64,000 nucleotides of DNA from a bacterium (GTDB taxonomy: Bacteria; AUK180): the NCBI GenBank assembly GCA_023144005.1, contig JAGLGN010000020.1:62001-126000 (forward strand). The letters run 5' to 3'. Positions 1 through 64,000 of the stretch are shown one piece after another (positions within the stretch are counted from its first letter, which is position 1; each line of letters begins with the position of its first letter). The notes under the pieces are model-generated. The model had not been told where the DNA came from, ran no database searches, and saw only the letters and a program-made list of their open reading frames with translations. The translations under genes and the position numbers were made by a program.

Positions 1-949
1 CCAGGTTGAGAACACCGATCACCTTAGCATCAATAATAAGCGGGGCGGCCATTTCCGAGTTCATCTTCGAATCCGCTTCAGAAATGTATCTCTTGTCATC
101 CCTGACATTATTGATCCGAATTACTCTTTTCTCTTTTGCCGCCAAGCCGGTAACTCCGCTTCCAAACGGTATTTTGGTCGCCTTCACGAATTGGTCACTT
201 GTTCCGTGCGCAGAAAAAATATCGAGACTGTCCTCCTTCTCATTGACCAGAAGGATCGCTGCGGATTCCGCGTTAAATATTTCGATGAGCTTCTTTACGA
301 TGAGGTCGATAACTCTTTTGGGTTCTAGATTAAGCAGCAGAAGACGGTCTATCCGGCGGAGATCTTCCAGTTCTTTCAACCTTTTCTTTTCTTTCTGATG
401 CATCAAAGCGTTCTGAAGTATGAGCTTATAGAAGGGTATCATGATCTCGTAAAGGCGAAGGTCATGTTCATCAAAATCCTGTCCGTCAAATCTGTCCGCG
501 ACGAAAAGATAGGCAATAACATCATTTTGAAGCATTATGGGTTCGAAGATACCGGAAAAGATATTGAAATCTGAAAACAATTTATTGAATACGGGATAAT
601 CCTTGATATTCTCCGGTGAAATGAGAAATCTCTTATTCTTCTGGAAAAGTTTTTTTATGCCTGCATTTCTTTCGGTAAAATGGGTGAATTCATTCTTGTC
701 AATACCGAAAGTATACAGAGGCAGAAAGAGCTCTTTCTTATCATCAAAATGATAGATAGCCGCTTTGCCGGCTCGAATAAGATGCATGACACTCGTTGCG
801 ATCCCCCATGTGGTGTCCAGAAAATTTTCAAAGGATTTCGGCAGAAGGGAATTGATCTCCTCCAATATGGCGACGATCTCCCGGGTATTGATCCTCTCTT
901 CAAGGTCTTTTATATTAAGATTAAAAAGTTCCTTGAAGAAATTTTTCAT
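1..949 (-). CDS. GAF-domain signalling protein, C-terminus cut by window edge
   Basis: The reverse strand is open from the ATG at 949 to the window edge (316 residues visible). It begins MKNFFKELFNLNIKDLEERI. A first GAF-like half (about residues 35-170) is followed by a linker rich in Lys and Glu. A clearer GAF domain follows (about residues 190-316), recognisable from IPFGSGVTGLAAKEKRVIRI and from APLIIDAKVIGVLNL at the edge. The start overlaps the P-II stop as ATGA, so the two genes are co-transcribed and probably act together. There is no signal peptide, so it is cytoplasmic. The output domain (kinase, GGDEF, HD-GYP, phosphatase or other) lies outside the window and cannot be guessed. The GAF call is from fold-like sequence pattern. 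Confidence 0.8.
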   Translation of the reverse strand, partial: MKNFFKELFNLNIKDLEERINTREIVAILEEINSLLPKSFENFLDTTWGIATSVMHLIRAGKAAIYHFDDKKELFLPLYTFGIDKNEFTHFTERNAGIKKLFQKNKRFLISPENIKDYPVFNKLFSDFNIFSGIFEPIMLQNDVIAYLFVADRFDGQDFDEHDLRLYEIMIPFYKLILQNALMHQKEKKRLKELEDLRRIDRLLLLNLEPKRVIDLIVKKLIEIFNAESAAILLVNEKEDSLDIFSAHGTSDQFVKATKIPFGSGVTGLAAKEKRVIRINNVRDDKRYISEADSKMNSEMAAPLIIDAKVIGVLNL

Positions 950-1287
950 TTTACCGCTTCCACTCCTGATTCCCCTGTTCTGATCCTGACAGCATCTTCA
1001 ACATTCTCGACCCAGATCTTACCATCGCCCATACGGCCTGTTTGCAGAAATTCCTGCAATTCCAAAATAATATCCTCAACTTCTTCATCAAGGACAAGGG
1101 TCTCCATTTTCATCTTTGGAAGAAGGTTTATCTTGAATTCTTTCCCTGAAATGAGCTCTTTATGGCCATATTGACGGCCGAACCCCCTAACTTCGTTGAA
1201 GGTCGCGCCTTTTATCTTAGTACCTTTAATGAATTCCAATAATTCCAATTCATCCCTCCTTTTGAATATTACAGTAACCTTTTTCAT
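946..1287 (-). CDS. P-II family nitrogen regulatory protein with non-uridylylatable T-loop
   Basis: A 113-residue protein of normal P-II length. Family hallmarks are EVRGFGRQYGHKELISGKEF (T-loop) and GDGKIWV with IRIRTGE near the C-terminus (nucleotide-binding C-loop). P-II trimers sense ATP/ADP and 2-oxoglutarate and control nitrogen enzymes and transporters. Gln39, used for Mg-ATP/2-oxoglutarate binding, is kept. Tyr51, the uridylylation site in enteric GlnB, is Phe, position 46 is Ile, and cyanobacterial Ser49 is Lys. Control by GlnD-type uridylylation is therefore unlikely. A promoter lies 17-45 nt upstream, and the gene leads a two-gene unit with the GAF protein. No amt or glnA gene is nearby, so assigning it to GlnB or GlnK is not possible. 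Confidence 0.93.
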   Translation of the reverse strand: MKKVTVIFKRRDELELLEFIKGTKIKGATFNEVRGFGRQYGHKELISGKEFKINLLPKMKMETLVLDEEVEDIILELQEFLQTGRMGDGKIWVENVEDAVRIRTGESGVEAVK

Positions 1288-1303
1288 ATGTTTCCCACGT
1301 TAT

Positions 1304-1332
1304 ATTATGCAGAATAATGGGCAAAAAGTCAA
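1304..1332 (-). promoter_or_regulatory. Sigma-70-type promoter of the P-II gene
   Basis: Reading the minus strand, TTGACT (1332-1327) and CATAAT (1309-1304) are separated by 17 nt. Transcription would start near 1297, giving a very short leader of about 10 nt with only a weak GGGA before the ATG at 1287. Confidence 0.65.
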
Positions 1333-1342
1333 ATATTAACCT

Positions 1343-1560
1343 AGTGTTCTGATTCATGAAATAGAGGCTAGAGGTTCGAGGTTGGTGAAGGGAAGATTGT
1401 TCAAAAGTTCAAGGTTAAGGTAAAATCTCTTTTTACTCTATCTTATAATTGTCAACTGTCAATTGTGTATAATCATCCTTTAGTTTCCCACTTGTCACTT
1501 GTGCTCTTGTCACTTGTGCTCCTATCAACCATTGTCATCGTATTTATGAATCAAAACACT
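1343..1560. repeat. MITE-like intergenic element with 18-bp terminal inverted repeats
   Basis: The left end reads AGTGTTCTGATTCATGAA (1343-1360). The reverse complement of the right end (1543-1560) is AGTGTTTTGATTCATAAA, a 16/18 match. Between them are short modules also found elsewhere in the window: a 20-mer at 1393-1412, shared inverted with 53041-53060, and an 18-mer at 1489-1506, shared inverted with 52948-52965. The element has no ORF and sits between the divergent P-II and giant-TPR promoters. No target-site duplication is obvious. Confidence 0.6.
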
Positions 1561-1570
1561 GTTAAAAAAC

Positions 1571-1599
1571 TTGAAAAAAAGTTGAAAATGGTATAAAAT
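1571..1599 (+). promoter_or_regulatory. Sigma-70-type promoter of the giant TPR operon, predicted leaderless
   Basis: TTGAAA (1571-1576) and TAAAAT (1594-1599) have a 17-nt spacer. The -10 box ends 6 nt before the ATG at 1606, so transcription should begin at or next to the start codon. No Shine-Dalgarno sequence lies between. Confidence 0.6.
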
Positions 1600-1605
1600 T
1601 CCTTT

Positions 1606-4600
1606 ATGGGGCAGAAAGAGGAACTTCAGATCTATTTGAACCGAGTTCAAAGCAAGGTAGCCGGGGAATCCGATTATCTTAATGCGATCCAGATATTCGC
1701 GGATCTCAAAAATTTTCCAAGGGTTATCACATTATCACAGCAGGGATTGGAGAATTTTCCGGATGAAGGGATATTCCATTACTGGTACGCCTTCGCTTCC
1801 TTTTACCTTAAGAAGTTCGAAGCCGCGTTCACAAGTGTCAATCTCGCGGTGAACAACAATACTGAACATCTGGATTCTATTCTGCTCGGATACAGGATAT
1901 CTATCGAGTCCTCTGATCCCGACAACGCCTTGATCTTTTTGAAATTAGGCGCGGATCGTTTCCCCGACGAAAGCGAAATGCATCAGACCATATTTGATTT
2001 TTTTGATAATAACGGTGAATTCGTTTCCAATCACGTCAATCTTATTACATCGGTTTATGCCAACGGAGAAAAACGGCTGGGAAAATTCCTTCTTGACACC
2101 TTCTACTCCGGCAAGATCACCACTGAACAGGCACTTGATGTATATATCGAGAATTTCTCCCAAAAAAGCGATGACAAAGACTTCTCGAGATTCGTCTGTA
2201 GTATCATCATAAAGGATGAGAGGACGGATAAACCCGCGTTATCGGTTCTGCAGGGTGTTTATGACAGCGGCAATAAATCAAAGGCCGTGGTCGGATATCT
2301 CTCGGATGTCTCTGCTGCCAAGGGCGCTTGGGGAGATGAGAATCAGATACTTTATGAACATGCTGTCGAACTGAACTGCGCTACTTACTCCGTTTTCAAA
2401 CTTCTGGCGAATAAATATATCTTACTGCAGCTCAAAGATGAAAATTCCCTTGATGTCATTTTTCAGTATTTCCTCTTTGAACCGGACAATAAAGACACCA
2501 TAACATATCTGATCCCCTTTGTTCTGAAGAAGAAAACATACACCGAGGATGAAAAGAATTTCCTGAAGATCGCATTTCGGCTCTTTCCCGATAATTTTGA
2601 TATCTTCGCGAAGCTTGTCGAGAATATGCTCTTTGATGTCAACGAAGTCATTGACAATCTGACATTTCTCCAGAGGTATATAGAGGAATTCCCCCAGTCA
2701 GAAGCTGCCATAAAACTACTTGGCTCGGCCTATCTGAAATTAGGAAGAAAGGACTCCGAGGCGCTTTTCATCTATGAAAAATTCGTAAGGTTCAATTCGG
2801 ATAGCCTTGAGTTGATCTCTATCCTTACCGAATACTATCTCTCCGAGAACCGCCGCAGCCGATTGGCGATAATCATCTATGAGAAGGCGTTCCAAATGGG
2901 GCTTACTTCCAAAGGGCTTTTCGGAATACTCGCCCTTTATTACCTTGACAATCAATCCATTACAGACAGCAACATACCGATCTTCATCAGCGTTTTCAAC
3001 AATTTAAGAAAGGATCCCCAACCCTATTCCAATTTTCTGAATACATTGTCCGGGGCGATCCTGAAGAAAAAGATCACTATCACGGAGAATGAGTTCTTCT
3101 TCGAATCCCTGAAAGACATTATCAAGATCCTTCAGCCGCAGGAGGATATATTCTATTCCGCATTCGTAAAACTGGGCATTTCACTCCATAAGATCGACAA
3201 TGACTCATTTGAGATCTACAAAAGGCTGATCGCGAAGTTCAAGGCCTCTAAGAAATTCCTCATGCTTCTTTTCGATGCCTATTCCTCGCGTAATGTCGTG
3301 GATGAAGAGGGACGCTCCGTTATGGAAGCGATCTATGAGAAACTCTCTGAATCGGACAAGCAAAAGGCAACGCTTCTTCTATCCCAGTATTACATGGATA
3401 ACAAGATAAAAGACGATTTTGCGGGCGGTATTATTTCCAAAGCGAATTCTCTTATTAAAGATGGTGTTAAACTTGAAGGGAATCTCGAAAAACTGGTACA
3501 GTACGCGGTAAAGAACGAGAAAAAGGATAGCGAGACCTTAGAGCTTTACTTCAGGTACCTTCAGATCAATCAGGAGAATCCTGCGGTGTTCAGATCAGCA
3601 TGTGAGCTAATTGTGGATAAGGCGATCTTTGAAAAGAAATTCCTTTCGATCATGAAGAAGGGAATGGAGCTCTTTGATGACTGGAGAGAACTGTTCAATC
3701 ATTATGCGGTCGCCTTGGCGAAGAACAAGATCCGCGAATCGGATTCTTATCCAATCTGGGAAAGATTCATTCTCTCCGGGAACAAGGACGACTCCATCGT
3801 AATCGAACTCCTGTCACATTATATCAATAAAGGCACATTGGACAGAAAAGCAGAGAGAGTATTTTCTTTTGCCATGGGCATCGGATATAAGAACGCGGAG
3901 ATACTTCTTCAATACTCCCGCATCCTTGCAAAGGACGGAAATTATAATAAACTTATCAATGTCATCAGCGATCTGATAAAATTCGACATCAAGGAAGTGG
4001 AAGATATCAAGTTCATAGCGGATACATTGCTATTTTATGCCAAATTTGATGTCCTGGAGAAATTTCTCGGTAAATACTCAGACAAATCCGAATTCATCCT
4101 TCGCTATAAATTAAGAAATCTCTTTTATTCGAATAAGCTGGCGGATAATGAAGAATGCCTGGCACGTTTTGTCTCAAAATACAAGATCAAGGACAATAAC
4201 GCCGATATCTACGAATTCTACGGCGACTTTTATTTCTACGAAAAACGTGACCTTAAGAAAGCCATTCACGGATACAGTGAGTATTTGAAAATGTCGCCCA
4301 ATGACGCGCTGATCCTTTATAAAGCCACCATTTGTGTCCTGGAGATAGGAGATACCTACTCCGCCCTGAAGTATGTCAAGAAGCTGCTGCTTTTCAGAGA
4401 ACATGATATTGAAGCTCAGAAGATTGCGGCGAATATACATTTCAAGCTGGGGCAATACCCCGAAGCATCGGGCTTTTATAAGAGGATCATATCGGTTGGA
4501 TACAAGGATACCGAGATACTGAAGAATTACGCATTAGCGCTTTTCTTCTCACAGCAGTATTACTCCGCCATTGACCTCTTCAGAGAGATCCTCACCGACG

Positions 4601-7600
4601 ACCCGAATAATCAGGAACTCCTTCTTAACCTTGCATATGCCTATACCTATATTGATTTCAAGGAAGAAGCCGAAGATACACTGAGAAAGATCATTGACAA
4701 TAACCCGCAGAATAAAGAAGCGCTCTTCGCGCTTTTCGCCATATACCTTGAAGATGTAAGAGCTGATGAACATGCCGAGGGGCTCTTCAATCTCGTATTG
4801 AAAATGGACCCCGAAAATCTCGATGCCTTAAAAATGCTTTCAATGATCTACGGAAAGCTCGGCCGAAATGATGAGCGGGCAATAAGCATTTATGTCAAGA
4901 TCCTGGATTACGGAGAACCTCCCCCGGAAATAATCAAGATACTGGCGAATAAGCTCAATGAAGAAGGCTCCGGACTGCATGGACAGTTCAGGATCAAGAT
5001 ATTCTCCAGGGCCGTCGAGTTCTTCCCTTCCAATGAGAAGTACTGGGTCTCTCTGATAGATCTGATCTCCGAAGAATTGGAATTAGAACCCTTTACAAAG
5101 ATACTTGAAGCCGCATATGAAAAGAAGATCAGAATATCTGTCTGCGCGGAAAAACTCGCGAAACTGGCCTATGACAAGGGCGAAATTGACAAGGCCTTGA
5201 TCTATGCGAAGACCGTGCTGGCGCATAATCCGTATAAGAGCGAAATATATAACCTGGTTGGCGAGATACTGATCGAAAAAGGCTCATTGGAAGAAGCAAA
5301 GGATGTATTGAATAATGCCTTGATATATGACTCGGGAAATTTCTACGCTTATTTGAACTCAGCCAAGGTCATGCATTTGATGAAGAATTTCCCCCTCGCT
5401 CTTAAATATCTGGAACGATCACTTAATATAAACAAGTACTATCTTCCGGGAATACTCCTCTACGCGGAAATTTCCGTGGAAAGGAATATTAATCTTGACA
5501 ATGCGAAGAACGCGCTCAAATTCGTCAAAGATATCTATCAGTCAAATTGGGAAATATCCTACTGGCTGGCCGTGATCAACAATTTAAAGGGAGATTCAGA
5601 ACTTGCTTTGATGCAGATCGACGAAGCTCTCGGTTTTGAATTGAACCTGGAATCAGTTCTACTGAAGGCGGAAATTCTGAAGCAGGACGGAAAATACCAG
5701 GAAGCTTTGGATTTTCTAAATCAACAGAAAGATGAACTTAACGCGCCTGAACTTTTCAACGCTTTGGGGCAATTGTACTTCGATTTGGACGATATAGAAT
5801 CATCAAAGGAAGCTTATTCACTGGCGGTATCGATCGATCCTAATTTTATTCAAACCCAGATAGCTTTAGCGAAACTGCATTATTCTGTGGATAAGGACCT
5901 CGAGACCGCGAAGGTAGAATTCATGAATATTCTGGAATTCAACGCCGAAAATGAAGAGGCGCAGAGATTTTTGGGCAAGATCCATTACCGCAAGAAAGAA
6001 TATAAAGAAGCATTAAAAGTTTATATGCGGGTTTTTGAATATCTGGATTATGAGGATCTGAAATACCTCACTTCGATATACTTCATGAGAGGGCTTTTTG
6101 ATGAAGTCCTTGAATTAGCGGCGAATCTTATACAGCAGAGAAGTGACGACCTGGATGTTGTCACCATTCTTTTTGAAACCTACTGCGCATTGCAGCTCTA
6201 TGACAAGGCCATTGACGCTTTCCAGACCTTGAGGATAAATGATTCTGAAAGAGCTCAGGAGTATTTCGAGAAGTATTTCGGAATTCTTATTTCTTCAGGA
6301 AATTACAAGAAACTCCGTGAAGAATTGCAGGAACTCATTAAGGATCAGAGGTACGGGGCAAAGTATGCCGAGTACTTCTTCTTTCTTGAATACATACTCT
6401 TTAACACCAAATTCGAGGATATCAAATTCCTTCTGAAGTTCCTTCTCGACAAAAAACAGGATAAGATAGATTTCAAGAAGAACAGAGACCTTATGCTTTT
6501 CCACATCCTTCTTCAGGAAAACGCCTTCTCTTCGATCGATACTTTCATTCATATCTTTAACAAAGAAGATGATACCATTCGTTTCCTTACAGCCATGTAT
6601 TATGTCAAAAGCGGCAAGGAAAAGGGCGCGTTGAATCTATTGAAGAGTTTTCACGAATATTGGTCAAGGCCTTATTTCACTCCATTCCTAGGCTACTCAA
6701 AAAAGATATTCGTACACCTTAAGGAAAGGTACAGGTTCAACCGGATCTGGGAAATGCTGGCTAATCAGGATATCAGAGATGAGAAAGATTATTGGTACAA
6801 GATCTTTCTTAAATACGCTGAAGAAAAATTAGGCGAAAAATTCCTTGAGAAGAACAAGATCGACAAGGGACTGCATACATTACACTCCCGATTGGAAAGA
6901 TATGAGCTGGCAAAGGGGAAAAAGGACTCTGATCTGAACTCGGATCTCTTTTTGAAGATGTATCAGTTGTATTTCTTCCTGGAGGGGGATTTCAAGGAAT
7001 GTCAGAAGATCGCCAAGAAGAATGATCAGCTACCGGGACTCCTGTTCTCAAAGGACCTCTTTACCGAACTTGCCAAGAAAAAAACTGACAATAAGAAGAT
7101 CATGACATTGGTTTCCAAAGAGCTCCTCATCGATGAGGTTCCCTATTTCATTGACTTCCTGTATGAATACAAGATACCTGAACTCGCTAAAATGACGATA
7201 CTTGACGCTGACAAGAAAAAATTGACAGAACATCACTCTGAGATCCTCTACAATTTATATGAAAAGGGCCTTCTGGAGCCCAATAAAGAAATAGAGGCGA
7301 TATTATCCAACTCAAGATCGTGCAATGCGCGCTTCCTCTTGCGCAACGGAAGATATGAAGAGGCCTATAAGACAGTCATGGAGATGAATTATCTGGAGTT
7401 CACATCCCCGGGTAATTGCAATAGCGTCATGGAAGCAATGAGGGTCAATGAGGATTACGATCAATTGCTGACCTATCGCTTTAGATATATCGACCCTTCA
7501 TTCGCCAATGACAATACCAATCTGTATTCCGCTATCGCCCTTTCTAAATTCTCCTTTGAGGAGCGAGCACATACACTGCTCTCGGGAATACAATTCGACA

Positions 7601-10600
7601 ATATCGAATTCCTGAACGCTACCAGGGATATTGCCACGGAAAATCAATATCCCGGGAAACAACGCATAGAGAACTTCCTCTCAACTTCTCCTCACCCGAA
7701 ACAGATCTTAGAGCTCTTCGACCTTCTCAAGGATTATGACCGGGATCTTCTGAAACAATTTGACGGGTCATTAAAAGAAATGCTCCCTGAGCCGATGTAT
7801 CTTCAGTTACAAGGCAGGGTTATCTTCATTGAAGGCGATATGACAGGGGCTCTTGATAAATTAAAGGATTCGGAAGATTATGAAGACCTGAAACTTATCG
7901 TTTCCCTCTCCTCGGGAATGGAGGCGAAGGATATCATCGAAAAAATGGTGGCCATAGTCAATAAGAAAAAAGAATATTACGAACAATACATTACTTTTCT
8001 CCCCTTCTCTTTCAAAGAGGTATTTCTTCACGCTGCCAGAGATGACCTATTCTCTCTTAAGACGCAGCTTTTTGAGCTTTTCGCAAATCTGCATGATCTT
8101 GAAGGGAAGCTCACCGTCGGGAAAGAATTGGTAAAATTCGATCCCACTCAGATCTATATTTACAAAGAGATATTCTATATTCTCCGGGACTTCAAGCAGG
8201 ATTATGTGGGATCATTGAAAATACTGAATAAAATGCTCAGCCTGAATCCCAAGGACGCTGATCTGATCCTGGAAAAAGGCAAGCTGCTCATTCAAGAAGG
8301 GCGTGAGGAATATGCCTTGAACTTCCTCCTTGAGAACAAGGGACTTTCAAGTAAGATACTCTCCTATATCGGCGAGATCAATGAAAAGAGAAAACGGCCG
8401 TCCGATGCCATCGAGATTTACGAACAGCTCTTTGATGCAACGGAAGATCTCATGTACTACGAGAAGGTGATCCAGCTCAAATATTCACTGGAATTATATT
8501 CTGAAATACTTGAAATGAACGAAAAGGACAGGAGAAAATCCGATCTTATCAATTATTATCTCGGAATGAGCCTTTTCCACCTTAAAGAATACAAGAAGGC
8601 AAATGAATTCCTGTCCAGCATTAAATCACCTAAATTCCCCCACAAGGATGATGTAGTGGTAACGATGGGCCTCATTTTCTTTAATCTTGGCGATTTCCAG
8701 AGATCTCAGAGTTTCCTGGAAAAAGCCATTAAGAATAAGAAAAGAGAAGACATCGCATGGGCGAAATTCGCTGAGATCCTCTATTCCAAAAAGAATATCC
8801 AGAAAGCCGAAAAAACGCTGGAAACCGCTATCGCCAAAGGATATACGGACCCATCTATACACCTTCTCGGCGCCGAGATCTACTTCACGATGAACAATAA
8901 GCAGAAACTGGTGAAGCAATTACGCATACTCTCCGGCGCTACTCTTCCGGATACGGTACAGAATCACTTAAGATATGGAATAATCCTTCATAAGACAGGC
9001 AAGGAGGAAAAGGCGGAATCTGAATTCCTGAGGATAATCGAAAACCTTCAGCCTGATAATCCCACCGCTTTGAAATACCTCATAGATATATATTTGAAAC
9101 AGGAGGCTTATACACGTTGTCTTCCCCTGGTAACACGGGCGTTCAAAAAGGAACCGAGAGGGAATGCTTTCACTTACGCCTCCGTTCTTTATGCCATGGG
9201 TAGATTCGATGAAGCGCGTGAGATCGCACGGAATATCAACTCCGACACAATGGAGGTCGAGCGATTCAAAGGGAAATTGTATTACGAGTTGAAATCCTAT
9301 GATGAGGCATTGGCGAGATTCAACGCCATACTTGAAAAAGAACCCAAGGATTTTGAGGCCTATCTCTATATCGGAAAGATCTACTACTCACTTTTTGATA
9401 TACCCAAGGCGATCGAATTCCTGAAGATCGCGGAGAACCTGGACGAGAACGACTTTGAGGTCCTGAAATTCCTCGGCCTGGCGTATAATAAGATGAGCGA
9501 TACCATAAACACGATCATCTTTCTAAAAAAAGCCCTGTCCCTTAATGCCAAAGATCATGAAACGATCAGGGAGCTGGCTCAATTGTACTACTCAAAGAAA
9601 CGCTATAAAGAAGCCATAAAGGAATTCAGCCGTGTAATCGCAGTTAAGTTCAACCTTCCGTCCGTACACTTTCAAATGGCAAAAGCGTACCGTCATTTGG
9701 GAGATTATGATAATGCGGAGATCCATGTGAACAATGCCCTTGAATTTACACCGGCTGAAGAGGTGTTCCTTGAGGAGAAGATCAACATACTCCAGAATCT
9801 CGAGAGACATTCGGACATTGTAACAACGCTTCAGGATTTCTCCAAGAATGCCAGTTTAGACGCGAAACTTGTTCTTACAATGGTTGAGAGCTTGAGAAAA
9901 CTCAATCGCTTCACTGCAGCTCTGAAGATTGCAGAGAATTACAAGATCCCTGAAATGGCCGCTAACGATTTCAAGAAGGAAAAAGCAATTCTGCTTTATC
10001 AATTGAAAAAATATGATGAGGCGCTTCCCCTTCTGGAGGAATTGCACAAGAATTCGGACAGTGATGAGGTATTCATTATCCTCTGTTTCACCTTAATAGA
10101 GATGAAGAACACACAGAGATTGAGAACACTCGTTAAGAATTATAAGGGAGAATTGCTGAAAAGTGAATATATCCCGTATATCAGAGGTTTTATTGAGATC
10201 AATGATGGCAATAAGGAAATCGCCCTGAATTACTTCTATCAATCCATCACGATGAACAAGGCTTTCGTTCCCGCTTACAGGAGGCTCAGCGACATCTATA
10301 TACAGAATTCCAATTATGTAATGGCAATCGACATTCTTCACAAGGCATTGGCCTATGAAGATACCAAGAAGAACGATCTTTATTATTTCCTTGGATATTC
10401 CTATTTGCAGCTGAACGACCTCTTCAATGCTCTCAAATACATCAAAGAAGCTCTGAAGTGGGATTATCTCAACTCAGCCGAACTTACCGCGGAGATCTAC
10501 AAAGCACTTGGATTATTCGGATACGGGCTCATCAGCATGAAGAAGCTGTGGATGGAGGAAAGGGTGAATTCCGCATTCGCCTGGAAATCCATTATTTACT

Positions 10601-11022
10601 GCTTATTCAAATTGAACCGTGACAGGGATGCGGTCATTGAATCATTCTACAATCTGGTCGATATCGATTCTGATATACTCATCATTGAATTCGCAAAAAC
10701 ACTTTTACACAAGGATAAAAAACCCTATGCGGCATATGAAGTGATCAAGGACCGCATAGATAAGGACAAGCCTAATATTGAACTCCTCTACTTGTACTTA
10801 AGTGCCGTGGGAGAAGTGAATCTTGATGTCGATATTTCATCAATGATAAATTGGATCAAGGAGATAACAGATAAGGAGCAGAATCCCAAACTACTGGAAG
10901 CGATGGGGATCTACTACTATAAAAAGGGTAATTACATTTCAAGCTCGTCCTATTTGCAGAAGGCGATAACAGTAAATCCTGACTCCGATACTGCCATCTA
11001 TTACCTCTCCCTTCTTAAATGA
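1606..11022 (+). CDS. Giant tetratricopeptide-repeat protein (3138 aa)
   Basis: Almost the whole protein reads as degenerate 34-residue helical hairpins with TPR spacing, for example the YPEASGFYKRIISVGYKDTE and YDEALARFNAILEKEPKDFE types. There is room for up to roughly 90 units. I see no signal peptide, membrane segment or catalytic domain, so it is probably a very large cytoplasmic scaffold. It has no SD sequence, and the -10 box directly before the ATG suggests a leaderless mRNA. It is first in a seven-gene operon and overlaps the VanZ-like gene by 4 nt. The proteins that follow are a two-component pair and exported proteins, so an envelope-related assembly role is possible but only inferred. 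No frameshift or stop interrupts its 9.4 kb. Confidence 0.93.
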   Translation: MGQKEELQIYLNRVQSKVAGESDYLNAIQIFADLKNFPRVITLSQQGLENFPDEGIFHYWYAFASFYLKKFEAAFTSVNLAVNNNTEHLDSILLGYRISIESSDPDNALIFLKLGADRFPDESEMHQTIFDFFDNNGEFVSNHVNLITSVYANGEKRLGKFLLDTFYSGKITTEQALDVYIENFSQKSDDKDFSRFVCSIIIKDERTDKPALSVLQGVYDSGNKSKAVVGYLSDVSAAKGAWGDENQILYEHAVELNCATYSVFKLLANKYILLQLKDENSLDVIFQYFLFEPDNKDTITYLIPFVLKKKTYTEDEKNFLKIAFRLFPDNFDIFAKLVENMLFDVNEVIDNLTFLQRYIEEFPQSEAAIKLLGSAYLKLGRKDSEALFIYEKFVRFNSDSLELISILTEYYLSENRRSRLAIIIYEKAFQMGLTSKGLFGILALYYLDNQSITDSNIPIFISVFNNLRKDPQPYSNFLNTLSGAILKKKITITENEFFFESLKDIIKILQPQEDIFYSAFVKLGISLHKIDNDSFEIYKRLIAKFKASKKFLMLLFDAYSSRNVVDEEGRSVMEAIYEKLSESDKQKATLLLSQYYMDNKIKDDFAGGIISKANSLIKDGVKLEGNLEKLVQYAVKNEKKDSETLELYFRYLQINQENPAVFRSACELIVDKAIFEKKFLSIMKKGMELFDDWRELFNHYAVALAKNKIRESDSYPIWERFILSGNKDDSIVIELLSHYINKGTLDRKAERVFSFAMGIGYKNAEILLQYSRILAKDGNYNKLINVISDLIKFDIKEVEDIKFIADTLLFYAKFDVLEKFLGKYSDKSEFILRYKLRNLFYSNKLADNEECLARFVSKYKIKDNNADIYEFYGDFYFYEKRDLKKAIHGYSEYLKMSPNDALILYKATICVLEIGDTYSALKYVKKLLLFREHDIEAQKIAANIHFKLGQYPEASGFYKRIISVGYKDTEILKNYALALFFSQQYYSAIDLFREILTDDPNNQELLLNLAYAYTYIDFKEEAEDTLRKIIDNNPQNKEALFALFAIYLEDVRADEHAEGLFNLVLKMDPENLDALKMLSMIYGKLGRNDERAISIYVKILDYGEPPPEIIKILANKLNEEGSGLHGQFRIKIFSRAVEFFPSNEKYWVSLIDLISEELELEPFTKILEAAYEKKIRISVCAEKLAKLAYDKGEIDKALIYAKTVLAHNPYKSEIYNLVGEILIEKGSLEEAKDVLNNALIYDSGNFYAYLNSAKVMHLMKNFPLALKYLERSLNINKYYLPGILLYAEISVERNINLDNAKNALKFVKDIYQSNWEISYWLAVINNLKGDSELALMQIDEALGFELNLESVLLKAEILKQDGKYQEALDFLNQQKDELNAPELFNALGQLYFDLDDIESSKEAYSLAVSIDPNFIQTQIALAKLHYSVDKDLETAKVEFMNILEFNAENEEAQRFLGKIHYRKKEYKEALKVYMRVFEYLDYEDLKYLTSIYFMRGLFDEVLELAANLIQQRSDDLDVVTILFETYCALQLYDKAIDAFQTLRINDSERAQEYFEKYFGILISSGNYKKLREELQELIKDQRYGAKYAEYFFFLEYILFNTKFEDIKFLLKFLLDKKQDKIDFKKNRDLMLFHILLQENAFSSIDTFIHIFNKEDDTIRFLTAMYYVKSGKEKGALNLLKSFHEYWSRPYFTPFLGYSKKIFVHLKERYRFNRIWEMLANQDIRDEKDYWYKIFLKYAEEKLGEKFLEKNKIDKGLHTLHSRLERYELAKGKKDSDLNSDLFLKMYQLYFFLEGDFKECQKIAKKNDQLPGLLFSKDLFTELAKKKTDNKKIMTLVSKELLIDEVPYFIDFLYEYKIPELAKMTILDADKKKLTEHHSEILYNLYEKGLLEPNKEIEAILSNSRSCNARFLLRNGRYEEAYKTVMEMNYLEFTSPGNCNSVMEAMRVNEDYDQLLTYRFRYIDPSFANDNTNLYSAIALSKFSFEERAHTLLSGIQFDNIEFLNATRDIATENQYPGKQRIENFLSTSPHPKQILELFDLLKDYDRDLLKQFDGSLKEMLPEPMYLQLQGRVIFIEGDMTGALDKLKDSEDYEDLKLIVSLSSGMEAKDIIEKMVAIVNKKKEYYEQYITFLPFSFKEVFLHAARDDLFSLKTQLFELFANLHDLEGKLTVGKELVKFDPTQIYIYKEIFYILRDFKQDYVGSLKILNKMLSLNPKDADLILEKGKLLIQEGREEYALNFLLENKGLSSKILSYIGEINEKRKRPSDAIEIYEQLFDATEDLMYYEKVIQLKYSLELYSEILEMNEKDRRKSDLINYYLGMSLFHLKEYKKANEFLSSIKSPKFPHKDDVVVTMGLIFFNLGDFQRSQSFLEKAIKNKKREDIAWAKFAEILYSKKNIQKAEKTLETAIAKGYTDPSIHLLGAEIYFTMNNKQKLVKQLRILSGATLPDTVQNHLRYGIILHKTGKEEKAESEFLRIIENLQPDNPTALKYLIDIYLKQEAYTRCLPLVTRAFKKEPRGNAFTYASVLYAMGRFDEAREIARNINSDTMEVERFKGKLYYELKSYDEALARFNAILEKEPKDFEAYLYIGKIYYSLFDIPKAIEFLKIAENLDENDFEVLKFLGLAYNKMSDTINTIIFLKKALSLNAKDHETIRELAQLYYSKKRYKEAIKEFSRVIAVKFNLPSVHFQMAKAYRHLGDYDNAEIHVNNALEFTPAEEVFLEEKINILQNLERHSDIVTTLQDFSKNASLDAKLVLTMVESLRKLNRFTAALKIAENYKIPEMAANDFKKEKAILLYQLKKYDEALPLLEELHKNSDSDEVFIILCFTLIEMKNTQRLRTLVKNYKGELLKSEYIPYIRGFIEINDGNKEIALNYFYQSITMNKAFVPAYRRLSDIYIQNSNYVMAIDILHKALAYEDTKKNDLYYFLGYSYLQLNDLFNALKYIKEALKWDYLNSAELTAEIYKALGLFGYGLISMKKLWMEERVNSAFAWKSIIYCLFKLNRDRDAVIESFYNLVDIDSDILIIEFAKTLLHKDKKPYAAYEVIKDRIDKDKPNIELLYLYLSAVGEVNLDVDISSMINWIKEITDKEQNPKLLEAMGIYYYKKGNYISSSSYLQKAITVNPDSDTAIYYLSLLK

Positions 11023-11447
11023 TGAGATCATACAGGATTTTTGCTCTCATCATCATGCTGATGATCTTTACATTGAACGGCCTGCCGGGAGATACCGTCG
11101 GAAGCAAGGGCGTGATACGAATGATGTACGCCGTCATGGCATTTGAGAGAGCTCTTTCCCCATTGGGGTTCGCTTCTTTCCTGATCCCGATGGACGAATC
11201 CGCCGAAATACCGGAGAATGCGGATAAGCTGGTTCACTTCACCTTATACTTTATTCTGTCGATCTTCTTCTTTCGGGGATTCTTCCGGGGAGACAAACAG
11301 GCGGCGGCCCTTTGGCTCTTTGCTATTGCGGATGAACTGCAGCAAATTCCGGTAATGGGGCGCAGTTTTTCCTTATTGGACCTGATGTTTGACACATTGG
11401 GCATAATTTTTGTATACTATTTACTGGATGAAAAGCATAAAAATTAG
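11019..11447 (+). CDS. VanZ-like integral membrane protein
   Basis: A 142-residue membrane protein with an N-terminal hydrophobic helix and further helices around residues 70-90 and 120-138. The VanZ-like signature is visible: DKLVHFTLYFILSIFFFRGF, then ADELQQIPVMGRSFSLLDLM followed by FDTLGI. VanZ of enterococci gives low-level teicoplanin resistance, but most chromosomal relatives have no known function. The start overlaps the giant TPR stop, and the end overlaps the sensor kinase start. It is an in-operon partner of the TPR scaffold and the two-component pair. Confidence 0.8.
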   Translation: MMRSYRIFALIIMLMIFTLNGLPGDTVGSKGVIRMMYAVMAFERALSPLGFASFLIPMDESAEIPENADKLVHFTLYFILSIFFFRGFFRGDKQAAALWLFAIADELQQIPVMGRSFSLLDLMFDTLGIIFVYYLLDEKHKN

Positions 11448-12834
11448 AATTCTCCTTATATTTCTCCTGCCGTCGATCTTCATGATACTGACTCAATGGT
11501 ATTTTATAAATATTTTCATAAAGGATGCATTAGAAAAACAATTAATAAAATTCATCACGCATGTAGGGGAATCAGCAATAAGGGACATCTCCCCCGGAGA
11601 GATGCAGGTCTTCCCGAATTACCCTGAGACCGAGACCTATAAGAACCTGAGAGAGCGCTTATCGGGATACAGGGATAACTTCGCTATTGATAATATTCTT
11701 CTTCTGAACAGCGATAAAAGAGTCATACTTGACCTTTCCGACATGTTCAGAAACGGCGAAGAATTCCTGATGATGGATATAAACGACAAGCAATTCCTGG
11801 CCTTGAAGAACGGACAGATCAAAAAGTCGTCTCTCTATAAGAATATGCAGAACATATACAGCGAAAATGTATATATTCCAATTATCGGGAAAAACGGAGA
11901 CTTCCGGGGAGTGCTTGTGCTCTATGCATCGGTAAAATATTTTACGAGCATCATGAATTTTCAAAGGAAGCTCATTTCTTTCTTTTTAGCAATGGTCATA
12001 ATTCTGATCTTTGTTGTTTATTGGCTCGCCTCTACGATCTCCAATCCCGTTATTCGACTCTCAAAGGTCGTTGACCGTATAGGAATGGGAGAAATGGACA
12101 TACATGTCCCCTACAAGACGCGCGCTGATGAGGTCGGCCATCTGGCAGAAAATATTCAGTCCATGATGACAAAGATCGAGAACAGGGATATGTACATGCG
12201 TCAAATGTCCGCCGGCATAGCTCATGAGATAAGGAATCCCCTCACCTCGATCAAGGGCAATCTCATGCTCATTAAGCGGCGGGTGGACAATGATGATGAT
12301 ACCATGGAGATGCTTGAGGATAATCTGCGCGAGGTAAATGCATTGGAGAACCTTGTAAATGATTTCATGAATTACGCAAAATCGATCAAAATAGAGCTCA
12401 AGACCGGAGAGCTCTCAGATATTATATCAAGAGCTGTCGGGGAAACAATGCCGTTCATGCAGCAGAAGGAGATCGTCCTTTCACAGGATATCTCTACTTG
12501 TGTTCTGGCAGCGGACCAAGACCACCTGAAGCGGGCTTTTGTCAATATCATTAAAAACAGCATTGACGCGGTCCCCATCGGAGGGGAGATCCGCATCAGT
12601 TCAACTCTGAAAGACGGGCTGGTCAGAGTATCTTTCAAGGATTCCGGTGAAGGCATCCCCAAGGATGACCTGATGCAGATATTCGAACCATTCGTAACCT
12701 CGAGGTCCACGGGAACAGGGTTGGGACTCACCATAGTTAAAGAAATAATAGAGAAACATAAGGGAAATATCAAGATAGCTTCGGCTGAAGGCAAAGGCAC
12801 GGAAGTTACCGTCTCATTACCCTTTAGGAGATAA
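11428..12834 (+). CDS. Membrane sensor histidine kinase, NtrB-like class
   Basis: A 468-residue kinase. Two membrane helices (about residues 5-25 and 185-205) bracket an extracytoplasmic sensor of about 160 residues. A HAMP linker follows, then the phospho-accepting His in MSAGIAHEIRNPLTSIKG, the N box AFVNIIKNSIDA and the G2 box TGTGLGLTIVKEI. I chose the ATG at 11428 (MKSIKIRILLIFL) over an upstream in-frame TTG at 11410, which would add six polar residues and lacks a ribosome site. It overlaps the VanZ-like gene by 20 nt, and the response regulator starts 3 nt after its stop. The signal sensed is unknown. Confidence 0.93.
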   Translation: MKSIKIRILLIFLLPSIFMILTQWYFINIFIKDALEKQLIKFITHVGESAIRDISPGEMQVFPNYPETETYKNLRERLSGYRDNFAIDNILLLNSDKRVILDLSDMFRNGEEFLMMDINDKQFLALKNGQIKKSSLYKNMQNIYSENVYIPIIGKNGDFRGVLVLYASVKYFTSIMNFQRKLISFFLAMVIILIFVVYWLASTISNPVIRLSKVVDRIGMGEMDIHVPYKTRADEVGHLAENIQSMMTKIENRDMYMRQMSAGIAHEIRNPLTSIKGNLMLIKRRVDNDDDTMEMLEDNLREVNALENLVNDFMNYAKSIKIELKTGELSDIISRAVGETMPFMQQKEIVLSQDISTCVLAADQDHLKRAFVNIIKNSIDAVPIGGEIRISSTLKDGLVRVSFKDSGEGIPKDDLMQIFEPFVTSRSTGTGLGLTIVKEIIEKHKGNIKIASAEGKGTEVTVSLPFRR

Positions 12835-12837
12835 TAT

Positions 12838-14229
12838 ATGGAAAAGATCCTTCTCGTTGACGACAATCAACCGATCCGCAGGATGATAAAGAGGCTTTTT
12901 GCAGACAAGAAGTATCTCTTTCATGAAGCGGAGACCTTGAAGGGAGCCGTCGGGCATCTGGAAAAGGATAAATATGACCTTATCATTACTGACCTTAAGC
13001 TTCCCGATGGGGATGGTATTGAACTTCTGAAGCAGAGAAATGCCAATGATATGGAGTCTGAGATCATAATCATCACCGCATACGGGGATGTTGAAACTGC
13101 CGTAAAGGCCATGAAAGACGGGGCTTTCGACTTCATCATCAAGCCCTTGAATATCGATGAATTCGAGATCAAGGTAGAAAAAGCCCTTGAGAAGGTCGCC
13201 CTCACACAGGATAATGAACGTCTTAGAGAGACCATAAATATAATGGCGGATAATGAAAGCGAGGATTATAATTTTTCTGAGATCAAAGGTGGGTCCAAAG
13301 AATTAGTAGAGGTGATGGAACTTGTAAAAAAGGTAAGCCACTCTACCGCCGCTGTGCTGATCACCGGCGAATCAGGAGTTGGAAAAGAACTTGTAGCCAG
13401 AGCCATCCATTTTAATTCAGATCGATGCAATAAACCCTTTGTCCGTGTGAATTGCGCGGTTTTTTCGGAAGGGATATTGGAATCGGAACTCTTCGGACAT
13501 GAAAAGGGAGCGTTTACAGGCGCGATGAATAAACGTTTGGGAAGATTTGAGATCGCTGACGGCGGCACGATCTTTCTTGACGAGATCGGAGACCTGCCGG
13601 CCAATACACAGGTAAAACTCCTTCAGGTCCTTCAGGAATTTACCTTTGAAAGGGTAGGTGGAAATGTACCCATCTCCATCGATGTAAGGGTTATCGCCGC
13701 GACCAATAAGAACCTTCAGGAGAAGATACTTGACAATACGTTCAGAGAAGATCTCTTCTACAGGATCAATGTGGTACCTGTGCATATTCCCCCGCTCAGA
13801 CAAAGGACAGATGACATCGAACTACTGACCGAGTTCTTCATCGACAAGTTCGCGAGAGAAGGCCAAGATCCAGGGAATAAGCTCACGATATCTCCGGAGG
13901 TCATGGCTGAATTGAAGAAATACGCCTGGCCGGGCAATGTCAGAGAATTAGAACACATCATCGAACGAATGGTAATACTCTGTTCCGGAAATTCTCTTGA
14001 GATCCGGGATATTCCCGTCGAAGTGATAGAGAAAAGGGACATTCCTACAATGAAGAATCTTGATCTTGAAGGAACATTGAAGGAGGTCCTGGAACAATAT
14101 GAGCGGAAGATAATCAAGTATTATCTTGAAAAAGAGAATTACGATAAGCAGCATACCGCAAAAAAACTGGGTGTTAAGCTGAGCACTCTGTACAATAAAA
14201 TTGATAAATATGGCCTGAAAGGAAAATGA
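12838..14229 (+). CDS. Sigma-54-dependent response regulator, NtrC family
   Basis: A 463-residue protein with all three NtrC modules. The receiver (residues 1-120) has phospho-acceptor Asp52 in IITDLKLPDGDG. The AAA+ domain has Walker A GESGVGKE and the sigma-54 contact loop GHEKGAFTGAMNKR. It also has the GGTIFLDEIGDLP Walker B region and the YAWPGNVRELEH motif. The C-terminal Fis-type helix-turn-helix is HTAKKLGVKLSTLYNKIDKY. A good SD sequence (AGGAGAT) precedes the ATG. It is the partner of the adjacent kinase and activates sigma-54 promoters elsewhere. I found no convincing -24/-12 element in the gaps of this window. Confidence 0.95.
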   Translation: MEKILLVDDNQPIRRMIKRLFADKKYLFHEAETLKGAVGHLEKDKYDLIITDLKLPDGDGIELLKQRNANDMESEIIIITAYGDVETAVKAMKDGAFDFIIKPLNIDEFEIKVEKALEKVALTQDNERLRETINIMADNESEDYNFSEIKGGSKELVEVMELVKKVSHSTAAVLITGESGVGKELVARAIHFNSDRCNKPFVRVNCAVFSEGILESELFGHEKGAFTGAMNKRLGRFEIADGGTIFLDEIGDLPANTQVKLLQVLQEFTFERVGGNVPISIDVRVIAATNKNLQEKILDNTFREDLFYRINVVPVHIPPLRQRTDDIELLTEFFIDKFAREGQDPGNKLTISPEVMAELKKYAWPGNVRELEHIIERMVILCSGNSLEIRDIPVEVIEKRDIPTMKNLDLEGTLKEVLEQYERKIIKYYLEKENYDKQHTAKKLGVKLSTLYNKIDKYGLKGK

Positions 14230-14984
14230 AGAAAGCGTTTTGCCTGATCCTTATTCTTGCTGTTTTCACTGTAAATGTCTTTTCTCAAGACAATTACGAT
14301 GAAATAGTTGGAAGGATAAGGCAGATCGAAAAAAATATCTCACGGCATGAAAAAAAGGAACTTTCATACAAAAAGAAGCTGTCGAAATACTCCGAAAGGA
14401 ACGATTTTATTTCCAGAGCCAGACAGCAGAGTTATCTTAATAAGCTCAATAAAATACAGACCCTGCTCTTTCGTGAAAAGAAGTCAAAAAGGGAATTATT
14501 GGAAAAACTTAAACCGATATTAATAGTTACTCTGCGGCAATTGGAAGAGAGCATCATAGAGACCACTGTGAAAAGAGAGCCGGAAAAACTCCTCGTATTG
14601 GGAGAGGAGTATTATGAAACAAAAAAACTCTTCGATTTTTATTTTGAGGAAAAAATTGATATAATCCTAAGTGCCGATGAACCTGAGGATGTGAAGGAAA
14701 TGAAACTTAAACTCATCAGGGAAAGGATCACTTCTTATCAAAAGGATGTTTCAAGGAACATCGCAATGATAGGGAAACTCAACGAGCAGATACTTTTTCT
14801 GGAAGAATCCAATCTGATCTCACCTCAGGGAGAGGACGCCTTGAGGGACTATATTGATTTTGTGAAGCGGACGATCAATTATTTGACAGCGGATGTCAAC
14901 GGGAAGCGCGGAATGCTGGAATTTTATGATAAGCAACTAAGGGAGTTCAAGGAAGGAGAAAGGGATGAGACGGACAATAATTAG
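14226..14984 (+). CDS. Secreted coiled-coil protein, unknown function
   Basis: 252 residues starting with a signal peptide (MKKAFCLILILAVFTVNVFS, then Q). The mature part is almost entirely charged helix with heptad-like Lys/Glu/Leu patterns over residues 25-245, predicting an elongated periplasmic coiled coil. No family recognised. It overlaps the response-regulator stop by 4 nt and the next secreted protein by 20 nt, so it belongs to the giant-TPR operon. A periplasmic spacer or adaptor working with the barrel protein downstream is a guess from context only. Confidence 0.75.
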   Translation: MKKAFCLILILAVFTVNVFSQDNYDEIVGRIRQIEKNISRHEKKELSYKKKLSKYSERNDFISRARQQSYLNKLNKIQTLLFREKKSKRELLEKLKPILIVTLRQLEESIIETTVKREPEKLLVLGEEYYETKKLFDFYFEEKIDIILSADEPEDVKEMKLKLIRERITSYQKDVSRNIAMIGKLNEQILFLEESNLISPQGEDALRDYIDFVKRTINYLTADVNGKRGMLEFYDKQLREFKEGERDETDNN

Positions 14985-15651
14985 TTTTTTGGTGATACTG
15001 TTTTTATCTTCACTGATATTCGGCACAACTACTGAAGCGAAGAAGATAATTGAACAGGACGATAGGCAGGATAAGAGATTGGTTGAGTTTTTGGAAAATG
15101 AATATATCAACTCATTCATTCTTTCGGACAGGACCCTTGGAATAATCGCCAACATCAACGGGAGTTCCTATTATGTTAAACGCATAGAGGATGCGGAAAA
15201 CTTTCAACTGAGACTTATCGACCTTGATACCGGCGCTCAGATCTCATCTTTGCCCTATTTTAAAATGGAGGATTTCACCATAGATCCGACAGGGAATTAC
15301 TACATTATCACACTGGGGAACGGAGAAGTACTGGAGATCCCGGTATGGATGGAATCCAATAGCGTCTGGGAATTGCTTGCGGAATATTCCGGAATACCTA
15401 TTTATCTTGATGACAGGATCATCGGCGTCACCTTATTTCTGACCGACAATATACAATTAAGTCTTTACAGCCCGTTTTACGGACTCTTTAATGTACAATT
15501 CACCAATCTTTCCAATAAGCTTTTTGAGGAGATGAAATTGGATCTCTTCTTTGACCAGGAAACAGAAAGCCTTCTGCTTAAGAAAAAAGAGAATCAGGAA
15601 AAAAAAGAAAAAGATGAAGAAAATATTGAAAAAGAGGTAGTTATTGAATAA
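14965..15651 (+). CDS. Exported protein, unknown function, with charged C-terminal tail
   Basis: 228 residues. The signal peptide is MRRTIISFLVILFLSSLIFG followed by a TTTEA cleavage region. The mature domain (about residues 35-200) is rich in beta-strand-like segments, and the last 25 residues are a Lys/Glu-rich tail. The ATG at 14965 is preceded by AAGGAG and lies inside the end of the coiled-coil gene. The next gene starts at a TTG inside this gene. No family recognised. Position suggests it acts in the periplasm with its two neighbours. Confidence 0.75.
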   Translation: MRRTIISFLVILFLSSLIFGTTTEAKKIIEQDDRQDKRLVEFLENEYINSFILSDRTLGIIANINGSSYYVKRIEDAENFQLRLIDLDTGAQISSLPYFKMEDFTIDPTGNYYIITLGNGEVLEIPVWMESNSVWELLAEYSGIPIYLDDRIIGVTLFLTDNIQLSLYSPFYGLFNVQFTNLSNKLFEEMKLDLFFDQETESLLLKKKENQEKKEKDEENIEKEVVIE

Positions 15652-16726
15652 ATTACATGCCGGCCTCCTCGTACTTCTGCTGACATTCTGCCATGGCGCA
15701 GCATATTCACAGAATTCATTTATTCTTCTCGGAGGGTATGAGAAAACACTCGATACGATGCAGGGAGGATGGAAATTTCAGACCGAAGGAGAGGTGAAAG
15801 ATTTCAAACTATCGCTATCACTTTTCCATCTTGTCCAGTATTCTGACGGTGACATACTTCCAGTATATCAATCCGTCATTGAGGTTTCCAAAGATATTGA
15901 CCTGAACAGGAAGAACTTTCTGAAATTTGAATTCTCCTTTCGCAATCAGGATAATTTCGATCCCCTTCTCTCCGCTAACAGGATAACCCTGCGGGAAAGT
16001 CTTTATCATCTCTTTGATACAAAGAATTATTTCAAATTGCAGCTGATTCAGCAAGGCGCCGACTATCTGCATACGGACATCATTGATTATTACCGTGTGG
16101 GCCTTTTCGCGAAGATCATCCGACGGGCTTCTCTTTCAGATTCGATCTTTCTCTCATTTCAGAGCATGTACACAATGCTGCCGAATTGGGAGATCGAGGA
16201 CGAGAAAAAGCGTTCTGACTTCACTTCTACGATTTTGGTCTCCTTTTCCCGATACCTTACAAGGAATTTGACCTTTACTCTCAAATATCAGATCCTTTAC
16301 AATTATTCCTCTACCAGTGTATCACAGCTTGACATCAAATACTTCTATCTGGATACCCCTGATTCCGAAGAGACAAAGCAATTAACAGCTGACTTCTATA
16401 ATTATTTTCTTCACATCCTTTCTGGAGAGTTCATGCGTTACTTCTCCCGAAATCTGATCGGGAAGTTGTCGCTGGCATTCGAATCCAAAGAATACACACA
16501 AAGAAGAGCGTACAATAAGGAAGGCACTCAGAAGAACGAATTTGAAAGGGATTTCAATTTCACCGGCTCCCTCGCATTGATCTTCAGGAACTTCCCCTTC
16601 AAGCATGTCAATCTTGTGGGCGAATTCAAATATGAGAACAAGAGTTCAAATAATGATTATGACGGCTTTTACTATTACAATATTAAGAAATATGGTTTTA
16701 ATCTGAATTTCTTTTACGAATTCTGA
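15644..16726 (+). CDS. Predicted outer-membrane beta-barrel protein
   Basis: 360 residues with a signal peptide (MNKLHAGLLVLLLTFCHGAA, then YSQ). After it come alternating hydrophobic/polar strands rich in Tyr and Phe, ending in a terminal aromatic strand (FNLNFFYEF). A C-terminal Phe is the classic BAM recognition feature of barrel proteins. The start is TTG at 15644, chosen because AGAGG lies 6 nt upstream; the next ATG would remove the signal peptide. It is the last gene of the operon and converges with pyrK, overlapping it by 13 nt. Substrate or role unknown. Confidence 0.7.
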   Translation: MNKLHAGLLVLLLTFCHGAAYSQNSFILLGGYEKTLDTMQGGWKFQTEGEVKDFKLSLSLFHLVQYSDGDILPVYQSVIEVSKDIDLNRKNFLKFEFSFRNQDNFDPLLSANRITLRESLYHLFDTKNYFKLQLIQQGADYLHTDIIDYYRVGLFAKIIRRASLSDSIFLSFQSMYTMLPNWEIEDEKKRSDFTSTILVSFSRYLTRNLTFTLKYQILYNYSSTSVSQLDIKYFYLDTPDSEETKQLTADFYNYFLHILSGEFMRYFSRNLIGKLSLAFESKEYTQRRAYNKEGTQKNEFERDFNFTGSLALIFRNFPFKHVNLVGEFKYENKSSNNDYDGFYYYNIKKYGFNLNFFYEF

Positions 16727-17475
16727 TCGATCAGCTCATCAAGCGCGAAAACCGGACCATCTGAACATACATATCGAACACCGACGGCCGTTTCTATATT
16801 ACACCCCTTGCAGCTGCCTACACCGCATGCCATAACCGCTTCCATTGAGGCCTGTGTAATGGATGAAAATAAAGTAAAACGCTTTTTGAAGTCAAATACC
16901 ATGCCTAAGGGCCCGCAGATATATATACTGTCATATGTGCCCGAAAAGTGCCGTGTAATGCTCCCCTGACGGCCGTAACTGCCGTCGTCCGTGGATACCG
17001 TAAAATCAGCGCCGCTATGTCTCCAATACTCTACAAGCTGATCCTTGCTCTTTTCACCGTAGAATACATGCGGCCGTATTCCAAGTAGATTCAATTCGGA
17101 AATGAGATAGGCAAAAGGGGCATATCCGATACCCCCCGCGATGATGGCCGCCGATCCGCCTTTATCAGGCAGATCGAATCCATTGCCCAAAGGGCCGATG
17201 ACAGAAACAGTATCACCGAATCTAAGGTCTGACAGCTCCGCGGTACCCGAACCCATTACCCTGAAAAGTATCTTGAAATATCCGGAATCCTTATAGAAAT
17301 AATGAATGGAAATAGGCCTTTTCAAAAAATGGCCTGTTTCACGCGGGGATATCATAATGAATTGGCCCGGCTTCGGAAGAAATGAGCCCTCGGGATCGAA
17401 TTTCATAAGAAAGGTCCCCTTTGCTACCACCTTTTTTTCTATGATGCGGGCTTCAAATTCTTTCATATCTGTCAT
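16714..17475 (-). CDS. pyrK: Dihydroorotate dehydrogenase electron-transfer subunit PyrK
   Basis: 253 residues of normal PyrK size. It has a ferredoxin-reductase-like FAD domain with KRPISIHYFY and an NAD-binding half with AAIIAGGIGYAPF and YICGPLG. The C-terminal [2Fe-2S] ligands are in MACGVGSCKGCNIE plus YVCSDGPVF, giving the four expected Cys. PyrK passes electrons from class 1B PyrD to NAD+. No pyrD is in this window, so the catalytic subunit must be encoded elsewhere or just beyond the known context. It is the last gene of the super-operon. A second in-frame Met three residues on is an alternative start. Confidence 0.93.
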   Translation of the reverse strand: MTDMKEFEARIIEKKVVAKGTFLMKFDPEGSFLPKPGQFIMISPRETGHFLKRPISIHYFYKDSGYFKILFRVMGSGTAELSDLRFGDTVSVIGPLGNGFDLPDKGGSAAIIAGGIGYAPFAYLISELNLLGIRPHVFYGEKSKDQLVEYWRHSGADFTVSTDDGSYGRQGSITRHFSGTYDSIYICGPLGMVFDFKKRFTLFSSITQASMEAVMACGVGSCKGCNIETAVGVRYVCSDGPVFALDELIDQNS

Positions 17476-17522
17476 CTTATCACTCTATCGGCCACCACAG
17501 ATACACCTGATATTTCTCATTA

Positions 17523-17711
17523 CTATTTGTGCAGAGATACAAATCTCGCGATGGACCTGTCCCATGTGCGCTCGACCTCATCCGGAAAATAGCAACCCGG
17601 CAGCTCGCCTCTTTCCCGGTGATAGCGGATACATTCACAGCACTTACCTTTTTTCGAACAGGAATACGAACAATTGCAGTCCTTCAGATTTCTTTCCAGG
17701 TCACATTCCAT
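17523..17711 (-). CDS. Small Cys-rich protein, DUF6485-like
   Basis: 62 residues with eight Cys (positions 3, 12, 14, 18, 24, 25, 27 and 40) plus His31, as in [20 protein letters not shown] and ELPGCYFP. The pattern predicts zinc or Fe-S binding. I believe it matches the DUF6485 family, which has no known function. It lies 8 nt after pyrC and 47 nt before pyrK, inside the nucleotide super-operon. A role linked to the PyrK flavin/Fe-S chemistry is possible but not shown. Confidence 0.8.
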
Positions 17712-17719
17712 AATTTCTC

Positions 17720-18982
17720 CTAGAAGGGGTATACCATTTTCCCATTGTTAAATGTATAAAGCACTTCTCCTTTGATCTTCTTTCCCTGCAATGGAGTGTT
17801 CTTACCTTTGGAATATATGGTTTTCCTGTCTACTTTCCATTCATTCTTCGGATGAAAAATAAAAATATTGGCTCGCTGGCCCTCTTCTAATTCCGACGGG
17901 CGCAGCCCCAGAAGTTTTCGCGGAGCTGAGGATATCAGCCCTATCCATTTCTCAAGCGGGATCTTATTTTCAACCGTCAATGTGGCATAAAGCAGACAGA
18001 ATGCCGTATCGAGGCTGGAAATGCCGAAAGGAGCGCGGTCAAAGGGATATTCCTTCTCAAAATCAGCATGGGGAGCGTGGTCGGTGCCGATCGCATCGAT
18101 CAATCCCTTTTTTATCAGGTCAATAAGGAAGGTTCTGTCGGAGTCCAGTCTCAAAGGCGGATTCACCTTGAAGTTAGTGTCGAATGACAGGCAATCCTCA
18201 TCTGTAAACGCTAGATGGTGAGGTGTGACATCAAAGGTGATCTTGATCCCGTCCTTTTTTGCCGCAAGAATAAGTTCGGCACCCCGTTTGGTTGACACAT
18301 GCGTTATATGCATCGGGATGTTCAGATAGCGTGATATCTCAATATCCCTTTTTATAACGATCGTTTCCGCGATCTCGGGTATTCCCGTAAGTCCGAGTTT
18401 TTCAGAGACAACACCCTCGTTCAGTACGCCGTTCGCGGAGATATCATGATCCTCCGCATGGTCCATAATGAAAAGCCCGTGAGTATTCGCATACTCCATG
18501 GCCCTCATCATGATCGTTCCGTTGCTGATACATTTACCGTCATCGGTCACGCCGACGGCGCCGGCTTTCTTCATCAGTCCCATCCTGGACAAACGCTCGC
18601 CTTTTGAACCCAGAGTAAGCGTTCCAAAGGGATGAATGCGGCATCTCTTAAATACCGCCCCTTCCAATTTGATATAATTGATCAGAGCTTCATTGTCAGC
18701 GGGTGGAGAGGTATTGGGCATGGATGAGATATCTGTATATCCGCCGTGTACTGCTGCCTTTGTAACAGAATCAAGATCTTCCTTATACTCCTGGCCCGGA
18801 CAGCGCAGATGCGTATGTATATCGAAAAGCGAGGGCAGAACGAGAGCGCCCGCGGCATCAATGACATCATGTTTACCCTTGGGCTTGCTGAAGGTGATCT
18901 TTCCATCGCATATATATACGGCGGTTTTCTCGAACTTGCCGCCGATCAGGACCTTAGCGTTTTTAATTTCCACATTATTCAT
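17720..18982 (-). CDS. pyrC: Dihydroorotase
   Basis: 420 residues, type I amidohydrolase. The metal-binding motif is [20 protein letters not shown]; also present are the MPNT segment, [15 protein letters not shown] and the late Asp in IGTDHAPH. It converts carbamoyl-aspartate to dihydroorotate, step three of pyrimidine synthesis. I moved the start to the ATG at 18982 ([15 protein letters not shown]), which has GGAG upstream; the longer reading frame runs back into pyrB and adds 22 unrelated residues. The gene begins 1 nt after the pyrB stop. Confidence 0.95.
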
Positions 18983-18983
18983 G

Positions 18984-19892
18984 TTAATTCTCCACAAAAT
19001 GATAGAAGATAGACATTCTGGTCGCGAGCCCGTTCGTAACCTGCTCATTGATCACGGAATTTTTTGAATCGGCAACCTCGCCGTCTATCTCAATTCCCCT
19101 GTTGATCGGCCCGGGGTGCATGATCATAACATCTTTGGAAGCATGTTCCAGCAGATGAGATTTCAATCCGAAAAAGTGATTATACTCCACTTCATCGGGG
19201 ATTATACCGGAGTCCTGACGTTCCTTCTGCATCCTCAACCCCATTATCACATCGGCATCCTTAACGGCCTTCTTCATGTCAAAGGTATGGCGGACCCTGG
19301 AATCAATAACATAGCGGGGCAAGAGGGTCTTCGGTGTGCATAAGGTAATATTTGCGCCCATTTTCAGCAGTCCCGAGATATCGGAACGGACGACTCTGGA
19401 GTATTTCACATCACCGACTATGGTTACATTCAGGCCTTTGATGGAACCGAAACGCTCCCACATCGTATATAGGTCCAGAATGGCCTGAGTAGGATGGGAA
19501 TGCGCGCCGTCTCCGGCGTTGATCACCGATCCCTTGATATGATCCGCGATAATATAGGGTACTCCCGGAGAGGGGTGGCGGACAACATATATATCTATCT
19601 TCATCGCGTCCAGCGTCATCACGGTATCTTTGATCGACTCGTTCTTCTTGAGTGATGAGGTCGATGCGGAGAAGTTCACGATATCCGCGGACATTCTTTT
19701 CGCCGCAAGTTCGAACGAGAGCTTAGTCCTCGTTGAGGGTTCAAAGAACAATAAGCCGATAGTCTTTCCCCTCAATGTAGGGATCTTCTTAATAGGCCGC
19801 GACAGGATCTCCTTGAATGCCTTCCCCTGTTCCAGAATACTAATGATCTGCTCTTTAGAGAGATCGTCCAGAGTTATTAAATGTTTTCTCAT
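18984..19892 (-). CDS. pyrB: Aspartate carbamoyltransferase catalytic subunit
   Basis: 302 residues, the normal size. The carbamoyl-phosphate loop is FFEPSTRTKLSFE, and the second signature is GDGAHSHPTQAILDLYT. The usual second Arg of STRTR is Lys here, a mild variant seen in some family members. No pyrI regulatory subunit is nearby, so the enzyme is probably an unregulated trimer or pairs with PyrC. The start overlaps the pyrR stop as ATGA. Confidence 0.96.
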   Translation of the reverse strand: MRKHLITLDDLSKEQIISILEQGKAFKEILSRPIKKIPTLRGKTIGLLFFEPSTRTKLSFELAAKRMSADIVNFSASTSSLKKNESIKDTVMTLDAMKIDIYVVRHPSPGVPYIIADHIKGSVINAGDGAHSHPTQAILDLYTMWERFGSIKGLNVTIVGDVKYSRVVRSDISGLLKMGANITLCTPKTLLPRYVIDSRVRHTFDMKKAVKDADVIMGLRMQKERQDSGIIPDEVEYNHFFGLKSHLLEHASKDVMIMHPGPINRGIEIDGEVADSKNSVINEQVTNGLATRMSIFYHFVEN

Positions 19893-20434
19893 TTCTTTGT
19901 TTTCTCAGCGATCCATACCGCCCATTCACCATCTGTCTCATCGGTCTTCACTTCTATGACTTCATTGTTCTTGGTGGGGATGATCTTACCGACATAATTC
20001 GCCATTATCGGCAATTCCCTATGCCCCCGGTCGATCAGCACAGCAACCTGAATGGAACGCGGGCGGCCATAATCCATGATCTCATCAAGGGCGGCACGAA
20101 TGGTCCTTCCCGTGTACAGGACATCGTCCACAAGGACAATATTCATATCATTGACATTCCAATCTATCTCCGTACTGTTCACCTTGGGTTTATCCGCAAG
20201 CGTTGACAGGTCATCGCGGTAAAGCGTAATATCAAGAATGCCGGAGGCGACCTTTTTCTTTTCTTCCGCCTCGATCTCCTTGTGAATGATCTCTCCCAGA
20301 GGGACCCCTCTTCTTCGAATGCCCAGAATAGCGAGATTCTCAGTACCCTTATTCTTTTCGATGATCTCATGCGAGATCCTTTTAAGGCTTCTGAAGATAT
20401 CCACCTTCTCCATAATTTTGCTTTTAATTTTCAT
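19889..20434 (-). CDS. pyrR: PyrR: pyrimidine attenuation regulator / uracil phosphoribosyltransferase
   Basis: 181 residues with the PRPP-binding loop IVLVDDVLYTGRTIRAALDE and the PyrR-typical GIRRRGVPLGE. PyrR binds a conserved RNA hairpin to promote termination of pyr operons and has weak UPRTase activity. Here it is locked between pyrG (11-nt overlap) and pyrB (4-nt overlap). There is no room for a local attenuator, and I saw no PyrR-binding motif in the guaA leader. It may act on distant pyr genes or only as an enzyme. The start has GGAGGG 5 nt upstream. Confidence 0.95.
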   Translation of the reverse strand: MKIKSKIMEKVDIFRSLKRISHEIIEKNKGTENLAILGIRRRGVPLGEIIHKEIEAEEKKKVASGILDITLYRDDLSTLADKPKVNSTEIDWNVNDMNIVLVDDVLYTGRTIRAALDEIMDYGRPRSIQVAVLIDRGHRELPIMANYVGKIIPTKNNEVIEVKTDETDGEWAVWIAEKTKK

Positions 20435-22046
20435 ATCGACCCTCCAAGATCTTCTTAATAAACATCAAAAAAAGGCTATGCGGATTCAAAGGCCGCGATT
20501 GCAATTCCGGATGGAACTGGCATCCCAGAAAAAACGGATGTGAAGCCAATTCCGAGATCTCCACAAGATCGTTCTGCGGACATATGCCGGAAAATACTAT
20601 TCCTTTATCTTCAAAAGCCTTCTTATATGTATTGTTGAATTCATAACGATGCCGATGTCTTTCCAGTATCAGATTTTCGTCAAAGGCCTCCATTGCCTTC
20701 GTACCTTGACTTATCCTGCACGGGAAATGGCCCAATCTCTGAGTTCCGCCCTTTTTTTCCACATCGATCTGCGACTTCTGCAGGTCGACGACCGGATACG
20801 GTGTTTTATTGTCAAATTCCGAGGAATGCGCATTCTTGAGCTGAAGCACATTTCTGGCGAGATCAATGATCATTACCTGCATGCCCAGGCAGATTCCAAA
20901 ACAGGGTATATTCGCGTTTCGCGCGAATTTTGAGGCGTTTACCATCCCTTCGATACCTCGTGAGCCGAATCCGCCGGGTATCAATATACCGTCCAGGCCG
21001 CTCAACTCCTCATCGATATTATCCTTTTCAAGGGATTCCGATTCTATCCATTTTATAATCGTTTTGACCTTGAGAAAACTTGAAGCGTGATTAATCGATT
21101 CTCTGATGGACATATACGAATCAGTGAGATTCACATACTTACCCACAATGCCTACGGTGATCTCTTTTTCATGAGCGTAATAATTCTTCAGGAAGGTCTT
21201 CCAATTATCCATGTAATTGGATTTTCTGGTAGGGACAAGGGAAAAGAAATCCAATATCGAATTTCCGAAATCCTGATTTTCAAGATTGATCGGAACATCG
21301 TAAATAGAGGGGGCATCGGGGAGAGATATGACCCTTTCTTCAGGAACATTGCAAAAGAGAGATATCTTCGCTTTTATTCCTTCATAAAGCGGCCGTTCAC
21401 TTCGGCATGCGATAAAATCGGGCTGAATACCGATCCTTCTCAATTCATTCACAGAGTGCTGCGTAGGCTTCGTCTTCAATTCATCAGAGGTCCTGATATA
21501 GGGGATAAGGGTAAGGTGAAGGAACATCACATCATCCGGAAACTCCAATTTTATCTGTCGGATGGCCTCAAGGAAAGGAAGGGATTCTATATCGCCTACT
21601 GTGCCGCCTATCTCACATATCAGAAATTGATCCTCTTTATTAAAGAGCTGATAGATTCGTTTCTTGATCTCATCGGAAATATGAGGGACGACCTGAACCG
21701 TATTCCCCAGAAATTCACCCTTTCTTTCTTTTTCTATGACGGTTGAGTAAACCTTTCCCGTGGTGACATTATTTTCCTGTATCATATCCCTTGAAAGAAA
21801 TCTCTCATAATGCCCCAGATCGAGGTCCGTTTCAGCGCCATCCTTGGTAACAAATACTTCTCCATGCTGGAAAGGGTTCATCGTTCCCGAGTCAACATTC
21901 AGATAAGGGTCGAACTTCAAAACATTTACATTGAAACCCTTGCCCTTCAAAATAACGCCTGTCGAGGCAGCGGTTATTCCCTTTCCCAGGGAAGAAATAA
22001 CTCCTCCTGTTACAAATATCAATTTTGTGCTGCTTCTTTTTTTCAT
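20424..22046 (-). CDS. pyrG: CTP synthase
   Basis: 540 residues. The N-terminal amidoligase domain begins KLIFVTGGVISSLGKGI and includes KFDPYLNVDSGTMNPFQHGE. The C-terminal class I glutamine amidotransferase has its nucleophile in CFGICLGMQ and the His/Glu pair in CQFHPE. It makes CTP from UTP and glutamine. Its start overlaps the purD stop by 4 nt, so it joins the purine and pyrimidine halves of the super-operon. Confidence 0.97.
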   Translation of the reverse strand: MKKRSSTKLIFVTGGVISSLGKGITAASTGVILKGKGFNVNVLKFDPYLNVDSGTMNPFQHGEVFVTKDGAETDLDLGHYERFLSRDMIQENNVTTGKVYSTVIEKERKGEFLGNTVQVVPHISDEIKKRIYQLFNKEDQFLICEIGGTVGDIESLPFLEAIRQIKLEFPDDVMFLHLTLIPYIRTSDELKTKPTQHSVNELRRIGIQPDFIACRSERPLYEGIKAKISLFCNVPEERVISLPDAPSIYDVPINLENQDFGNSILDFFSLVPTRKSNYMDNWKTFLKNYYAHEKEITVGIVGKYVNLTDSYMSIRESINHASSFLKVKTIIKWIESESLEKDNIDEELSGLDGILIPGGFGSRGIEGMVNASKFARNANIPCFGICLGMQVMIIDLARNVLQLKNAHSSEFDNKTPYPVVDLQKSQIDVEKKGGTQRLGHFPCRISQGTKAMEAFDENLILERHRHRYEFNNTYKKAFEDKGIVFSGICPQNDLVEISELASHPFFLGCQFHPELQSRPLNPHSLFLMFIKKILEGRYEN

Positions 22047-23275
22047 CTTGATCCTATATCCTTTCTGTAAAAAATATTCTCACTCTTCAATTTCTCTAAT
22101 TGATTATATATCCTATCACTTATTTTTTCAAATGATTTCCCTGTACAGGAGATCCCGCCCAATCGCCCTCCGCTGGACAGGTAATTTTCTCCTTCTTTTA
22201 TCACTCCCGCGGGAAAAAATGTTAATTCCGGGTCTATCTTTCCTATATCCACGGGAAAACCCTTCGAATACTCACCCGGATATCCCTTTGCCGCTATGAT
22301 TACGGTCATAGAGTAATTTTCTTTCGTTGTCAATTCCGGGGGAAGGATCCCTCTGGAAACATCAAGAAAGAGCTGCAGCATATCGTCATTCAGCAGGGGA
22401 AGCACCGCTTGAGTTTCCGGATCCCCGAAACGGCAATTGAATTCCAGTACTTTCGCCTGATCGCCTTCAACCATTAAACCCGCGAAAAGCACTCCGCGGT
22501 AATCTATGCCCTTTTGCTTTAAATATGTAATCGTTCTGCCGATTATTTCACTGCCCCATTTCTCATAGAGGCCGGCCGGGATATCTACGGGAGCATAAGA
22601 ACCCATGCCGCCGGTATTAGGGCCTTTATCCCCGTCATACGCCTTTTTATGATCAGCGGCGGGGGGAAGTAGAATATATTTACCATCCGCCACAAGCGCC
22701 ATCATCGATATCTCTTTTCCCTGAAGGAACTCCTCGACCACGATACTCTTTTGCTTACCGAAGCGGTCCGTCTCCAGAATTTCCCTGGCTACTATCTTGG
22801 CACGGCAGATATCGGAAGCAAATACCGCACCCTTTCCTCCGGCAAGCCCGGAGGCCTTGATATAGACCGGCATGGTCATTTCAGATAGGACATCTTCTAT
22901 GCGGTCGGAATCATTAATTATTCTGTATTTAGGTGACGGAACTCCGGCTGAATTCATCAGCTCACGGGCGAAGGCCTTATCCCCTTCTAATCTCGCACCA
23001 TCGCGGCCCGGGCCGAAAACATCGACACCGACGGCTATCAATTTATCACTCAAGCCGTCAACAAGGGGCTTCTCCGGGCCGATGATCACCAGGCCGATGC
23101 CGGCATCGCATATATTGCCGGCCAATTCCTCATATGTCTGCTCCACCGGCAGAAAGGGTGCGACAAAATCAAGGCAGTTGTTATGGGGCCATTGATAAAG
23201 TACCGATGAAGATGAACGAAGGGAAAGTAGTAATGCAGACTCCCTGCCCCCGTTGCCAATAACGAGGATCTTCAT
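22043..23275 (-). CDS. purD: Phosphoribosylamine-glycine ligase (GARS)
   Basis: 410 residues, an ATP-grasp enzyme. It begins MKILVIGNGGRESALLLSL, with the P-loop-like KASGLAGGKGAVF, the GPNTGGMGSYAP signature and EFNCRFGDPETQA. It is step two of purine synthesis. I set the start at the ATG 23275, which overlaps the purS stop as ATGA; the longer frame adds six residues from within purS. Slightly short for the family (about 420-430), with no missing motif. Confidence 0.96.
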   Translation of the reverse strand: MKILVIGNGGRESALLLSLRSSSSVLYQWPHNNCLDFVAPFLPVEQTYEELAGNICDAGIGLVIIGPEKPLVDGLSDKLIAVGVDVFGPGRDGARLEGDKAFARELMNSAGVPSPKYRIINDSDRIEDVLSEMTMPVYIKASGLAGGKGAVFASDICRAKIVAREILETDRFGKQKSIVVEEFLQGKEISMMALVADGKYILLPPAADHKKAYDGDKGPNTGGMGSYAPVDIPAGLYEKWGSEIIGRTITYLKQKGIDYRGVLFAGLMVEGDQAKVLEFNCRFGDPETQAVLPLLNDDMLQLFLDVSRGILPPELTTKENYSMTVIIAAKGYPGEYSKGFPVDIGKIDPELTFFPAGVIKEGENYLSSGGRLGGISCTGKSFEKISDRIYNQLEKLKSENIFYRKDIGSR

Positions 23276-23502
23276 TTCCGCTCGATCTCCCAATCTTCAA
23301 TTACCGGGTTTGACAAAATATCCGAAGCAAGTTTCTCCACCTGCTCCCGGCCAATATCATCAGCAACTTCCAACACGAATACTCTTTCGATGGACACATT
23401 ACTTACACCTGTATAGCCCAATTTATTCAGGGTTCTTTTCACCGTATCTCCTTCCGGATTGAAAACCCCTTCCTTGAACTTCACCGTAATTCTATAACGC
23501 AT
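23272..23502 (-). CDS. purS: FGAM synthase subunit PurS
   Basis: 76 residues, the typical size. It begins MRYRITVKFKEGVFNPEGDT and contains LNKLGYTGVSNVSIERVFVL, as in PurS. PurS is required for the PurL-PurQ-PurS complex when PurL is the short form, as it is here. It is separated from purL and purQ by seven genes, although all lie in the same operon. Overlaps purB by 11 nt and purD by 4 nt. Confidence 0.95.
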   Translation of the reverse strand: MRYRITVKFKEGVFNPEGDTVKRTLNKLGYTGVSNVSIERVFVLEVADDIGREQVEKLASDILSNPVIEDWEIERK

Positions 23503-24793
23503 TTTTTTCCTCCAAATAATCCTTTATGATCTCATCGGCAAAACGGGTGAAATAATCCTGGCTGACCATTGCCTTGAGCTGCGCTTTGTTAAAAAGATCC
23601 TTCATTCCGGGATCCGACAGGATCTCTTTTGATAATCCTACTTTTTTAGTGATGGCATTGAAAACGAGCTCCTGGACCTTTTCATAGCCTTCTTTTCTGG
23701 AAAACCCGCTTTTCATCAATTCCTTCAGGACGGAGCCTGAAAGGAATCTTTCTCCGGAAAGTTCGATATTTCTTTTGATATTATCCTCATTTACCCGGAT
23801 ATTTCCTAAAATATTGGAAACTTCCGTGAGAATGAAGCAGAGTGAATGAAAAATATCGGGTAGAATAATGCGCTCCGCGGATGAGTGAGAGATATCTCTT
23901 TCATGCATTAACATGATATTCTCCATAGCAACGGTACTGTATCCCCTGAGTAATCTCGCCATACCGGATACACGCTCGCATTTGATCGGGTTTTTCTTAT
24001 GCGGCATGGCTGATGAGCCCTTCTGACCCTTTGTAAAACCCTCCATCACCTCACCAAGCTCGGTGTGGGACAGAAGCCGGATATTCAATGTGATCCTTTC
24101 CAGGCATCCTCCCAGTATAGCGGCTTCCGAAGCGATACGGGCATGTATATCCCTCTGTATGACCTGATTTGTCCCGATGATCCTCTTCAATCGAAGATTC
24201 TTGAGCACATATCTCTCCATTTCGGGGGTCAGAACGGCATAAGTGCCTACCGCACCGGATATCACGCCCGCAGAGCCCTGATCCAGGGCATTCAGGAGAT
24301 TTGCGGCGCAGCGATCGAATTCAGAAAGGTGATTGAGAAATTTCAGTCCAAGTGTCGTCGGCTCGGCATGGACATTATGCGTCCTGCCCATGATAGTCAC
24401 CCCTTTCCATTTGTGGATAAGCTCAAGGAGTATCTTCTCAACACTTTTTATAAGCCTTCTGACCACTTTCGCCGTATCTCTGATCTGCATGCCTGTGGCG
24501 GTATCAAGGATATCAGAAGAGGTAAGACCCATATGCAGGCCCTTGGAGACGCCTGAGGCCTCTTCCAGGGCTTCGAGAAAGGCGATTATATCATGCTTTG
24601 TTATCTTCTCCCTTTCAATAACATCATTCTTACTTATCTTCGCTCTTGCTATCTTATCGGCAGAACCCCTGGGTACCTCGCCCGTACTTTCATAGTATCT
24701 GACGGCTTCGGCCTCGATCTTCACAAATCTCTTTAACCGCCCTGAATATGACCAGATGGAAGAAATGGGTTTGTATGAGTACCTCTCGATCAT
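23492..24793 (-). CDS. purB: Adenylosuccinate lyase
   Basis: 433 residues of the fumarase/aspartase superfamily. Signature loop GSSAMPHKKNPIKCERVSGM; also GLTSSDILDTA and GRTHNVHAEPTTLGLKF with the catalytic His. It acts twice, on SAICAR and on adenylosuccinate, and both the IMP and AMP branches are in this operon. The start overlaps the purE stop as ATGA. Confidence 0.97.
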   Translation of the reverse strand: MIERYSYKPISSIWSYSGRLKRFVKIEAEAVRYYESTGEVPRGSADKIARAKISKNDVIEREKITKHDIIAFLEALEEASGVSKGLHMGLTSSDILDTATGMQIRDTAKVVRRLIKSVEKILLELIHKWKGVTIMGRTHNVHAEPTTLGLKFLNHLSEFDRCAANLLNALDQGSAGVISGAVGTYAVLTPEMERYVLKNLRLKRIIGTNQVIQRDIHARIASEAAILGGCLERITLNIRLLSHTELGEVMEGFTKGQKGSSAMPHKKNPIKCERVSGMARLLRGYSTVAMENIMLMHERDISHSSAERIILPDIFHSLCFILTEVSNILGNIRVNEDNIKRNIELSGERFLSGSVLKELMKSGFSRKEGYEKVQELVFNAITKKVGLSKEILSDPGMKDLFNKAQLKAMVSQDYFTRFADEIIKDYLEEKNAL

Positions 24794-25230
24794 TTTCTGA
24801 GTTCCGCTTTCATCTTCTCACATTTCTCATTTTCTTTGCAAATTCTCAATGATAAAAGAGTGGCGTTTATCAGACCGGTTTTATCATATGAACAAACAGC
24901 CAGAGGTATTCCCTTAGGCATCTGTATCATTGAATAAAGCGCGTCCAGGTGTATCGGAGAACTGGAGAACGGAACGCCGAGCACAGGAGTATCCGATAAT
25001 GCTGCGACAACTCCGGGAAGAGCCGCGGAAAAACCGGCGCCCGCGATAATGGCGGCGTAATCCTTGGAATGCTCTTTCAGAAAAGCCGTAAGCTCTTCAA
25101 GATCACGATGCGCTGAAAGAATCTTGACCTGATAATTAATCTCACAGGTGGTCAGAAACTTTTCCATCGGCTCAAAATACTTGAGATCGCTTTTACTTCC
25201 GAACAAAAACAAAATTGTGTTATCTTTCAA
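24790..25230 (-). CDS. purE: N5-carboxyaminoimidazole ribonucleotide mutase PurE
   Basis: 146 residues from a TTG start at 25230 (first residues KDNTILFLFGSKSD). This start has a perfect AGGAGG 7 nt upstream, whereas the in-frame ATG at 25254 has none and adds eight residues read from that SD. The catalytic segment is KILSAHRDLEEL, and the class I-like pattern LYSMIQMPKGIPLAV follows. Class I PurE needs PurK, but no purK is present in the operon. The start overlaps the purA stop by 11 nt. Confidence 0.92.
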   Translation of the reverse strand: MKDNTILFLFGSKSDLKYFEPMEKFLTTCEINYQVKILSAHRDLEELTAFLKEHSKDYAAIIAGAGFSAALPGVVAALSDTPVLGVPFSSSPIHLDALYSMIQMPKGIPLAVCSYDKTGLINATLLSLRICKENEKCEKMKAELRK

Positions 25231-26434
25231 TTGTCTGCCTCCTGGCGGGTCCATAAGAAATAATATTAATTGGAACTCTCAATTGTTCTTCTATATATTC
25301 AATATACTTTTTAAGATTTTCGGGAAGATCGCTGTAATTACAATCCGGGGTTATCTCACCCCATCCCTCGAATTCTTTGTAAAGGGGCTTATTCGCGCTA
25401 TCCCGGCTCTCGGCGATAAGTACCTTATCCATTCCGCAGAGAACATCCGCCTTGGTCATAGCGAGATCTGTGGTTCCACTGAGCATGACAGCGCGCTTCA
25501 AATCAACGATATCCGCCCAGCCCACCCGGCGCTTTCTGCCGGTAGTGGTACCGTACTCTCCGCCCTTCTCACATATGGCCTCGGAAATATCATCAAAGAG
25601 TTCGGTAGCAAAAGGCCCGTCGCCTACCCTGGTCGTATATGATTTGAACACACCGGTGATCTTTTTCACACCGCCCAGGGGATAACCGCTTCCGCAAAGC
25701 GCGGCGCCTGAAACGGTATTGGAAGATGTGACGAACGGATATGTTCCGTGGTCCAGATCAAGAAGAATGCCCTGAGCACCTTCAAAAAGGATCTCTGTCT
25801 TCTTTTCATATGCCTCGAACATCAATTCCTCTGTATTGCATATATATGTCTTCAATATATTCAGATATTCCATGATCTTATCGTACGAGTCCTGTATATC
25901 GGGAGGCTCGATCCCGAAATATTCTTTAAGTACAAATGAATGATATTTCGCAGCCGACTCATATCTTTGAAAACCGCCGTCTCCGTCCAGAAGGTCTAAA
26001 AACCGTATACCGCGCCGGGCGGCTTTGTCGGAATATGCGGGGCCAATGCCTTTTTTTGTTGTACCGATGGAACCCTTGCGCATTTCATTCGCTCCGTCAA
26101 GAGCAATATGGAAGGGTGTTATCAGATGGCATTTTTCGGAAACCCTTAATCCTTTTGCCGATATGCCGTTTTCTTTCAGGCCCGCTATCTCCTTTACGAG
26201 CGTTGCCGGATTGACAACGACTCCGTTGCCTATGATACTCAACTTATCATCATACATGATACCGGAAGGTATAAGGTGATTGAAGTACTTTTTCCCGTCA
26301 ATGAGAAGTGTATGGCCGGCATTATCTCCGCCCTGGAATCTTAATACGATATCGGCCTGAGAAGCCAGATAATCGGTTATTTTCCCCTTTCCTTCATCCC
26401 CCCATTGTAATCCTAAAAGCACACTTGCACTCAT
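25220..26434 (-). CDS. purA: Adenylosuccinate synthetase
   Basis: 404 residues. The P-loop is LGLQWGDEGKGKITDYLA, followed by QGGDNAGHTL, the GTTKKGIGPAYSDKAAR switch and ACATTGRKRR-type C-terminal residues (YGTTTGRKRRVGW). It makes adenylosuccinate from IMP, Asp and GTP. It is slightly shorter than the usual 420-430 residues. Lies 8 nt after purH. Confidence 0.96.
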   Translation of the reverse strand: MSASVLLGLQWGDEGKGKITDYLASQADIVLRFQGGDNAGHTLLIDGKKYFNHLIPSGIMYDDKLSIIGNGVVVNPATLVKEIAGLKENGISAKGLRVSEKCHLITPFHIALDGANEMRKGSIGTTKKGIGPAYSDKAARRGIRFLDLLDGDGGFQRYESAAKYHSFVLKEYFGIEPPDIQDSYDKIMEYLNILKTYICNTEELMFEAYEKKTEILFEGAQGILLDLDHGTYPFVTSSNTVSGAALCGSGYPLGGVKKITGVFKSYTTRVGDGPFATELFDDISEAICEKGGEYGTTTGRKRRVGWADIVDLKRAVMLSGTTDLAMTKADVLCGMDKVLIAESRDSANKPLYKEFEGWGEITPDCNYSDLPENLKKYIEYIEEQLRVPINIISYGPARRQTIER

Positions 26435-26442
26435 AAATACTC

Positions 26443-27900
26443 CTAATGCCGGAAGTAGCGCTCTCCGGTCAACATCATCCCGATCCCAAGTTCCTTAGCC
26501 CTTTTGATCACTTTTTTATCCTTCAGAGACCCACCGGGCTGTATGATCCATCCGATCTTTGCCTCTGCCGCTATCTCAATAGAGTCTGCAAAGGGAAAGA
26601 AGCCGTCGGAAAGCAGCATTGCCCCTTCAGCGGCGTCACCGGCCTGCAGTATAGCCCTTTGCATGGCCTCAATGCGGTTCGGAAAGCCGAATCCCGCTCC
26701 AATGACACAATTATTCTTTATCAAGAGAATGGAATTTGAAGTATACAACCGCAGAAGAGAAATGCCGAAGTCGATCATATGATCCGAAGGAGCGGGAGAA
26801 TTACACTCCGAAACTATTTTGTAATTCGCAGCAGCGGGAATCCTGCTGTTGACCAGAAGTGTCCCCGCGAATCCTCTCATGCTGATAATGGGAGATCCTT
26901 CGGCATATTCTCCAATGAATATCCTTAGATTCTTTCTCTTTTCAAAGAGCAAAGAGATACATTCTTCGCTCAAAGCGGGAACTATGAGCACTTCCATAAA
27001 ATGCTCCCTTAGCTTTAGAACAAGCTCGCGGTCTGGCTCGCGGTTCAAGGCGATTATCCCGCCGAAAGCGGATACCGGGTCGGTGCTCATGGCTTTCTCA
27101 AATGCTTCTTCAATACTATCGGCAAATGCGGCACCGACAGGATTGCCGTGCTTAACTACGGCGGCAGCCGGCTTCGTTCGCCCTCCTGCCGCTTCATATG
27201 CGATCCATGCGTCATAATAATTGTTAAATGATATGCCTTTTTTTGCTGTAACGACCTTCAGGCGGCAAAGGCCGGAAGGGTCAAAGGAGAAAACCTCGCC
27301 CCTTTCTCCCGGGTTCTCACCGTAAGACGCCTCGCATACCTTCTCCAAGGCAATGGCGGAATGATCTATACGCAGATCGGAAGCGGAGATAGACGATGCG
27401 ATCACCGAGTCATAATAGGAGGTGAACGAGAATACCTTTTTTGATAAACTCTCAGGCGAGATCTCAACACCATCAAGAAAATCAATCAGATCCCCGGAAT
27501 TCAGGAACGGCAGCACATGCGGAATGTTCTTCGCCGACGCTCTTAACAAGGTAACGCCGCCGATATCGATCAGCTCCCGATGCTTTTCAAATTCCCCTGC
27601 CCTGGGAAATGGATAAAGGTCCACTAAAACGACCTTGAGACCGAATAACGGATGGTCTTCTCTTAATGACGGTGAAAGTATGGCCTCATAGATAACAGGA
27701 GACAAGGTCTTGACCCTCTGATCGGCCAATGTATCAAATCCCGTAAGATCGGCAAGTTCCTTGACCGCGATACCGGCTTCACGGAGGAAACGGTATGTAC
27801 CTCCGGTGGAAAACACCGTATAATCGCATTGCACAAGCTTTTTCGCCGAATTAAGAAGGCCGTCATCCTTTGTATAGGACGATACTATTGCTTTTTTCAC
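26443..27900 (-). CDS. purH: Bifunctional AICAR transformylase / IMP cyclohydrolase
   Basis: 485 residues from a GTG start overlapping the purC stop (GTGA). The N-terminal MGS-like cyclohydrolase domain has TVFSTGGTYRFL and RVKTLSPVIYEAIL. The C-terminal transformylase has VKHGNPVGAAF and DPVSAFGGIIALN. It does the last two steps to IMP and uses 10-formyl-THF. It is about 25-40 residues shorter than common PurH, with the loss spread over loops. Confidence 0.95.
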   Translation of the reverse strand: MKKAIVSSYTKDDGLLNSAKKLVQCDYTVFSTGGTYRFLREAGIAVKELADLTGFDTLADQRVKTLSPVIYEAILSPSLREDHPLFGLKVVLVDLYPFPRAGEFEKHRELIDIGGVTLLRASAKNIPHVLPFLNSGDLIDFLDGVEISPESLSKKVFSFTSYYDSVIASSISASDLRIDHSAIALEKVCEASYGENPGERGEVFSFDPSGLCRLKVVTAKKGISFNNYYDAWIAYEAAGGRTKPAAAVVKHGNPVGAAFADSIEEAFEKAMSTDPVSAFGGIIALNREPDRELVLKLREHFMEVLIVPALSEECISLLFEKRKNLRIFIGEYAEGSPIISMRGFAGTLLVNSRIPAAANYKIVSECNSPAPSDHMIDFGISLLRLYTSNSILLIKNNCVIGAGFGFPNRIEAMQRAILQAGDAAEGAMLLSDGFFPFADSIEIAAEAKIGWIIQPGGSLKDKKVIKRAKELGIGMMLTGERYFRH

Positions 27901-28598
27901 AGCACTCCCTTCAAACGGCCCTGAATATCTTTATAGCTTTCAACTATCTTGCCCATTCCCTTTCTGAATCTTTCTTTATCAAGCATCTCGCCGTCCTGCC
28001 CCCATAATCTGCACGAATCGGGATCGATCTCATCGGCAAGCAGAAGTTTTCCCGAAGGGTCTTTTCCGAACTCGATCTTGAAATCGACAAGCGAAATACC
28101 GCAGGATTCAAAGAGAGCTAATAGGATGCCGTTTATTTTTTTCGCGGATCTCTTCAATTCTTCGATCTCTTCCGGAGTAGCCAGATCCATTAATTCAAAG
28201 AGTTCTCTGGTGAGCTGCGGGTCGTTGCGTTCGTCATCCTTGTAGAAGAATTCAACAAGCGGAAAATCCAATTTGGCGCCGCTGACAAGATCGAAGCGCT
28301 TCAAAAAACTACCGTATGCCCTGTTGCGGACAACTACCTCAACTGGGATCATCTCCACATCGGATACCTCGATCGTGATTTCGTCCAGGCGCGAGATATA
28401 TGATGTGTCAATACCGTTCTTTTTAAGATGCTCATATATCATCCATGTAATATCGCAATTCAAAGCACCCTTGCCCTGCAGTTGCTCGTGTTTCTCCATG
28501 TTGAACGCGGTGATATCATCCTTGAATCTCAGAAAATATCTCTTTCCCGTTTCATCCTGTAACACAGCTTTTGTTTTACCTTCACCAATTTTTTTCAT
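27897..28598 (-). CDS. purC: SAICAR synthetase
   Basis: 233 residues. Nucleotide-binding start KIGEGKTKAVLQ, the family segment FYKDDERNDPQL, LVDFKIEFGKD, and the metal/substrate motif LADEIDPDSCRLW. It ligates Asp to CAIR. Overlaps purM and purH by 4 nt each. Confidence 0.96.
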   Translation of the reverse strand: MKKIGEGKTKAVLQDETGKRYFLRFKDDITAFNMEKHEQLQGKGALNCDITWMIYEHLKKNGIDTSYISRLDEITIEVSDVEMIPVEVVVRNRAYGSFLKRFDLVSGAKLDFPLVEFFYKDDERNDPQLTRELFELMDLATPEEIEELKRSAKKINGILLALFESCGISLVDFKIEFGKDPSGKLLLADEIDPDSCRLWGQDGEMLDKERFRKGMGKIVESYKDIQGRLKGVL

Positions 28599-29512
28599 AT
28601 CACTTCTCCAATGATCTTATACTCTTCCGGTAATGTCGTCGATTCGCCGCCCGATAGAATAAAGGCGAAGCCGATCCCCATATTAAATACCCTGTACATC
28701 TCGTTCTTATCAACGCCGCACGCCTGTATCCTTTTGAATATTTCAGGTACTTTCCAATTGTAATGAAGCTTGATCCCGCGTGAAGGGGGCACCGCCCTAA
28801 GAAGGTTCTCATGCACCCCTCCACCGGTAATATGCGCTGCGGCCTTGATATGGAATCTCTTCCTGAGCCGCTTGAATTCCTTTACATATATCTTCGTAGG
28901 CATAAGAAGTTCATCTCCCAGAGGAAGGTCGCCTTTCTCAATGAGAAGATTGACAAGGCTGAATCCGTTTGAATGAAGCCCGGATGAAGGAAGGCCGACG
29001 ATACGGTCGCCCTCTTTTACCTTGCTCCTATTAAGAAGATCTTTTTTACGGCCCATGCCCATGGAAAAGCCGACAAGATCAATTTTATCTCCGTAAACCT
29101 CTGTCATTTGAGCTGATTCGCCGCCGATAAGCTGTGATCCGCTCTCCTTGCATCCTTGGATTATCCCTGAAAGTATCTGCTTAAAACGATCTTCCTCCAT
29201 ATCCCCGAAACCCATATAATCAAGAAAATATTTCGGGTATAGCCCGGTACAGAGAATGTCATTTACATTCATCGCCACGAGATCTATTCCCACGGTATCA
29301 TATTTTCCGAGTTTCTGCGCAAGCATCAGTTTTGTCCCCACACCGTCACATGCCATAGAGATATACATATCTTCCGCTAATTTGATCGCCGCGCCGAAAC
29401 CGCCGATATTTGAGCCGCCGGAAACACCCTGCTGCTTTAAAAGCCCCTTGACTATCGCGGGGATCTTCTGCGCGAATTCCAGGTCAACTCCGGAATCTTT
29501 GTAATCAACCAT
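28595..29512 (-). CDS. purM: AIR synthetase (phosphoribosylformylglycinamidine cyclo-ligase)
   Basis: 305 residues beginning [17 protein letters not shown], with DGVGTKLMLA, GLPSSGLHSNGFSL and HITGGGVHENLLR as in PurM. The start at 29512 is preferred because GGAG lies about 8 nt upstream and the YKDSGVD beginning is typical; the longer frame runs back into purF. The protein ends soon after FNMGIGFAFIL, so the usual C-terminal 35-40 residues are reduced. Catalytic core residues appear intact. Confidence 0.94.
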   Translation of the reverse strand: MVDYKDSGVDLEFAQKIPAIVKGLLKQQGVSGGSNIGGFGAAIKLAEDMYISMACDGVGTKLMLAQKLGKYDTVGIDLVAMNVNDILCTGLYPKYFLDYMGFGDMEEDRFKQILSGIIQGCKESGSQLIGGESAQMTEVYGDKIDLVGFSMGMGRKKDLLNRSKVKEGDRIVGLPSSGLHSNGFSLVNLLIEKGDLPLGDELLMPTKIYVKEFKRLRKRFHIKAAAHITGGGVHENLLRAVPPSRGIKLHYNWKVPEIFKRIQACGVDKNEMYRVFNMGIGFAFILSGGESTTLPEEYKIIGEVI

Positions 29513-30863
29513 TTTCATTCTCCATAATATAATTTCCCGCGAAACAGGCGAAGCAATAATCATTCGCATTTTCCTTGAGAATGCGCTTCAGTCCTTCAAC
29601 GGGAAGGTAATTCACCGAAGTGATACCAAAATGCTCCGCAAGCTCCTCCGGGGTCATCCTATTCGCTATGAGTTTCTCTCTGTCAGGCGTATCAACTCCG
29701 AAATAACAACTGTATTTTATAGGCGGAGAAGCTATGAAATAATGTATCTTTTTAACATTTTTCGCCTTGATAAGCTTTATGATCGCATTGGCGGTAGTGC
29801 CCCTCACCATCGAGTCGTCTATAAGCGCGATCTCCTTACCTTCGATCACCTCCAGCACAGGTCTGAGCTTCATCTTCACGAGGTCCATTCTTTCTTTCTG
29901 CGTGGGTTGTATAAATGAACGACCTACATAATGATTCCTTATAAGTCCCCTGTCCATGGGGATACCGCTTTCGCTGGCAAAACCCATTGCCGATGATACG
30001 CCGGAATCCGGCACTGCCACAACGATATCCGCTTTTATATGGGAGTATTCTCTCGCCAATTGCTTTCCCATCTCATATCTCATCTTATGCACATTCTTTG
30101 AAAACACCTGGGAATCCGGCCTCGCGAAATATATATGTTCGAATACGCAATGCTGTTTGATAATCTCCGATGAGAAGCTTTTCATCTCGATCTTGCCGTC
30201 CATTCCTATCCTTAAAATATGTCCGGCGGGAACCTCTCCTAAAACCTTTCCGTCCAGGATATCTATCGCGCATGTCTCTGAAGCCACCATATGTCCGCCG
30301 GGTATCTCACCATAGACCAGCGGGCGGAAGCCATGAGGGTCACGGATCGCCCAAAGGGCATCCTCGGTAAGCATTACCAGAGAATACGCTCCTTTGATGG
30401 TTTTGACGGTTTCCACGAGCGCATCTTCAAAGCTGCCTTTCAACCCCGCGAGATAATGGATTATCAATTCCGAATCCGAATCTCCTGAAAAGATCGCGCC
30501 CCGTGCGGCGAGATGCCTTCTCAGGGGTTTGAAATTCACAAGATTTCCATTATGCGCAAGTGCGATCGGGCCGAAATTGGTCTCAGCGAATATCGGCTGG
30601 GCATTCGATATATGAGAATCTCCGGAGGTACGGTATCTGACATGGCCGACGGAACCGTTACCCGCTCTGCTCTTTATTCTTTTGTCCAGAAGATTCCTGA
30701 CAAAGCCGTCACATTTGTATGTCTCAAAATCCCCGTGATCGTTTATCGTAATGCCGGCGGATTCCTGCCCTCTATGCTGCAAAGAGAAAAGCGTGAGGTA
30801 CATTTTATAAAATAGGTCCTGGTCCTCAAGAATGATCCCGGAAACTCCGCAATATTCTCTCAT
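29505..30863 (-). CDS. purF: Amidophosphoribosyltransferase, Fe-S type
   Basis: 452 residues. The N-terminal Ntn amidase begins [10 protein letters not shown], so Cys5 is the predicted nucleophile and the four residues before it must be removed. The PRPP loop is [18 protein letters not shown]. Four Cys match the [4Fe-4S] ligand pattern of Bacillus-type PurF: one before [12 protein letters not shown], one in YSCYFGVDT and two in CFACFAGNY at the C-terminus. It is the committed step of purine synthesis. Overlaps purL by 4 nt and purM by 8 nt. Confidence 0.96.
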
Positions 30864-32986
30864 AGGAAATTCCTCCCGAAGGAAGCGCTGTATAATTCAA
30901 TAAGCTCCGCTTTTTTCATCTTCTCACCATTGATGATGATATCATCACCCACTGTCACGGTCCCTATATGTTTCGGAGAAAGCGTTGCGGTTAAGGAAAG
31001 AAATTTCTTTTCCAGCGACGGGTCAATTTCAAAGATCATCGCCGCGCCGTATTCTTTGAAAAGATCCCCGCTTTCCATCTTCGGTATCTCAAAGGCAAGT
31101 CCATTCTCAAGGCACATTTTGAATAATGCGAGGGCAAGCCCTCCGCGGGAGATCATGCGGGCGGAGGAAACAAGCGGAAGTATCTTCTCCATATTGCTGA
31201 TGAATTCCTTGAGAGCGTTTTGATCAATGCGTGGAACCGCACCCTGATCATTATCAAAAAGGACCTTGGAAGCCACGGTCGGAGAGTTAACGCCGTCAGA
31301 AAGTTCAAGAAGGTATAATCGGGAGCCGGTCTTTTGAAATTCGGGATATGAGATATCCCCGATATCTTCTATCAACCCGACCATTCCTATCTGCAAAAGC
31401 GGCTTTACGGCACCATTCTCATTTTCATTGTACAGCGAAACATTTCCGCTTATGATAGGGACGCTCAGCAGCTCCGCTGCATCGCTCATTCCCTTAACAC
31501 TTGCGGCGAATTGTTCCAGTATATGCGGCTTTTCGGGATTCCCGTAATTCAGGCAATCCGTAATGCCGATGGGAGTGAACCCGCCAAGATAATGCTCCAA
31601 AGCGGATCTGACAACAGTGTTAAATCCGCCGTTATACGGTTCGAGCTGAACCCAGTCCTCAAGTCCGAGATTTGTAATACTGAGGGCTTTTTTTGTTTTC
31701 ATCACACGCAGTACGGAGAATCCGTTCCCTGGAGGACGGACGGTATCCGCACCGACCCTGGAATCATACTGCTCGTATATCCAATGCTTGGAATTTATCA
31801 GATCCGATGCCATGAGCTTCCTGATCGCAGAAGGGACAGATATCTGCGAAAGGTCAGCTTGTGAGGTTTCCAAGTCCCTTTTCTCCCTTTTCGTACCCGC
31901 GGGAGGAACATCATATTGCAGCGATTCCAATGGTATTACCGCTACGGATTCCCCATCGCCGTCAAAGAGCTTCAATGCGGGCTCGTCTATGACTTCGCCG
32001 ATAACGGCCCAGTCAACTTCATGCCTCTTCAAAACAGCGGTGATCTCTTTCAGACGGCCGGGCTCGACTATTGCAAGCATCCTCTCCTGTGTCTCGGAAA
32101 GCATCATCTCATAATGGGTCACATCGTTCTGCCTCAGCGGGACCTTCGAAAGGTCCATTGATATACCGACATTTCCCCTCTCCGCCATCTCAACAGAAGA
32201 AGAAGTAAGCCCTGCCGCGCCCATGTCCTGCATCGCCACAACAAGATGCTTCCGGGCGATCTCCATACATGCCTCGATCACCTTCTTCTCTTGAAACGGA
32301 TTCGCTATCTGTACCGAAGGACGGTTCTTCTTTGACTCTTCCGTCAGCTCATCAGAGGCGAAGAACGCTCCGTCAACACCGTCACGGCCCGTTTTTGAAC
32401 CGAAATACAGAACTAAATTTCCTGTGCCCGAGGCACGGCCCTTGATGATCTCGTCGGTTCTTCCGATGCCGAGGGCAAAAACATTGACAAGGCAGTTAAT
32501 GCCGTATGAATCATCAAATTGCGTCTCTCCGCAAAGTGTGGGAACTCCGACTGAATTGCCGTAATCCGAAACTCCTCTGACAACCTCTTCCAGAAGATGC
32601 CGGGAATGCGGATCGTTCATATGACCGAACCTCAAGGGGTCTGTAGATGCCACCGGTCGAGCGCCCATAGTGAAAATATCTCTTAAAATACCGCCGATAC
32701 CTGTAGCGGCGCCTTGATACGGCTCAATGGCGGAGGGATGATTATGCGATTCCATCTTGAATGCGACGAAATAACCGTCGCCGATATCCAATGCTCCCGC
32801 ATTTTCACCGGGACCCGCCAGTTTTCTGGGAGAATCGGTAAATATTTTGCTGAGAAAGGGTTTTGATGTCCTGTAACTGCAATGCTCCGACCACATCACG
32901 GAGAAGATACCCGCTTCAACGGAATTCGGCTTTCTTTTTAATCTTTCGGTAACTATCTTGAGATCATTCGCGCTAAGAATTCCCAT
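30860..32986 (-). CDS. purL: FGAM synthase catalytic subunit PurL (short form)
   Basis: 708 residues, the size of the PurL that works with separate PurQ and PurS. Key segments are [34 protein letters not shown] and [17 protein letters not shown]. The start is the ATG at 32986 ([10 protein letters not shown]), with AAGGAGG 5-6 nt upstream; an upstream in-frame TTG would include that SD. Overlaps purQ by 14 nt and purF by 4 nt. Confidence 0.96.
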
Positions 32987-33659
32987 TTCCGCCTCCTTCA
33001 AGTATGCCCTTTATCAAGGGAATACCGCTTTCTCCGAGTATCGGGTCGCAGACCCTTTCAAAATGAGGCATCATGCCGAGAACTCTTCCCTTCGGATCAG
33101 AAATGGCGGCGATATTATCATGGCTGCCGTTAGGATTCGCTTCATCCGAAACATTGCCGTCTTCGTCACAATATCTGAATATTACCCGTATATCCTTCTC
33201 AGAGGTTCCGGCGGGTTGATAATTACCTGTGGTATGGGCAATGGGCATTCTCAGCACATCCCCTTTTGAGTATTTATATGTAAAGGGCGTATCCGTATCC
33301 TCCACCCTCAGATGGATCTGTTTGGAAATGAAACGGTGCTCGCGATTGCGCAGAAGAAAGCCCGGGAGCAATCCCGATTCAACAAGCATCTGAAAACCGT
33401 TGCATACACCGAGGACCAGGCCACCGGCGGCAATGAATGACGGCAGAGCGGAGAACAGTTCGGAATGTACCGCTATCGCCCCTGTGCGCAGATAATCCCC
33501 GAAGGAAAATCCGCCCGGAAGGATGATCATATCGTATTCACTCAATGTCTCAACACCATAATGAATATAATCGATACCTTTGGCTCCATGACACTTGAAA
33601 GCATACATCGCGTCCCTGTCGCAATTTGAACCCGGGAAAACACCAATACCTATTTTCAT
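32973..33659 (-). CDS. purQ: FGAM synthase glutaminase subunit PurQ
   Basis: 228 residues, class I glutamine amidotransferase. It has [35 protein letters not shown], the nucleophile in [11 protein letters not shown] and the MPHFER His/Glu end. Supplies ammonia to PurL. It starts 12 nt after guaA. Confidence 0.97.
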
Positions 33660-33671
33660 TCCAATCTCCAG

Positions 33672-35198
33672 TTATTCCCACTCTATTGTTGCAGGTGGTT
33701 TTGAAGTAATATCGTACACTACTCGGTTTATACCTTTTACTCTATTTGTGATCATCGAGGATACCTTTTTCAGGAAATCCGAAGGCATCTCGAACCAGTC
33801 AGCGGTCATCCCGTCTACGGAAGTCACCGCCCTCAATACTGTCAGATGTTCGGAAATGCCAACATCTCCCTTCACGCCGGTGCTTTTTACGGGCACGAGT
33901 ACCGCCAATGACTGCCATATCTTCTCATAAAGTCCCGTGCTTTTGAGCTCACTTATAAAAATATCATCTATCTCCTTCAGCAGTTCAAGCCGCTGCTCAT
34001 TTATCGCTCCGATTATGCGTACCGCAAGGCCGGGCCCGGGGAAGGGGTGCTGATCCAATACCGGCGAAGGGACATTTAATAATTTTCCCAATTCCCTGAC
34101 CTCATCCTTAAAGAGGTAACGGAAGGGCTCTACAAGGTCAAGGTTAAGTTTTTCCGGCAGGCCGCCGACATTGTGATGCAGCTTTATCTTTGATGACTGC
34201 CCATAAACCGGTGTGCTCTCGATGACATCGGGATAAAGAGTGCCCTGGCCCAGAAAGCGGACACCTGAACCCTTTAATTCCTTCTCGAAAACTTCTATGA
34301 ATGTCTTGCCGATGATCTTGCGTTTTTCCTCCGGGTCAACCACACCCTTCAGACGGTCGATAAAGAGCGACGAACTGTCAATGCACTTGACATTCAGGCC
34401 CAGAGAAGCAAACATCTCCATCCTATCGCGGGCCTCGTTCTTTCTCAATAGTCCGTTATCAACAAATATGAGTATCAGCCGGTCACCAATGACCTCTTTG
34501 AGAAGGACGGCGAGCACGGTGGAATCGACACCGCCGGAAATAGCCAGAGCGACACGCTCATTATCCGTTTTTTCCGCTATATCGGCTTTGATCTGTCCCA
34601 GGCGGGAATCCATGTCCCATTTATCCTGAATATCTATCATTTTAAGAAAATTTCCAAGGACCCTTGTCCCCTCTTGTGTATGTGTCACCTCGGGATGGAA
34701 TTGCACTCCGAATATCTTCTTGGACATATCCTCGACAGCTACGATAAATCCGTTCTCGGATACCGCTGATATCGTGAAATTCGCGGATGCTTTCTTCACT
34801 TCATCCGAATGGCTCATCCAGGCATTTATTCTGCTTTGATCAATTCCTGAAAAAAGCATTGACCTGTTTTTTATCTCGATCACCGAAGAGCCGTATTCCG
34901 TGGTATTTCCCGGCGATGTTTCACCGCCCATGTAAGAGCAAAGAAGCTGAAAGCCGTAACAGATGCCGAGTATCGGTACATTAATATCAAATAGCCCGTC
35001 CGGTAGCGTCGGCGCATTCTTTTCGTATACGGAACGGGGGCCGCCGGCGAGGATAATTCCACGAATGTTCGGATCATTTAGAATAGGTACTCTATTGAAC
35101 GGGACGATCTCACCGGGATAACCGGCATGTCTGAGATTCTTCAGAATAAGCTGCGTATATTGAGATCCGTAATCGACTATCAGTATCTTCTGAGCCAT
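33672..35198 (-). CDS. guaA: GMP synthase (glutamine-hydrolysing)
   Basis: 508 residues. The N-terminal amidotransferase has VPILGICYGFQLL and GVQFHPEVTH; the ATP pyrophosphatase has ALAISGGVDSTVLAVLL; the C-terminal dimerisation domain ends DITSKPPATIEWE as in the family. It makes GMP from XMP. It is the first gene of the super-operon, with a strong AGGAGGG ribosome site, a long leader and a near-consensus promoter. guaB is not in the window. Confidence 0.97.
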   Translation of the reverse strand: MAQKILIVDYGSQYTQLILKNLRHAGYPGEIVPFNRVPILNDPNIRGIILAGGPRSVYEKNAPTLPDGLFDINVPILGICYGFQLLCSYMGGETSPGNTTEYGSSVIEIKNRSMLFSGIDQSRINAWMSHSDEVKKASANFTISAVSENGFIVAVEDMSKKIFGVQFHPEVTHTQEGTRVLGNFLKMIDIQDKWDMDSRLGQIKADIAEKTDNERVALAISGGVDSTVLAVLLKEVIGDRLILIFVDNGLLRKNEARDRMEMFASLGLNVKCIDSSSLFIDRLKGVVDPEEKRKIIGKTFIEVFEKELKGSGVRFLGQGTLYPDVIESTPVYGQSSKIKLHHNVGGLPEKLNLDLVEPFRYLFKDEVRELGKLLNVPSPVLDQHPFPGPGLAVRIIGAINEQRLELLKEIDDIFISELKSTGLYEKIWQSLAVLVPVKSTGVKGDVGISEHLTVLRAVTSVDGMTADWFEMPSDFLKKVSSMITNRVKGINRVVYDITSKPPATIEWE

Positions 35199-35204
35199 TT
35201 ATTA

Positions 35205-35327
35205 CCCTCCTGAAAATGGTTTACCGACACTTCTCCTTCGCTTATCTTACCGTATCATCGAAATTTATCGTAATAAGCTTTATTTTTCCCTTATTTTGTA
35301 ATGGTTTTTTATGACTGAAAACCATTA
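35205..35327 (-). promoter_or_regulatory. Structured leader of the nucleotide super-operon, candidate riboregulator
   Basis: On the minus strand the leader contains a 10-bp perfect stem, TAATGGTTTT (35327-35318) with AAAACCATTA (35308-35299), and a 9-nt loop. A second copy of the 3' arm, AAACCATT (35222-35215), sits 3 nt before the SD AGGAGGG (35211-35205). The same 5' arm can therefore pair with either arm, and the distal pairing would abut the ribosome site of guaA. No known riboswitch or PyrR hairpin was recognised. Confidence 0.45.
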
Positions 35328-35350
35328 TCCGCAGCGCAACATATGTAAAA

Positions 35351-35379
35351 ATTTTAACAAAAAGAAGTACTCATGTCAA
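35351..35379 (-). promoter_or_regulatory. Near-consensus sigma-70 promoter of the guaA-pyrK super-operon
   Basis: On the minus strand TTGACA (35379-35374), a 17-nt spacer and TAAAAT (35356-35351). The expected start is near 35344, giving a leader of about 145 nt before guaA. It is the only clear promoter seen for the next 18.5 kb. Confidence 0.8.
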
Positions 35380-35675
35380 GCGTGATTTTACGATTTTTCG
35401 AAGTATTTCACGACTGCCCAACAGAGCTTGCAATAGGAGAAATTGACAATGATGCTTCGCAGAGGTTAGAGGATAGAGGTTGGAGGTTAGTGGGGAGAAA
35501 GACAAGGGGAAATGGACAATTAGAAATTGCAGGATGAAGAATATTCGTAGGGACAGGGCTTGACCTGTCTTCTGTCATGTTGAACAACGCCGGATCATCA
35601 AATACTTTGCTAATGGAATATAATATGATAAAGAATACAATGAATACTGATTTCCAATCAACACTATTTTTTATT
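35380..35675. repeat. Intergenic repeat-type sequence between guaA and the lipoprotein array
   Basis: No gene is seen. The stretch 35460-35495 is made of AGAGGTTAGAGG/GGAGGTTAGTGG-like units resembling 1365-1390. At 35552-35569 an inverted repeat GACAGG/CCTGTC with a 6-nt loop resembles the larger palindrome at 50404. There is no T-run after either orientation, so it is not a convincing terminator. Confidence 0.45.
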
Positions 35676-36743
35676 TTATTCCTCTTCGTATCTTTTTCTT
35701 TCTATTTTTGTTATCTCTTTGTTAGTTATTTCATTTGTTTCTATATTGATGAATCCATTACCAAAAAAAACATACTTCCCATTATTAGTAACGCTAAAAA
35801 ATGGATTCTTCTTATCTAATCCTAGTTCGGAGTTTGTAAAAATTCTTTGCCAAACAATTCTATTTTCAGAAATTAAATTTAAATGGTACGTATTTTCATC
35901 AAGATATGTAGGGAGAAGATAGTATTCACTGTTATCTGAGAAGCACCAAGGGCATAGACTAAATCCCTTAATATTATGAGATTCATAATCGAAATCTTCA
36001 ATTAGTTCAATTTTATTTTCTTCATAATCAAAGCCAAATACTTGATATTCTTTTTTATCAAATATTAATATGTAGCTCGCATCAGGTGAAAGTAAATAGC
36101 TTTTATTTTCCATAGTTGTGCTAAATATTTTTTCTCCACTTGTATTATGTATTTCTAAAAATCCAGAACTTGCAATTTCTTTTACCGTATCCAGGATTAT
36201 ATAGCCATTTGACAAAACTTGTCCTTTAGAGATTGCTTTTCCAACCTCAAGGTTGAAGTTTTGGATCATTTGCTTTTCTTCTCCACCTTGATATACCTCT
36301 ACTTCCCATAGGTCTTCCCAGATTTCTTGGGTTTCTACTCCTTTCCATCTTAATACATATTCCTTGTTTTTTGAATAGGTAATATACTCATGATAAGTTC
36401 CTTGGCGCATTTCTCCATCTTTAGGTGATTTATACACATACTCTCTATCTTTTCTTAGCTCAATTTTCGTATTCGGATCATACTTTGTCGTATCAATCTC
36501 ATATCCACCAACTTTCAATATCTTCACATCAGTCAATTCGTGATCTGTCTTGTCTGCAATATCCCCGCTCTTACTCTCTAATTGTACTTCATTCTCAACC
36601 TTCACCGTCACTACCGGCTTCTCAATATCCTTATCTGATTTTAAAGTTTTACTCTCCTTCTCTCCAATCTTTTTGCAGCCAGCAAATACAACAAATATTC
36701 CAAGAAGGATAAATAAAACAATAATAAGCTTTTTACTGTTCAT
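35676..36743 (-). CDS. Lipoprotein, propeller-like, array member 1
   Basis: 355 residues. The signal peptide has a lipobox (FVVFAGC, about residue 22), followed by a charged linker containing DIEKPVVTVKVENEVQ. The same segment occurs in the next gene (37999-36740). The remainder is Tyr- and Asn-rich beta strands with repeated ILIFDKKEYQVFGFDYEE-like blades, as in WD/PQQ-type propellers. Function unknown. The start overlaps the upstream gene as ATGA. Base composition is much more AT-rich than the neighbouring operons. Confidence 0.8.
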   Translation of the reverse strand: MNSKKLIIVLFILLGIFVVFAGCKKIGEKESKTLKSDKDIEKPVVTVKVENEVQLESKSGDIADKTDHELTDVKILKVGGYEIDTTKYDPNTKIELRKDREYVYKSPKDGEMRQGTYHEYITYSKNKEYVLRWKGVETQEIWEDLWEVEVYQGGEEKQMIQNFNLEVGKAISKGQVLSNGYIILDTVKEIASSGFLEIHNTSGEKIFSTTMENKSYLLSPDASYILIFDKKEYQVFGFDYEENKIELIEDFDYESHNIKGFSLCPWCFSDNSEYYLLPTYLDENTYHLNLISENRIVWQRIFTNSELGLDKKNPFFSVTNNGKYVFFGNGFINIETNEITNKEITKIERKRYEEE

Positions 36744-37999
36744 TTTCTTAAAACCGTTAACGGAAGAGAAAACTTTCCTTTATATTCACTCTTCATTAAT
36801 TTTTTATCTTTAATTTCAATAACATCGGAGCCTCTAAATTCCCCCAATTTCTTTATCTTTTTTGTCATGTAATCAATTTTCTTAGAACCTATATTGTAGC
36901 AATAAAACCTGTAGAATTCTCCCTCCTTTCCCGGATAAATAATATACTTACCGTCCTTACTGATAGCAAGAAAAGCAGTGAAGGAAAATTCCTTTTCCCA
37001 GATCTTATTTCCATTTCTATTGAAAATCAGGCATTTTGTTGTCAAATTGCTGTCTTTTTTATGAAAATAGGATGCTTTCAGCAAAACTACTTCATCATTC
37101 TCTGACACTCGCAGACTTTTGCTAGAATTTGGTGAATATTTTCCTAAATCATGCTCTTTACACCATATCAGATTTCCCGCAAAATCCCATTTCAACATAT
37201 AAGCAACATAATTATCACCTACTTTTTTACGATTGAAACCATAAATATAATTGTCGGAAATAATGAAATTAATACCTTGAAAGCCACATATATCAAATTC
37301 TTTACTCACTTTTCCATTAAAGCCCATTATAGCGCATTTTGATGAACATCCATCTCCCCAACATTCTAACATTAAATATCCAGAGAGATCGGGTAGTAAG
37401 TCAAAATGATAGTTAGAATATTCGATAGCAATACTTGTTTTTTTATAAAGGCTACCTTTGCTATCATAAACCTCTAAATATTCTGTTTTTCGTTTCTCAA
37501 TATTATATTTTTCAAGAAGAATATATTTGTTTCCATTGTACACGACAATACTCCCGCTTGTGTAACCATCGACTTCCTTTGTTTTCACCCCATCGAAAGT
37601 GTAAATCTCTATCCCATCATTCCCATCAATCCCATCATATTGTTTTGTTTTTTTCACTAAGGGATAGTTGATTTTCACCTTGTCAGTATTCTTGTAATTC
37701 TTAAATCCTATATACCCCATTCTCTTTGCATTCTCAACCGTGGTTTCACCTTGAATCCAGATCTCGTTGCTGGAATGCTTATATCCTGGCTTTTCATATT
37801 CAACAGTAACCTCAACAATATCACTTAAATCATCTACCTCATCACCATTGTTACTCTCTGATTGTACTTCATTCTCAACCTTCACTGTCACCACCGGCTT
37901 CTCGATATCCTTACTTGCTTCCTCACTCTTCCCACAACCCACCGCTCCAGAAAGCACAATAATAACCAAAATCAAGGTAATTCTGAGTTGTCTTTTCAT
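36740..37999 (-). CDS. Lipoprotein, propeller-like, array member 2
   Basis: 419 residues with signal peptide and lipobox (LSGAVGC, about residue 22). The linker DIEKPVVTVKVENEVQSES nearly repeats that of array member 1, showing recent duplication of the N-terminal region. The body has strands of the propeller kind, for example NGNKYILLEKYNIEKRKTEY and ISKDGKYIIYPGKEG. Overlaps its neighbours by 4 nt on both sides. Function unknown. Confidence 0.8.
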   Translation of the reverse strand: MKRQLRITLILVIIVLSGAVGCGKSEEASKDIEKPVVTVKVENEVQSESNNGDEVDDLSDIVEVTVEYEKPGYKHSSNEIWIQGETTVENAKRMGYIGFKNYKNTDKVKINYPLVKKTKQYDGIDGNDGIEIYTFDGVKTKEVDGYTSGSIVVYNGNKYILLEKYNIEKRKTEYLEVYDSKGSLYKKTSIAIEYSNYHFDLLPDLSGYLMLECWGDGCSSKCAIMGFNGKVSKEFDICGFQGINFIISDNYIYGFNRKKVGDNYVAYMLKWDFAGNLIWCKEHDLGKYSPNSSKSLRVSENDEVVLLKASYFHKKDSNLTTKCLIFNRNGNKIWEKEFSFTAFLAISKDGKYIIYPGKEGEFYRFYCYNIGSKKIDYMTKKIKKLGEFRGSDVIEIKDKKLMKSEYKGKFSLPLTVLRK

Positions 38000-39060
38000 T
38001 GCTCTTTCACCAATTCGTATTTGATCAGTCTTATCCCTTTTGCGTAAATAGCAGATTCCGGAGCTTGAAGATCAGGGATGTACTCCAACACATAAATATC
38101 TCCCTTTCCGGTAACTTCCATATTTAATTGTGAAGGATATCCAGGTATATTAATGTTGGCTTCTAATTCCCCTGTTTCTATTCTGTATTTTTTTACCGAT
38201 CTTAGAGTTTTAAAACCAAAGTAAATAAAACCTTCTTCATCAAGAAATAAATAATTTATCTCGTTTTCCTCTACATTTACCTGAAATATTTTAACATTCT
38301 GACTATTATTAACACTTTGAAAAATCACATTTCCGTTAAGATTCTCCACTATGACTTGATAATTCTTCTCCTCCTTATCAATTCCATGATTTTCTATTCC
38401 TGCTTTTTCTCTGAATCTGTTATGCTTCTTAACTTTTTCATACTGCTCTTTCTCTGTTTTTTCCCAAGCTGGTTCACTGAACTTAAAATATACATCTATA
38501 GATTTGTATATTTTTTCTTCACCCACCTTTACAATCTGCTTTTTTATGTATATATTATCCTTTTTGTCCAACAATATTTCATCGGCGCAAATAGTTCTAA
38601 AATCATACCCGCTTGTATTCCAATGCCTCTTTGATAATTCGACTTCCTCTTTCGTCGATCGTTTATAACTCTCAACTGGTATTATATTTATTGATTCTCC
38701 ATCCTTGTTGTAAACTTTTATCCGATTATTTATGTAGTCAAACAACAACACCTGCCCACTATTATCAATTTGAAAGGATTTCGGCTCGAGTGATTCTCCT
38801 TCAAATGCATCTCCTCCAACTTGTTTTTTCCCTTGACCCCATTCCTCTTCAATAATTATCTTCTCTATATATTCGTACTCTTCAGGTTTATCACTCGTTG
38901 TAACAACAATCTTCCCATTCTCACCTCTATCGACACTCTCTCTATTTATTTCCGTGCTTCCTTCAACCTTCCTTTCCTCCGCTCCCCTATTACATCCGAC
39001 GAATAAAACGAAGAGCATCAGTCCACATAAAATAACATTCTTGAAAATCTTACCCTTCAT
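37996..39060 (-). CDS. Lipoprotein, NHL/6-bladed propeller-like, array member 3
   Basis: 354 residues from the ATG at 39060, which has AAGGAG 5 nt upstream; the longer frame starts at a TTG inside that SD. The lipobox is LFVGC. Blades such as SFQIDNSGQVLLFDYINNRI resemble NHL repeats, and the segment IEKIIIEEEWGQG matches IQKVVVDLKWGTG of array member 4. The two are therefore diverged paralogues. It starts 43 nt after member 4. Confidence 0.8.
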   Translation of the reverse strand: MKGKIFKNVILCGLMLFVLFVGCNRGAEERKVEGSTEINRESVDRGENGKIVVTTSDKPEEYEYIEKIIIEEEWGQGKKQVGGDAFEGESLEPKSFQIDNSGQVLLFDYINNRIKVYNKDGESINIIPVESYKRSTKEEVELSKRHWNTSGYDFRTICADEILLDKKDNIYIKKQIVKVGEEKIYKSIDVYFKFSEPAWEKTEKEQYEKVKKHNRFREKAGIENHGIDKEEKNYQVIVENLNGNVIFQSVNNSQNVKIFQVNVEENEINYLFLDEEGFIYFGFKTLRSVKKYRIETGELEANINIPGYPSQLNMEVTGKGDIYVLEYIPDLQAPESAIYAKGIRLIKYELVKEQ

Positions 39061-39103
39061 ATATCTCCTTAACAACCGTCCTCAACTTTTCCTAATACGA
39101 AAA

Positions 39104-40057
39104 TTACATTTCCGTTTGCATTTCCCATTTTATCACCTTTATGCCTTCTTCATAGGGTTTTGAAAAATATATATTACTTTGATTACTTATTTTGCAAGAA
39201 TTATATGATAGAAGTAATTTTGTATTATTATAATCCAGGTGTTTATATCGTGGTATTTTCTTAGCAAAAATCAATTTATTATTTTTATCAAATATTAAAT
39301 ATTTTCCATCTTTATATCCAATTAGGTATCCGTTATTCAATTCTTTTAATATTTGGCAATTTAATTGTTCACCTAATTCTTTTGAACTTTTATCTCTTAA
39401 TTTTAATTTTTTATTTCTTTTATTTTTTTCTTTCTCATTTGTTATATATTTATCATTAGAAATTCTTACTTTTTTAACTAATCTATCATTACTATATCGA
39501 CTTAATATTGTTCCCGCTTTCCCATCGTAAGAATAAATATAGAGTTGTTCATTATTATTAAATTCTATTTTCGGCATAATATTTCCGTAATATTTTATTT
39601 TTGTTAATAGTTTCCCTTTATTTGAATATTTTTTTATTAAATTCAATTTATCATCTATAATATAAATATTTTCATTATTATCAACATTAAAGTAAGTTAA
39701 ATATTCTCCTTGTTCGAAATTCCAGCCTGAGGGAGGACTGATCTGATATGGACCGGTTCCCCATTTAAGATCAACTACAACCTTCTGAATAAACTCTATT
39801 TCTTCTCCTCCACTCTCTATATCACTCGTAATGATTACTCCATCTTCCAAATGTACTTTCTTCTTTGGCATTTCAGGAACTTGTTTCTCTTGAACCTTAT
39901 TGATCTCCTTTTCTTGGTTATCTGTAACTATCTCGTTCACAACTACACCGGGATTCTTGCTTGGTTTTTGCTTCGAAGGCAAGCCTCTAACTATAAATAC
40001 AATGCCAATACCGAGGATAAGTCCGATAATAAATATAGCTATGATTTCCTTTTTCAT
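39104..40057 (-). CDS. Membrane-anchored NHL/6-bladed propeller-like protein, array member 4
   Basis: 317 residues. An uncleaved N-terminal helix (residues 4-24) carries no lipobox Cys, so it is probably anchored in the inner membrane facing the periplasm. The linker is charged, then come blades YFNVDNNENIYIIDDKLNLI and related. Paralogous to array member 3. It is the first gene of the array, with a promoter at 40094-40121 and GGGGAG before the ATG. Extremely Lys/Asn/Ile-rich, in line with its AT-rich DNA. Confidence 0.8.
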   Translation of the reverse strand: MKKEIIAIFIIGLILGIGIVFIVRGLPSKQKPSKNPGVVVNEIVTDNQEKEINKVQEKQVPEMPKKKVHLEDGVIITSDIESGGEEIEFIQKVVVDLKWGTGPYQISPPSGWNFEQGEYLTYFNVDNNENIYIIDDKLNLIKKYSNKGKLLTKIKYYGNIMPKIEFNNNEQLYIYSYDGKAGTILSRYSNDRLVKKVRISNDKYITNEKEKNKRNKKLKLRDKSSKELGEQLNCQILKELNNGYLIGYKDGKYLIFDKNNKLIFAKKIPRYKHLDYNNTKLLLSYNSCKISNQSNIYFSKPYEEGIKVIKWEMQTEM

Positions 40058-40093
40058 ATTAGTCTCCCCTGATTTTGATCTTTCACTAAGGAT

Positions 40094-40121
40094 ATTATAC
40101 CATAACCAAATGCATTATCAA
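40094..40121 (-). promoter_or_regulatory. Sigma-70-type promoter of the AT-rich array
   Basis: Minus strand TTGATA (40121-40116), a 16-nt spacer and TATAAT (40099-40094). The 14-mer GGTTATGGTATAAT around the -10 recurs exactly near 55175-55162. Confidence 0.65.
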
Positions 40122-40131
40122 GGAATTCACA

Positions 40132-40151
40132 CATGTCGCAATTGCGACATG
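40132..40151. repeat. Perfect 20-bp palindrome
   Basis: CATGTCGCAATTGCGACATG lies just upstream of the array promoter, in the 213-bp gap between the array and the UbiA-like gene. It could be an operator for a dimeric regulator or a member of the same palindrome class as 63541-63574 and 63637-63668, which share the TCG(C/T)A...T(A/G)CGA pattern. Confidence 0.55.
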
Positions 40152-40270
40152 ACGACACAGGTATTATAAAGAGAGTTTTATTAAAATAGTTACTGTGTTT
40201 TTACTTATTACCTGATTTTCTATTTCAGGAGGGGCACAGCAGAGGGAATTCAACCGCAGTCACCAATTTT

Positions 40271-41194
40271 TTAAATAAGAATCGATACAAGTGAGGATAC
40301 GATAATGATAATGCAGAAAGCAAGGTGTATTATAAATGCGTACTTGCGGGCATTGAGCATTCTCGCGGCATCGGCAAATCCCTTCCAGGATACGGCTACA
40401 ATCTTTATTGCGAGGCCGATTGTAATCAGCGCTATCAAAGACAAGGGATGTAAAGAAGTCCGTCCGAATACCGACAAAATAAGTACCGCATATAGAATAA
40501 TTACTATTATGAGTGTAGCAATTCGGCCGGAGAAGATTGGAGTAAAAAGCGTTACCATGGTGCTTCGCCCTGTTATTTCGTCTTCCGGTCTGTTTATAAG
40601 CTCCGCGATCCATACCCACAGGCCTGTTGAAACAACAAGCGGCATTGCAGCTATATAAACCGTGCGCGTGAGATCTCCGGCTTGAACAAGATACGCTCCA
40701 AGAACGGGCATCAAACCAAAGCCTACGCTGATTAAAATTTCCCCTCCAATTCGCCTGAAAAAGCTAATGGGCGGTGCAATATACAGCAGCCCTGTAAATA
40801 TCGTCCCCGCGAGCCAAAAAAGGAAAATGTTCTTTTGTACATTTAAATTTAACTGCAGGATAGTATTTAGATGCAGTCCGATGAGAAGCGCTGTTGACAA
40901 ACATATGATCCCGGTCCATAAAAGTCGGGCTTTAGTCCACTTGGCAGTGAATCGTTTTTCAACGAGAGCGTACAGGAAAGAAAATCCTCCATGTAAGAGC
41001 GCTGTCAGAATGAGAAACTCAAAGGCTTCCAGCCACTTGAACGAAAAACTTTGTGGATTGAGCCAGAATGGAAGCGTGGTACCCACAAGAGCCGGAAGCA
41101 GAGAAGCGGTCCAGTAACGGAATCCACAGAAGTAGAGAATTCCGGAATTTGCCCTATCATTGCTTTTTATTTCTTTACTCAGACCCTTTTTCAT
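40271..41194 (-). CDS. UbiA-superfamily-like membrane prenyltransferase
   Basis: 307 residues with about eight hydrophobic helices. The N-terminal segment CGFRYWTASLLPALVGTTLP looks like the start of UbiA/MenA enzymes, and ELINRPEDEITGRSTMVTLF resembles the second Asp-rich motif. The first Asp motif (NxxxDxxxD) expected near residue 75 is not visible; GGFSFLYALVEKRF is there instead. It may be a divergent or inactive member. It is the last gene of the envelope operon, 27 nt after the FAD enzyme. Confidence 0.6.
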   Translation of the reverse strand: MKKGLSKEIKSNDRANSGILYFCGFRYWTASLLPALVGTTLPFWLNPQSFSFKWLEAFEFLILTALLHGGFSFLYALVEKRFTAKWTKARLLWTGIICLSTALLIGLHLNTILQLNLNVQKNIFLFWLAGTIFTGLLYIAPPISFFRRIGGEILISVGFGLMPVLGAYLVQAGDLTRTVYIAAMPLVVSTGLWVWIAELINRPEDEITGRSTMVTLFTPIFSGRIATLIIVIILYAVLILSVFGRTSLHPLSLIALITIGLAIKIVAVSWKGFADAARMLNARKYAFIIHLAFCIIIIVSSLVSILI

Positions 41195-41221
41195 TAACCT
41201 TTCTCGGAATTCATAGATCGG

Positions 41222-42466
41222 TCATCTCTGCTTATTAATTGCTTTCAAAAAGAGTGAGCTTCTGTTAAATATATCGGAGATGGAGAGGTATTCCCAGCTA
41301 CCGGAACGGCCGTAGAAGTGGATTCCGTCTGAAGCGGCGCTTTTCATGAATGATTTGATGGCGGGATAATCCTTATTGTGAATGGGGTATGCGTATTTGA
41401 TATTGATCTCCACGATGCTCTCAATATCGCTTACGGCAAATATGCCGAGTGACTCCACCGCTTTGAGGATCTTATCCTTATCGGGCGCATTGTCGCGATA
41501 ACTGGTCTCAATATAGAATGAATGCTTGCCATCTGGCGCGAGATGAGGGGCTATATTGGAAAAGGAGCCGATGCGGTAGAACGGGAGCTCGGGCTGAGGA
41601 TAATACGCCCAATGATGAGGAAAATCAGCAGCCGACACACCTACATTAAGATCATGAACATTCACCCAGCACGGTTTCAGGGACTTCCCCTTACCCGAAA
41701 GACGGAGAAACTCAGGAAAAGGGATCGTCGAGATCAGGGCATCGTATGTGAATTTTTCATCACCGCAAAATATTTCTTTCTTAACGGTATCTATCTTTGT
41801 AATTTCCTTATCGAGAATGATATTATCCTTTAATAGTCCGTACATCTTTTTCGGAAGGATCTCGATCCCTCCCGAAAGAGGATAATTGAAAGAGGCATTA
41901 TAACCCGCGTCATTGCCGTACTTACCCGCCAAGGACCGAATGAATTCCACCTTATCTGGAACGGGAAGATAACGGGAGAACCAATTTGAGGATATATCAC
42001 TGATATGTGTATTGAATAATTTGCCGTTATAGGGAATAAAGAACAGCTCCGCCAATGCATCGCCGAATATAGAGCGCACCCAGGTCTCGAAATCAAGCTC
42101 GCGGGATACGGAAAGGGGCTCGGATTTCAAGATCTGATCCGTGATCGTATTTTTCATTTCCGTAGAGAGCTGCGGGATATTCAATTGTATGGGGTAGTCG
42201 ATATACTTATTCTCAACGAACACCGCCGCTTTCCTCTTTATATTCTGTAATTCTATTCCGGCGGCGGAAATGAATTTCTGGAACTCACCTGTGAGTGAGT
42301 GTATAAGATGTCCTGTAATATCGTAAGTGTATCCGTTATCCTTGAAAGTGCGCAGCAATCCCCCGGGAGATGACTCCTTCTCTAAAAGAATTACATCGTG
42401 CTTTCGTCGGAGATGCGCCATCACATTCATACCGGCAACACCGCCGCCGAGTATCAATATCTTCAA
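41222..42466 (-). CDS. FAD-dependent amine-oxidase-like / protoporphyrinogen-oxidase-like oxidoreductase
   Basis: 414 residues. The N-terminal Rossmann fold is KILILGGGVAGMNVMAHL with the acidic end VILLEKESSPGGLLRTF. The FAD-binding end is GIHFYGRSGSWEYLSISD. It resembles the NAD(P)/FAD proteins of polysaccharide clusters and UDP-galactopyranose-mutase-like folds rather than true HemG/HemY. The start is TTG at 42466, with AGAGGA upstream. Overlaps the WecA-like gene by 4 nt. A role in modifying a lipid-linked sugar is inferred from context. Confidence 0.8.
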   Translation of the reverse strand: MKILILGGGVAGMNVMAHLRRKHDVILLEKESSPGGLLRTFKDNGYTYDITGHLIHSLTGEFQKFISAAGIELQNIKRKAAVFVENKYIDYPIQLNIPQLSTEMKNTITDQILKSEPLSVSRELDFETWVRSIFGDALAELFFIPYNGKLFNTHISDISSNWFSRYLPVPDKVEFIRSLAGKYGNDAGYNASFNYPLSGGIEILPKKMYGLLKDNIILDKEITKIDTVKKEIFCGDEKFTYDALISTIPFPEFLRLSGKGKSLKPCWVNVHDLNVGVSAADFPHHWAYYPQPELPFYRIGSFSNIAPHLAPDGKHSFYIETSYRDNAPDKDKILKAVESLGIFAVSDIESIVEINIKYAYPIHNKDYPAIKSFMKSAASDGIHFYGRSGSWEYLSISDIFNRSSLFLKAINKQR

Positions 42467-43464
42467 TTCTTCTTTCCTCTAAGATCCAGCAGAAGCACCC
42501 CGGCTAATACAAGTAAACTTACAGCGGCACCGAAGACCAGAGGGAATATTCCCTTGAGAAATACGCTCAATACACCTGTCGCTGCTCCAAACACGGCGAT
42601 AATCGTCACTTGCAGCACCACTCCCATATCGGAAAATCCCATCTTCTTCAATCTGATAGGGAAATGATGAGGCGAACCCCTGAAGGGAGATAATCGTCTG
42701 CGCAGTCGTGAAAACACGACAAGTGACGTCTCAAATATCGGATATATGCTGATGATGAGCGGAGCGAGGTTGGAAAGCCGGTTAAAGGCGGTATATGATA
42801 ATCTGATAGAGATAACACCCGCGATAAAGCCAAAGAACATCGAACCGCCGTCTCCCGCGAATATCCTCGCCTTCGGCAGATTGAAGACAAGAAATGCGAA
42901 TACTCCTCCGATGAGAGGATAAATTATCAATGCCAATCCTTTATCGCCTGTAAAGGTCGCGATGATCGCAGATGACGCGAGAAAGGCGGCAAAAGTGATG
43001 CCCGAAACACCGTCGGAAACATCGATAATATTGTAGCTGTTAATGATAAAAAGCATCCACAGGACGGTTATCATTGAATTTGCAATAGGAGGAAGAAAGT
43101 CAAAGTCGACCCTGATATCATATGAAAACATTATGATGACCAGAAGCAATTGTCCCAGGAGCTTTACTATCCATGACATCCGGTACATATCATCGAGGAC
43201 ACCCAGAAACACAATAAAGGTCGAGGCGATGAACAAGCCTTTGAAAAACGGCTCCGCGGGAAATTTCAGGACATATATCTCGATGAACAGCCCCATTAAA
43301 AGAGCGGCATATACGATAAGGCCTCCAAGATACGGAGTGGCATCGGAATGCGTCTTCAGCTTTCCGTCGGGACGATCGACGACATTACACTTCAATGCCA
43401 GAAAGCGTATAGGGAAATACGCGAGTACTCCGAATAAGAAAGTCAGCAGGCTAACCCAGAGCAT
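42463..43464 (-). CDS. Undecaprenyl-phosphate HexNAc-1-phosphate transferase, WecA/TagO family
   Basis: 333 residues and about ten membrane helices. Catalytic motifs are LGVLDDMYRMSWIVKLLGQ, NSYNIIDVSDGVSG, the FAGDGGSMFFGF loop and SPHHFPIRLKKMG. The family starts O-antigen, teichoic acid or other lipid-linked glycans by moving a sugar phosphate onto undecaprenyl phosphate. The neighbouring GT4 enzyme probably adds the next sugar. Overlaps the GT4 gene by 14 nt. Confidence 0.9.
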   Translation of the reverse strand: MLWVSLLTFLFGVLAYFPIRFLALKCNVVDRPDGKLKTHSDATPYLGGLIVYAALLMGLFIEIYVLKFPAEPFFKGLFIASTFIVFLGVLDDMYRMSWIVKLLGQLLLVIIMFSYDIRVDFDFLPPIANSMITVLWMLFIINSYNIIDVSDGVSGITFAAFLASSAIIATFTGDKGLALIIYPLIGGVFAFLVFNLPKARIFAGDGGSMFFGFIAGVISIRLSYTAFNRLSNLAPLIISIYPIFETSLVVFSRLRRRLSPFRGSPHHFPIRLKKMGFSDMGVVLQVTIIAVFGAATGVLSVFLKGIFPLVFGAAVSLLVLAGVLLLDLRGKKN

Positions 43465-44587
43465 CGTACATCTCTGCTAACCTTTCAAGCATATGCGCCT
43501 TTGAGAATTCTTCCGGAATATTTGCCATAGCGCCCTTTGAGAGTTTTGACCGAAGCTTTTTATTATTAAGTATCGAAACGGCATGGGAAATCCCTTCCTG
43601 TGGGAATTCAAGATCGAAGGTGAAGCCGTTTACCTCATTCTTTACAACTTCCTTTATCCCTCCGATATTCGACCCTACAACAGGAATTCCAAGCAGGAAT
43701 GCCTCTATTATGGTTCGCGGAAGTCCCTCCCAAAGCGAGGTCGTCAGATACAGGTCGGCGGCCTTTACATATTCCTCAGGGGTTAGTGAAAAACCGGGAA
43801 GGAATACATTCTTCTCGAGTGAAGCGGCCTTGACCGCCTTTTCCAATGCCTTTCTCTTCACACCGTCACCTACTATATATGCCTTTATCCCCGGTATCGA
43901 ATCCCTGATCTCTTTTATCATGGAGACAAAGACCATGAGGTTCTTCTGCTTTTTAAAAGGGGCGACATTCACGATAACACGCGAACGCATCGGTATGCCG
44001 AGCTTCTTTCTCAATTCATCGCGCGTGGGCGTATAATCGGAAAATTTGGCAAAATCGACACCGCTTCTGATCAGGTGATAAGCATCCTTTCTGCCTATCT
44101 TAAGCTGAGATGCGGTGATCATATCATCCTTTGAGACAAATACCAGTCCGGTCGAATGAGATGCGGCATTCTGCTCAGCCCAGAGGGCGGCTTTCTTCAT
44201 CAGCGGATTCTTGAAAAATCCGAAGCCGAAACCGTGAACGGTATGAAATATGTACTTGATCTTCACCGCGGCCGCCGCTTTTCTGCCCAGAATACCCGCC
44301 TTTGAGGAATGCGTGTGCACGATATCGGGATTTTCTTTGGCCAGTATTTTCTTGATCTGCGAATATGCCTTTTTATCCCTTAACGGGTCTACTTTTCTTC
44401 TCAGATCTTTCAAGAGGTATTTTTTAATATTTTTGTTTCCGATCAGGCGGTCATTCATCACTCCCTGCTGATTTGTGATGAAAACGACTTCGTGCCCCAA
44501 TGCGGAGAAATACTCCCCCATATCAAGGGCTGTCATCTGAGCGCCGCCTAATTCAAGCTGGGTTACTATTATCGTGATCTTCTTCAT
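43451..44587 (-). CDS. Glycosyltransferase family 4 (GT-B fold)
   Basis: 378 residues. The N-terminal acceptor domain has TQLELGGAQMTALDMGEYFS and DIVHTHSSKAGILGR. The C-terminal donor domain has NVAPFKKQKNL and the EX7E motif in EGLPRTIIEAFLLGIPVVGS. I chose the ATG at 44587, which overlaps the upstream stop as TGATG, over an in-frame TTG one codon earlier. It probably extends the undecaprenyl-linked sugar made by the WecA-like enzyme. Confidence 0.93.
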   Translation of the reverse strand: MKKITIIVTQLELGGAQMTALDMGEYFSALGHEVVFITNQQGVMNDRLIGNKNIKKYLLKDLRRKVDPLRDKKAYSQIKKILAKENPDIVHTHSSKAGILGRKAAAAVKIKYIFHTVHGFGFGFFKNPLMKKAALWAEQNAASHSTGLVFVSKDDMITASQLKIGRKDAYHLIRSGVDFAKFSDYTPTRDELRKKLGIPMRSRVIVNVAPFKKQKNLMVFVSMIKEIRDSIPGIKAYIVGDGVKRKALEKAVKAASLEKNVFLPGFSLTPEEYVKAADLYLTTSLWEGLPRTIIEAFLLGIPVVGSNIGGIKEVVKNEVNGFTFDLEFPQEGISHAVSILNNKKLRSKLSKGAMANIPEEFSKAHMLERLAEMYDALG

Positions 44588-45525
44588 CAATAAGTGTAAA
44601 CCTCACCCTGCAGATTATCTATGATGTACAAGACCTCAGAACTATCGATGAACACTCTGTACGGCCGCGAAAATTCCGTTCCGGGAACGGCAGATGAGGT
44701 TCCGTAAATATAATCCCCTGACAGGGAAAGAAAATGGACCTTATTCTCCTTGTTGTCGGTCAGAACAAGATAACGGGATCTCCAGATGCACAGATCGGAA
44801 ACATTTCCGATCCTTGAATTCTTGATATTGTGCATATGATCGCCTCTGGAAGAGAAAACCTTTACATACTTCCCATCGGCAATATAATAATTACCATATT
44901 CATCAGTGGCAACGGATTGAGGGAAGCTGAGCTTACCCGAATCATTGCCTCCATCCCTGATCTCCATGATCGTTGTACCGCTTTCATTTATCTCGAGCAG
45001 GCGGCTGTTATAGGTGTCAACTATCATCAGAAAACCGCTCATCTCATTTTTTCTCAACATTACAGGGAAATAGGGATACTCTTCATCTTCATCGGAAAAA
45101 TCATAGAATTCCCTCAGAAACCTACCGTCGGAGGAAAATATCAGGATCTTCTTACCCATTGAGTCAAGTAAGTAGAAAATATTGTTATCGGGAAAAAGTA
45201 CCATAGATACTGGGAATTGAAGTTCTCCTTCTTCCTCGTCGGTCTCCCATTTATCAACGGAGGCCAGGTAATTTCCCAGCGAATCAAAGATATTGACACG
45301 AGCCCTTTGCTTACCCTCGACAAGGTAGTATCTCGAAGAGGAAGCGGAGAAATCTCTGACATCAGTGAACTTTCCCGTCTCTTCAAAGGAAAGCCCGAGG
45401 GGCTTCCCGCTCTTCATCGTAGAAGCAATATATTTATTGTCTTCCTTGTATTTCAGGCCTACCAACACGCATCCCTGCGCAAAGAACACCGCAGCCATGA
45501 TAACCATTATGTATAATTTTCTCAT
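44587..45525 (-). CDS. NHL-repeat-like lipoprotein
   Basis: 312 residues. Signal peptide with lipobox FFAQGC (Cys about residue 19). The rest is a six-bladed propeller by pattern, for example SFPQSVATDEYGNYYIADGK, RPYRVFIDSSEVLYIIDN and LLDSMGKKILIFSSDG. Similar in design to the AT-rich array proteins (35676-40057) but with ordinary base composition. Sits between the TPR protein and GT4 in the envelope operon; a ligand is unknown. Confidence 0.85.
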   Translation of the reverse strand: MRKLYIMVIMAAVFFAQGCVLVGLKYKEDNKYIASTMKSGKPLGLSFEETGKFTDVRDFSASSSRYYLVEGKQRARVNIFDSLGNYLASVDKWETDEEEGELQFPVSMVLFPDNNIFYLLDSMGKKILIFSSDGRFLREFYDFSDEDEEYPYFPVMLRKNEMSGFLMIVDTYNSRLLEINESGTTIMEIRDGGNDSGKLSFPQSVATDEYGNYYIADGKYVKVFSSRGDHMHNIKNSRIGNVSDLCIWRSRYLVLTDNKENKVHFLSLSGDYIYGTSSAVPGTEFSRPYRVFIDSSEVLYIIDNLQGEVYTY

Positions 45526-47171
45526 CTCTCACCTCGAGCGACACTTTTTATATATTTTATCATCAAAGTCGCCTCGCCGGAAAACGGGTCGATCTTCAAT
45601 ATCTCTTTAAAATCATCGAAGGCGGCATCATAATGCCTCAGATATATATTTGCCCACCCCTTGAATTCATACGCCTCAATATCGTCATCGGCATACCTCA
45701 GGGCTGACTTGAAAGCCGCAATTGCCTTTTTCATAAAGTCGTCACGCCGTCCCAATGTTGCCTGGCCCGGTATCTTCAGCAGGTTGCCCAGCAGCAGGCC
45801 CGAGAGAAAATACGATTTGCCCAGAGAGGCATAGATCTGAGATGAATTACGATTGCGCGGTGGTACATGCTTTGCGGCTTTTTCGAGCTCCCGTAGCGCT
45901 TCTTTCAACATTTCAGAACACTCTTCTCCGCTCAGAAACAATTTCATACTTCCATCAAAGAGAAACTTTCCGAATTCATAATGAGCGGAGAAATTCTTGT
46001 CTGGAACCGTTCTCACCTGTTCAAGAAGGACAAGCGCTTCGGTTTCTCTGCCGTCTCTCAGATAATAATCGGCGAGCAGAAGATATCCGCGGAAATCGTT
46101 AGGATACTTCTTGGAGATCAGCTTGATCAATTTATAAGCGATATCCCTCTCATTGATCTCAAGGGCATAGGACGCAAAGGTCTTCAAGGTTTCAACAGGG
46201 ACATTCCTGATCTTGCTCTTAACGAAACCATTGATCAATTCCACTACCATCGAAGGGATATTGAAATTGTAATAAAGCAGCAGGCCCACATCGTAATATT
46301 CGAGAACATCCTCATCATTCAAGCTCTTCAGGTCTGATATGAGGATCTTGTCGAAGCTCCTTTTCGCATCTATATAATCGCCGCTGCTGAAATTAATTCT
46401 CGCGGAAAGTATATTGTATTTCAAGATCTCGGCATCACTTAAAAATTCAGCGTATCTGTTTAAATATACCTCAAGAACAAAAGAGAGTGAGTCAAAGTAG
46501 TTCAATCGCTGATAAATGTCGATCAAATATTTGAAGTACTCCTCAACATCTCTGAATTCATCCTTCAGGTCTATCTTTTTGCTCATCTGATACATAATAA
46601 GTTTTTCTATTTCGACAGATAGCGAAGATAGACGGCCGATCCGTTTATAATACCCCATCAGGAAGGAATGGTAGAATCGATAGTCAATGACCTTCTCCGG
46701 GTCTATCCTGTTAACGCTTCTTATCATATAATAACCGCGCTTCTTCAAGGAATATTTTCCATCGTCCAGCGAGAGAGAGTTATTCAAGCGTATCCCTTCA
46801 AGAAGTGAAGCCCTTTTCAAGAAGGTGACTCCCTGGCTCTCTTCGCCCAGCCCGATGATACTGAATCCCATAACAATATTAAAGCCGATTTTTTTGTCAT
46901 TATCTTCCATGACCTCGGAAAGATGCAGATAAGACTCTTCAAAGAGGCCGGACTTATAATAACTCAGGGCGCGATAATATTCTACAAGGCCGAAAAGTTT
47001 GAATCTCTCCTCCGGATCAACAGTCAGCGCCGCGGATTCATATCCGCTGAGATAATCAAGCGCGGCTTCATATTCACCCGCAGCGATATGTTTTTCTGCG
47101 GGGGCAAGCTCGAAAGAAAAGGCAGACATAGACAGAAGGAGTAAGGCAAATGTCAATATTAAGCGCTTCAT
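45522..47171 (-). CDS. Exported TPR protein
   Basis: 549 residues from the ATG at 47171 (overlaps the PBP stop as ATGA); an upstream in-frame GTG adds three residues. Signal peptide MKRLILTFALLLLSMSAFS. TPR-like units cover the mature protein, clearest at the C-terminus (AYEFKGWANIYLRHYDAAFD). It is a periplasmic scaffold by prediction and, being between a PBP and a lipoprotein, may organise peptidoglycan synthesis. Confidence 0.85.
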   Translation of the reverse strand: MKRLILTFALLLLSMSAFSFELAPAEKHIAAGEYEAALDYLSGYESAALTVDPEERFKLFGLVEYYRALSYYKSGLFEESYLHLSEVMEDNDKKIGFNIVMGFSIIGLGEESQGVTFLKRASLLEGIRLNNSLSLDDGKYSLKKRGYYMIRSVNRIDPEKVIDYRFYHSFLMGYYKRIGRLSSLSVEIEKLIMYQMSKKIDLKDEFRDVEEYFKYLIDIYQRLNYFDSLSFVLEVYLNRYAEFLSDAEILKYNILSARINFSSGDYIDAKRSFDKILISDLKSLNDEDVLEYYDVGLLLYYNFNIPSMVVELINGFVKSKIRNVPVETLKTFASYALEINERDIAYKLIKLISKKYPNDFRGYLLLADYYLRDGRETEALVLLEQVRTVPDKNFSAHYEFGKFLFDGSMKLFLSGEECSEMLKEALRELEKAAKHVPPRNRNSSQIYASLGKSYFLSGLLLGNLLKIPGQATLGRRDDFMKKAIAAFKSALRYADDDIEAYEFKGWANIYLRHYDAAFDDFKEILKIDPFSGEATLMIKYIKSVARGER

Positions 47172-49264
47172 TTGATCCACTCAACGCTTTTCAGGCGTTT
47201 CATCAGGAGATCCTCCTTATCACTGACATCTTTGGAGGTGGCAGTGACCTCGGTTCCTTCTATAAAAGGCAATTTTGCGGTTCTTCTGGAAGATTTACCG
47301 GCAAGTTTACCCGTACTTCTGTCGATACGGAGGAATTTGATGCCGGAAGGCATCTTGAAGTCAACGGGCACTTCCTTTGTCAAGATGGGCTTCATCGCTT
47401 TTTTCCACAATGGAGCAGCGACCGCACCGCCGGCTCTTTTATTTCCCAGTGTGTCTGACGGGTCGTCATTTCCCAGAAATACCGCGGTAACATAATTGGG
47501 CGTAAAACCGACGAACCAGGCATCAGTAAAATTATTGGTAGTACCTGTTTTGCCGGCGACGGGATATCCCCATATCTTTGCTCGGGTGCCGGAGCCGCTA
47601 TCGACCACTTTCTTCAGGACCCAGTCCATTATATACACGGTCTGAGCATCCAGGACCTTTTTCTTTTGAGGAGTGTTCCACTCCAGTACCTTCCCTATCT
47701 GGTCCTCTACACGGACAATGCAATAGGGTTCTATCTTATAGCCGCCGTTGGCAAGAGGGGCAAATGCAGCGGCCAGCTCAAGCATTTTCACTTCATTCGC
47801 GCCCAATGGCAGCGATACTATGGGTTTTAAATATGATTTTATCCCCATTTCATGCGCGGTCTCGATCACGTCTTTCACACCTATGGAAAGGAGAACTTTC
47901 AAGGCAACTATATTTATGGATTGACGAATGGCGTCATAAACGATGGTTGGCCCGTGAAAACGGGAATAATTTCTGGGAACCCATCCGATGAGCTTATATA
48001 TATCCTCTTCGGTAGTATTCGTATCATCCTCATCCTCATCTTCCTCTTCCTCCAATTCCTCATCTCCTTCCGTTTCCTCTTTTTCTATTTCAAGCTTCTT
48101 GGCCGGCAGGCGCGTACCCTCCAATTGCGGAAAATGGATGGGGGTATCATACCAGAGATCGGCAAGGGTGCCTATTCGGTACTTTATATAAGTGGTGTAC
48201 AAAAATACCTTGAAAGCCGAGCCGCATTGCCGGGGAGCCTGTGTAGTACGATTAAATTTACTCTCTTCATAATCCCTTCCGCCTACCATGCCCAGAATTC
48301 CGCCTGTCTTGGGGTCAAGCGTGAGCAGACCGCCCTGATAACGGGAGCCTTCCATGGTGGTTTCCAAGCTTTCCTGTATATCCTTTCTGAGCGTTGTATA
48401 GACTTTTAAGCCGCCGTTGAAGGTTGCAGCATAGCCGTATTTCACAACCAGTTCCTTTATCAGATGATCAATAAAATAAGGGGCGAATCGTTTCTTTTTT
48501 TCCTGTTTTTTTAAGATGATCTTTTCTTTTTTGGCGATCGTATATTCATCTTCGGTGATAAAACCATATTTGAACATTCGGGACAGAACTGTTTTTTGCC
48601 TCTTCAATGCCCTTTCAAGATGCCGATGAGGGTAGAAGTAAGTAGGGCGCTGCGGCAAGCCGGCGATCAATGCCGCCTCCGCGATGGTCAGCTCAATAGG
48701 TAATTTATCAAAATATGCCCTTGAGGCCAGAGCGACACCATAATTACCGTAACCGTAATTGATCTGATTGATGTACAACTCAACGATCTGATCCTTCGTA
48801 TATGTTTTCTCGATCTTAAGAGTAAAGAAGGCCTCCTTGATCTTTCTCACAAGCCGCTTCTCCATATTATTGGTCATATTCTTGGCCAATTGCTGTGAGA
48901 TGGTCGAGCCGCCTTGAGACACCGAGAGTGTTTTCAAATTATGCACAAAAGCCCTCAGGATAGCTTTCAGCCGTATGCCTTTGTGATGGTAGAAATAGGG
49001 ATCTTCGATGGCGATCGTAGCATTTACCGCGAATTCCGGCATCTCATCGAGAGAAGCAACCTCTCGCCGTTCCGCATAAAGAGTGGAGATCTCTTCACCG
49101 TTTATATCGTATATTTTCGTCAATTCTCGCGGCTGATATTGAGAAAGGTCAATGGGGAATTTGATGATATCTATGAAAATTAGCCCAAAGAGGGCAAAGA
49201 GAAAGCCGAGGACGAACGGTGAAAGCACGAAAATGAGTGTCCTTTTTCTTATTTTCAATTTCAT
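47168..49264 (-). CDS. Class A penicillin-binding protein, PBP1A-like
   Basis: 698 residues. N-terminal membrane anchor (about residues 8-32). The GT51 transglycosylase has AIEDPYFYHHKGI, GGSTISQQLAKN and RKIKEAFFTLKIEKTYTKDQ. The transpeptidase has SxxK in QCGSAFKVF (about residue 349), SxN in RQSINIVA and KTG in AGKTGTTNNFTDAWF. The usual PGS before the active Ser is CGS here. An acidic, Glu/Asp-rich insertion of about 30 residues (about 390-420) interrupts the transpeptidase domain. Overlaps both neighbours by 4 nt. Confidence 0.95.
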   Translation of the reverse strand: MKLKIRKRTLIFVLSPFVLGFLFALFGLIFIDIIKFPIDLSQYQPRELTKIYDINGEEISTLYAERREVASLDEMPEFAVNATIAIEDPYFYHHKGIRLKAILRAFVHNLKTLSVSQGGSTISQQLAKNMTNNMEKRLVRKIKEAFFTLKIEKTYTKDQIVELYINQINYGYGNYGVALASRAYFDKLPIELTIAEAALIAGLPQRPTYFYPHRHLERALKRQKTVLSRMFKYGFITEDEYTIAKKEKIILKKQEKKKRFAPYFIDHLIKELVVKYGYAATFNGGLKVYTTLRKDIQESLETTMEGSRYQGGLLTLDPKTGGILGMVGGRDYEESKFNRTTQAPRQCGSAFKVFLYTTYIKYRIGTLADLWYDTPIHFPQLEGTRLPAKKLEIEKEETEGDEELEEEEDEDEDDTNTTEEDIYKLIGWVPRNYSRFHGPTIVYDAIRQSINIVALKVLLSIGVKDVIETAHEMGIKSYLKPIVSLPLGANEVKMLELAAAFAPLANGGYKIEPYCIVRVEDQIGKVLEWNTPQKKKVLDAQTVYIMDWVLKKVVDSGSGTRAKIWGYPVAGKTGTTNNFTDAWFVGFTPNYVTAVFLGNDDPSDTLGNKRAGGAVAAPLWKKAMKPILTKEVPVDFKMPSGIKFLRIDRSTGKLAGKSSRRTAKLPFIEGTEVTATSKDVSDKEDLLMKRLKSVEWIK

Positions 49265-50223
49265 TCCGATCTCAGCTCCTTGATAAGAATGCCGCCAAGG
49301 TAGATCTTGATAACGATCTTTTCACTATGCTTGATCAATTTATTAATTCGATCACCCCCTTTGAGCTTCTCGGATAAAATGGTCTTTTTGCTGCGCCCTT
49401 CATGCAAAACCACCTTGACCCTTTTCGTTCCGAAATAATTAGGCAGGGTAAAATTCAGATTATAAAATCCATAATCGGTGTTTAGGGGAATGATCCTGTT
49501 GATCCCGATCTCAGATGCTTGAGACGAAACAAGGCCTTTCTGGATCTCAAGGACCATTATTGTGCCCGGCCTCACCACACTGCCCGGCACAAGGCCCTGA
49601 AATACCACCGTACCGGAAATATCGCCGCTGGCGCTGATGGAAAGCCCCATATCTTCGGAAATAGAAGAGATGTAATTGAGATCATTATTCAAGAGATAAG
49701 GCACTATCACATGCTTTTTCATCACGCCGTCATTAATATATATGTCGATCTCACTCCCCCGCCTGACATTGTCAAAAGGGTCCGGCGACTGGAATATGAT
49801 CTGATCCTTAAGGTTTACCCTGCCTTTCACGCGGATTATTCGCCCGACCTTCAAACCCATCCTCATAAGGCTCATATTAGCATTCGAAAGGTCCAGGCCG
49901 GTAAGATCAGGACACACGGTCGTATCGTCATTCTGGGATACATAGAGTTTAACAGGAAATCCCCGCAATACTTTCTGTCCGTGTTTGGGATGCTGGTAAA
50001 ACACCGTGGAATCCGGATAATCATAGGTTTTTGAATATTCAGTATGCACCTTCAAGCCCCGTTTGCGCAATATCGAAGTAGCCGTTTCCAGGACCTCTCC
50101 GGTAACAGAAGGTATAATAACCTCTCTTTTTACAAGAAGCAGATTGACCGAATAGTACCCGCTTAACACGAATACGCCGATACTAAGTACAATTAGAAGG
50201 ATAACCCTTACCTTTTTCCACAT
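49261..50223 (-). CDS. Membrane-anchored PASTA-domain protein without kinase
   Basis: 320 residues. One N-terminal helix (about residues 7-29), then three PASTA-like units: IIPSVTGEVLETATSILRKR, VCPDLTGLDLSNANMSLMRM and IVPYLLNNDLNYISSISEDM. A C-terminal beta domain of about 80 residues follows. PASTA units bind peptidoglycan fragments in Ser/Thr kinases and PBPs. Here the module is free-standing and directly upstream of the PBP, so it may supply PASTA function in trans. It opens the envelope operon and is predicted to be leaderless. Confidence 0.88.
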   Translation of the reverse strand: MWKKVRVILLIVLSIGVFVLSGYYSVNLLLVKREVIIPSVTGEVLETATSILRKRGLKVHTEYSKTYDYPDSTVFYQHPKHGQKVLRGFPVKLYVSQNDDTTVCPDLTGLDLSNANMSLMRMGLKVGRIIRVKGRVNLKDQIIFQSPDPFDNVRRGSEIDIYINDGVMKKHVIVPYLLNNDLNYISSISEDMGLSISASGDISGTVVFQGLVPGSVVRPGTIMVLEIQKGLVSSQASEIGINRIIPLNTDYGFYNLNFTLPNYFGTKRVKVVLHEGRSKKTILSEKLKGGDRINKLIKHSEKIVIKIYLGGILIKELRSE

Positions 50224-50231
50224 ATTTTATT

Positions 50232-50259
50232 ATTATACAGTTTTAATGTTAAAAATCAA
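50232..50259 (-). promoter_or_regulatory. Sigma-70-type promoter of the envelope operon, predicted leaderless
   Basis: Minus strand TTGATT (50259-50254), a 16-nt spacer and TATAAT (50237-50232). Only 8 nt (AATAAAAT) separate the -10 box from the ATG at 50223, and no SD is present. Confidence 0.65.
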
Positions 50260-50403
50260 AAATCTAATAAGGGAATAAATGCGTTTTATACACCTGGTGA
50301 TCTGATTCATGAATACGGTAACAGTCGTTCCCAAGTGAACGAGGTACAAGGTTGGTGCAGAGGAGAATAAGAAAAATAGTGAATAATGGGAGAATAATCG
50401 TAG

Positions 50404-50423
50404 GGGCACGGCATGCCGTGCCC
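50404..50423. repeat. Perfect 20-bp GC-rich palindrome in a repeat-rich gap
   Basis: GGGCACGGCATGCCGTGCCC has no T-run on either side, so it is not a standard terminator. Related imperfect versions occur at 35552-35569 and 53068-53090. The gap 50260-51000 holds no gene. Confidence 0.55.
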
Positions 50424-50615
50424 TTCTGAGAGAGTGCGGATATTATTTTACAGTTGATTCTAACGGGGCGAAGAGTGTACAATTGCTTCACAATTTTCAA
50501 CTCTTCGCTTGGAACTTTTGCACCGGGACAGTCGAACTCCTGCGGAGTACGGCATGTCCCATATCTTGTTTGGGGTGCGGCGTGATATGATTGGAACAGG
50601 AGAATTAATGAGTTA

Positions 50616-50974
50616 AACGAAATATTGATTTTCCGGTTACGGGTGTGTTTCTTTTTCCACTTCGTACATCGCACCTAGTACTGTTTTTATCACTTTACAC
50701 TTCACACTTCACACTTTCTTCTGCACTTGTGCCTTGTTCCTTCCCCCTGTTCCACTGGGTCCACTTGTCCCTGGGTCCACTGGTGCACTGCGAAACGTGT
50801 CCCCTATCTTACTTCGCTCCAGTGTTCTATTGTTTAAACGGATGATTCTAATGAAAATAACGAAATATTGATTTTCCGGTTACAGGTGTGTTTCTTTTTC
50901 CACTTCGTACCCGCACCTCGAACCTCTTACTGTATTTATTACTTTACACTTCACACTTCACACCTCACACTTCT
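50616..50974. repeat. Imperfect direct repeat, two copies of about 105-115 bp
   Basis: Copy 1 (50616-50720) and copy 2 (50859-50974) both run from an AACGAAATATTGATTTTCCG start through GGTGTGTTTCTTTTTCCAC to tandem CACTT units. Copy 2 has a small insertion. Between them (50749-50768) lies GTTCCACTGGGTCCACTTGT, exactly matched in inverted orientation at 52918-52937. No ORF. Confidence 0.7.
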
Positions 50975-50991
50975 TAATGCTTCACGCTTCT

Positions 50992-51020
50992 TTGCATTAG
51001 CAGAGATTCTTTGATATAAT
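50992..51020 (+). promoter_or_regulatory. Sigma-70-type promoter of the DUF4015 gene, predicted leaderless
   Basis: TTGCAT (50992-50997), a 17-nt spacer and consensus TATAAT (51015-51020). The ATG is 8 nt later with no SD between. Confidence 0.65.
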
Positions 51021-51028
51021 AGCATTTC

Positions 51029-52870
51029 ATGAAAAAGACATTGAGCATATTACTCCTTATTTCTTCGATCATTCCCCTCTTCGCTCAGGGGGTCTTGATA
51101 GATAGAAGAGGCCTGATCTATCGTGAGCATAGTAGTAAACTCTATGTGGCTAAAAGCCTCCCCGAGGGAGAGCAAGTCAGGAAACTGGGATGGGACGGAG
51201 ATGAAAGGTTCTACATCATCACCAAAAAGAATCTCTTTATTACTTATGACCGTTTCAAGACAATGCAGGTCTTAACAGAGATTATTCCCCAGGAGGCGGC
51301 GATCGGGGAAACGGGAGAGCTCCTTTTTGAGTTCCCTGAACTTTCCGATGTTTCTTTCAATGAGACAAATCTCGTAGCTGTCTCCGATTCAACTCTGTTC
51401 AGATATTCGTTCGGAGATACAATGGCAGAGAAAGTCAAGACCAGAGACGCTTATTACTTCTTCTGCTGTGAGATGGATGATTCCGGTATATATGCAGGCA
51501 CATCACAAAACGGCGTACTTCATTTCCCATGGGGATCTGATGAACAACAGCGGCTCTATAGGGGCTTATCCAATAATTACTATACCAAGGAAACCAATTA
51601 TTTTGAAGAGGTCATAGGGCTTTTCAGAAAGAACGGAAAGATCTACGCGGCGCAGGATTTCGGAATAAATGTTTTCGTCCTGACCGATACAAAGGAATGG
51701 CAGCCGCTATCAACTTTCTATGAACAGCATAAGGTCGAGGACTTCATGGTAGGCGAAAAATATATCACACTGACCTCGGAAAGCGGAAGCGATCTTCTCT
51801 TTATGAACGGTTTAAAATACAAGACAGAGTCAGTTCGGAAATTGCCCGACGATTTCATCGCGGGGATCAAATTCGAAGAAGGTGCGGCTTTCCGGCTGCA
51901 AAAAGAGCCCGTTGAGAATAATAAACGCGACGGTGTATATTCCATTCATATTCCTCCGCATCGCATCCGTGACTTCACTAAGAACATGGAAAAATACAAG
52001 AAAATGGGCTTCAACACCGTTGTAATGCCATTCAAGGATGATCATGGCTATGTTCTCTTTCCACCTTCATCCCATATTATAAAGAAGGTCGGAGCCGACC
52101 ATTACAAGTGGAATATGAAGAAAATAATCAAAAGGATCAAAAAGGGAGGATTCAATGTTGTCGCCCGTGTCGTCTGTTTCAAGGATAAGGTTCTTTTCAA
52201 ATATGATTCAGGGAGACATGCCTTTGTAAATATTGAGACCGGAGAACCATGGAAGGGAGCGGAAAAGGAATATTGGGTCGACCCCGGTTCACGATTTACG
52301 AGAGAATATGTCCTTGAGATCATCAAAGAGACAGCGCGGCTCGGTGTATCAGAGATACAGCTTGACTATATCAGATACCCCACAGAGGGAGCCCAGGATA
52401 TCAGAGGGTCAAGACATATGGAGACACCCATACGCAAGGAAAAGGTTCTGGCGGCATTTCTGAGAGATGTATCAGCTTCGGTCAACATACCGGTATCTGT
52501 AGATGTTTACGGACTCAAGGGATGGTATAACTATGCCGGCAATCCCGGGCAGGTCATACCACGCTTTGCCGAACATATCGATATTCTCTGCCCAATGCTC
52601 TACCCCTCACACTTTGACAGGCGATTCTTTCATAATGAAGACCCGCTCACAAGGGTTTACAATATTATTTTTTACGGTGTGAAAAGGAATCTTGAAAAAT
52701 TTCCCAACCTGGTGATACGTCCGTATATTCAGGCCTTTGCCAACGGCTCTCCCGAATACTCAAAAGAATATCTGGAGATCCAGATCCGCGCCCTCTACGA
52801 TGCCGGTGCCTCCGGCTTCACCTTCTGGGGACTTGATATCCCTGAGGATTTCCGGATACCCGGAATCTAA
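51029..52870 (+). CDS. Exported putative glycoside hydrolase, DUF4015-type, with N-terminal propeller-like domain
   Basis: 613 residues. Signal peptide MKKTLSILLLISSIIPLFAQ. Residues about 25-290 are beta-rich, propeller-like. Residues about 305-613 form a TIM-barrel-like domain of the putative glycosyl hydrolase type, with FNTVVMPFKDDHGYVLFPPS, EIQLDYIRYPTEGAQD, DVYGLKGWYNY and DILCPMLYPSHF. Acidic residues in the QLDYIRYP strand are the likely catalytic site. Substrate unknown; a cell-surface glycan is a guess. Stands alone, with its own promoter. Confidence 0.85.
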   Translation: MKKTLSILLLISSIIPLFAQGVLIDRRGLIYREHSSKLYVAKSLPEGEQVRKLGWDGDERFYIITKKNLFITYDRFKTMQVLTEIIPQEAAIGETGELLFEFPELSDVSFNETNLVAVSDSTLFRYSFGDTMAEKVKTRDAYYFFCCEMDDSGIYAGTSQNGVLHFPWGSDEQQRLYRGLSNNYYTKETNYFEEVIGLFRKNGKIYAAQDFGINVFVLTDTKEWQPLSTFYEQHKVEDFMVGEKYITLTSESGSDLLFMNGLKYKTESVRKLPDDFIAGIKFEEGAAFRLQKEPVENNKRDGVYSIHIPPHRIRDFTKNMEKYKKMGFNTVVMPFKDDHGYVLFPPSSHIIKKVGADHYKWNMKKIIKRIKKGGFNVVARVVCFKDKVLFKYDSGRHAFVNIETGEPWKGAEKEYWVDPGSRFTREYVLEIIKETARLGVSEIQLDYIRYPTEGAQDIRGSRHMETPIRKEKVLAAFLRDVSASVNIPVSVDVYGLKGWYNYAGNPGQVIPRFAEHIDILCPMLYPSHFDRRFFHNEDPLTRVYNIIFYGVKRNLEKFPNLVIRPYIQAFANGSPEYSKEYLEIQIRALYDAGASGFTFWGLDIPEDFRIPGI

Positions 52871-53107
52871 ATGCGAAAAAGATAGTTCAAAAGTTACGCT
52901 TCGCAGTGGACCCAGGTACAAGTGGACCCAGTGGAACACGCTTCGCAGAGCACAAGTGACAAGTGAGAAGAATACAATTAAATGATGGAACACAGAAGGT
53001 CTATCTCAAACGATTTATCTCAACTTGGAACCTTGAACCTTTGAACTTTTGAACAATCTTCTCTACAGAGCAAGGCGTGCCCTGCCCTTGAATACAGAAT
53101 CATTTAT
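52871..53107. repeat. Intergenic mosaic of short dispersed repeat modules
   Basis: No gene. Contains inverted copies of modules found elsewhere: 52918-52937 matches 50749-50768 (20/20), 52948-52965 matches 1489-1506 (18/18) and 53041-53060 matches 1393-1412 (20/20). GTGGACCCAG occurs twice nearby and a CGCTTCGCAG unit is repeated. Confidence 0.7.
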
Positions 53108-54502
53108 CTATTTTCTTATCTCCCTCAACTGTTTTTCAACAGCCTTAAGCAATGATTTCGCGTCAGCTTCTTTGAATATTCTTCCTGCTTCTATTAAATG
53201 ATCCTCTGCTTCCTTTTTTTTGTTTAATTTCATCATGATCCTGGTAAACTCGGCAATACATTCTCCATGTAAGACATCCAAACCTTCCTTTTGAGCAATG
53301 CCCATTGCTTCCTTAATAGACTTTATTGATCTTTCAGGATCAAATACTACAGCGGCCTTGGCAATTGCAATAAGGGAATTAATTTCATTTGCTTTTGCAG
53401 ATGCTTGCCGTGAAGCTCCTAAAGCCTTTTCCGCAAAGGCTAAGGCCTCGGGATATCTTTTTCGCAACGAATTGAGCTCCGAAAATACCTGGTAAGCTTC
53501 ACTAAGCTGGATCAAACTTTCACTTTTTTCAAATATTTTTATTGAACGTTTCAGGTATTTCTCTGCTGACTTCAGATCACTAAGATATAGATAAAGGTGC
53601 CCGATATTCATACAGCCTATGCCAATACCTTTTGTATAACCTATCTCCTCCGAAATTGAAAGATAGTTTTTGAAATATCTGAGAGCTGTTTTATAATCTT
53701 CCCGCTGTGCGTAGATAATTCCAATATTTACAGAGGCGATGGCAATTCCTTCCCTAAAGCCAATTTCATTGGAAATAGAAAGGAAGCGTTCAAAATACTT
53801 GACTGCCTGATCGGGTTTACCTTTGCCTAAATATATTAAGCCGATGTCATTAGAAATTTTGCCGATGCTTTGTATCGCATGTATTTCTTCTCCGATCCTG
53901 AGAGATCTTTTCATATAATCTAGTGCCCTGTCAAGTTTGCCTTTTCGCCAGTAGATTGCGCCGATATTAGCCAGAGCGACTCCTACTTGCTCCTTGCTAT
54001 TGATCTTCTTCATTCTGAAAAGGAATTTGTTAAAATATTCAAGAGCTTTATCAAGTTCGCCTTTGTTTCGATAGAGCAATCCCATTTCATTATACATTGG
54101 TCCTAGCAGTTCGACATCATTTATCTTCTCCAAAATGCTGATCGCCTGCTGAAAATACTTTAATGATATGTCGTAATCTCCTTTTCTAAGGAAAATAAGC
54201 CCTGCGGTTTTTAAAGCCATGCCATAACTCTCGGATTTATCTGTATTTTTTGTTTTCTCAATTGCCATATTCGCGTATTTCAATGCTTTCGAATAATCAC
54301 TTTTATGCTCGCACAATATATTTGAATAAGACATTATGGCATCGATCCGGAATTTCCAATGGACTTTATCGCTTTCCTTGCAATGTGATATTATGTGATC
54401 ATGATCCTTCAGGGCATCATCAACTTTTCCGATAAGCTTATATATTTCACCCCGCTTTTGCAATGCCGAATAATAATGAGTTATCCGCTCTTCCTGCATC
54501 AT
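53108..54502 (-). CDS. Cytoplasmic TPR protein, LGN/MalT-like repeats, possibly a truncated remnant
   Basis: 464 residues built of 40-residue TPR units, such as ALANIGAIYWRKGKLDRALD and ASVNIGIIYAQREDYKTALR, about ten in all. No signal peptide or other domain. Such arrays usually form the C-terminus of large ATPase/kinase or cyclase regulators. Here the ORF opens abruptly in a repeat, with no SD, no clear promoter and a stop seven codons upstream, so a 5'-truncated relic is possible. An adjacent ATG at 54499 is an alternative start. Confidence 0.75.
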   Translation of the reverse strand: MMQEERITHYYSALQKRGEIYKLIGKVDDALKDHDHIISHCKESDKVHWKFRIDAIMSYSNILCEHKSDYSKALKYANMAIEKTKNTDKSESYGMALKTAGLIFLRKGDYDISLKYFQQAISILEKINDVELLGPMYNEMGLLYRNKGELDKALEYFNKFLFRMKKINSKEQVGVALANIGAIYWRKGKLDRALDYMKRSLRIGEEIHAIQSIGKISNDIGLIYLGKGKPDQAVKYFERFLSISNEIGFREGIAIASVNIGIIYAQREDYKTALRYFKNYLSISEEIGYTKGIGIGCMNIGHLYLYLSDLKSAEKYLKRSIKIFEKSESLIQLSEAYQVFSELNSLRKRYPEALAFAEKALGASRQASAKANEINSLIAIAKAAVVFDPERSIKSIKEAMGIAQKEGLDVLHGECIAEFTRIMMKLNKKKEAEDHLIEAGRIFKEADAKSLLKAVEKQLREIRK

Positions 54503-54607
54503 AGAAAAGGTACCTGGTCTTTATTTTTTATGCGAGTCGTGATACTCGTATCCGTCCAATATATCTGTATATTACCGGCCTATTCAACTGTTACACCATA
54601 CATTATA

Positions 54608-55048
54608 TCACCCTGATATCAAATTCATAATAAAAAATATGATAAGTGGATATGCTAAGATAGTCACGCCTGACAAATAAGGCCTCCCCGCCTCTTTGAG
54701 CAGAAAACCTGTTTTTCTATCTCTCTTCTTATCGATTAAGATCCCGACAACTATTAGAAGTACAATGAATGGGATATCAATAAACAAGTTTCTATTCGCT
54801 AATAACGGAAAACCACGAGGCAAAATGGTCCTTACTAAAAGCAATGGTCCGAATGTTCGGAGGGTAATTATGGTTAAGCGCGGAAGAAAAGCAATTATTA
54901 TTGCGTACATTATTGCAATTAACAGTACAATAGAAATCTCTTTGTTCATCGAAAATATAAATAGGGAAACACAGGATAAAATTGAAAGCAATAATAGAAT
55001 ATAGAACAGAATACTCAAATGCGTCTTATCTATTTTTCTAACTTTCAT
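54608..55048 (-). CDS. Small integral membrane protein, unknown function
   Basis: 146 residues with about five hydrophobic segments (residues 12-32, 35-54, 60-75, 88-103 and 125-143) and a Lys/Arg-rich loop KKRDRKTGFLLKE. No family recognised. It has a weak ribosome site. It lies between repeat-rich gaps with a possible promoter at 55162-55190. Confidence 0.65.
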   Translation of the reverse strand: MKVRKIDKTHLSILFYILLLLSILSCVSLFIFSMNKEISIVLLIAIMYAIIIAFLPRLTIITLRTFGPLLLVRTILPRGFPLLANRNLFIDIPFIVLLIVVGILIDKKRDRKTGFLLKEAGRPYLSGVTILAYPLIIFFIMNLISG

Positions 55049-55161
55049 CTTGCTTTATAAATTCCCAAATCGGCATATCTTCATATATGCAACTTTTGCA
55101 ACTACCGGCCCTGTTTTTTGCACTTGTTTCTCCATTTGTAAACAGCTCTCTCTCCAGTGTA

Positions 55162-55190
55162 ATTATACCATAACCGGAAAGAGAATCCAA
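55162..55190 (-). promoter_or_regulatory. Possible promoter of the small membrane protein gene
   Basis: Minus strand TTGGAT (55190-55185), a 17-nt spacer and TATAAT (55167-55162). GGTTATGGTATAAT is identical to the sequence at the AT-rich array promoter. The leader would be about 107 nt. Confidence 0.4.
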
Positions 55191-55227
55191 AAACGTGACA
55201 CGCTATACGTCATACGTCACACGGCTA

Positions 55228-55256
55228 TTGACTACTAAAAAGATTTTTAGTATACT
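55228..55256 (+). promoter_or_regulatory. Sigma-70-type promoter of the dnaE-like gene, predicted leaderless
   Basis: TTGACT (55228-55233), a 17-nt spacer and TATACT (55251-55256). The ATG at 55264 follows after 7 nt (GATATAT) without SD. Just upstream, GTGAC...GTCAC surrounds a TACGTCATACGTCAC run that could be an operator. Confidence 0.65.
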
Positions 55257-55263
55257 GATATAT

Positions 55264-58011
55264 ATGGACATACACTGGAGCGAATACTCATTCCTTCAAG
55301 GCTTCTCAACGACAAAGGATATATGCAGGTATGAAGGGGATAATGTCTTTGTCTTAGCGGATATCGAGGCCTTCTGGGGGTTGAGCGAACTCTACACTCA
55401 CAGCAAGAGCGGCATATGGGGAAATACCATAATGACAGAAGCGAAAGAGCCGCTCATCTTCATCCCCACCAACAAAAAAGAAATGATGGTACTGTCGGAA
55501 ATAGTGTCGATATTAAGGAGCGGAGAAGACATAGAAAGAGACCGTGTCTTTTCACATTTTGAAAAACTGCCGCCGGTCCTCTACTCTCCCCTTATCCCCA
55601 AAGAGGTGTATGATCTTCTCAAGGAAAGGGCGGCAGAAATCTTTCCCCTTGAAAAATGCGGGGCAAAGATCATCAATGCGGTGACAAAAAGAGACATCAT
55701 GGCCGCGTCACTACTTAAAAAGATCCCCCCGAAATACAAGGACATGGATGATACGAAGATAAAGGAATTTCTCTCTTGCGTAAAAAGAAGCATAGACCTG
55801 AACGAAAGAAGGATACCTGCTTTCTGCGGTGATGACAATGCCCTTTTGAGACAGAAGTGCCTGAAAAGCCTTCACAATATCTCAAGAGCGGGCAAGGGCC
55901 ATAAATATATGGAGCGTTTCAAATATGAGTATTCCGTCATCACCGACAAACAGCTGGCGGGATATTTTCTGATAGTATCGGATATGGTCAATTGGGCCAG
56001 ATCCCGGGGCATATATGTCGGCCCCGCGCGCGGCTCCGCCGCCGGGGCATTGGTATCCTTTCTTTTAGGGATCACGGATATCGACCCTATCCGTTTCAGC
56101 TTGACCTTTGAACGCTTTCTTAACCCCTCAAGGGAAGAACTGCCGGATATCGATCTTGATTTCTCACATACCAGGCGAAAGGAGGTCTTTCGGTATATGG
56201 AGGAACGCTATGGGAAGGAAAAGACCGGACATCTTTCCACCATAGTGAGATTCGGCTGGCGCGGGGCTCTCAGACATCTTCAAAGAGAGATGAACTGGGA
56301 GATGAAGAGAGTAAAGATGCTGACGGCGCATATGCCCACATACTTCAAAGGGAACATGGCGGGCCTGTGCAGCACACATCCGCTTGTTGCTGATATGATA
56401 TCTCGTGACAGCGTGGCAAAAAAGTATGTGCAGACGGCCGAACTGCTGGTAGGCAGACCCCATACCTTTTCGGTGCACCCTTCCGGCTATTTCGTCCTCA
56501 ATTCACCTGTTTCCGAGTTATCGCCGCTGCACCCGGGAGATAACGGAGAGAAGATATCGCATATTACAAAAGATACAGAGCTGAAGATACTGAAAATAGA
56601 CTGCCTCGGCCTGAGATATCTCAATGTCGTGTGTGAGACCGCGGCGGATGCGGGGCATGACCCCATGAATTTCATAAATACGGTTAACAGATCGAATAAA
56701 CACGCCTATGCCCTCTTGAAAGAAGCGAATACACAAGGTATCTTTCAATTGGAAAGCGCCGGGGTACGAAGTTATCTCAAAAAACTTGCTCCGGTAAATA
56801 TAGAGGATATGATAGCCATCGTATCCCTGTACCGCCCGGGCCCGCTTTCCGCGGGGGTCATAGGGCATTATATCAAACGCCGAAAGGGTGAGGAGGCCGC
56901 AGACCCGGTTCATCCCGCGCTCACTGATATTCTCGCTATAACATACGGCATCATCGTATTTCAGGAACAGGTAATGAAGATAGGTGTCAAACTTGCCGGC
57001 TTCAACTGGTCGGAGGCCAATGTGCTCCGCCGCGCCATGGCGGCCAGAGACCGTAAGAAGATGGCGAGGATGAAAGAAAGATTTATAAAAGGGATGGCCG
57101 AAAACAATACCGGCAATAGCCGGGAAGCAGCAGAGATCTGGACTTTTCTGGAAAAATTCGCCTCCTACGGATTCAATAGGTCACATGCCGCAGGGTACGG
57201 CCTTCTAGCATACTGCTGCGCCTATCTCAAGGCCAATGAACCGCTTTTTTACTTCAAGAACCTGCTGAATAATTTCATTGATATGCCGGGAGTGATCCAA
57301 AATTATATATTCGATGCCGCAAGGAATAAGATAGAGGTTGTGCCCCCGGATATAAACAGGAGCCAAGCGTTCTTCTCGATCTCAGAGGGCCGTATAATAT
57401 CCGGTTATCTCTCCATTAAAGGCATCAGCATCAAATGGGCGAAGCACCTGGAGGAGATCTCCTCATCCTCAGCCGCGGTATTTCCTTCCTTGGAAAGCTT
57501 TTACCGAAGAGCGGTCGAAACAGGCAATAAGCCGCCGGCGGACATTATGCTGGCATTGATACAGGCGGGGGCATTTTGCTTTTACGGGCCGATGGAGCAG
57601 CTCACACAGAGCTACTACAGGGCGGCAGCCGGAGAGAAGGCGGGAGAACTCTTCAGATACAGGGATAGGACGGTATTTACCGAAAAGTCAAGCGTATATT
57701 ATAACGGTGATTTTCTCAATTATATCTTTCGTCTTCCGCTGATCTATAAGATCAACGGCAATATCGTGAGTATTAGGGGCTATGTAACCAAATACAGGAG
57801 GATACGGACAAAACAGGGTAAGTGGATGGTATTTATCACCATGGCCAATCAATGCAGGGAATTTGAATGCACATTGATGCCGAAGATCGCGGAGAAATTT
57901 CTCAGAGAAAGGGATCCGTCAAAACCGCTATATATAAAAGGGGTATATGACAGCGACCGTGGCTGTATCAATGTAAACGATCTCAGGACCGCTTTGGTTT
58001 CCTTTGCTTGA
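55264..58011 (+). CDS. dnaE: DNA polymerase III alpha-type (DnaE) polymerase, compact, degenerate PHP domain
   Basis: 915 residues from the ATG at 55264 (MDIHWSEYSFLQGFSTTK); the longer frame adds 23 residues from the promoter region. The catalytic Asp pair is in LPDIDLDFSHTR (about residue 295), with the third in KIDCLGLRYLNV (about 445). Polymerase signatures VGPARGSAAGALVSFLLGI and GFNRSHAAGYGLLAYCCAYL are intact. The PHP domain is cut to about 150 residues and lacks the HLHVH metal ligands. A C-terminal OB fold is present. It is much shorter than replicative DnaE (about 1160), suggesting an accessory or translesion polymerase, though no imuA/imuB is adjacent. Confidence 0.9.
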   Translation: MDIHWSEYSFLQGFSTTKDICRYEGDNVFVLADIEAFWGLSELYTHSKSGIWGNTIMTEAKEPLIFIPTNKKEMMVLSEIVSILRSGEDIERDRVFSHFEKLPPVLYSPLIPKEVYDLLKERAAEIFPLEKCGAKIINAVTKRDIMAASLLKKIPPKYKDMDDTKIKEFLSCVKRSIDLNERRIPAFCGDDNALLRQKCLKSLHNISRAGKGHKYMERFKYEYSVITDKQLAGYFLIVSDMVNWARSRGIYVGPARGSAAGALVSFLLGITDIDPIRFSLTFERFLNPSREELPDIDLDFSHTRRKEVFRYMEERYGKEKTGHLSTIVRFGWRGALRHLQREMNWEMKRVKMLTAHMPTYFKGNMAGLCSTHPLVADMISRDSVAKKYVQTAELLVGRPHTFSVHPSGYFVLNSPVSELSPLHPGDNGEKISHITKDTELKILKIDCLGLRYLNVVCETAADAGHDPMNFINTVNRSNKHAYALLKEANTQGIFQLESAGVRSYLKKLAPVNIEDMIAIVSLYRPGPLSAGVIGHYIKRRKGEEAADPVHPALTDILAITYGIIVFQEQVMKIGVKLAGFNWSEANVLRRAMAARDRKKMARMKERFIKGMAENNTGNSREAAEIWTFLEKFASYGFNRSHAAGYGLLAYCCAYLKANEPLFYFKNLLNNFIDMPGVIQNYIFDAARNKIEVVPPDINRSQAFFSISEGRIISGYLSIKGISIKWAKHLEEISSSSAAVFPSLESFYRRAVETGNKPPADIMLALIQAGAFCFYGPMEQLTQSYYRAAAGEKAGELFRYRDRTVFTEKSSVYYNGDFLNYIFRLPLIYKINGNIVSIRGYVTKYRRIRTKQGKWMVFITMANQCREFECTLMPKIAEKFLRERDPSKPLYIKGVYDSDRGCINVNDLRTALVSFA

Positions 58012-59023
58012 GCTTTTTATAGAGCTTTTCCGCTTCAATATCGGAAAGAGAAGCGATATGATCCACAACATTCTGCGAAAAACCGTCCTTCTCAAAGAAC
58101 TGCTTGCAGATCTTTAAAAAGTGATCTGGCTCCTTATGAAAATATTTGTAGATAAACATGGTCATTTGCGCGCCGCGATCCGTATATTTCGCTATCTTCG
58201 GGTGAGGATAAACGGTTTTGTAAAGAAAATCTTTGAGTATATTCATTCCCTTCAGTACATGATCGGGGATAAGGATCTGACCCTTATCGTAACTCTCCTG
58301 AACAATGCCTTCGACCATTGAATCGATACGGAGAGAATAACGGCTTCCCAGCAGTTTCGAGGCCTTTCTGGGAATATCTCCCGGTTTTATGATGCCCGCA
58401 ATGATCGCATCATCGATATCATGATTGATATACGCGATCGAATCGGAGATCCTGACAATGACCCCTTCAAGTGTGATGGGCGTATTGAAGGTACTCATAT
58501 CACGCTGAAGATCACTGGGACCCTTTGAATGTTTCACAATACCGTCCAGCACTTCCGCAGTGAGATTAAGTCCCTTTCCCCTCTTTTCCAGCTTCTCAAC
58601 TACTCTCAGAGAATGAAGAGAATGCTTGAATCCCTTTGAAAATAGCTCCGCAAGAGCTTTCTCGCCCGCATGGCCGAATGGGGTATGTCCGAGATCATGA
58701 CCCAACGCTGACGCCTCTGCCAGATCTTCATTGAGCCGCAAAGCGCGGGCAATTGTCCGGGCGATCTGCGATACGGTGATCGTATGTGTCAGCCGGGTCC
58801 TGTAGAAGTCCTTCTCCGGGGAGATAAAGACCTGTGTTTTGTGTTTTAATTTCCGAAAGGCCTCTGAATGTACGATCCTGTCACGGTCACGCTGAAACGC
58901 CGTTCTCACTGCGGAGGGTTTTTCTTTTCTCCTGCGGCCCAGTGTTTTACTGCTCTTTGCAGCGAATTTACTTAAATTCTTTTCTTCTATGATCTCAAGC
59001 TGCTTTTTAATATCTATATTCAT
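57983..59023 (-). CDS. dgt: dGTP triphosphohydrolase-like HD protein
   Basis: 346 residues. Family start RTAFQRDRDRIVHSEAFRKL, then KTQVFISPEKDFYRTRLTHT and the HD metal site ASALGHDLGHTPFGHAGE. Later Asp in DSIAYINHDIDDAI. It is the short (non-enteric) dNTPase type, acting on dNTP pools. It is last in its operon and converges with dnaE, overlapping its 3' end by 29 nt. Confidence 0.94.
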   Translation of the reverse strand: MNIDIKKQLEIIEEKNLSKFAAKSSKTLGRRRKEKPSAVRTAFQRDRDRIVHSEAFRKLKHKTQVFISPEKDFYRTRLTHTITVSQIARTIARALRLNEDLAEASALGHDLGHTPFGHAGEKALAELFSKGFKHSLHSLRVVEKLEKRGKGLNLTAEVLDGIVKHSKGPSDLQRDMSTFNTPITLEGVIVRISDSIAYINHDIDDAIIAGIIKPGDIPRKASKLLGSRYSLRIDSMVEGIVQESYDKGQILIPDHVLKGMNILKDFLYKTVYPHPKIAKYTDRGAQMTMFIYKYFHKEPDHFLKICKQFFEKDGFSQNVVDHIASLSDIEAEKLYKKLKQRKPKRS

Positions 59024-59268
59024 TTGTACAAAGCCCCGATATCCGTTCCATCCGGAATCTCCAAAACCTTATCTCTGGTGGAAGCACCCTTAATAATGGT
59101 TATAGAGGTCTTTTGGATGGACAATTCTCCGGACAGATATTGTATGAGCTCTTTATTTGCTTTGCCGTCGGCGGGCGGTGAGTTCAGATATACCCTGATC
59201 ACGCCGTCATTGCCTGTTTTGATCATCTTTTTGCGGGCTTTCGGTATGACTTTTATCTTTAATTTCAC
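59020..59268 (-). CDS. DUF167 / YggU family protein
   Basis: 82 residues. KLKIKVIPKARKKMI start, VYLNSPPADGKANKELIQYL and IIKGASTRDKVLEI are the family pattern. Start is GTG at 59268, inside divIVA, giving a 62-nt overlap; later starts would remove the first strand. Function of the family is unknown. Overlaps dgt as ATGA. Confidence 0.9.
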   Translation of the reverse strand: MKLKIKVIPKARKKMIKTGNDGVIRVYLNSPPADGKANKELIQYLSGELSIQKTSITIIKGASTRDKVLEIPDGTDIGALYK

Positions 59269-59872
59269 TTTTTATCTCATTTACTATTTTCTGAAGTTCC
59301 CCTGCCTTTTTTTGAAAGAAGTGCTTCAATTCCTTGAGAAGTTCGTCCCTGTAAGTTTTCAACCGGTTCACTTCACTGAGATATGTGGATTTCATTTCTT
59401 CCATTTCGGAAAGCAGCTTCGCTTTCATCGCGGCCGCTTCTTCCGTGGTCTGCTTTGAACCTTCGGTCGCCTTATCAAGGATCTCCTTGGCATTCTTCTC
59501 CGCCGCTGCGATCTTATCTTCCGCTTCCTTTTGCGCTCTTAATCTTAAGTCTTCTCCCATGGTCTGGGCATTCATTATGGCGGAATTCATCTTCTCTTCC
59601 ATCTCTTTGTAGCGGGTCAACTCCTCCACAAGACGAGATACCTTTTCATTAAGCAGGGCATTTTCACGGAAAAGATCTTTATAATTCTCGTATACTTCGG
59701 TAATGAATTCATTTACCTCATTAACATCGTATCCCTTCAGTTTTTTAGAAAACTCTTTGTTCTTTAATTCGATCGGGGTTAATTTCCCTACAATATCCTG
59801 TTTCTTTTTTGCCCAATCAAGCAAATTATCATTGTTCTTCTGCGGCATGCCTTTATCCAATTCTCTACTCAC
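59207..59872 (-). CDS. DivIVA-domain coiled-coil protein
   Basis: 221 residues. The DivIVA N-terminal motif is LTPIELKNKEFSKKLKGYDV followed by NEVNEFITEV; the rest is a long coiled coil (about residues 70-200) with a charged tail. In other bacteria such proteins mark curved membranes or poles and organise division or growth. The GTG start at 59872 is chosen because AGAGG lies 7-8 nt upstream; an ATG eight codons on is the alternative. Overlaps thrS by 8 nt and DUF167 by 62 nt. Confidence 0.9.
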   Translation of the reverse strand: MSRELDKGMPQKNNDNLLDWAKKKQDIVGKLTPIELKNKEFSKKLKGYDVNEVNEFITEVYENYKDLFRENALLNEKVSRLVEELTRYKEMEEKMNSAIMNAQTMGEDLRLRAQKEAEDKIAAAEKNAKEILDKATEGSKQTTEEAAAMKAKLLSEMEEMKSTYLSEVNRLKTYRDELLKELKHFFQKKAGELQKIVNEIKSEIKDKSHTESPQKDDQNRQ

Positions 59873-61754
59873 TGTTCAACCTCTTTTTGACGATCTCTAC
59901 GAAATTGTCAATAGTCATCGCTTCCATCTGGCCTTCCCGTCTTCCGGTCGGCTTTATCAATGAACCGCTCTTTTCACTTTCGCCAACAACAATAAAATAG
60001 GGTGTCTTGTTCAATCTGGCCATGCGCACCTTATATCCAAGCCTCTCGTTCCTAAGATCTACCTCTACCCTCAATCCTGCCGCTTCGAGTTTCTCCCGAA
60101 CCTCCTGCGCATATGGCTGCAGATCATCGTTTACTGGTAAAATGACGCATTGGACTTGAGAAAGCCAAAGCGGGAAATCACCCTTATAATGTTCGATCAA
60201 AACGCCGAAGAAACGCTCAAGAGAACCCAAGAGGGCTCTGTGGATCAGTATCGGGCGTTCCTTTTCACCTTTGTCATTTACGAAGTCAATATTAAAACGC
60301 TCGGAAAGATTGAAGTCAAATTGTATGGTAGTGGTCTGCCACTCTCTGCCGATGGCATCCTTGATCTTGATATCGATCTTCGGGCCATAGAACGCGCCGC
60401 CGCCCTCATCAACCTCATATGGGATGTCGTACTTCTTAACGGCGTTTTCCAATGCCTCTTCCGCCTTCTCCCAATCCTTAGGATCACCGACCGCCTTCTC
60501 GGGCATCGTGGAAAGGTACACCTTGAAATCCTTGAAACCGAATTTCTTTATGAAGAAAACGGAGAAATCAAGTAATTTGTATACTTCCTCGGCAAGATGC
60601 TTCCTCTCACAGAAGATGTGAGCGTCATCCTGTGTGAACCCTCTGACACGCATAAGGCCGTGCAGAACTCCGGATTTTTCGTATCTATATACTGTTCCCA
60701 GCTCCGCATACCTTATGGGCAGTTCTTTATAACTTCTCAGTTTTTCTTTAAATATGAGGATATGGAACGGACAATTCATCGGCCGTATCAGGTATTCATC
60801 CCCTTCGGGAAATTCCATATCGGGAAAGAGATTTTCACGGTAGAACTCATAATGTCCGGAGGTCTCCCATAAATGACGCTTGGCGACATGCGGAGTGTAG
60901 AGGAGGTCATAGCCCTCTTTAATATGCTCTCTTTTCCAGAGGTCCTCTATCTGCATTCTCATATAAGCGCCACGGGGCTTCCAGAACACCAGACCGGGGC
61001 CGGCTTCGGGAAAGATCGAAAAGAGGTCAAGGTCTTTTCCAAGCTTCCTATGATCCCTTTCCGCGGCTTCTTTGATGAAATCCATGTACCCGTTCATCTC
61101 ATCTTTACTGCGAAAGGATATTCCGTAAAGGCGCTGAAGCATCTTATTCTTTTCATCTCCGCGCCAATAGGCACCGGCAACTGATAATACCTTGAAACTC
61201 TTTATCAGTCCGGTATGAGCCAAATGCGGGCCGCGGCAAAGATCAAAGAAATCATCCTGTTTGTAGATGGTTACATTGGGATCCTCTATCTCGGAAATGA
61301 TCTCCACCTTGTAGGGATTGCCTGCATCGGAATAGATCTTCTTCAATGCTTCGGTGGATATCTCTTCTTTGTATAATTTTATCTTTTCCTTAACTATCTT
61401 TTTGAATTCCGCTTCTATCTTGGGAAAATCCTCTTCGGTGATCTTAGCCTCTGTATCAATGTCATAATAGAAGCCATGTTCGATCGCGGGACCGATGGCG
61501 AGCTTAACATCCTTGTAGATCCTTTTGATGGACTGCGCCATAATATGCGCGGATGTGTGCCAGAAAATATGCTTCCCCTGATCACTCTCATAATATATGG
61601 GTGCGAGTTTATCGCCGTCCTTTATTTCAGTGGACAGATCAACACTCTCTCCGTTAATTTCAAATGCGATAACCAAACCGCCTTTATTAAGCTCATTGAA
61701 CAATTCCGCCTTATCGGCGAAATCAACTGGCTTTCCATCCAGGGTAACCTTCAT
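59865..61754 (-). CDS. thrS: Threonyl-tRNA synthetase
   Basis: 629 residues with all domains: TGS (residues 1-60), editing domain with HTSAHIMAQS and CRGPHLA, catalytic core with Zn-binding Cys in RPMNCPFHILIF, motif 2 MRVRGFTQDDAHIFC, motif 3 GSLERFFGVLIEHYKG and the anticodon-binding C-terminus. No T-box or other leader is possible because it lies 9 nt after cvpA inside the operon. Confidence 0.97.
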   Translation of the reverse strand: MKVTLDGKPVDFADKAELFNELNKGGLVIAFEINGESVDLSTEIKDGDKLAPIYYESDQGKHIFWHTSAHIMAQSIKRIYKDVKLAIGPAIEHGFYYDIDTEAKITEEDFPKIEAEFKKIVKEKIKLYKEEISTEALKKIYSDAGNPYKVEIISEIEDPNVTIYKQDDFFDLCRGPHLAHTGLIKSFKVLSVAGAYWRGDEKNKMLQRLYGISFRSKDEMNGYMDFIKEAAERDHRKLGKDLDLFSIFPEAGPGLVFWKPRGAYMRMQIEDLWKREHIKEGYDLLYTPHVAKRHLWETSGHYEFYRENLFPDMEFPEGDEYLIRPMNCPFHILIFKEKLRSYKELPIRYAELGTVYRYEKSGVLHGLMRVRGFTQDDAHIFCERKHLAEEVYKLLDFSVFFIKKFGFKDFKVYLSTMPEKAVGDPKDWEKAEEALENAVKKYDIPYEVDEGGGAFYGPKIDIKIKDAIGREWQTTTIQFDFNLSERFNIDFVNDKGEKERPILIHRALLGSLERFFGVLIEHYKGDFPLWLSQVQCVILPVNDDLQPYAQEVREKLEAAGLRVEVDLRNERLGYKVRMARLNKTPYFIVVGESEKSGSLIKPTGRREGQMEAMTIDNFVEIVKKRLNSE

Positions 61755-61763
61755 CTTAAACTC

Positions 61764-62210
61764 CTATTGGAGAAATCCTCTGAAAACAGGGAAATACAAC
61801 ACTGATCCCTTAACATATTCCCCAATGCCACCGCCGATCTGCAGCATAATATACATCACGACCATTATTAAAAGAGAGGACAGGATAATGCCGAAACCGC
61901 CTCCCAGAATAGAATCAATTATCTTCAATGGTGTGACATTAATAAAATTCTTTATGATGAACGCTATGAGTCCTATCACAAGAAGATACAATAAAAACGC
62001 GATTATATAACCCACCCAGGGTTTTTCGCCAACGATCCTGACCATTCCCGAGCCGAAGATCTTAATGATGGGTAAACTGAAATTGAATGACATCCACATG
62101 GATGTAACGATTGCAAATACGGGAAGCAGAACCCCGAGAATGCCCTTTTTCCAAAAGACCACTGCACCGGAAATGATGAGGATGGAGCCGATCAGATCAA
62201 ATAGATTCAT
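61764..62210 (-). CDS. CvpA-family membrane protein
   Basis: 148 residues with four membrane helices. NLFDLIGSILIISGAVVFWK start and the Gly-rich LKIIDSILGGGFGIILSSLL segment fit CvpA (colicin V production / septation-linked) proteins. Precise role unknown. Overlaps the DHH gene by 14 nt. Confidence 0.8.
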   Translation of the reverse strand: MNLFDLIGSILIISGAVVFWKKGILGVLLPVFAIVTSMWMSFNFSLPIIKIFGSGMVRIVGEKPWVGYIIAFLLYLLVIGLIAFIIKNFINVTPLKIIDSILGGGFGIILSSLLIMVVMYIMLQIGGGIGEYVKGSVLYFPVFRGFLQ

Positions 62211-63363
62211 CGAACGCCTCTAAAAAGATTCTCCTGAAGTCCTTTTCATGTTCGGCATCAAATAGACAGCCGGCTGCGCGCGGATGGCCGCCCACAGAGC
62301 CGTAAGGGAAATCTTTATCCTTTACTTTCAGCATCATCTGCACCAGATTCTTATCGGCGTTCTCACCTTCTCTTATCTCACCGGAAATTTCTGTTCCGAA
62401 TTGATTGAGAATGAGAACCACCTTATTGGGATGATCCTTGACAAGATTAGAAGCGATCACTCCCAGAATATAATGCGATGTATCGATCTTATAGATTATC
62501 AACTCGCGGTCGGGACAAAACTCCGCCAGTTCACTTGAGGCGGCATAAATTCTCTGTATTTCTTCTCTCAATTCCCGCCTCTTTCTTGTCAGGTCGGCGG
62601 AAACATCATCGCCTGAATAAATAAAAGAGGGGTCATTCAGCTCCAGGGCTTTTGCCAGGACACGGAAAGCGGTTGCTTCATGCATGTCGGGATGATGGAA
62701 GAATCCGGCATTGACATAATACACGCATTTTTCCAGAAGATTCTTGTAGTCATGGCCTTCCAATGGCTCCAATAACTCAGGATTCTCTTTCTGAATAATC
62801 TCTTGAAGCTCGGTATATTCATCAGAAAAGAATGCGTGGTCACCGCGAAGCCCGATCGCCGCCAGCCATGCGTATTCCTCCTTGAAGAATCGGCGGTTAA
62901 GCTCATATCCGAAGAATGACGCAGGATGCCATATATTTTCATACCCCAGCATTCTCGCATTTATATACTCGATAGAATGAGGGATCGTATCCCTGTAATC
63001 CTCACCGATATTATGATGGTCATACATGAAGATAGCGTCAATGGTCGCTGACCAATGATGAAGCAGGTCACGCTCCTTACCCAGGTCAAGGTCGGTTACA
63101 ATGAGAATGTCTGGAGAGATACTGTCTATTAAAGCCCTTTCCTGTTTCATTTTGTAGGATTTGGTTGAAACCCAGATAATATGCTCAAGGGGAGCTTGAG
63201 TGAGTTTTTCGACAATACGGGTAATATAGAGCCCGGATGTCACACCATCCGCGTCGCCGTGATGCACGAGGACAACCTTCTTTCCGGGAGATATCTTCTG
63301 CTTGAAGAACTTCTCCGCTGCATCTATCATTTCTTCCCAATCGAGATAATTCCAATGTACCAT
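62197..63363 (-). CDS. DHH/DHHA1-family phosphoesterase
   Basis: 388 residues. Metal-binding motifs are VVLVHHGDADGVTSGLYI, ILIVTDLDLG and the DHH triad in MYDHHNIGEDY. The C-terminal DHHA1 motif is YGSVGGHPRAAGC. Relatives include RecJ-like and oligoribonuclease/cyclic-dinucleotide phosphodiesterases; there is no RecJ OB domain, so a single-strand oligonucleotide or cyclic nucleotide substrate is most likely. First gene of a six-gene operon, with promoter and SD AGGAAAG. Confidence 0.9.
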   Translation of the reverse strand: MVHWNYLDWEEMIDAAEKFFKQKISPGKKVVLVHHGDADGVTSGLYITRIVEKLTQAPLEHIIWVSTKSYKMKQERALIDSISPDILIVTDLDLGKERDLLHHWSATIDAIFMYDHHNIGEDYRDTIPHSIEYINARMLGYENIWHPASFFGYELNRRFFKEEYAWLAAIGLRGDHAFFSDEYTELQEIIQKENPELLEPLEGHDYKNLLEKCVYYVNAGFFHHPDMHEATAFRVLAKALELNDPSFIYSGDDVSADLTRKRRELREEIQRIYAASSELAEFCPDRELIIYKIDTSHYILGVIASNLVKDHPNKVVLILNQFGTEISGEIREGENADKNLVQMMLKVKDKDFPYGSVGGHPRAAGCLFDAEHEKDFRRIFLEAFDESI

Positions 63364-63389
63364 TATTCTTTCCTAAATTTTTATGGGGT

Positions 63390-63418
63390 ATTATACGATA
63401 AACACGAAGTTATTTCAA
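63390..63418 (-). promoter_or_regulatory. Sigma-70-type promoter of the DHH-cvpA-thrS-divIVA-DUF167-dgt operon
   Basis: Minus strand TTGAAA (63418-63413), a 17-nt spacer and TATAAT (63395-63390). The leader is about 20 nt and includes an SD, unlike the leaderless units. Confidence 0.75.
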
Positions 63419-63540
63419 ATAATGATGCTGTATCAAGGATAATTGGTGAAGGTAATTGCAAATAGGTAATTATTTGACCGGATCGGGGGCGATAGATCAA
63501 CAGATTTTCGAGACAAACTGTTTTTCACTCCAATCTCACA

Positions 63541-63574
63541 GTTGCACGATTTCGTAATTACGAAATCGTGCAAC
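63541..63574. repeat. Perfect 34-bp palindrome
   Basis: Arms GTTGCACGATTTCGTAA and its exact reverse complement without a loop, in the 427-bp gap between the DHH operon and the receiver-like gene. No T-run. It shares the TCGTAATTACGA core type with the other palindromes. Confidence 0.75.
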
Positions 63575-63595
63575 CACCTTATAAATACGCGGGAT

Positions 63596-63737
63596 TATCC
63601 TTACTTACATTACTTGCGGGCAATATGCATATCATTGTACTTTCGTATTTAGCTAAATACGAAAGTACTATTTTCACCCTCGTCTCACATATAATAATTG
63701 AAACGTTATCTCTCGTTTTTGGTAATAAGTAAGGATA
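63596..63737. repeat. Inverted-repeat-bounded segment containing a perfect 32-bp palindrome
   Basis: TATCCTTACTTA (63596-63607) is inverted exactly at 63726-63737. Between them, 63637-63668 is a perfect palindrome with arms GTACTTTCGTATTTAG. The nested arrangement resembles a small non-coding mobile element, or a regulator site upstream of the 63791 gene. No ORF. Confidence 0.6.
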
Positions 63738-63746
63738 CCCTCTGAT

Positions 63747-63775
63747 TTGACTTATTGGACTTTTCTCATTACAAT
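63747..63775 (+). promoter_or_regulatory. Sigma-70-type promoter of the receiver-like gene
   Basis: TTGACT (63747-63752), a 17-nt spacer and TACAAT (63770-63775). GGGGG at 63781-63785 serves as SD for the TTG start at 63791. Confidence 0.65.
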
Positions 63776-63790
63776 ATATTGGGGGTATGA

Positions 63791-64000
63791 TTGAAACGGA
63801 ACATTGTCATCTTTGACTCGGAGAGCGGAGGATTCGCCCGATTGAACCTTATTTTCAGAAATAATTTCAACTGTCATCATTATAATAATTATTCCCTGCA
63901 CATTGAAATGCTGAAAAATCAGGATGTGGATCTTTTTCTTTTTATCATTCACAAGACGGACGGCGAGGCCTTTGAGCTCCTGAAGAAGATACATGAATCT
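63791..64000 (+). CDS. Receiver-like protein, C-terminus beyond window edge, degenerate phospho-acceptor
   Basis: Open from TTG 63791 to the window end (70 residues). It begins KRNIVIFDSESGGFARL, like the first strand of a response-regulator receiver, and DVDLFLFIIHKTDGEAFELL resembles the third strand with its following helix. The residue where the phospho-accepting Asp belongs is Ile, so it may be a pseudo-receiver. An in-frame stop directly upstream and the GGGGG site support the TTG start. The output domain is out of view. Confidence 0.6.
   Translation, partial: MKRNIVIFDSESGGFARLNLIFRNNFNCHHYNNYSLHIEMLKNQDVDLFLFIIHKTDGEAFELLKKIHES

Follow-up and report, generated by a model that had tools for sequence, protein, structure and literature searches.

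A row of seven genes raises the question of why a giant TPR protein is encoded together with a VanZ-family membrane protein, a two-component switch and three exported proteins, and whether their products serve one system. The genes lie on a 64,000-nucleotide stretch (G000:C13:62001-126000, hereafter the window) of a draft genome of 2.67 Mb. The host phylum is the uncultured Candidatus Mcinerneyibacteriota, according to the label on a homologous record (L020) and the taxonomy.

Gene organisation

The window contains seven ORFs on the same strand between positions 1606 and 16726, which encode the TPR protein (P0001), a VanZ-family protein (P0002), a membrane sensor kinase (HK, P0003), a sigma-54 response regulator (RR, P0004) and three exported proteins (P0005-P0007, here called the trio) (Table 1). 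All of them were found where the preliminary description had placed a seven-gene operon. Its statement that the genes overlap one another holds for five junctions (4-20 bp), but not for HK and RR, which are parted by a short gap. Purifying selection acts on each of the seven genes, with dN/dS values of 0.03-0.19 between two congeneric genomes. The 3' neighbour of the operon is convergent with it and encodes a protein with a DHODB iron-sulfur domain. On the 5' side, divergent genes of the minus strand encode a P-II signal protein (946-1287) and a GAF-like protein (1-949); these are shared only with the congeneric genome and are thus placed outside the conserved unit. A reading of the locus as a defence system was dropped, since the RR was the sole match, via generic AAA+ and receiver models.

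Table 1. Features of the operon, with positions in the window, junction to the following gene and dN/dS between G000 and its congeneric genome
Feature	Position	Strand	Basis	Junction with next gene	dN/dS
Sigma-70-type promoter candidate, TTGAAA-17-TAAAAT (putative)	1571..1599	+	Pattern scan		
Giant TPR protein P0001, 3138 aa, no signal peptide or TM segment	1606..11022	+	Pfam TPR models, periodicity	4-bp overlap	0.062
VanZ-family membrane protein P0002, 142 aa	11019..11447	+	PF04892, NF037970	20-bp overlap	0.137
Membrane sensor HK P0003, TM-periplasmic-TM-HAMP-HisKA-HATPase	11428..12834	+	Domain models, motifs	3-bp gap	0.188
Sigma-54 RR P0004, receiver-AAA+ (GAFTGA)-Fis-type HTH	12838..14229	+	Domain models	4-bp overlap	0.030
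P0005, exported helix-rich coiled-coil candidate, 252 aa	14226..14984	+	Signal-type N-terminus, orthologues	20-bp overlap	0.134
P0006, exported, no known relatives, 228 aa	14965..15651	+	Signal-type N-terminus	8-bp overlap	0.157
P0007, exported outer-membrane beta-barrel candidate, 360 aa, C-terminal F	15644..16726	+	Low-confidence model, Foldseek		0.137

Conservation within the phylum

Six of the seven phylum genomes (G000, G001, G002, G004, G005 and G006) carry the complete set of genes, unchanged in order and orientation; they span two families of one class: f1, to which the window belongs, and f2 (G005 and G006). The identity of the TPR protein to that of the window is 99% in G001, 56% in G002, 48% in G004 and about 24% in G005 and G006, and that of the RR in family f2 is 50-52%. 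The flanks of the operon differ in every genome except the congeneric pair. The TPR gene of G006 is cut by contig ends, with the N-terminal piece on contig C318. The seventh genome, G003, is fragmented: pieces of the TPR gene were found on two of its contigs, and VanZ, HK and RR share another, so that loss of the operon was rejected; the trio was not found in G003, where the RR contig ends at that point. The TPR gene of G003 is followed by an unrelated 373-aa gene instead of VanZ (L108 4392-5513, G003:C168), presumably, as judged by eye, that of a YhcG/DUF1016-like nuclease.

The preliminary description had proposed a search for conserved neighbourhoods and named dispersal of the gene set in related genomes as the outcome that would speak against it. 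As six of seven genomes keep the seven genes together and in one order, between unrelated flanks, such dispersal is not seen, and the gene set is one conserved, phylum-wide, selected operon. Every phylum genome examined has the unit, complete or in part, whereas for two of the seven proteins no relatives were found in other phyla; the operon is thus probably one of the determinants of this phylum's cell surface.

The giant TPR protein

Many Pfam TPR models score far over their cut-offs on P0001, and its hydrophobicity follows a period of 34/35 residues (autocorrelation of 0.13-0.14 vs a shuffled maximum of 0.07), so the TPR content attributed to this 3138-residue protein is real. The repeats are described here by their periodicity, since counting the units with a home-made HMM yielded no more than fragments; a non-periodic stretch extends over approximately residues 1500-2130. 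No membrane helix or signal peptide was found (maximum 19-residue hydropathy of 1.19). Orthologues in the three genera of family f1 are 3133-3139 aa long, and the protein of G005 (family f2) has 3239 aa at its longest start. P0001 also scores over the cut-off of TIGR02917 (PrsT), with 337.1 vs 312.2 bits; the best stretch covers 478 of the 3138 aa, and the score may reflect TPR content alone.

The VanZ-family protein

P0002 exceeds the cut-offs of both PF04892 (39.5 vs 30.1 bits) and NF037970 (43.8 vs 20 bits), and its residues H73, D105, E106, Q109, D121 and D125 are invariant across six orthologues. The lipocone active site, as described in the part of PMC12419801 considered here, consists of H in helix 2, an acidic/ExxQ motif in helix 3 and D in helix 4, and P0002 and its orthologues keep these positions. 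Family membership and active-site positions are therefore common to P0002 and the lipocone-superfamily VanZ proteins, and, within that part of the source, no VanZ was met alongside a giant TPR protein and a sigma-54 two-component pair.

Sensor kinase and response regulator

ATG 11428 (MKSIKI..., kept in orthologues) is a more likely start of the HK than TTG 11410. Two transmembrane segments, with a periplasmic domain of approximately 160 aa between them, are followed by HAMP, HisKA and HATPase domains, and the motifs HEIRNP, DSGEGI and GTGLGL are present. A PDB sequence search with the sensor domain gave no significant relatives. The RR, which shares 50-67% identity with its orthologues from other genera, has the NtrC-type architecture of a receiver, a sigma-54 AAA+ domain with an intact GAFTGA motif and a Fis HTH, and scores below the cut-offs of the NtrC equivalog (TIGR01818, 413 vs 558.6 bits) and of PrsR (TIGR02915, 391.2 vs 502.6 bits). 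The pair had been named NtrBC, a loose term that fits the architecture of the RR but not the kinase: NtrB is soluble, and the two transmembrane segments and HAMP domain mark this protein as a periplasm-sensing membrane HK.

The exported proteins

P0005, P0006 and P0007 each have a signal-type N-terminus. None of them scored over the cut-off of any Pfam or NCBIfam family, and PDB sequence searches gave no significant relatives for any of the three. P0005, whose orthologues occupy the same position in six genomes, is highly charged and, by alignment, helical; its PDB profile matches were weak and mostly to coiled coils. P0006 is the most conserved trio member between genera. No convincing relatives of it were found outside the phylum in a set of 386 genomes, where two matches with E values of 0.006-0.009 per genome correspond to chance expectation, nor outside the phylum in a scan of GTDB contigs, which catches fairly close relatives only. 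The predicted model of P0006 (pLDDT 47) was of too low a quality to suggest a fold and had no significant structural match.

P0007, already suspected to be a barrel, is best described as an outer-membrane beta-barrel candidate, a designation that is supported but not proven. The predicted model has about 13 strands, the Foldseek PDB matches listed are beta-barrels, nearly all of them outer-membrane proteins, and the signal-like N-terminus and the last residue (F in the window, F or M in 6/6 orthologues) point the same way, but the model itself is of low confidence (mean pLDDT 52.8).

Promoters and regulation

The -10 hexamer of the promoter candidate for the TPR gene ends just 5' of ATG 1606, and a similar sequence stands directly before the ATG in G001, G002 and G004. 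No Shine-Dalgarno sequence is visible 5' of the start codon. Since the -10 hexamer abuts the ATG of this 9.4-kb gene, its transcript may be leaderless.

RpoN is encoded in 7/7 phylum genomes, and the genome of the window has five exact -24/-12 sites, compared with none for a reversed-pattern control. In family f2, about 200 bp separate the RR gene from the P0005 homologue, and near-perfect sigma-54 promoters were found in this gap, TGGCACAATTTATGCT in G005 and TGGCACAGAAAATGCC in G006. These sites align with each other and lie approximately 30 nt 5' of the first exported gene. Out of 2000 shuffles of each gap, none scored as well as the G005 site and about one as well as the G006 site, and the G005 site was recovered blind by a later genome-wide pattern search. 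A link from the switch (HK and RR) to the trio is thus supported for f2 by the predicted sigma-54 promoter between RR and trio, which would be a concrete connection of the sensor with the exported proteins. Each genome encodes about nine sigma-54 activators, so this promoter could answer to a regulator other than the RR of the operon; for the same reason, the regulator acting there is one that we infer, whereas the sequence itself gives the promoter class. In family f1, a sigma-54 site was sought before the TPR gene and at the trio, and none better than chance was found; given this and the overlap of the RR stop with the P0005 start, the trio and the switch probably share a transcript in that family. 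The promoter candidates suggest that the switch is expressed from a housekeeping-type promoter and that the exported trio is turned on by sigma-54. The earlier hypothesis was of an assembly from the cytoplasm to the outer membrane under its own two-component system; the part on control gains ground for the exported trio through the promoters of family f2, but no site in the window's own family bears it out.

Several further candidates were set aside. The palindrome TTCCG-N7-CGGAA, which lies 5' of the G005 site and was considered as an enhancer, is not intact in G006 and was not found at the other sites. Genome-wide sigma-54 sites were not retained as targets of the operon RR because of the approximately nine activators per genome. 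Three exact sites (L031, L036 and L039) were discounted, as they appear to lie inside a coding gene, which we take from reading to be that of a tRNA methylthiotransferase.

Elsewhere in the phylum, sigma-54 sites mostly precede exported, pseudopilin-like or chaperone genes. In five phylum genomes (L140, L129, L147, L122 and L127), such a promoter immediately precedes a pseudopilin-like gene (MKRKGTTIIELLVAV...), and, as judged from these predicted sites, the phylum seems generally to place pilin-like surface proteins under sigma-54 control. An exact site precedes an hsp20-dnaK pair (L044, G000:C13:228197), and other phylum genomes have comparable sites 5' of hsp20 and/or dnaK. One further site (L124, G000:C9:60969) is located before the gene of an exported protein that consists mostly of a very long lysine/glutamate/aspartate repeat.

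Relatives in other phyla and known systems

A profile of the P0007 family detected exported proteins of about 400 aa in other phyla, aligned via their C-terminal ~115 residues (best E value of 9e-9 per genome, 386 genomes). The genome G070, of another phylum, has one of them in a row of genes for a FecR-domain protein, a DUF3106 protein, a barrel candidate, the P0007-like barrel, a membrane HK, a sigma-54 RR and an exported helical protein. This array shares with the operon the distantly related barrel, the membrane HK, the sigma-54 RR and an exported helical protein, which is not demonstrably homologous to P0005; it differs in having no giant TPR protein, VanZ or P0006, and in having the FecR-domain protein and a second barrel candidate. 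In G350 the gene of the P0007-like protein directly adjoins that of a sigma-54 RR. The recurrence of a barrel with a sigma-54 switch supports the link between these two and, since TPR and VanZ are missing there, weakens the case for the giant TPR protein as an obligatory part. Other relatives of P0007 adjoin what we take, by reading, to be FecR-like or CHASE2-like genes. A P0007 paralogue in G005 (L158 455-3600, G005:C251) is likewise next to a membrane gene that reads as CHASE2-like, and the barrel and CHASE2-like neighbourhood occurs also in other phyla (L151, L154).

The closest described system in regulatory logic is PrsT-PrsK-PrsR of the PEP-CTERM/XrtA system, in which a TPR protein, a membrane HK and a sigma-54 RR are often encoded in tandem and sigma-54 promoters lie 5' of exported-protein genes (PMC1569441). 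PrsT, however, is a lipoprotein with a model of 899 positions, whereas the operon's TPR protein is cytoplasmic and 3.5 times as long as this model; no lipoprotein signal was found in P0001, whose N-terminus is not hydrophobic. Furthermore, a barrel, VanZ and two unrelated exported families belong to the operon unit, and the exosortase EpsH was found in 0/7 phylum genomes.

For a giant cytoplasmic TPR protein encoded beside exported and barrel proteins, the closest case is the Glt system of Myxococcus, where GltI/AgmK, a TPR protein of 4132 aa with no signal peptide or TM segment, is encoded beside exported proteins and an outer-membrane barrel candidate (PMC3169522). The operon has the same feature. 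Glt works with the AglRQS motor and FHA/TonB-type membrane partners, whereas the operon has VanZ and a two-component pair, and no homologue of its exported proteins was recognised in Glt via Pfam/NCBIfam family cut-offs. Each phylum genome has two MotA/ExbB genes, none of them in the operon locus; their position elsewhere is not decisive, because the motor genes of Myxococcus are in a separate cluster too. The operon thus resembles both systems in part and, on the tests made, is a member of neither. The preliminary description knew of no system with this composition, and a search of the open-licence literature found no published description of the combination, but PrsT-PrsK-PrsR, Glt and the G070 array are partial precedents. 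Since a TPR protein with a sigma-54 switch recurs in PEP-CTERM regulation and a giant TPR protein with a barrel in Myxococcus gliding, each in a studied surface system, the operon is a useful comparison case for the roles of giant TPR proteins.

Possible function and alternative explanations

The explanation that we favour, giving it about an even chance, is that in Candidatus Mcinerneyibacteriota the operon forms a dedicated cell-surface (envelope) module that regulates itself through its own switch. The housekeeping-type promoter before the TPR gene would drive the switch; an envelope signal received by the periplasmic sensor would lead HK to phosphorylate RR, and phosphorylated RR would turn on the helical periplasmic protein, P0006 and the barrel, which might assemble between the periplasm and the outer membrane. 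In the window's family, in which the gap is closed and no intergenic promoter is seen, the trio would be fused translationally to the switch. The giant TPR superhelix may act as a cytoplasmic adaptor or scaffold, and VanZ, in the inner membrane, may have lipid-linked head groups as its target, possibly on an envelope polymer that the module handles. Counted against this explanation are the lack of a sigma-54 site in f1, the presence of about nine sigma-54 activators per genome, the arrangement in G003, with an unrelated gene after the TPR gene, VanZ-HK-RR on a separate contig and no trio found where contigs end, and the low-confidence structure models. A bolder version, which we consider unlikely, is a self-contained, phylum-unique machine reaching from the cytoplasm to the outer membrane, in which a TPR superhelix of nearly fixed length (~3100 residues) would dock both on an inner-membrane platform of VanZ and the kinase and on the sigma-54-switched trio in the periplasm and outer membrane; what the giant TPR protein does, and that a trans-envelope complex exists at all, is what we infer.

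It might instead be that two units share one transcript, an envelope-response cassette of VanZ, HK, RR and the trio and an unrelated cytoplasmic TPR protein kept in place by promoter sharing. The gene order in G003, the trio's own promoter in f2 and the G070 array, with its barrel, HK, RR and helical protein but no TPR protein or VanZ, would all fit; but in all genomes other than G003 the TPR gene stands first in the unit at every resolved junction, down to 24% identity, and in the window's family it overlaps VanZ by 4 bp. This separation into two units is held to be improbable, at about the level of the trans-envelope machine. Somewhat less probable still is a PrsT-PrsK-PrsR-like module, in which the TPR protein tunes HK or RR and the output is a set of exopolysaccharide-associated surface proteins encoded elsewhere, the trio being one target among them. 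The same three kinds of protein do stand in one operon, P0001 passes the TIGR02917 cut-off (337 vs 312 bits), and the sigma-54 promoters before exported genes follow the same logic (PMC1569441); against this, RR is well below the PrsR cut-off (391 vs 502.6), EpsH was found in none of the seven genomes, and the TPR protein has no lipoprotein signal, is several times longer than the model and may owe its score to TPR content.

The least probable of these readings is an envelope-stress response, with HK sensing damage in the periplasm or outer membrane and the trio repairing or reinforcing the latter. A periplasm-sensing membrane kinase would suit such a role, as would the phylum's sigma-54 sites before hsp20-dnaK, but those sites are not assignable to the operon RR among nine activators, and a TPR protein of 3138 aa is unexpected in a response of this kind.

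Other genes in the window

The window also contains four adjacent genes of low GC content and strong skew on the minus strand (35676-40057). Their products, which gave no Pfam match at 1e-5, are lipoprotein- or membrane-anchored, and two of the four proteins share the sequence DIEKPVVTVKVENEVQ after the anchor.
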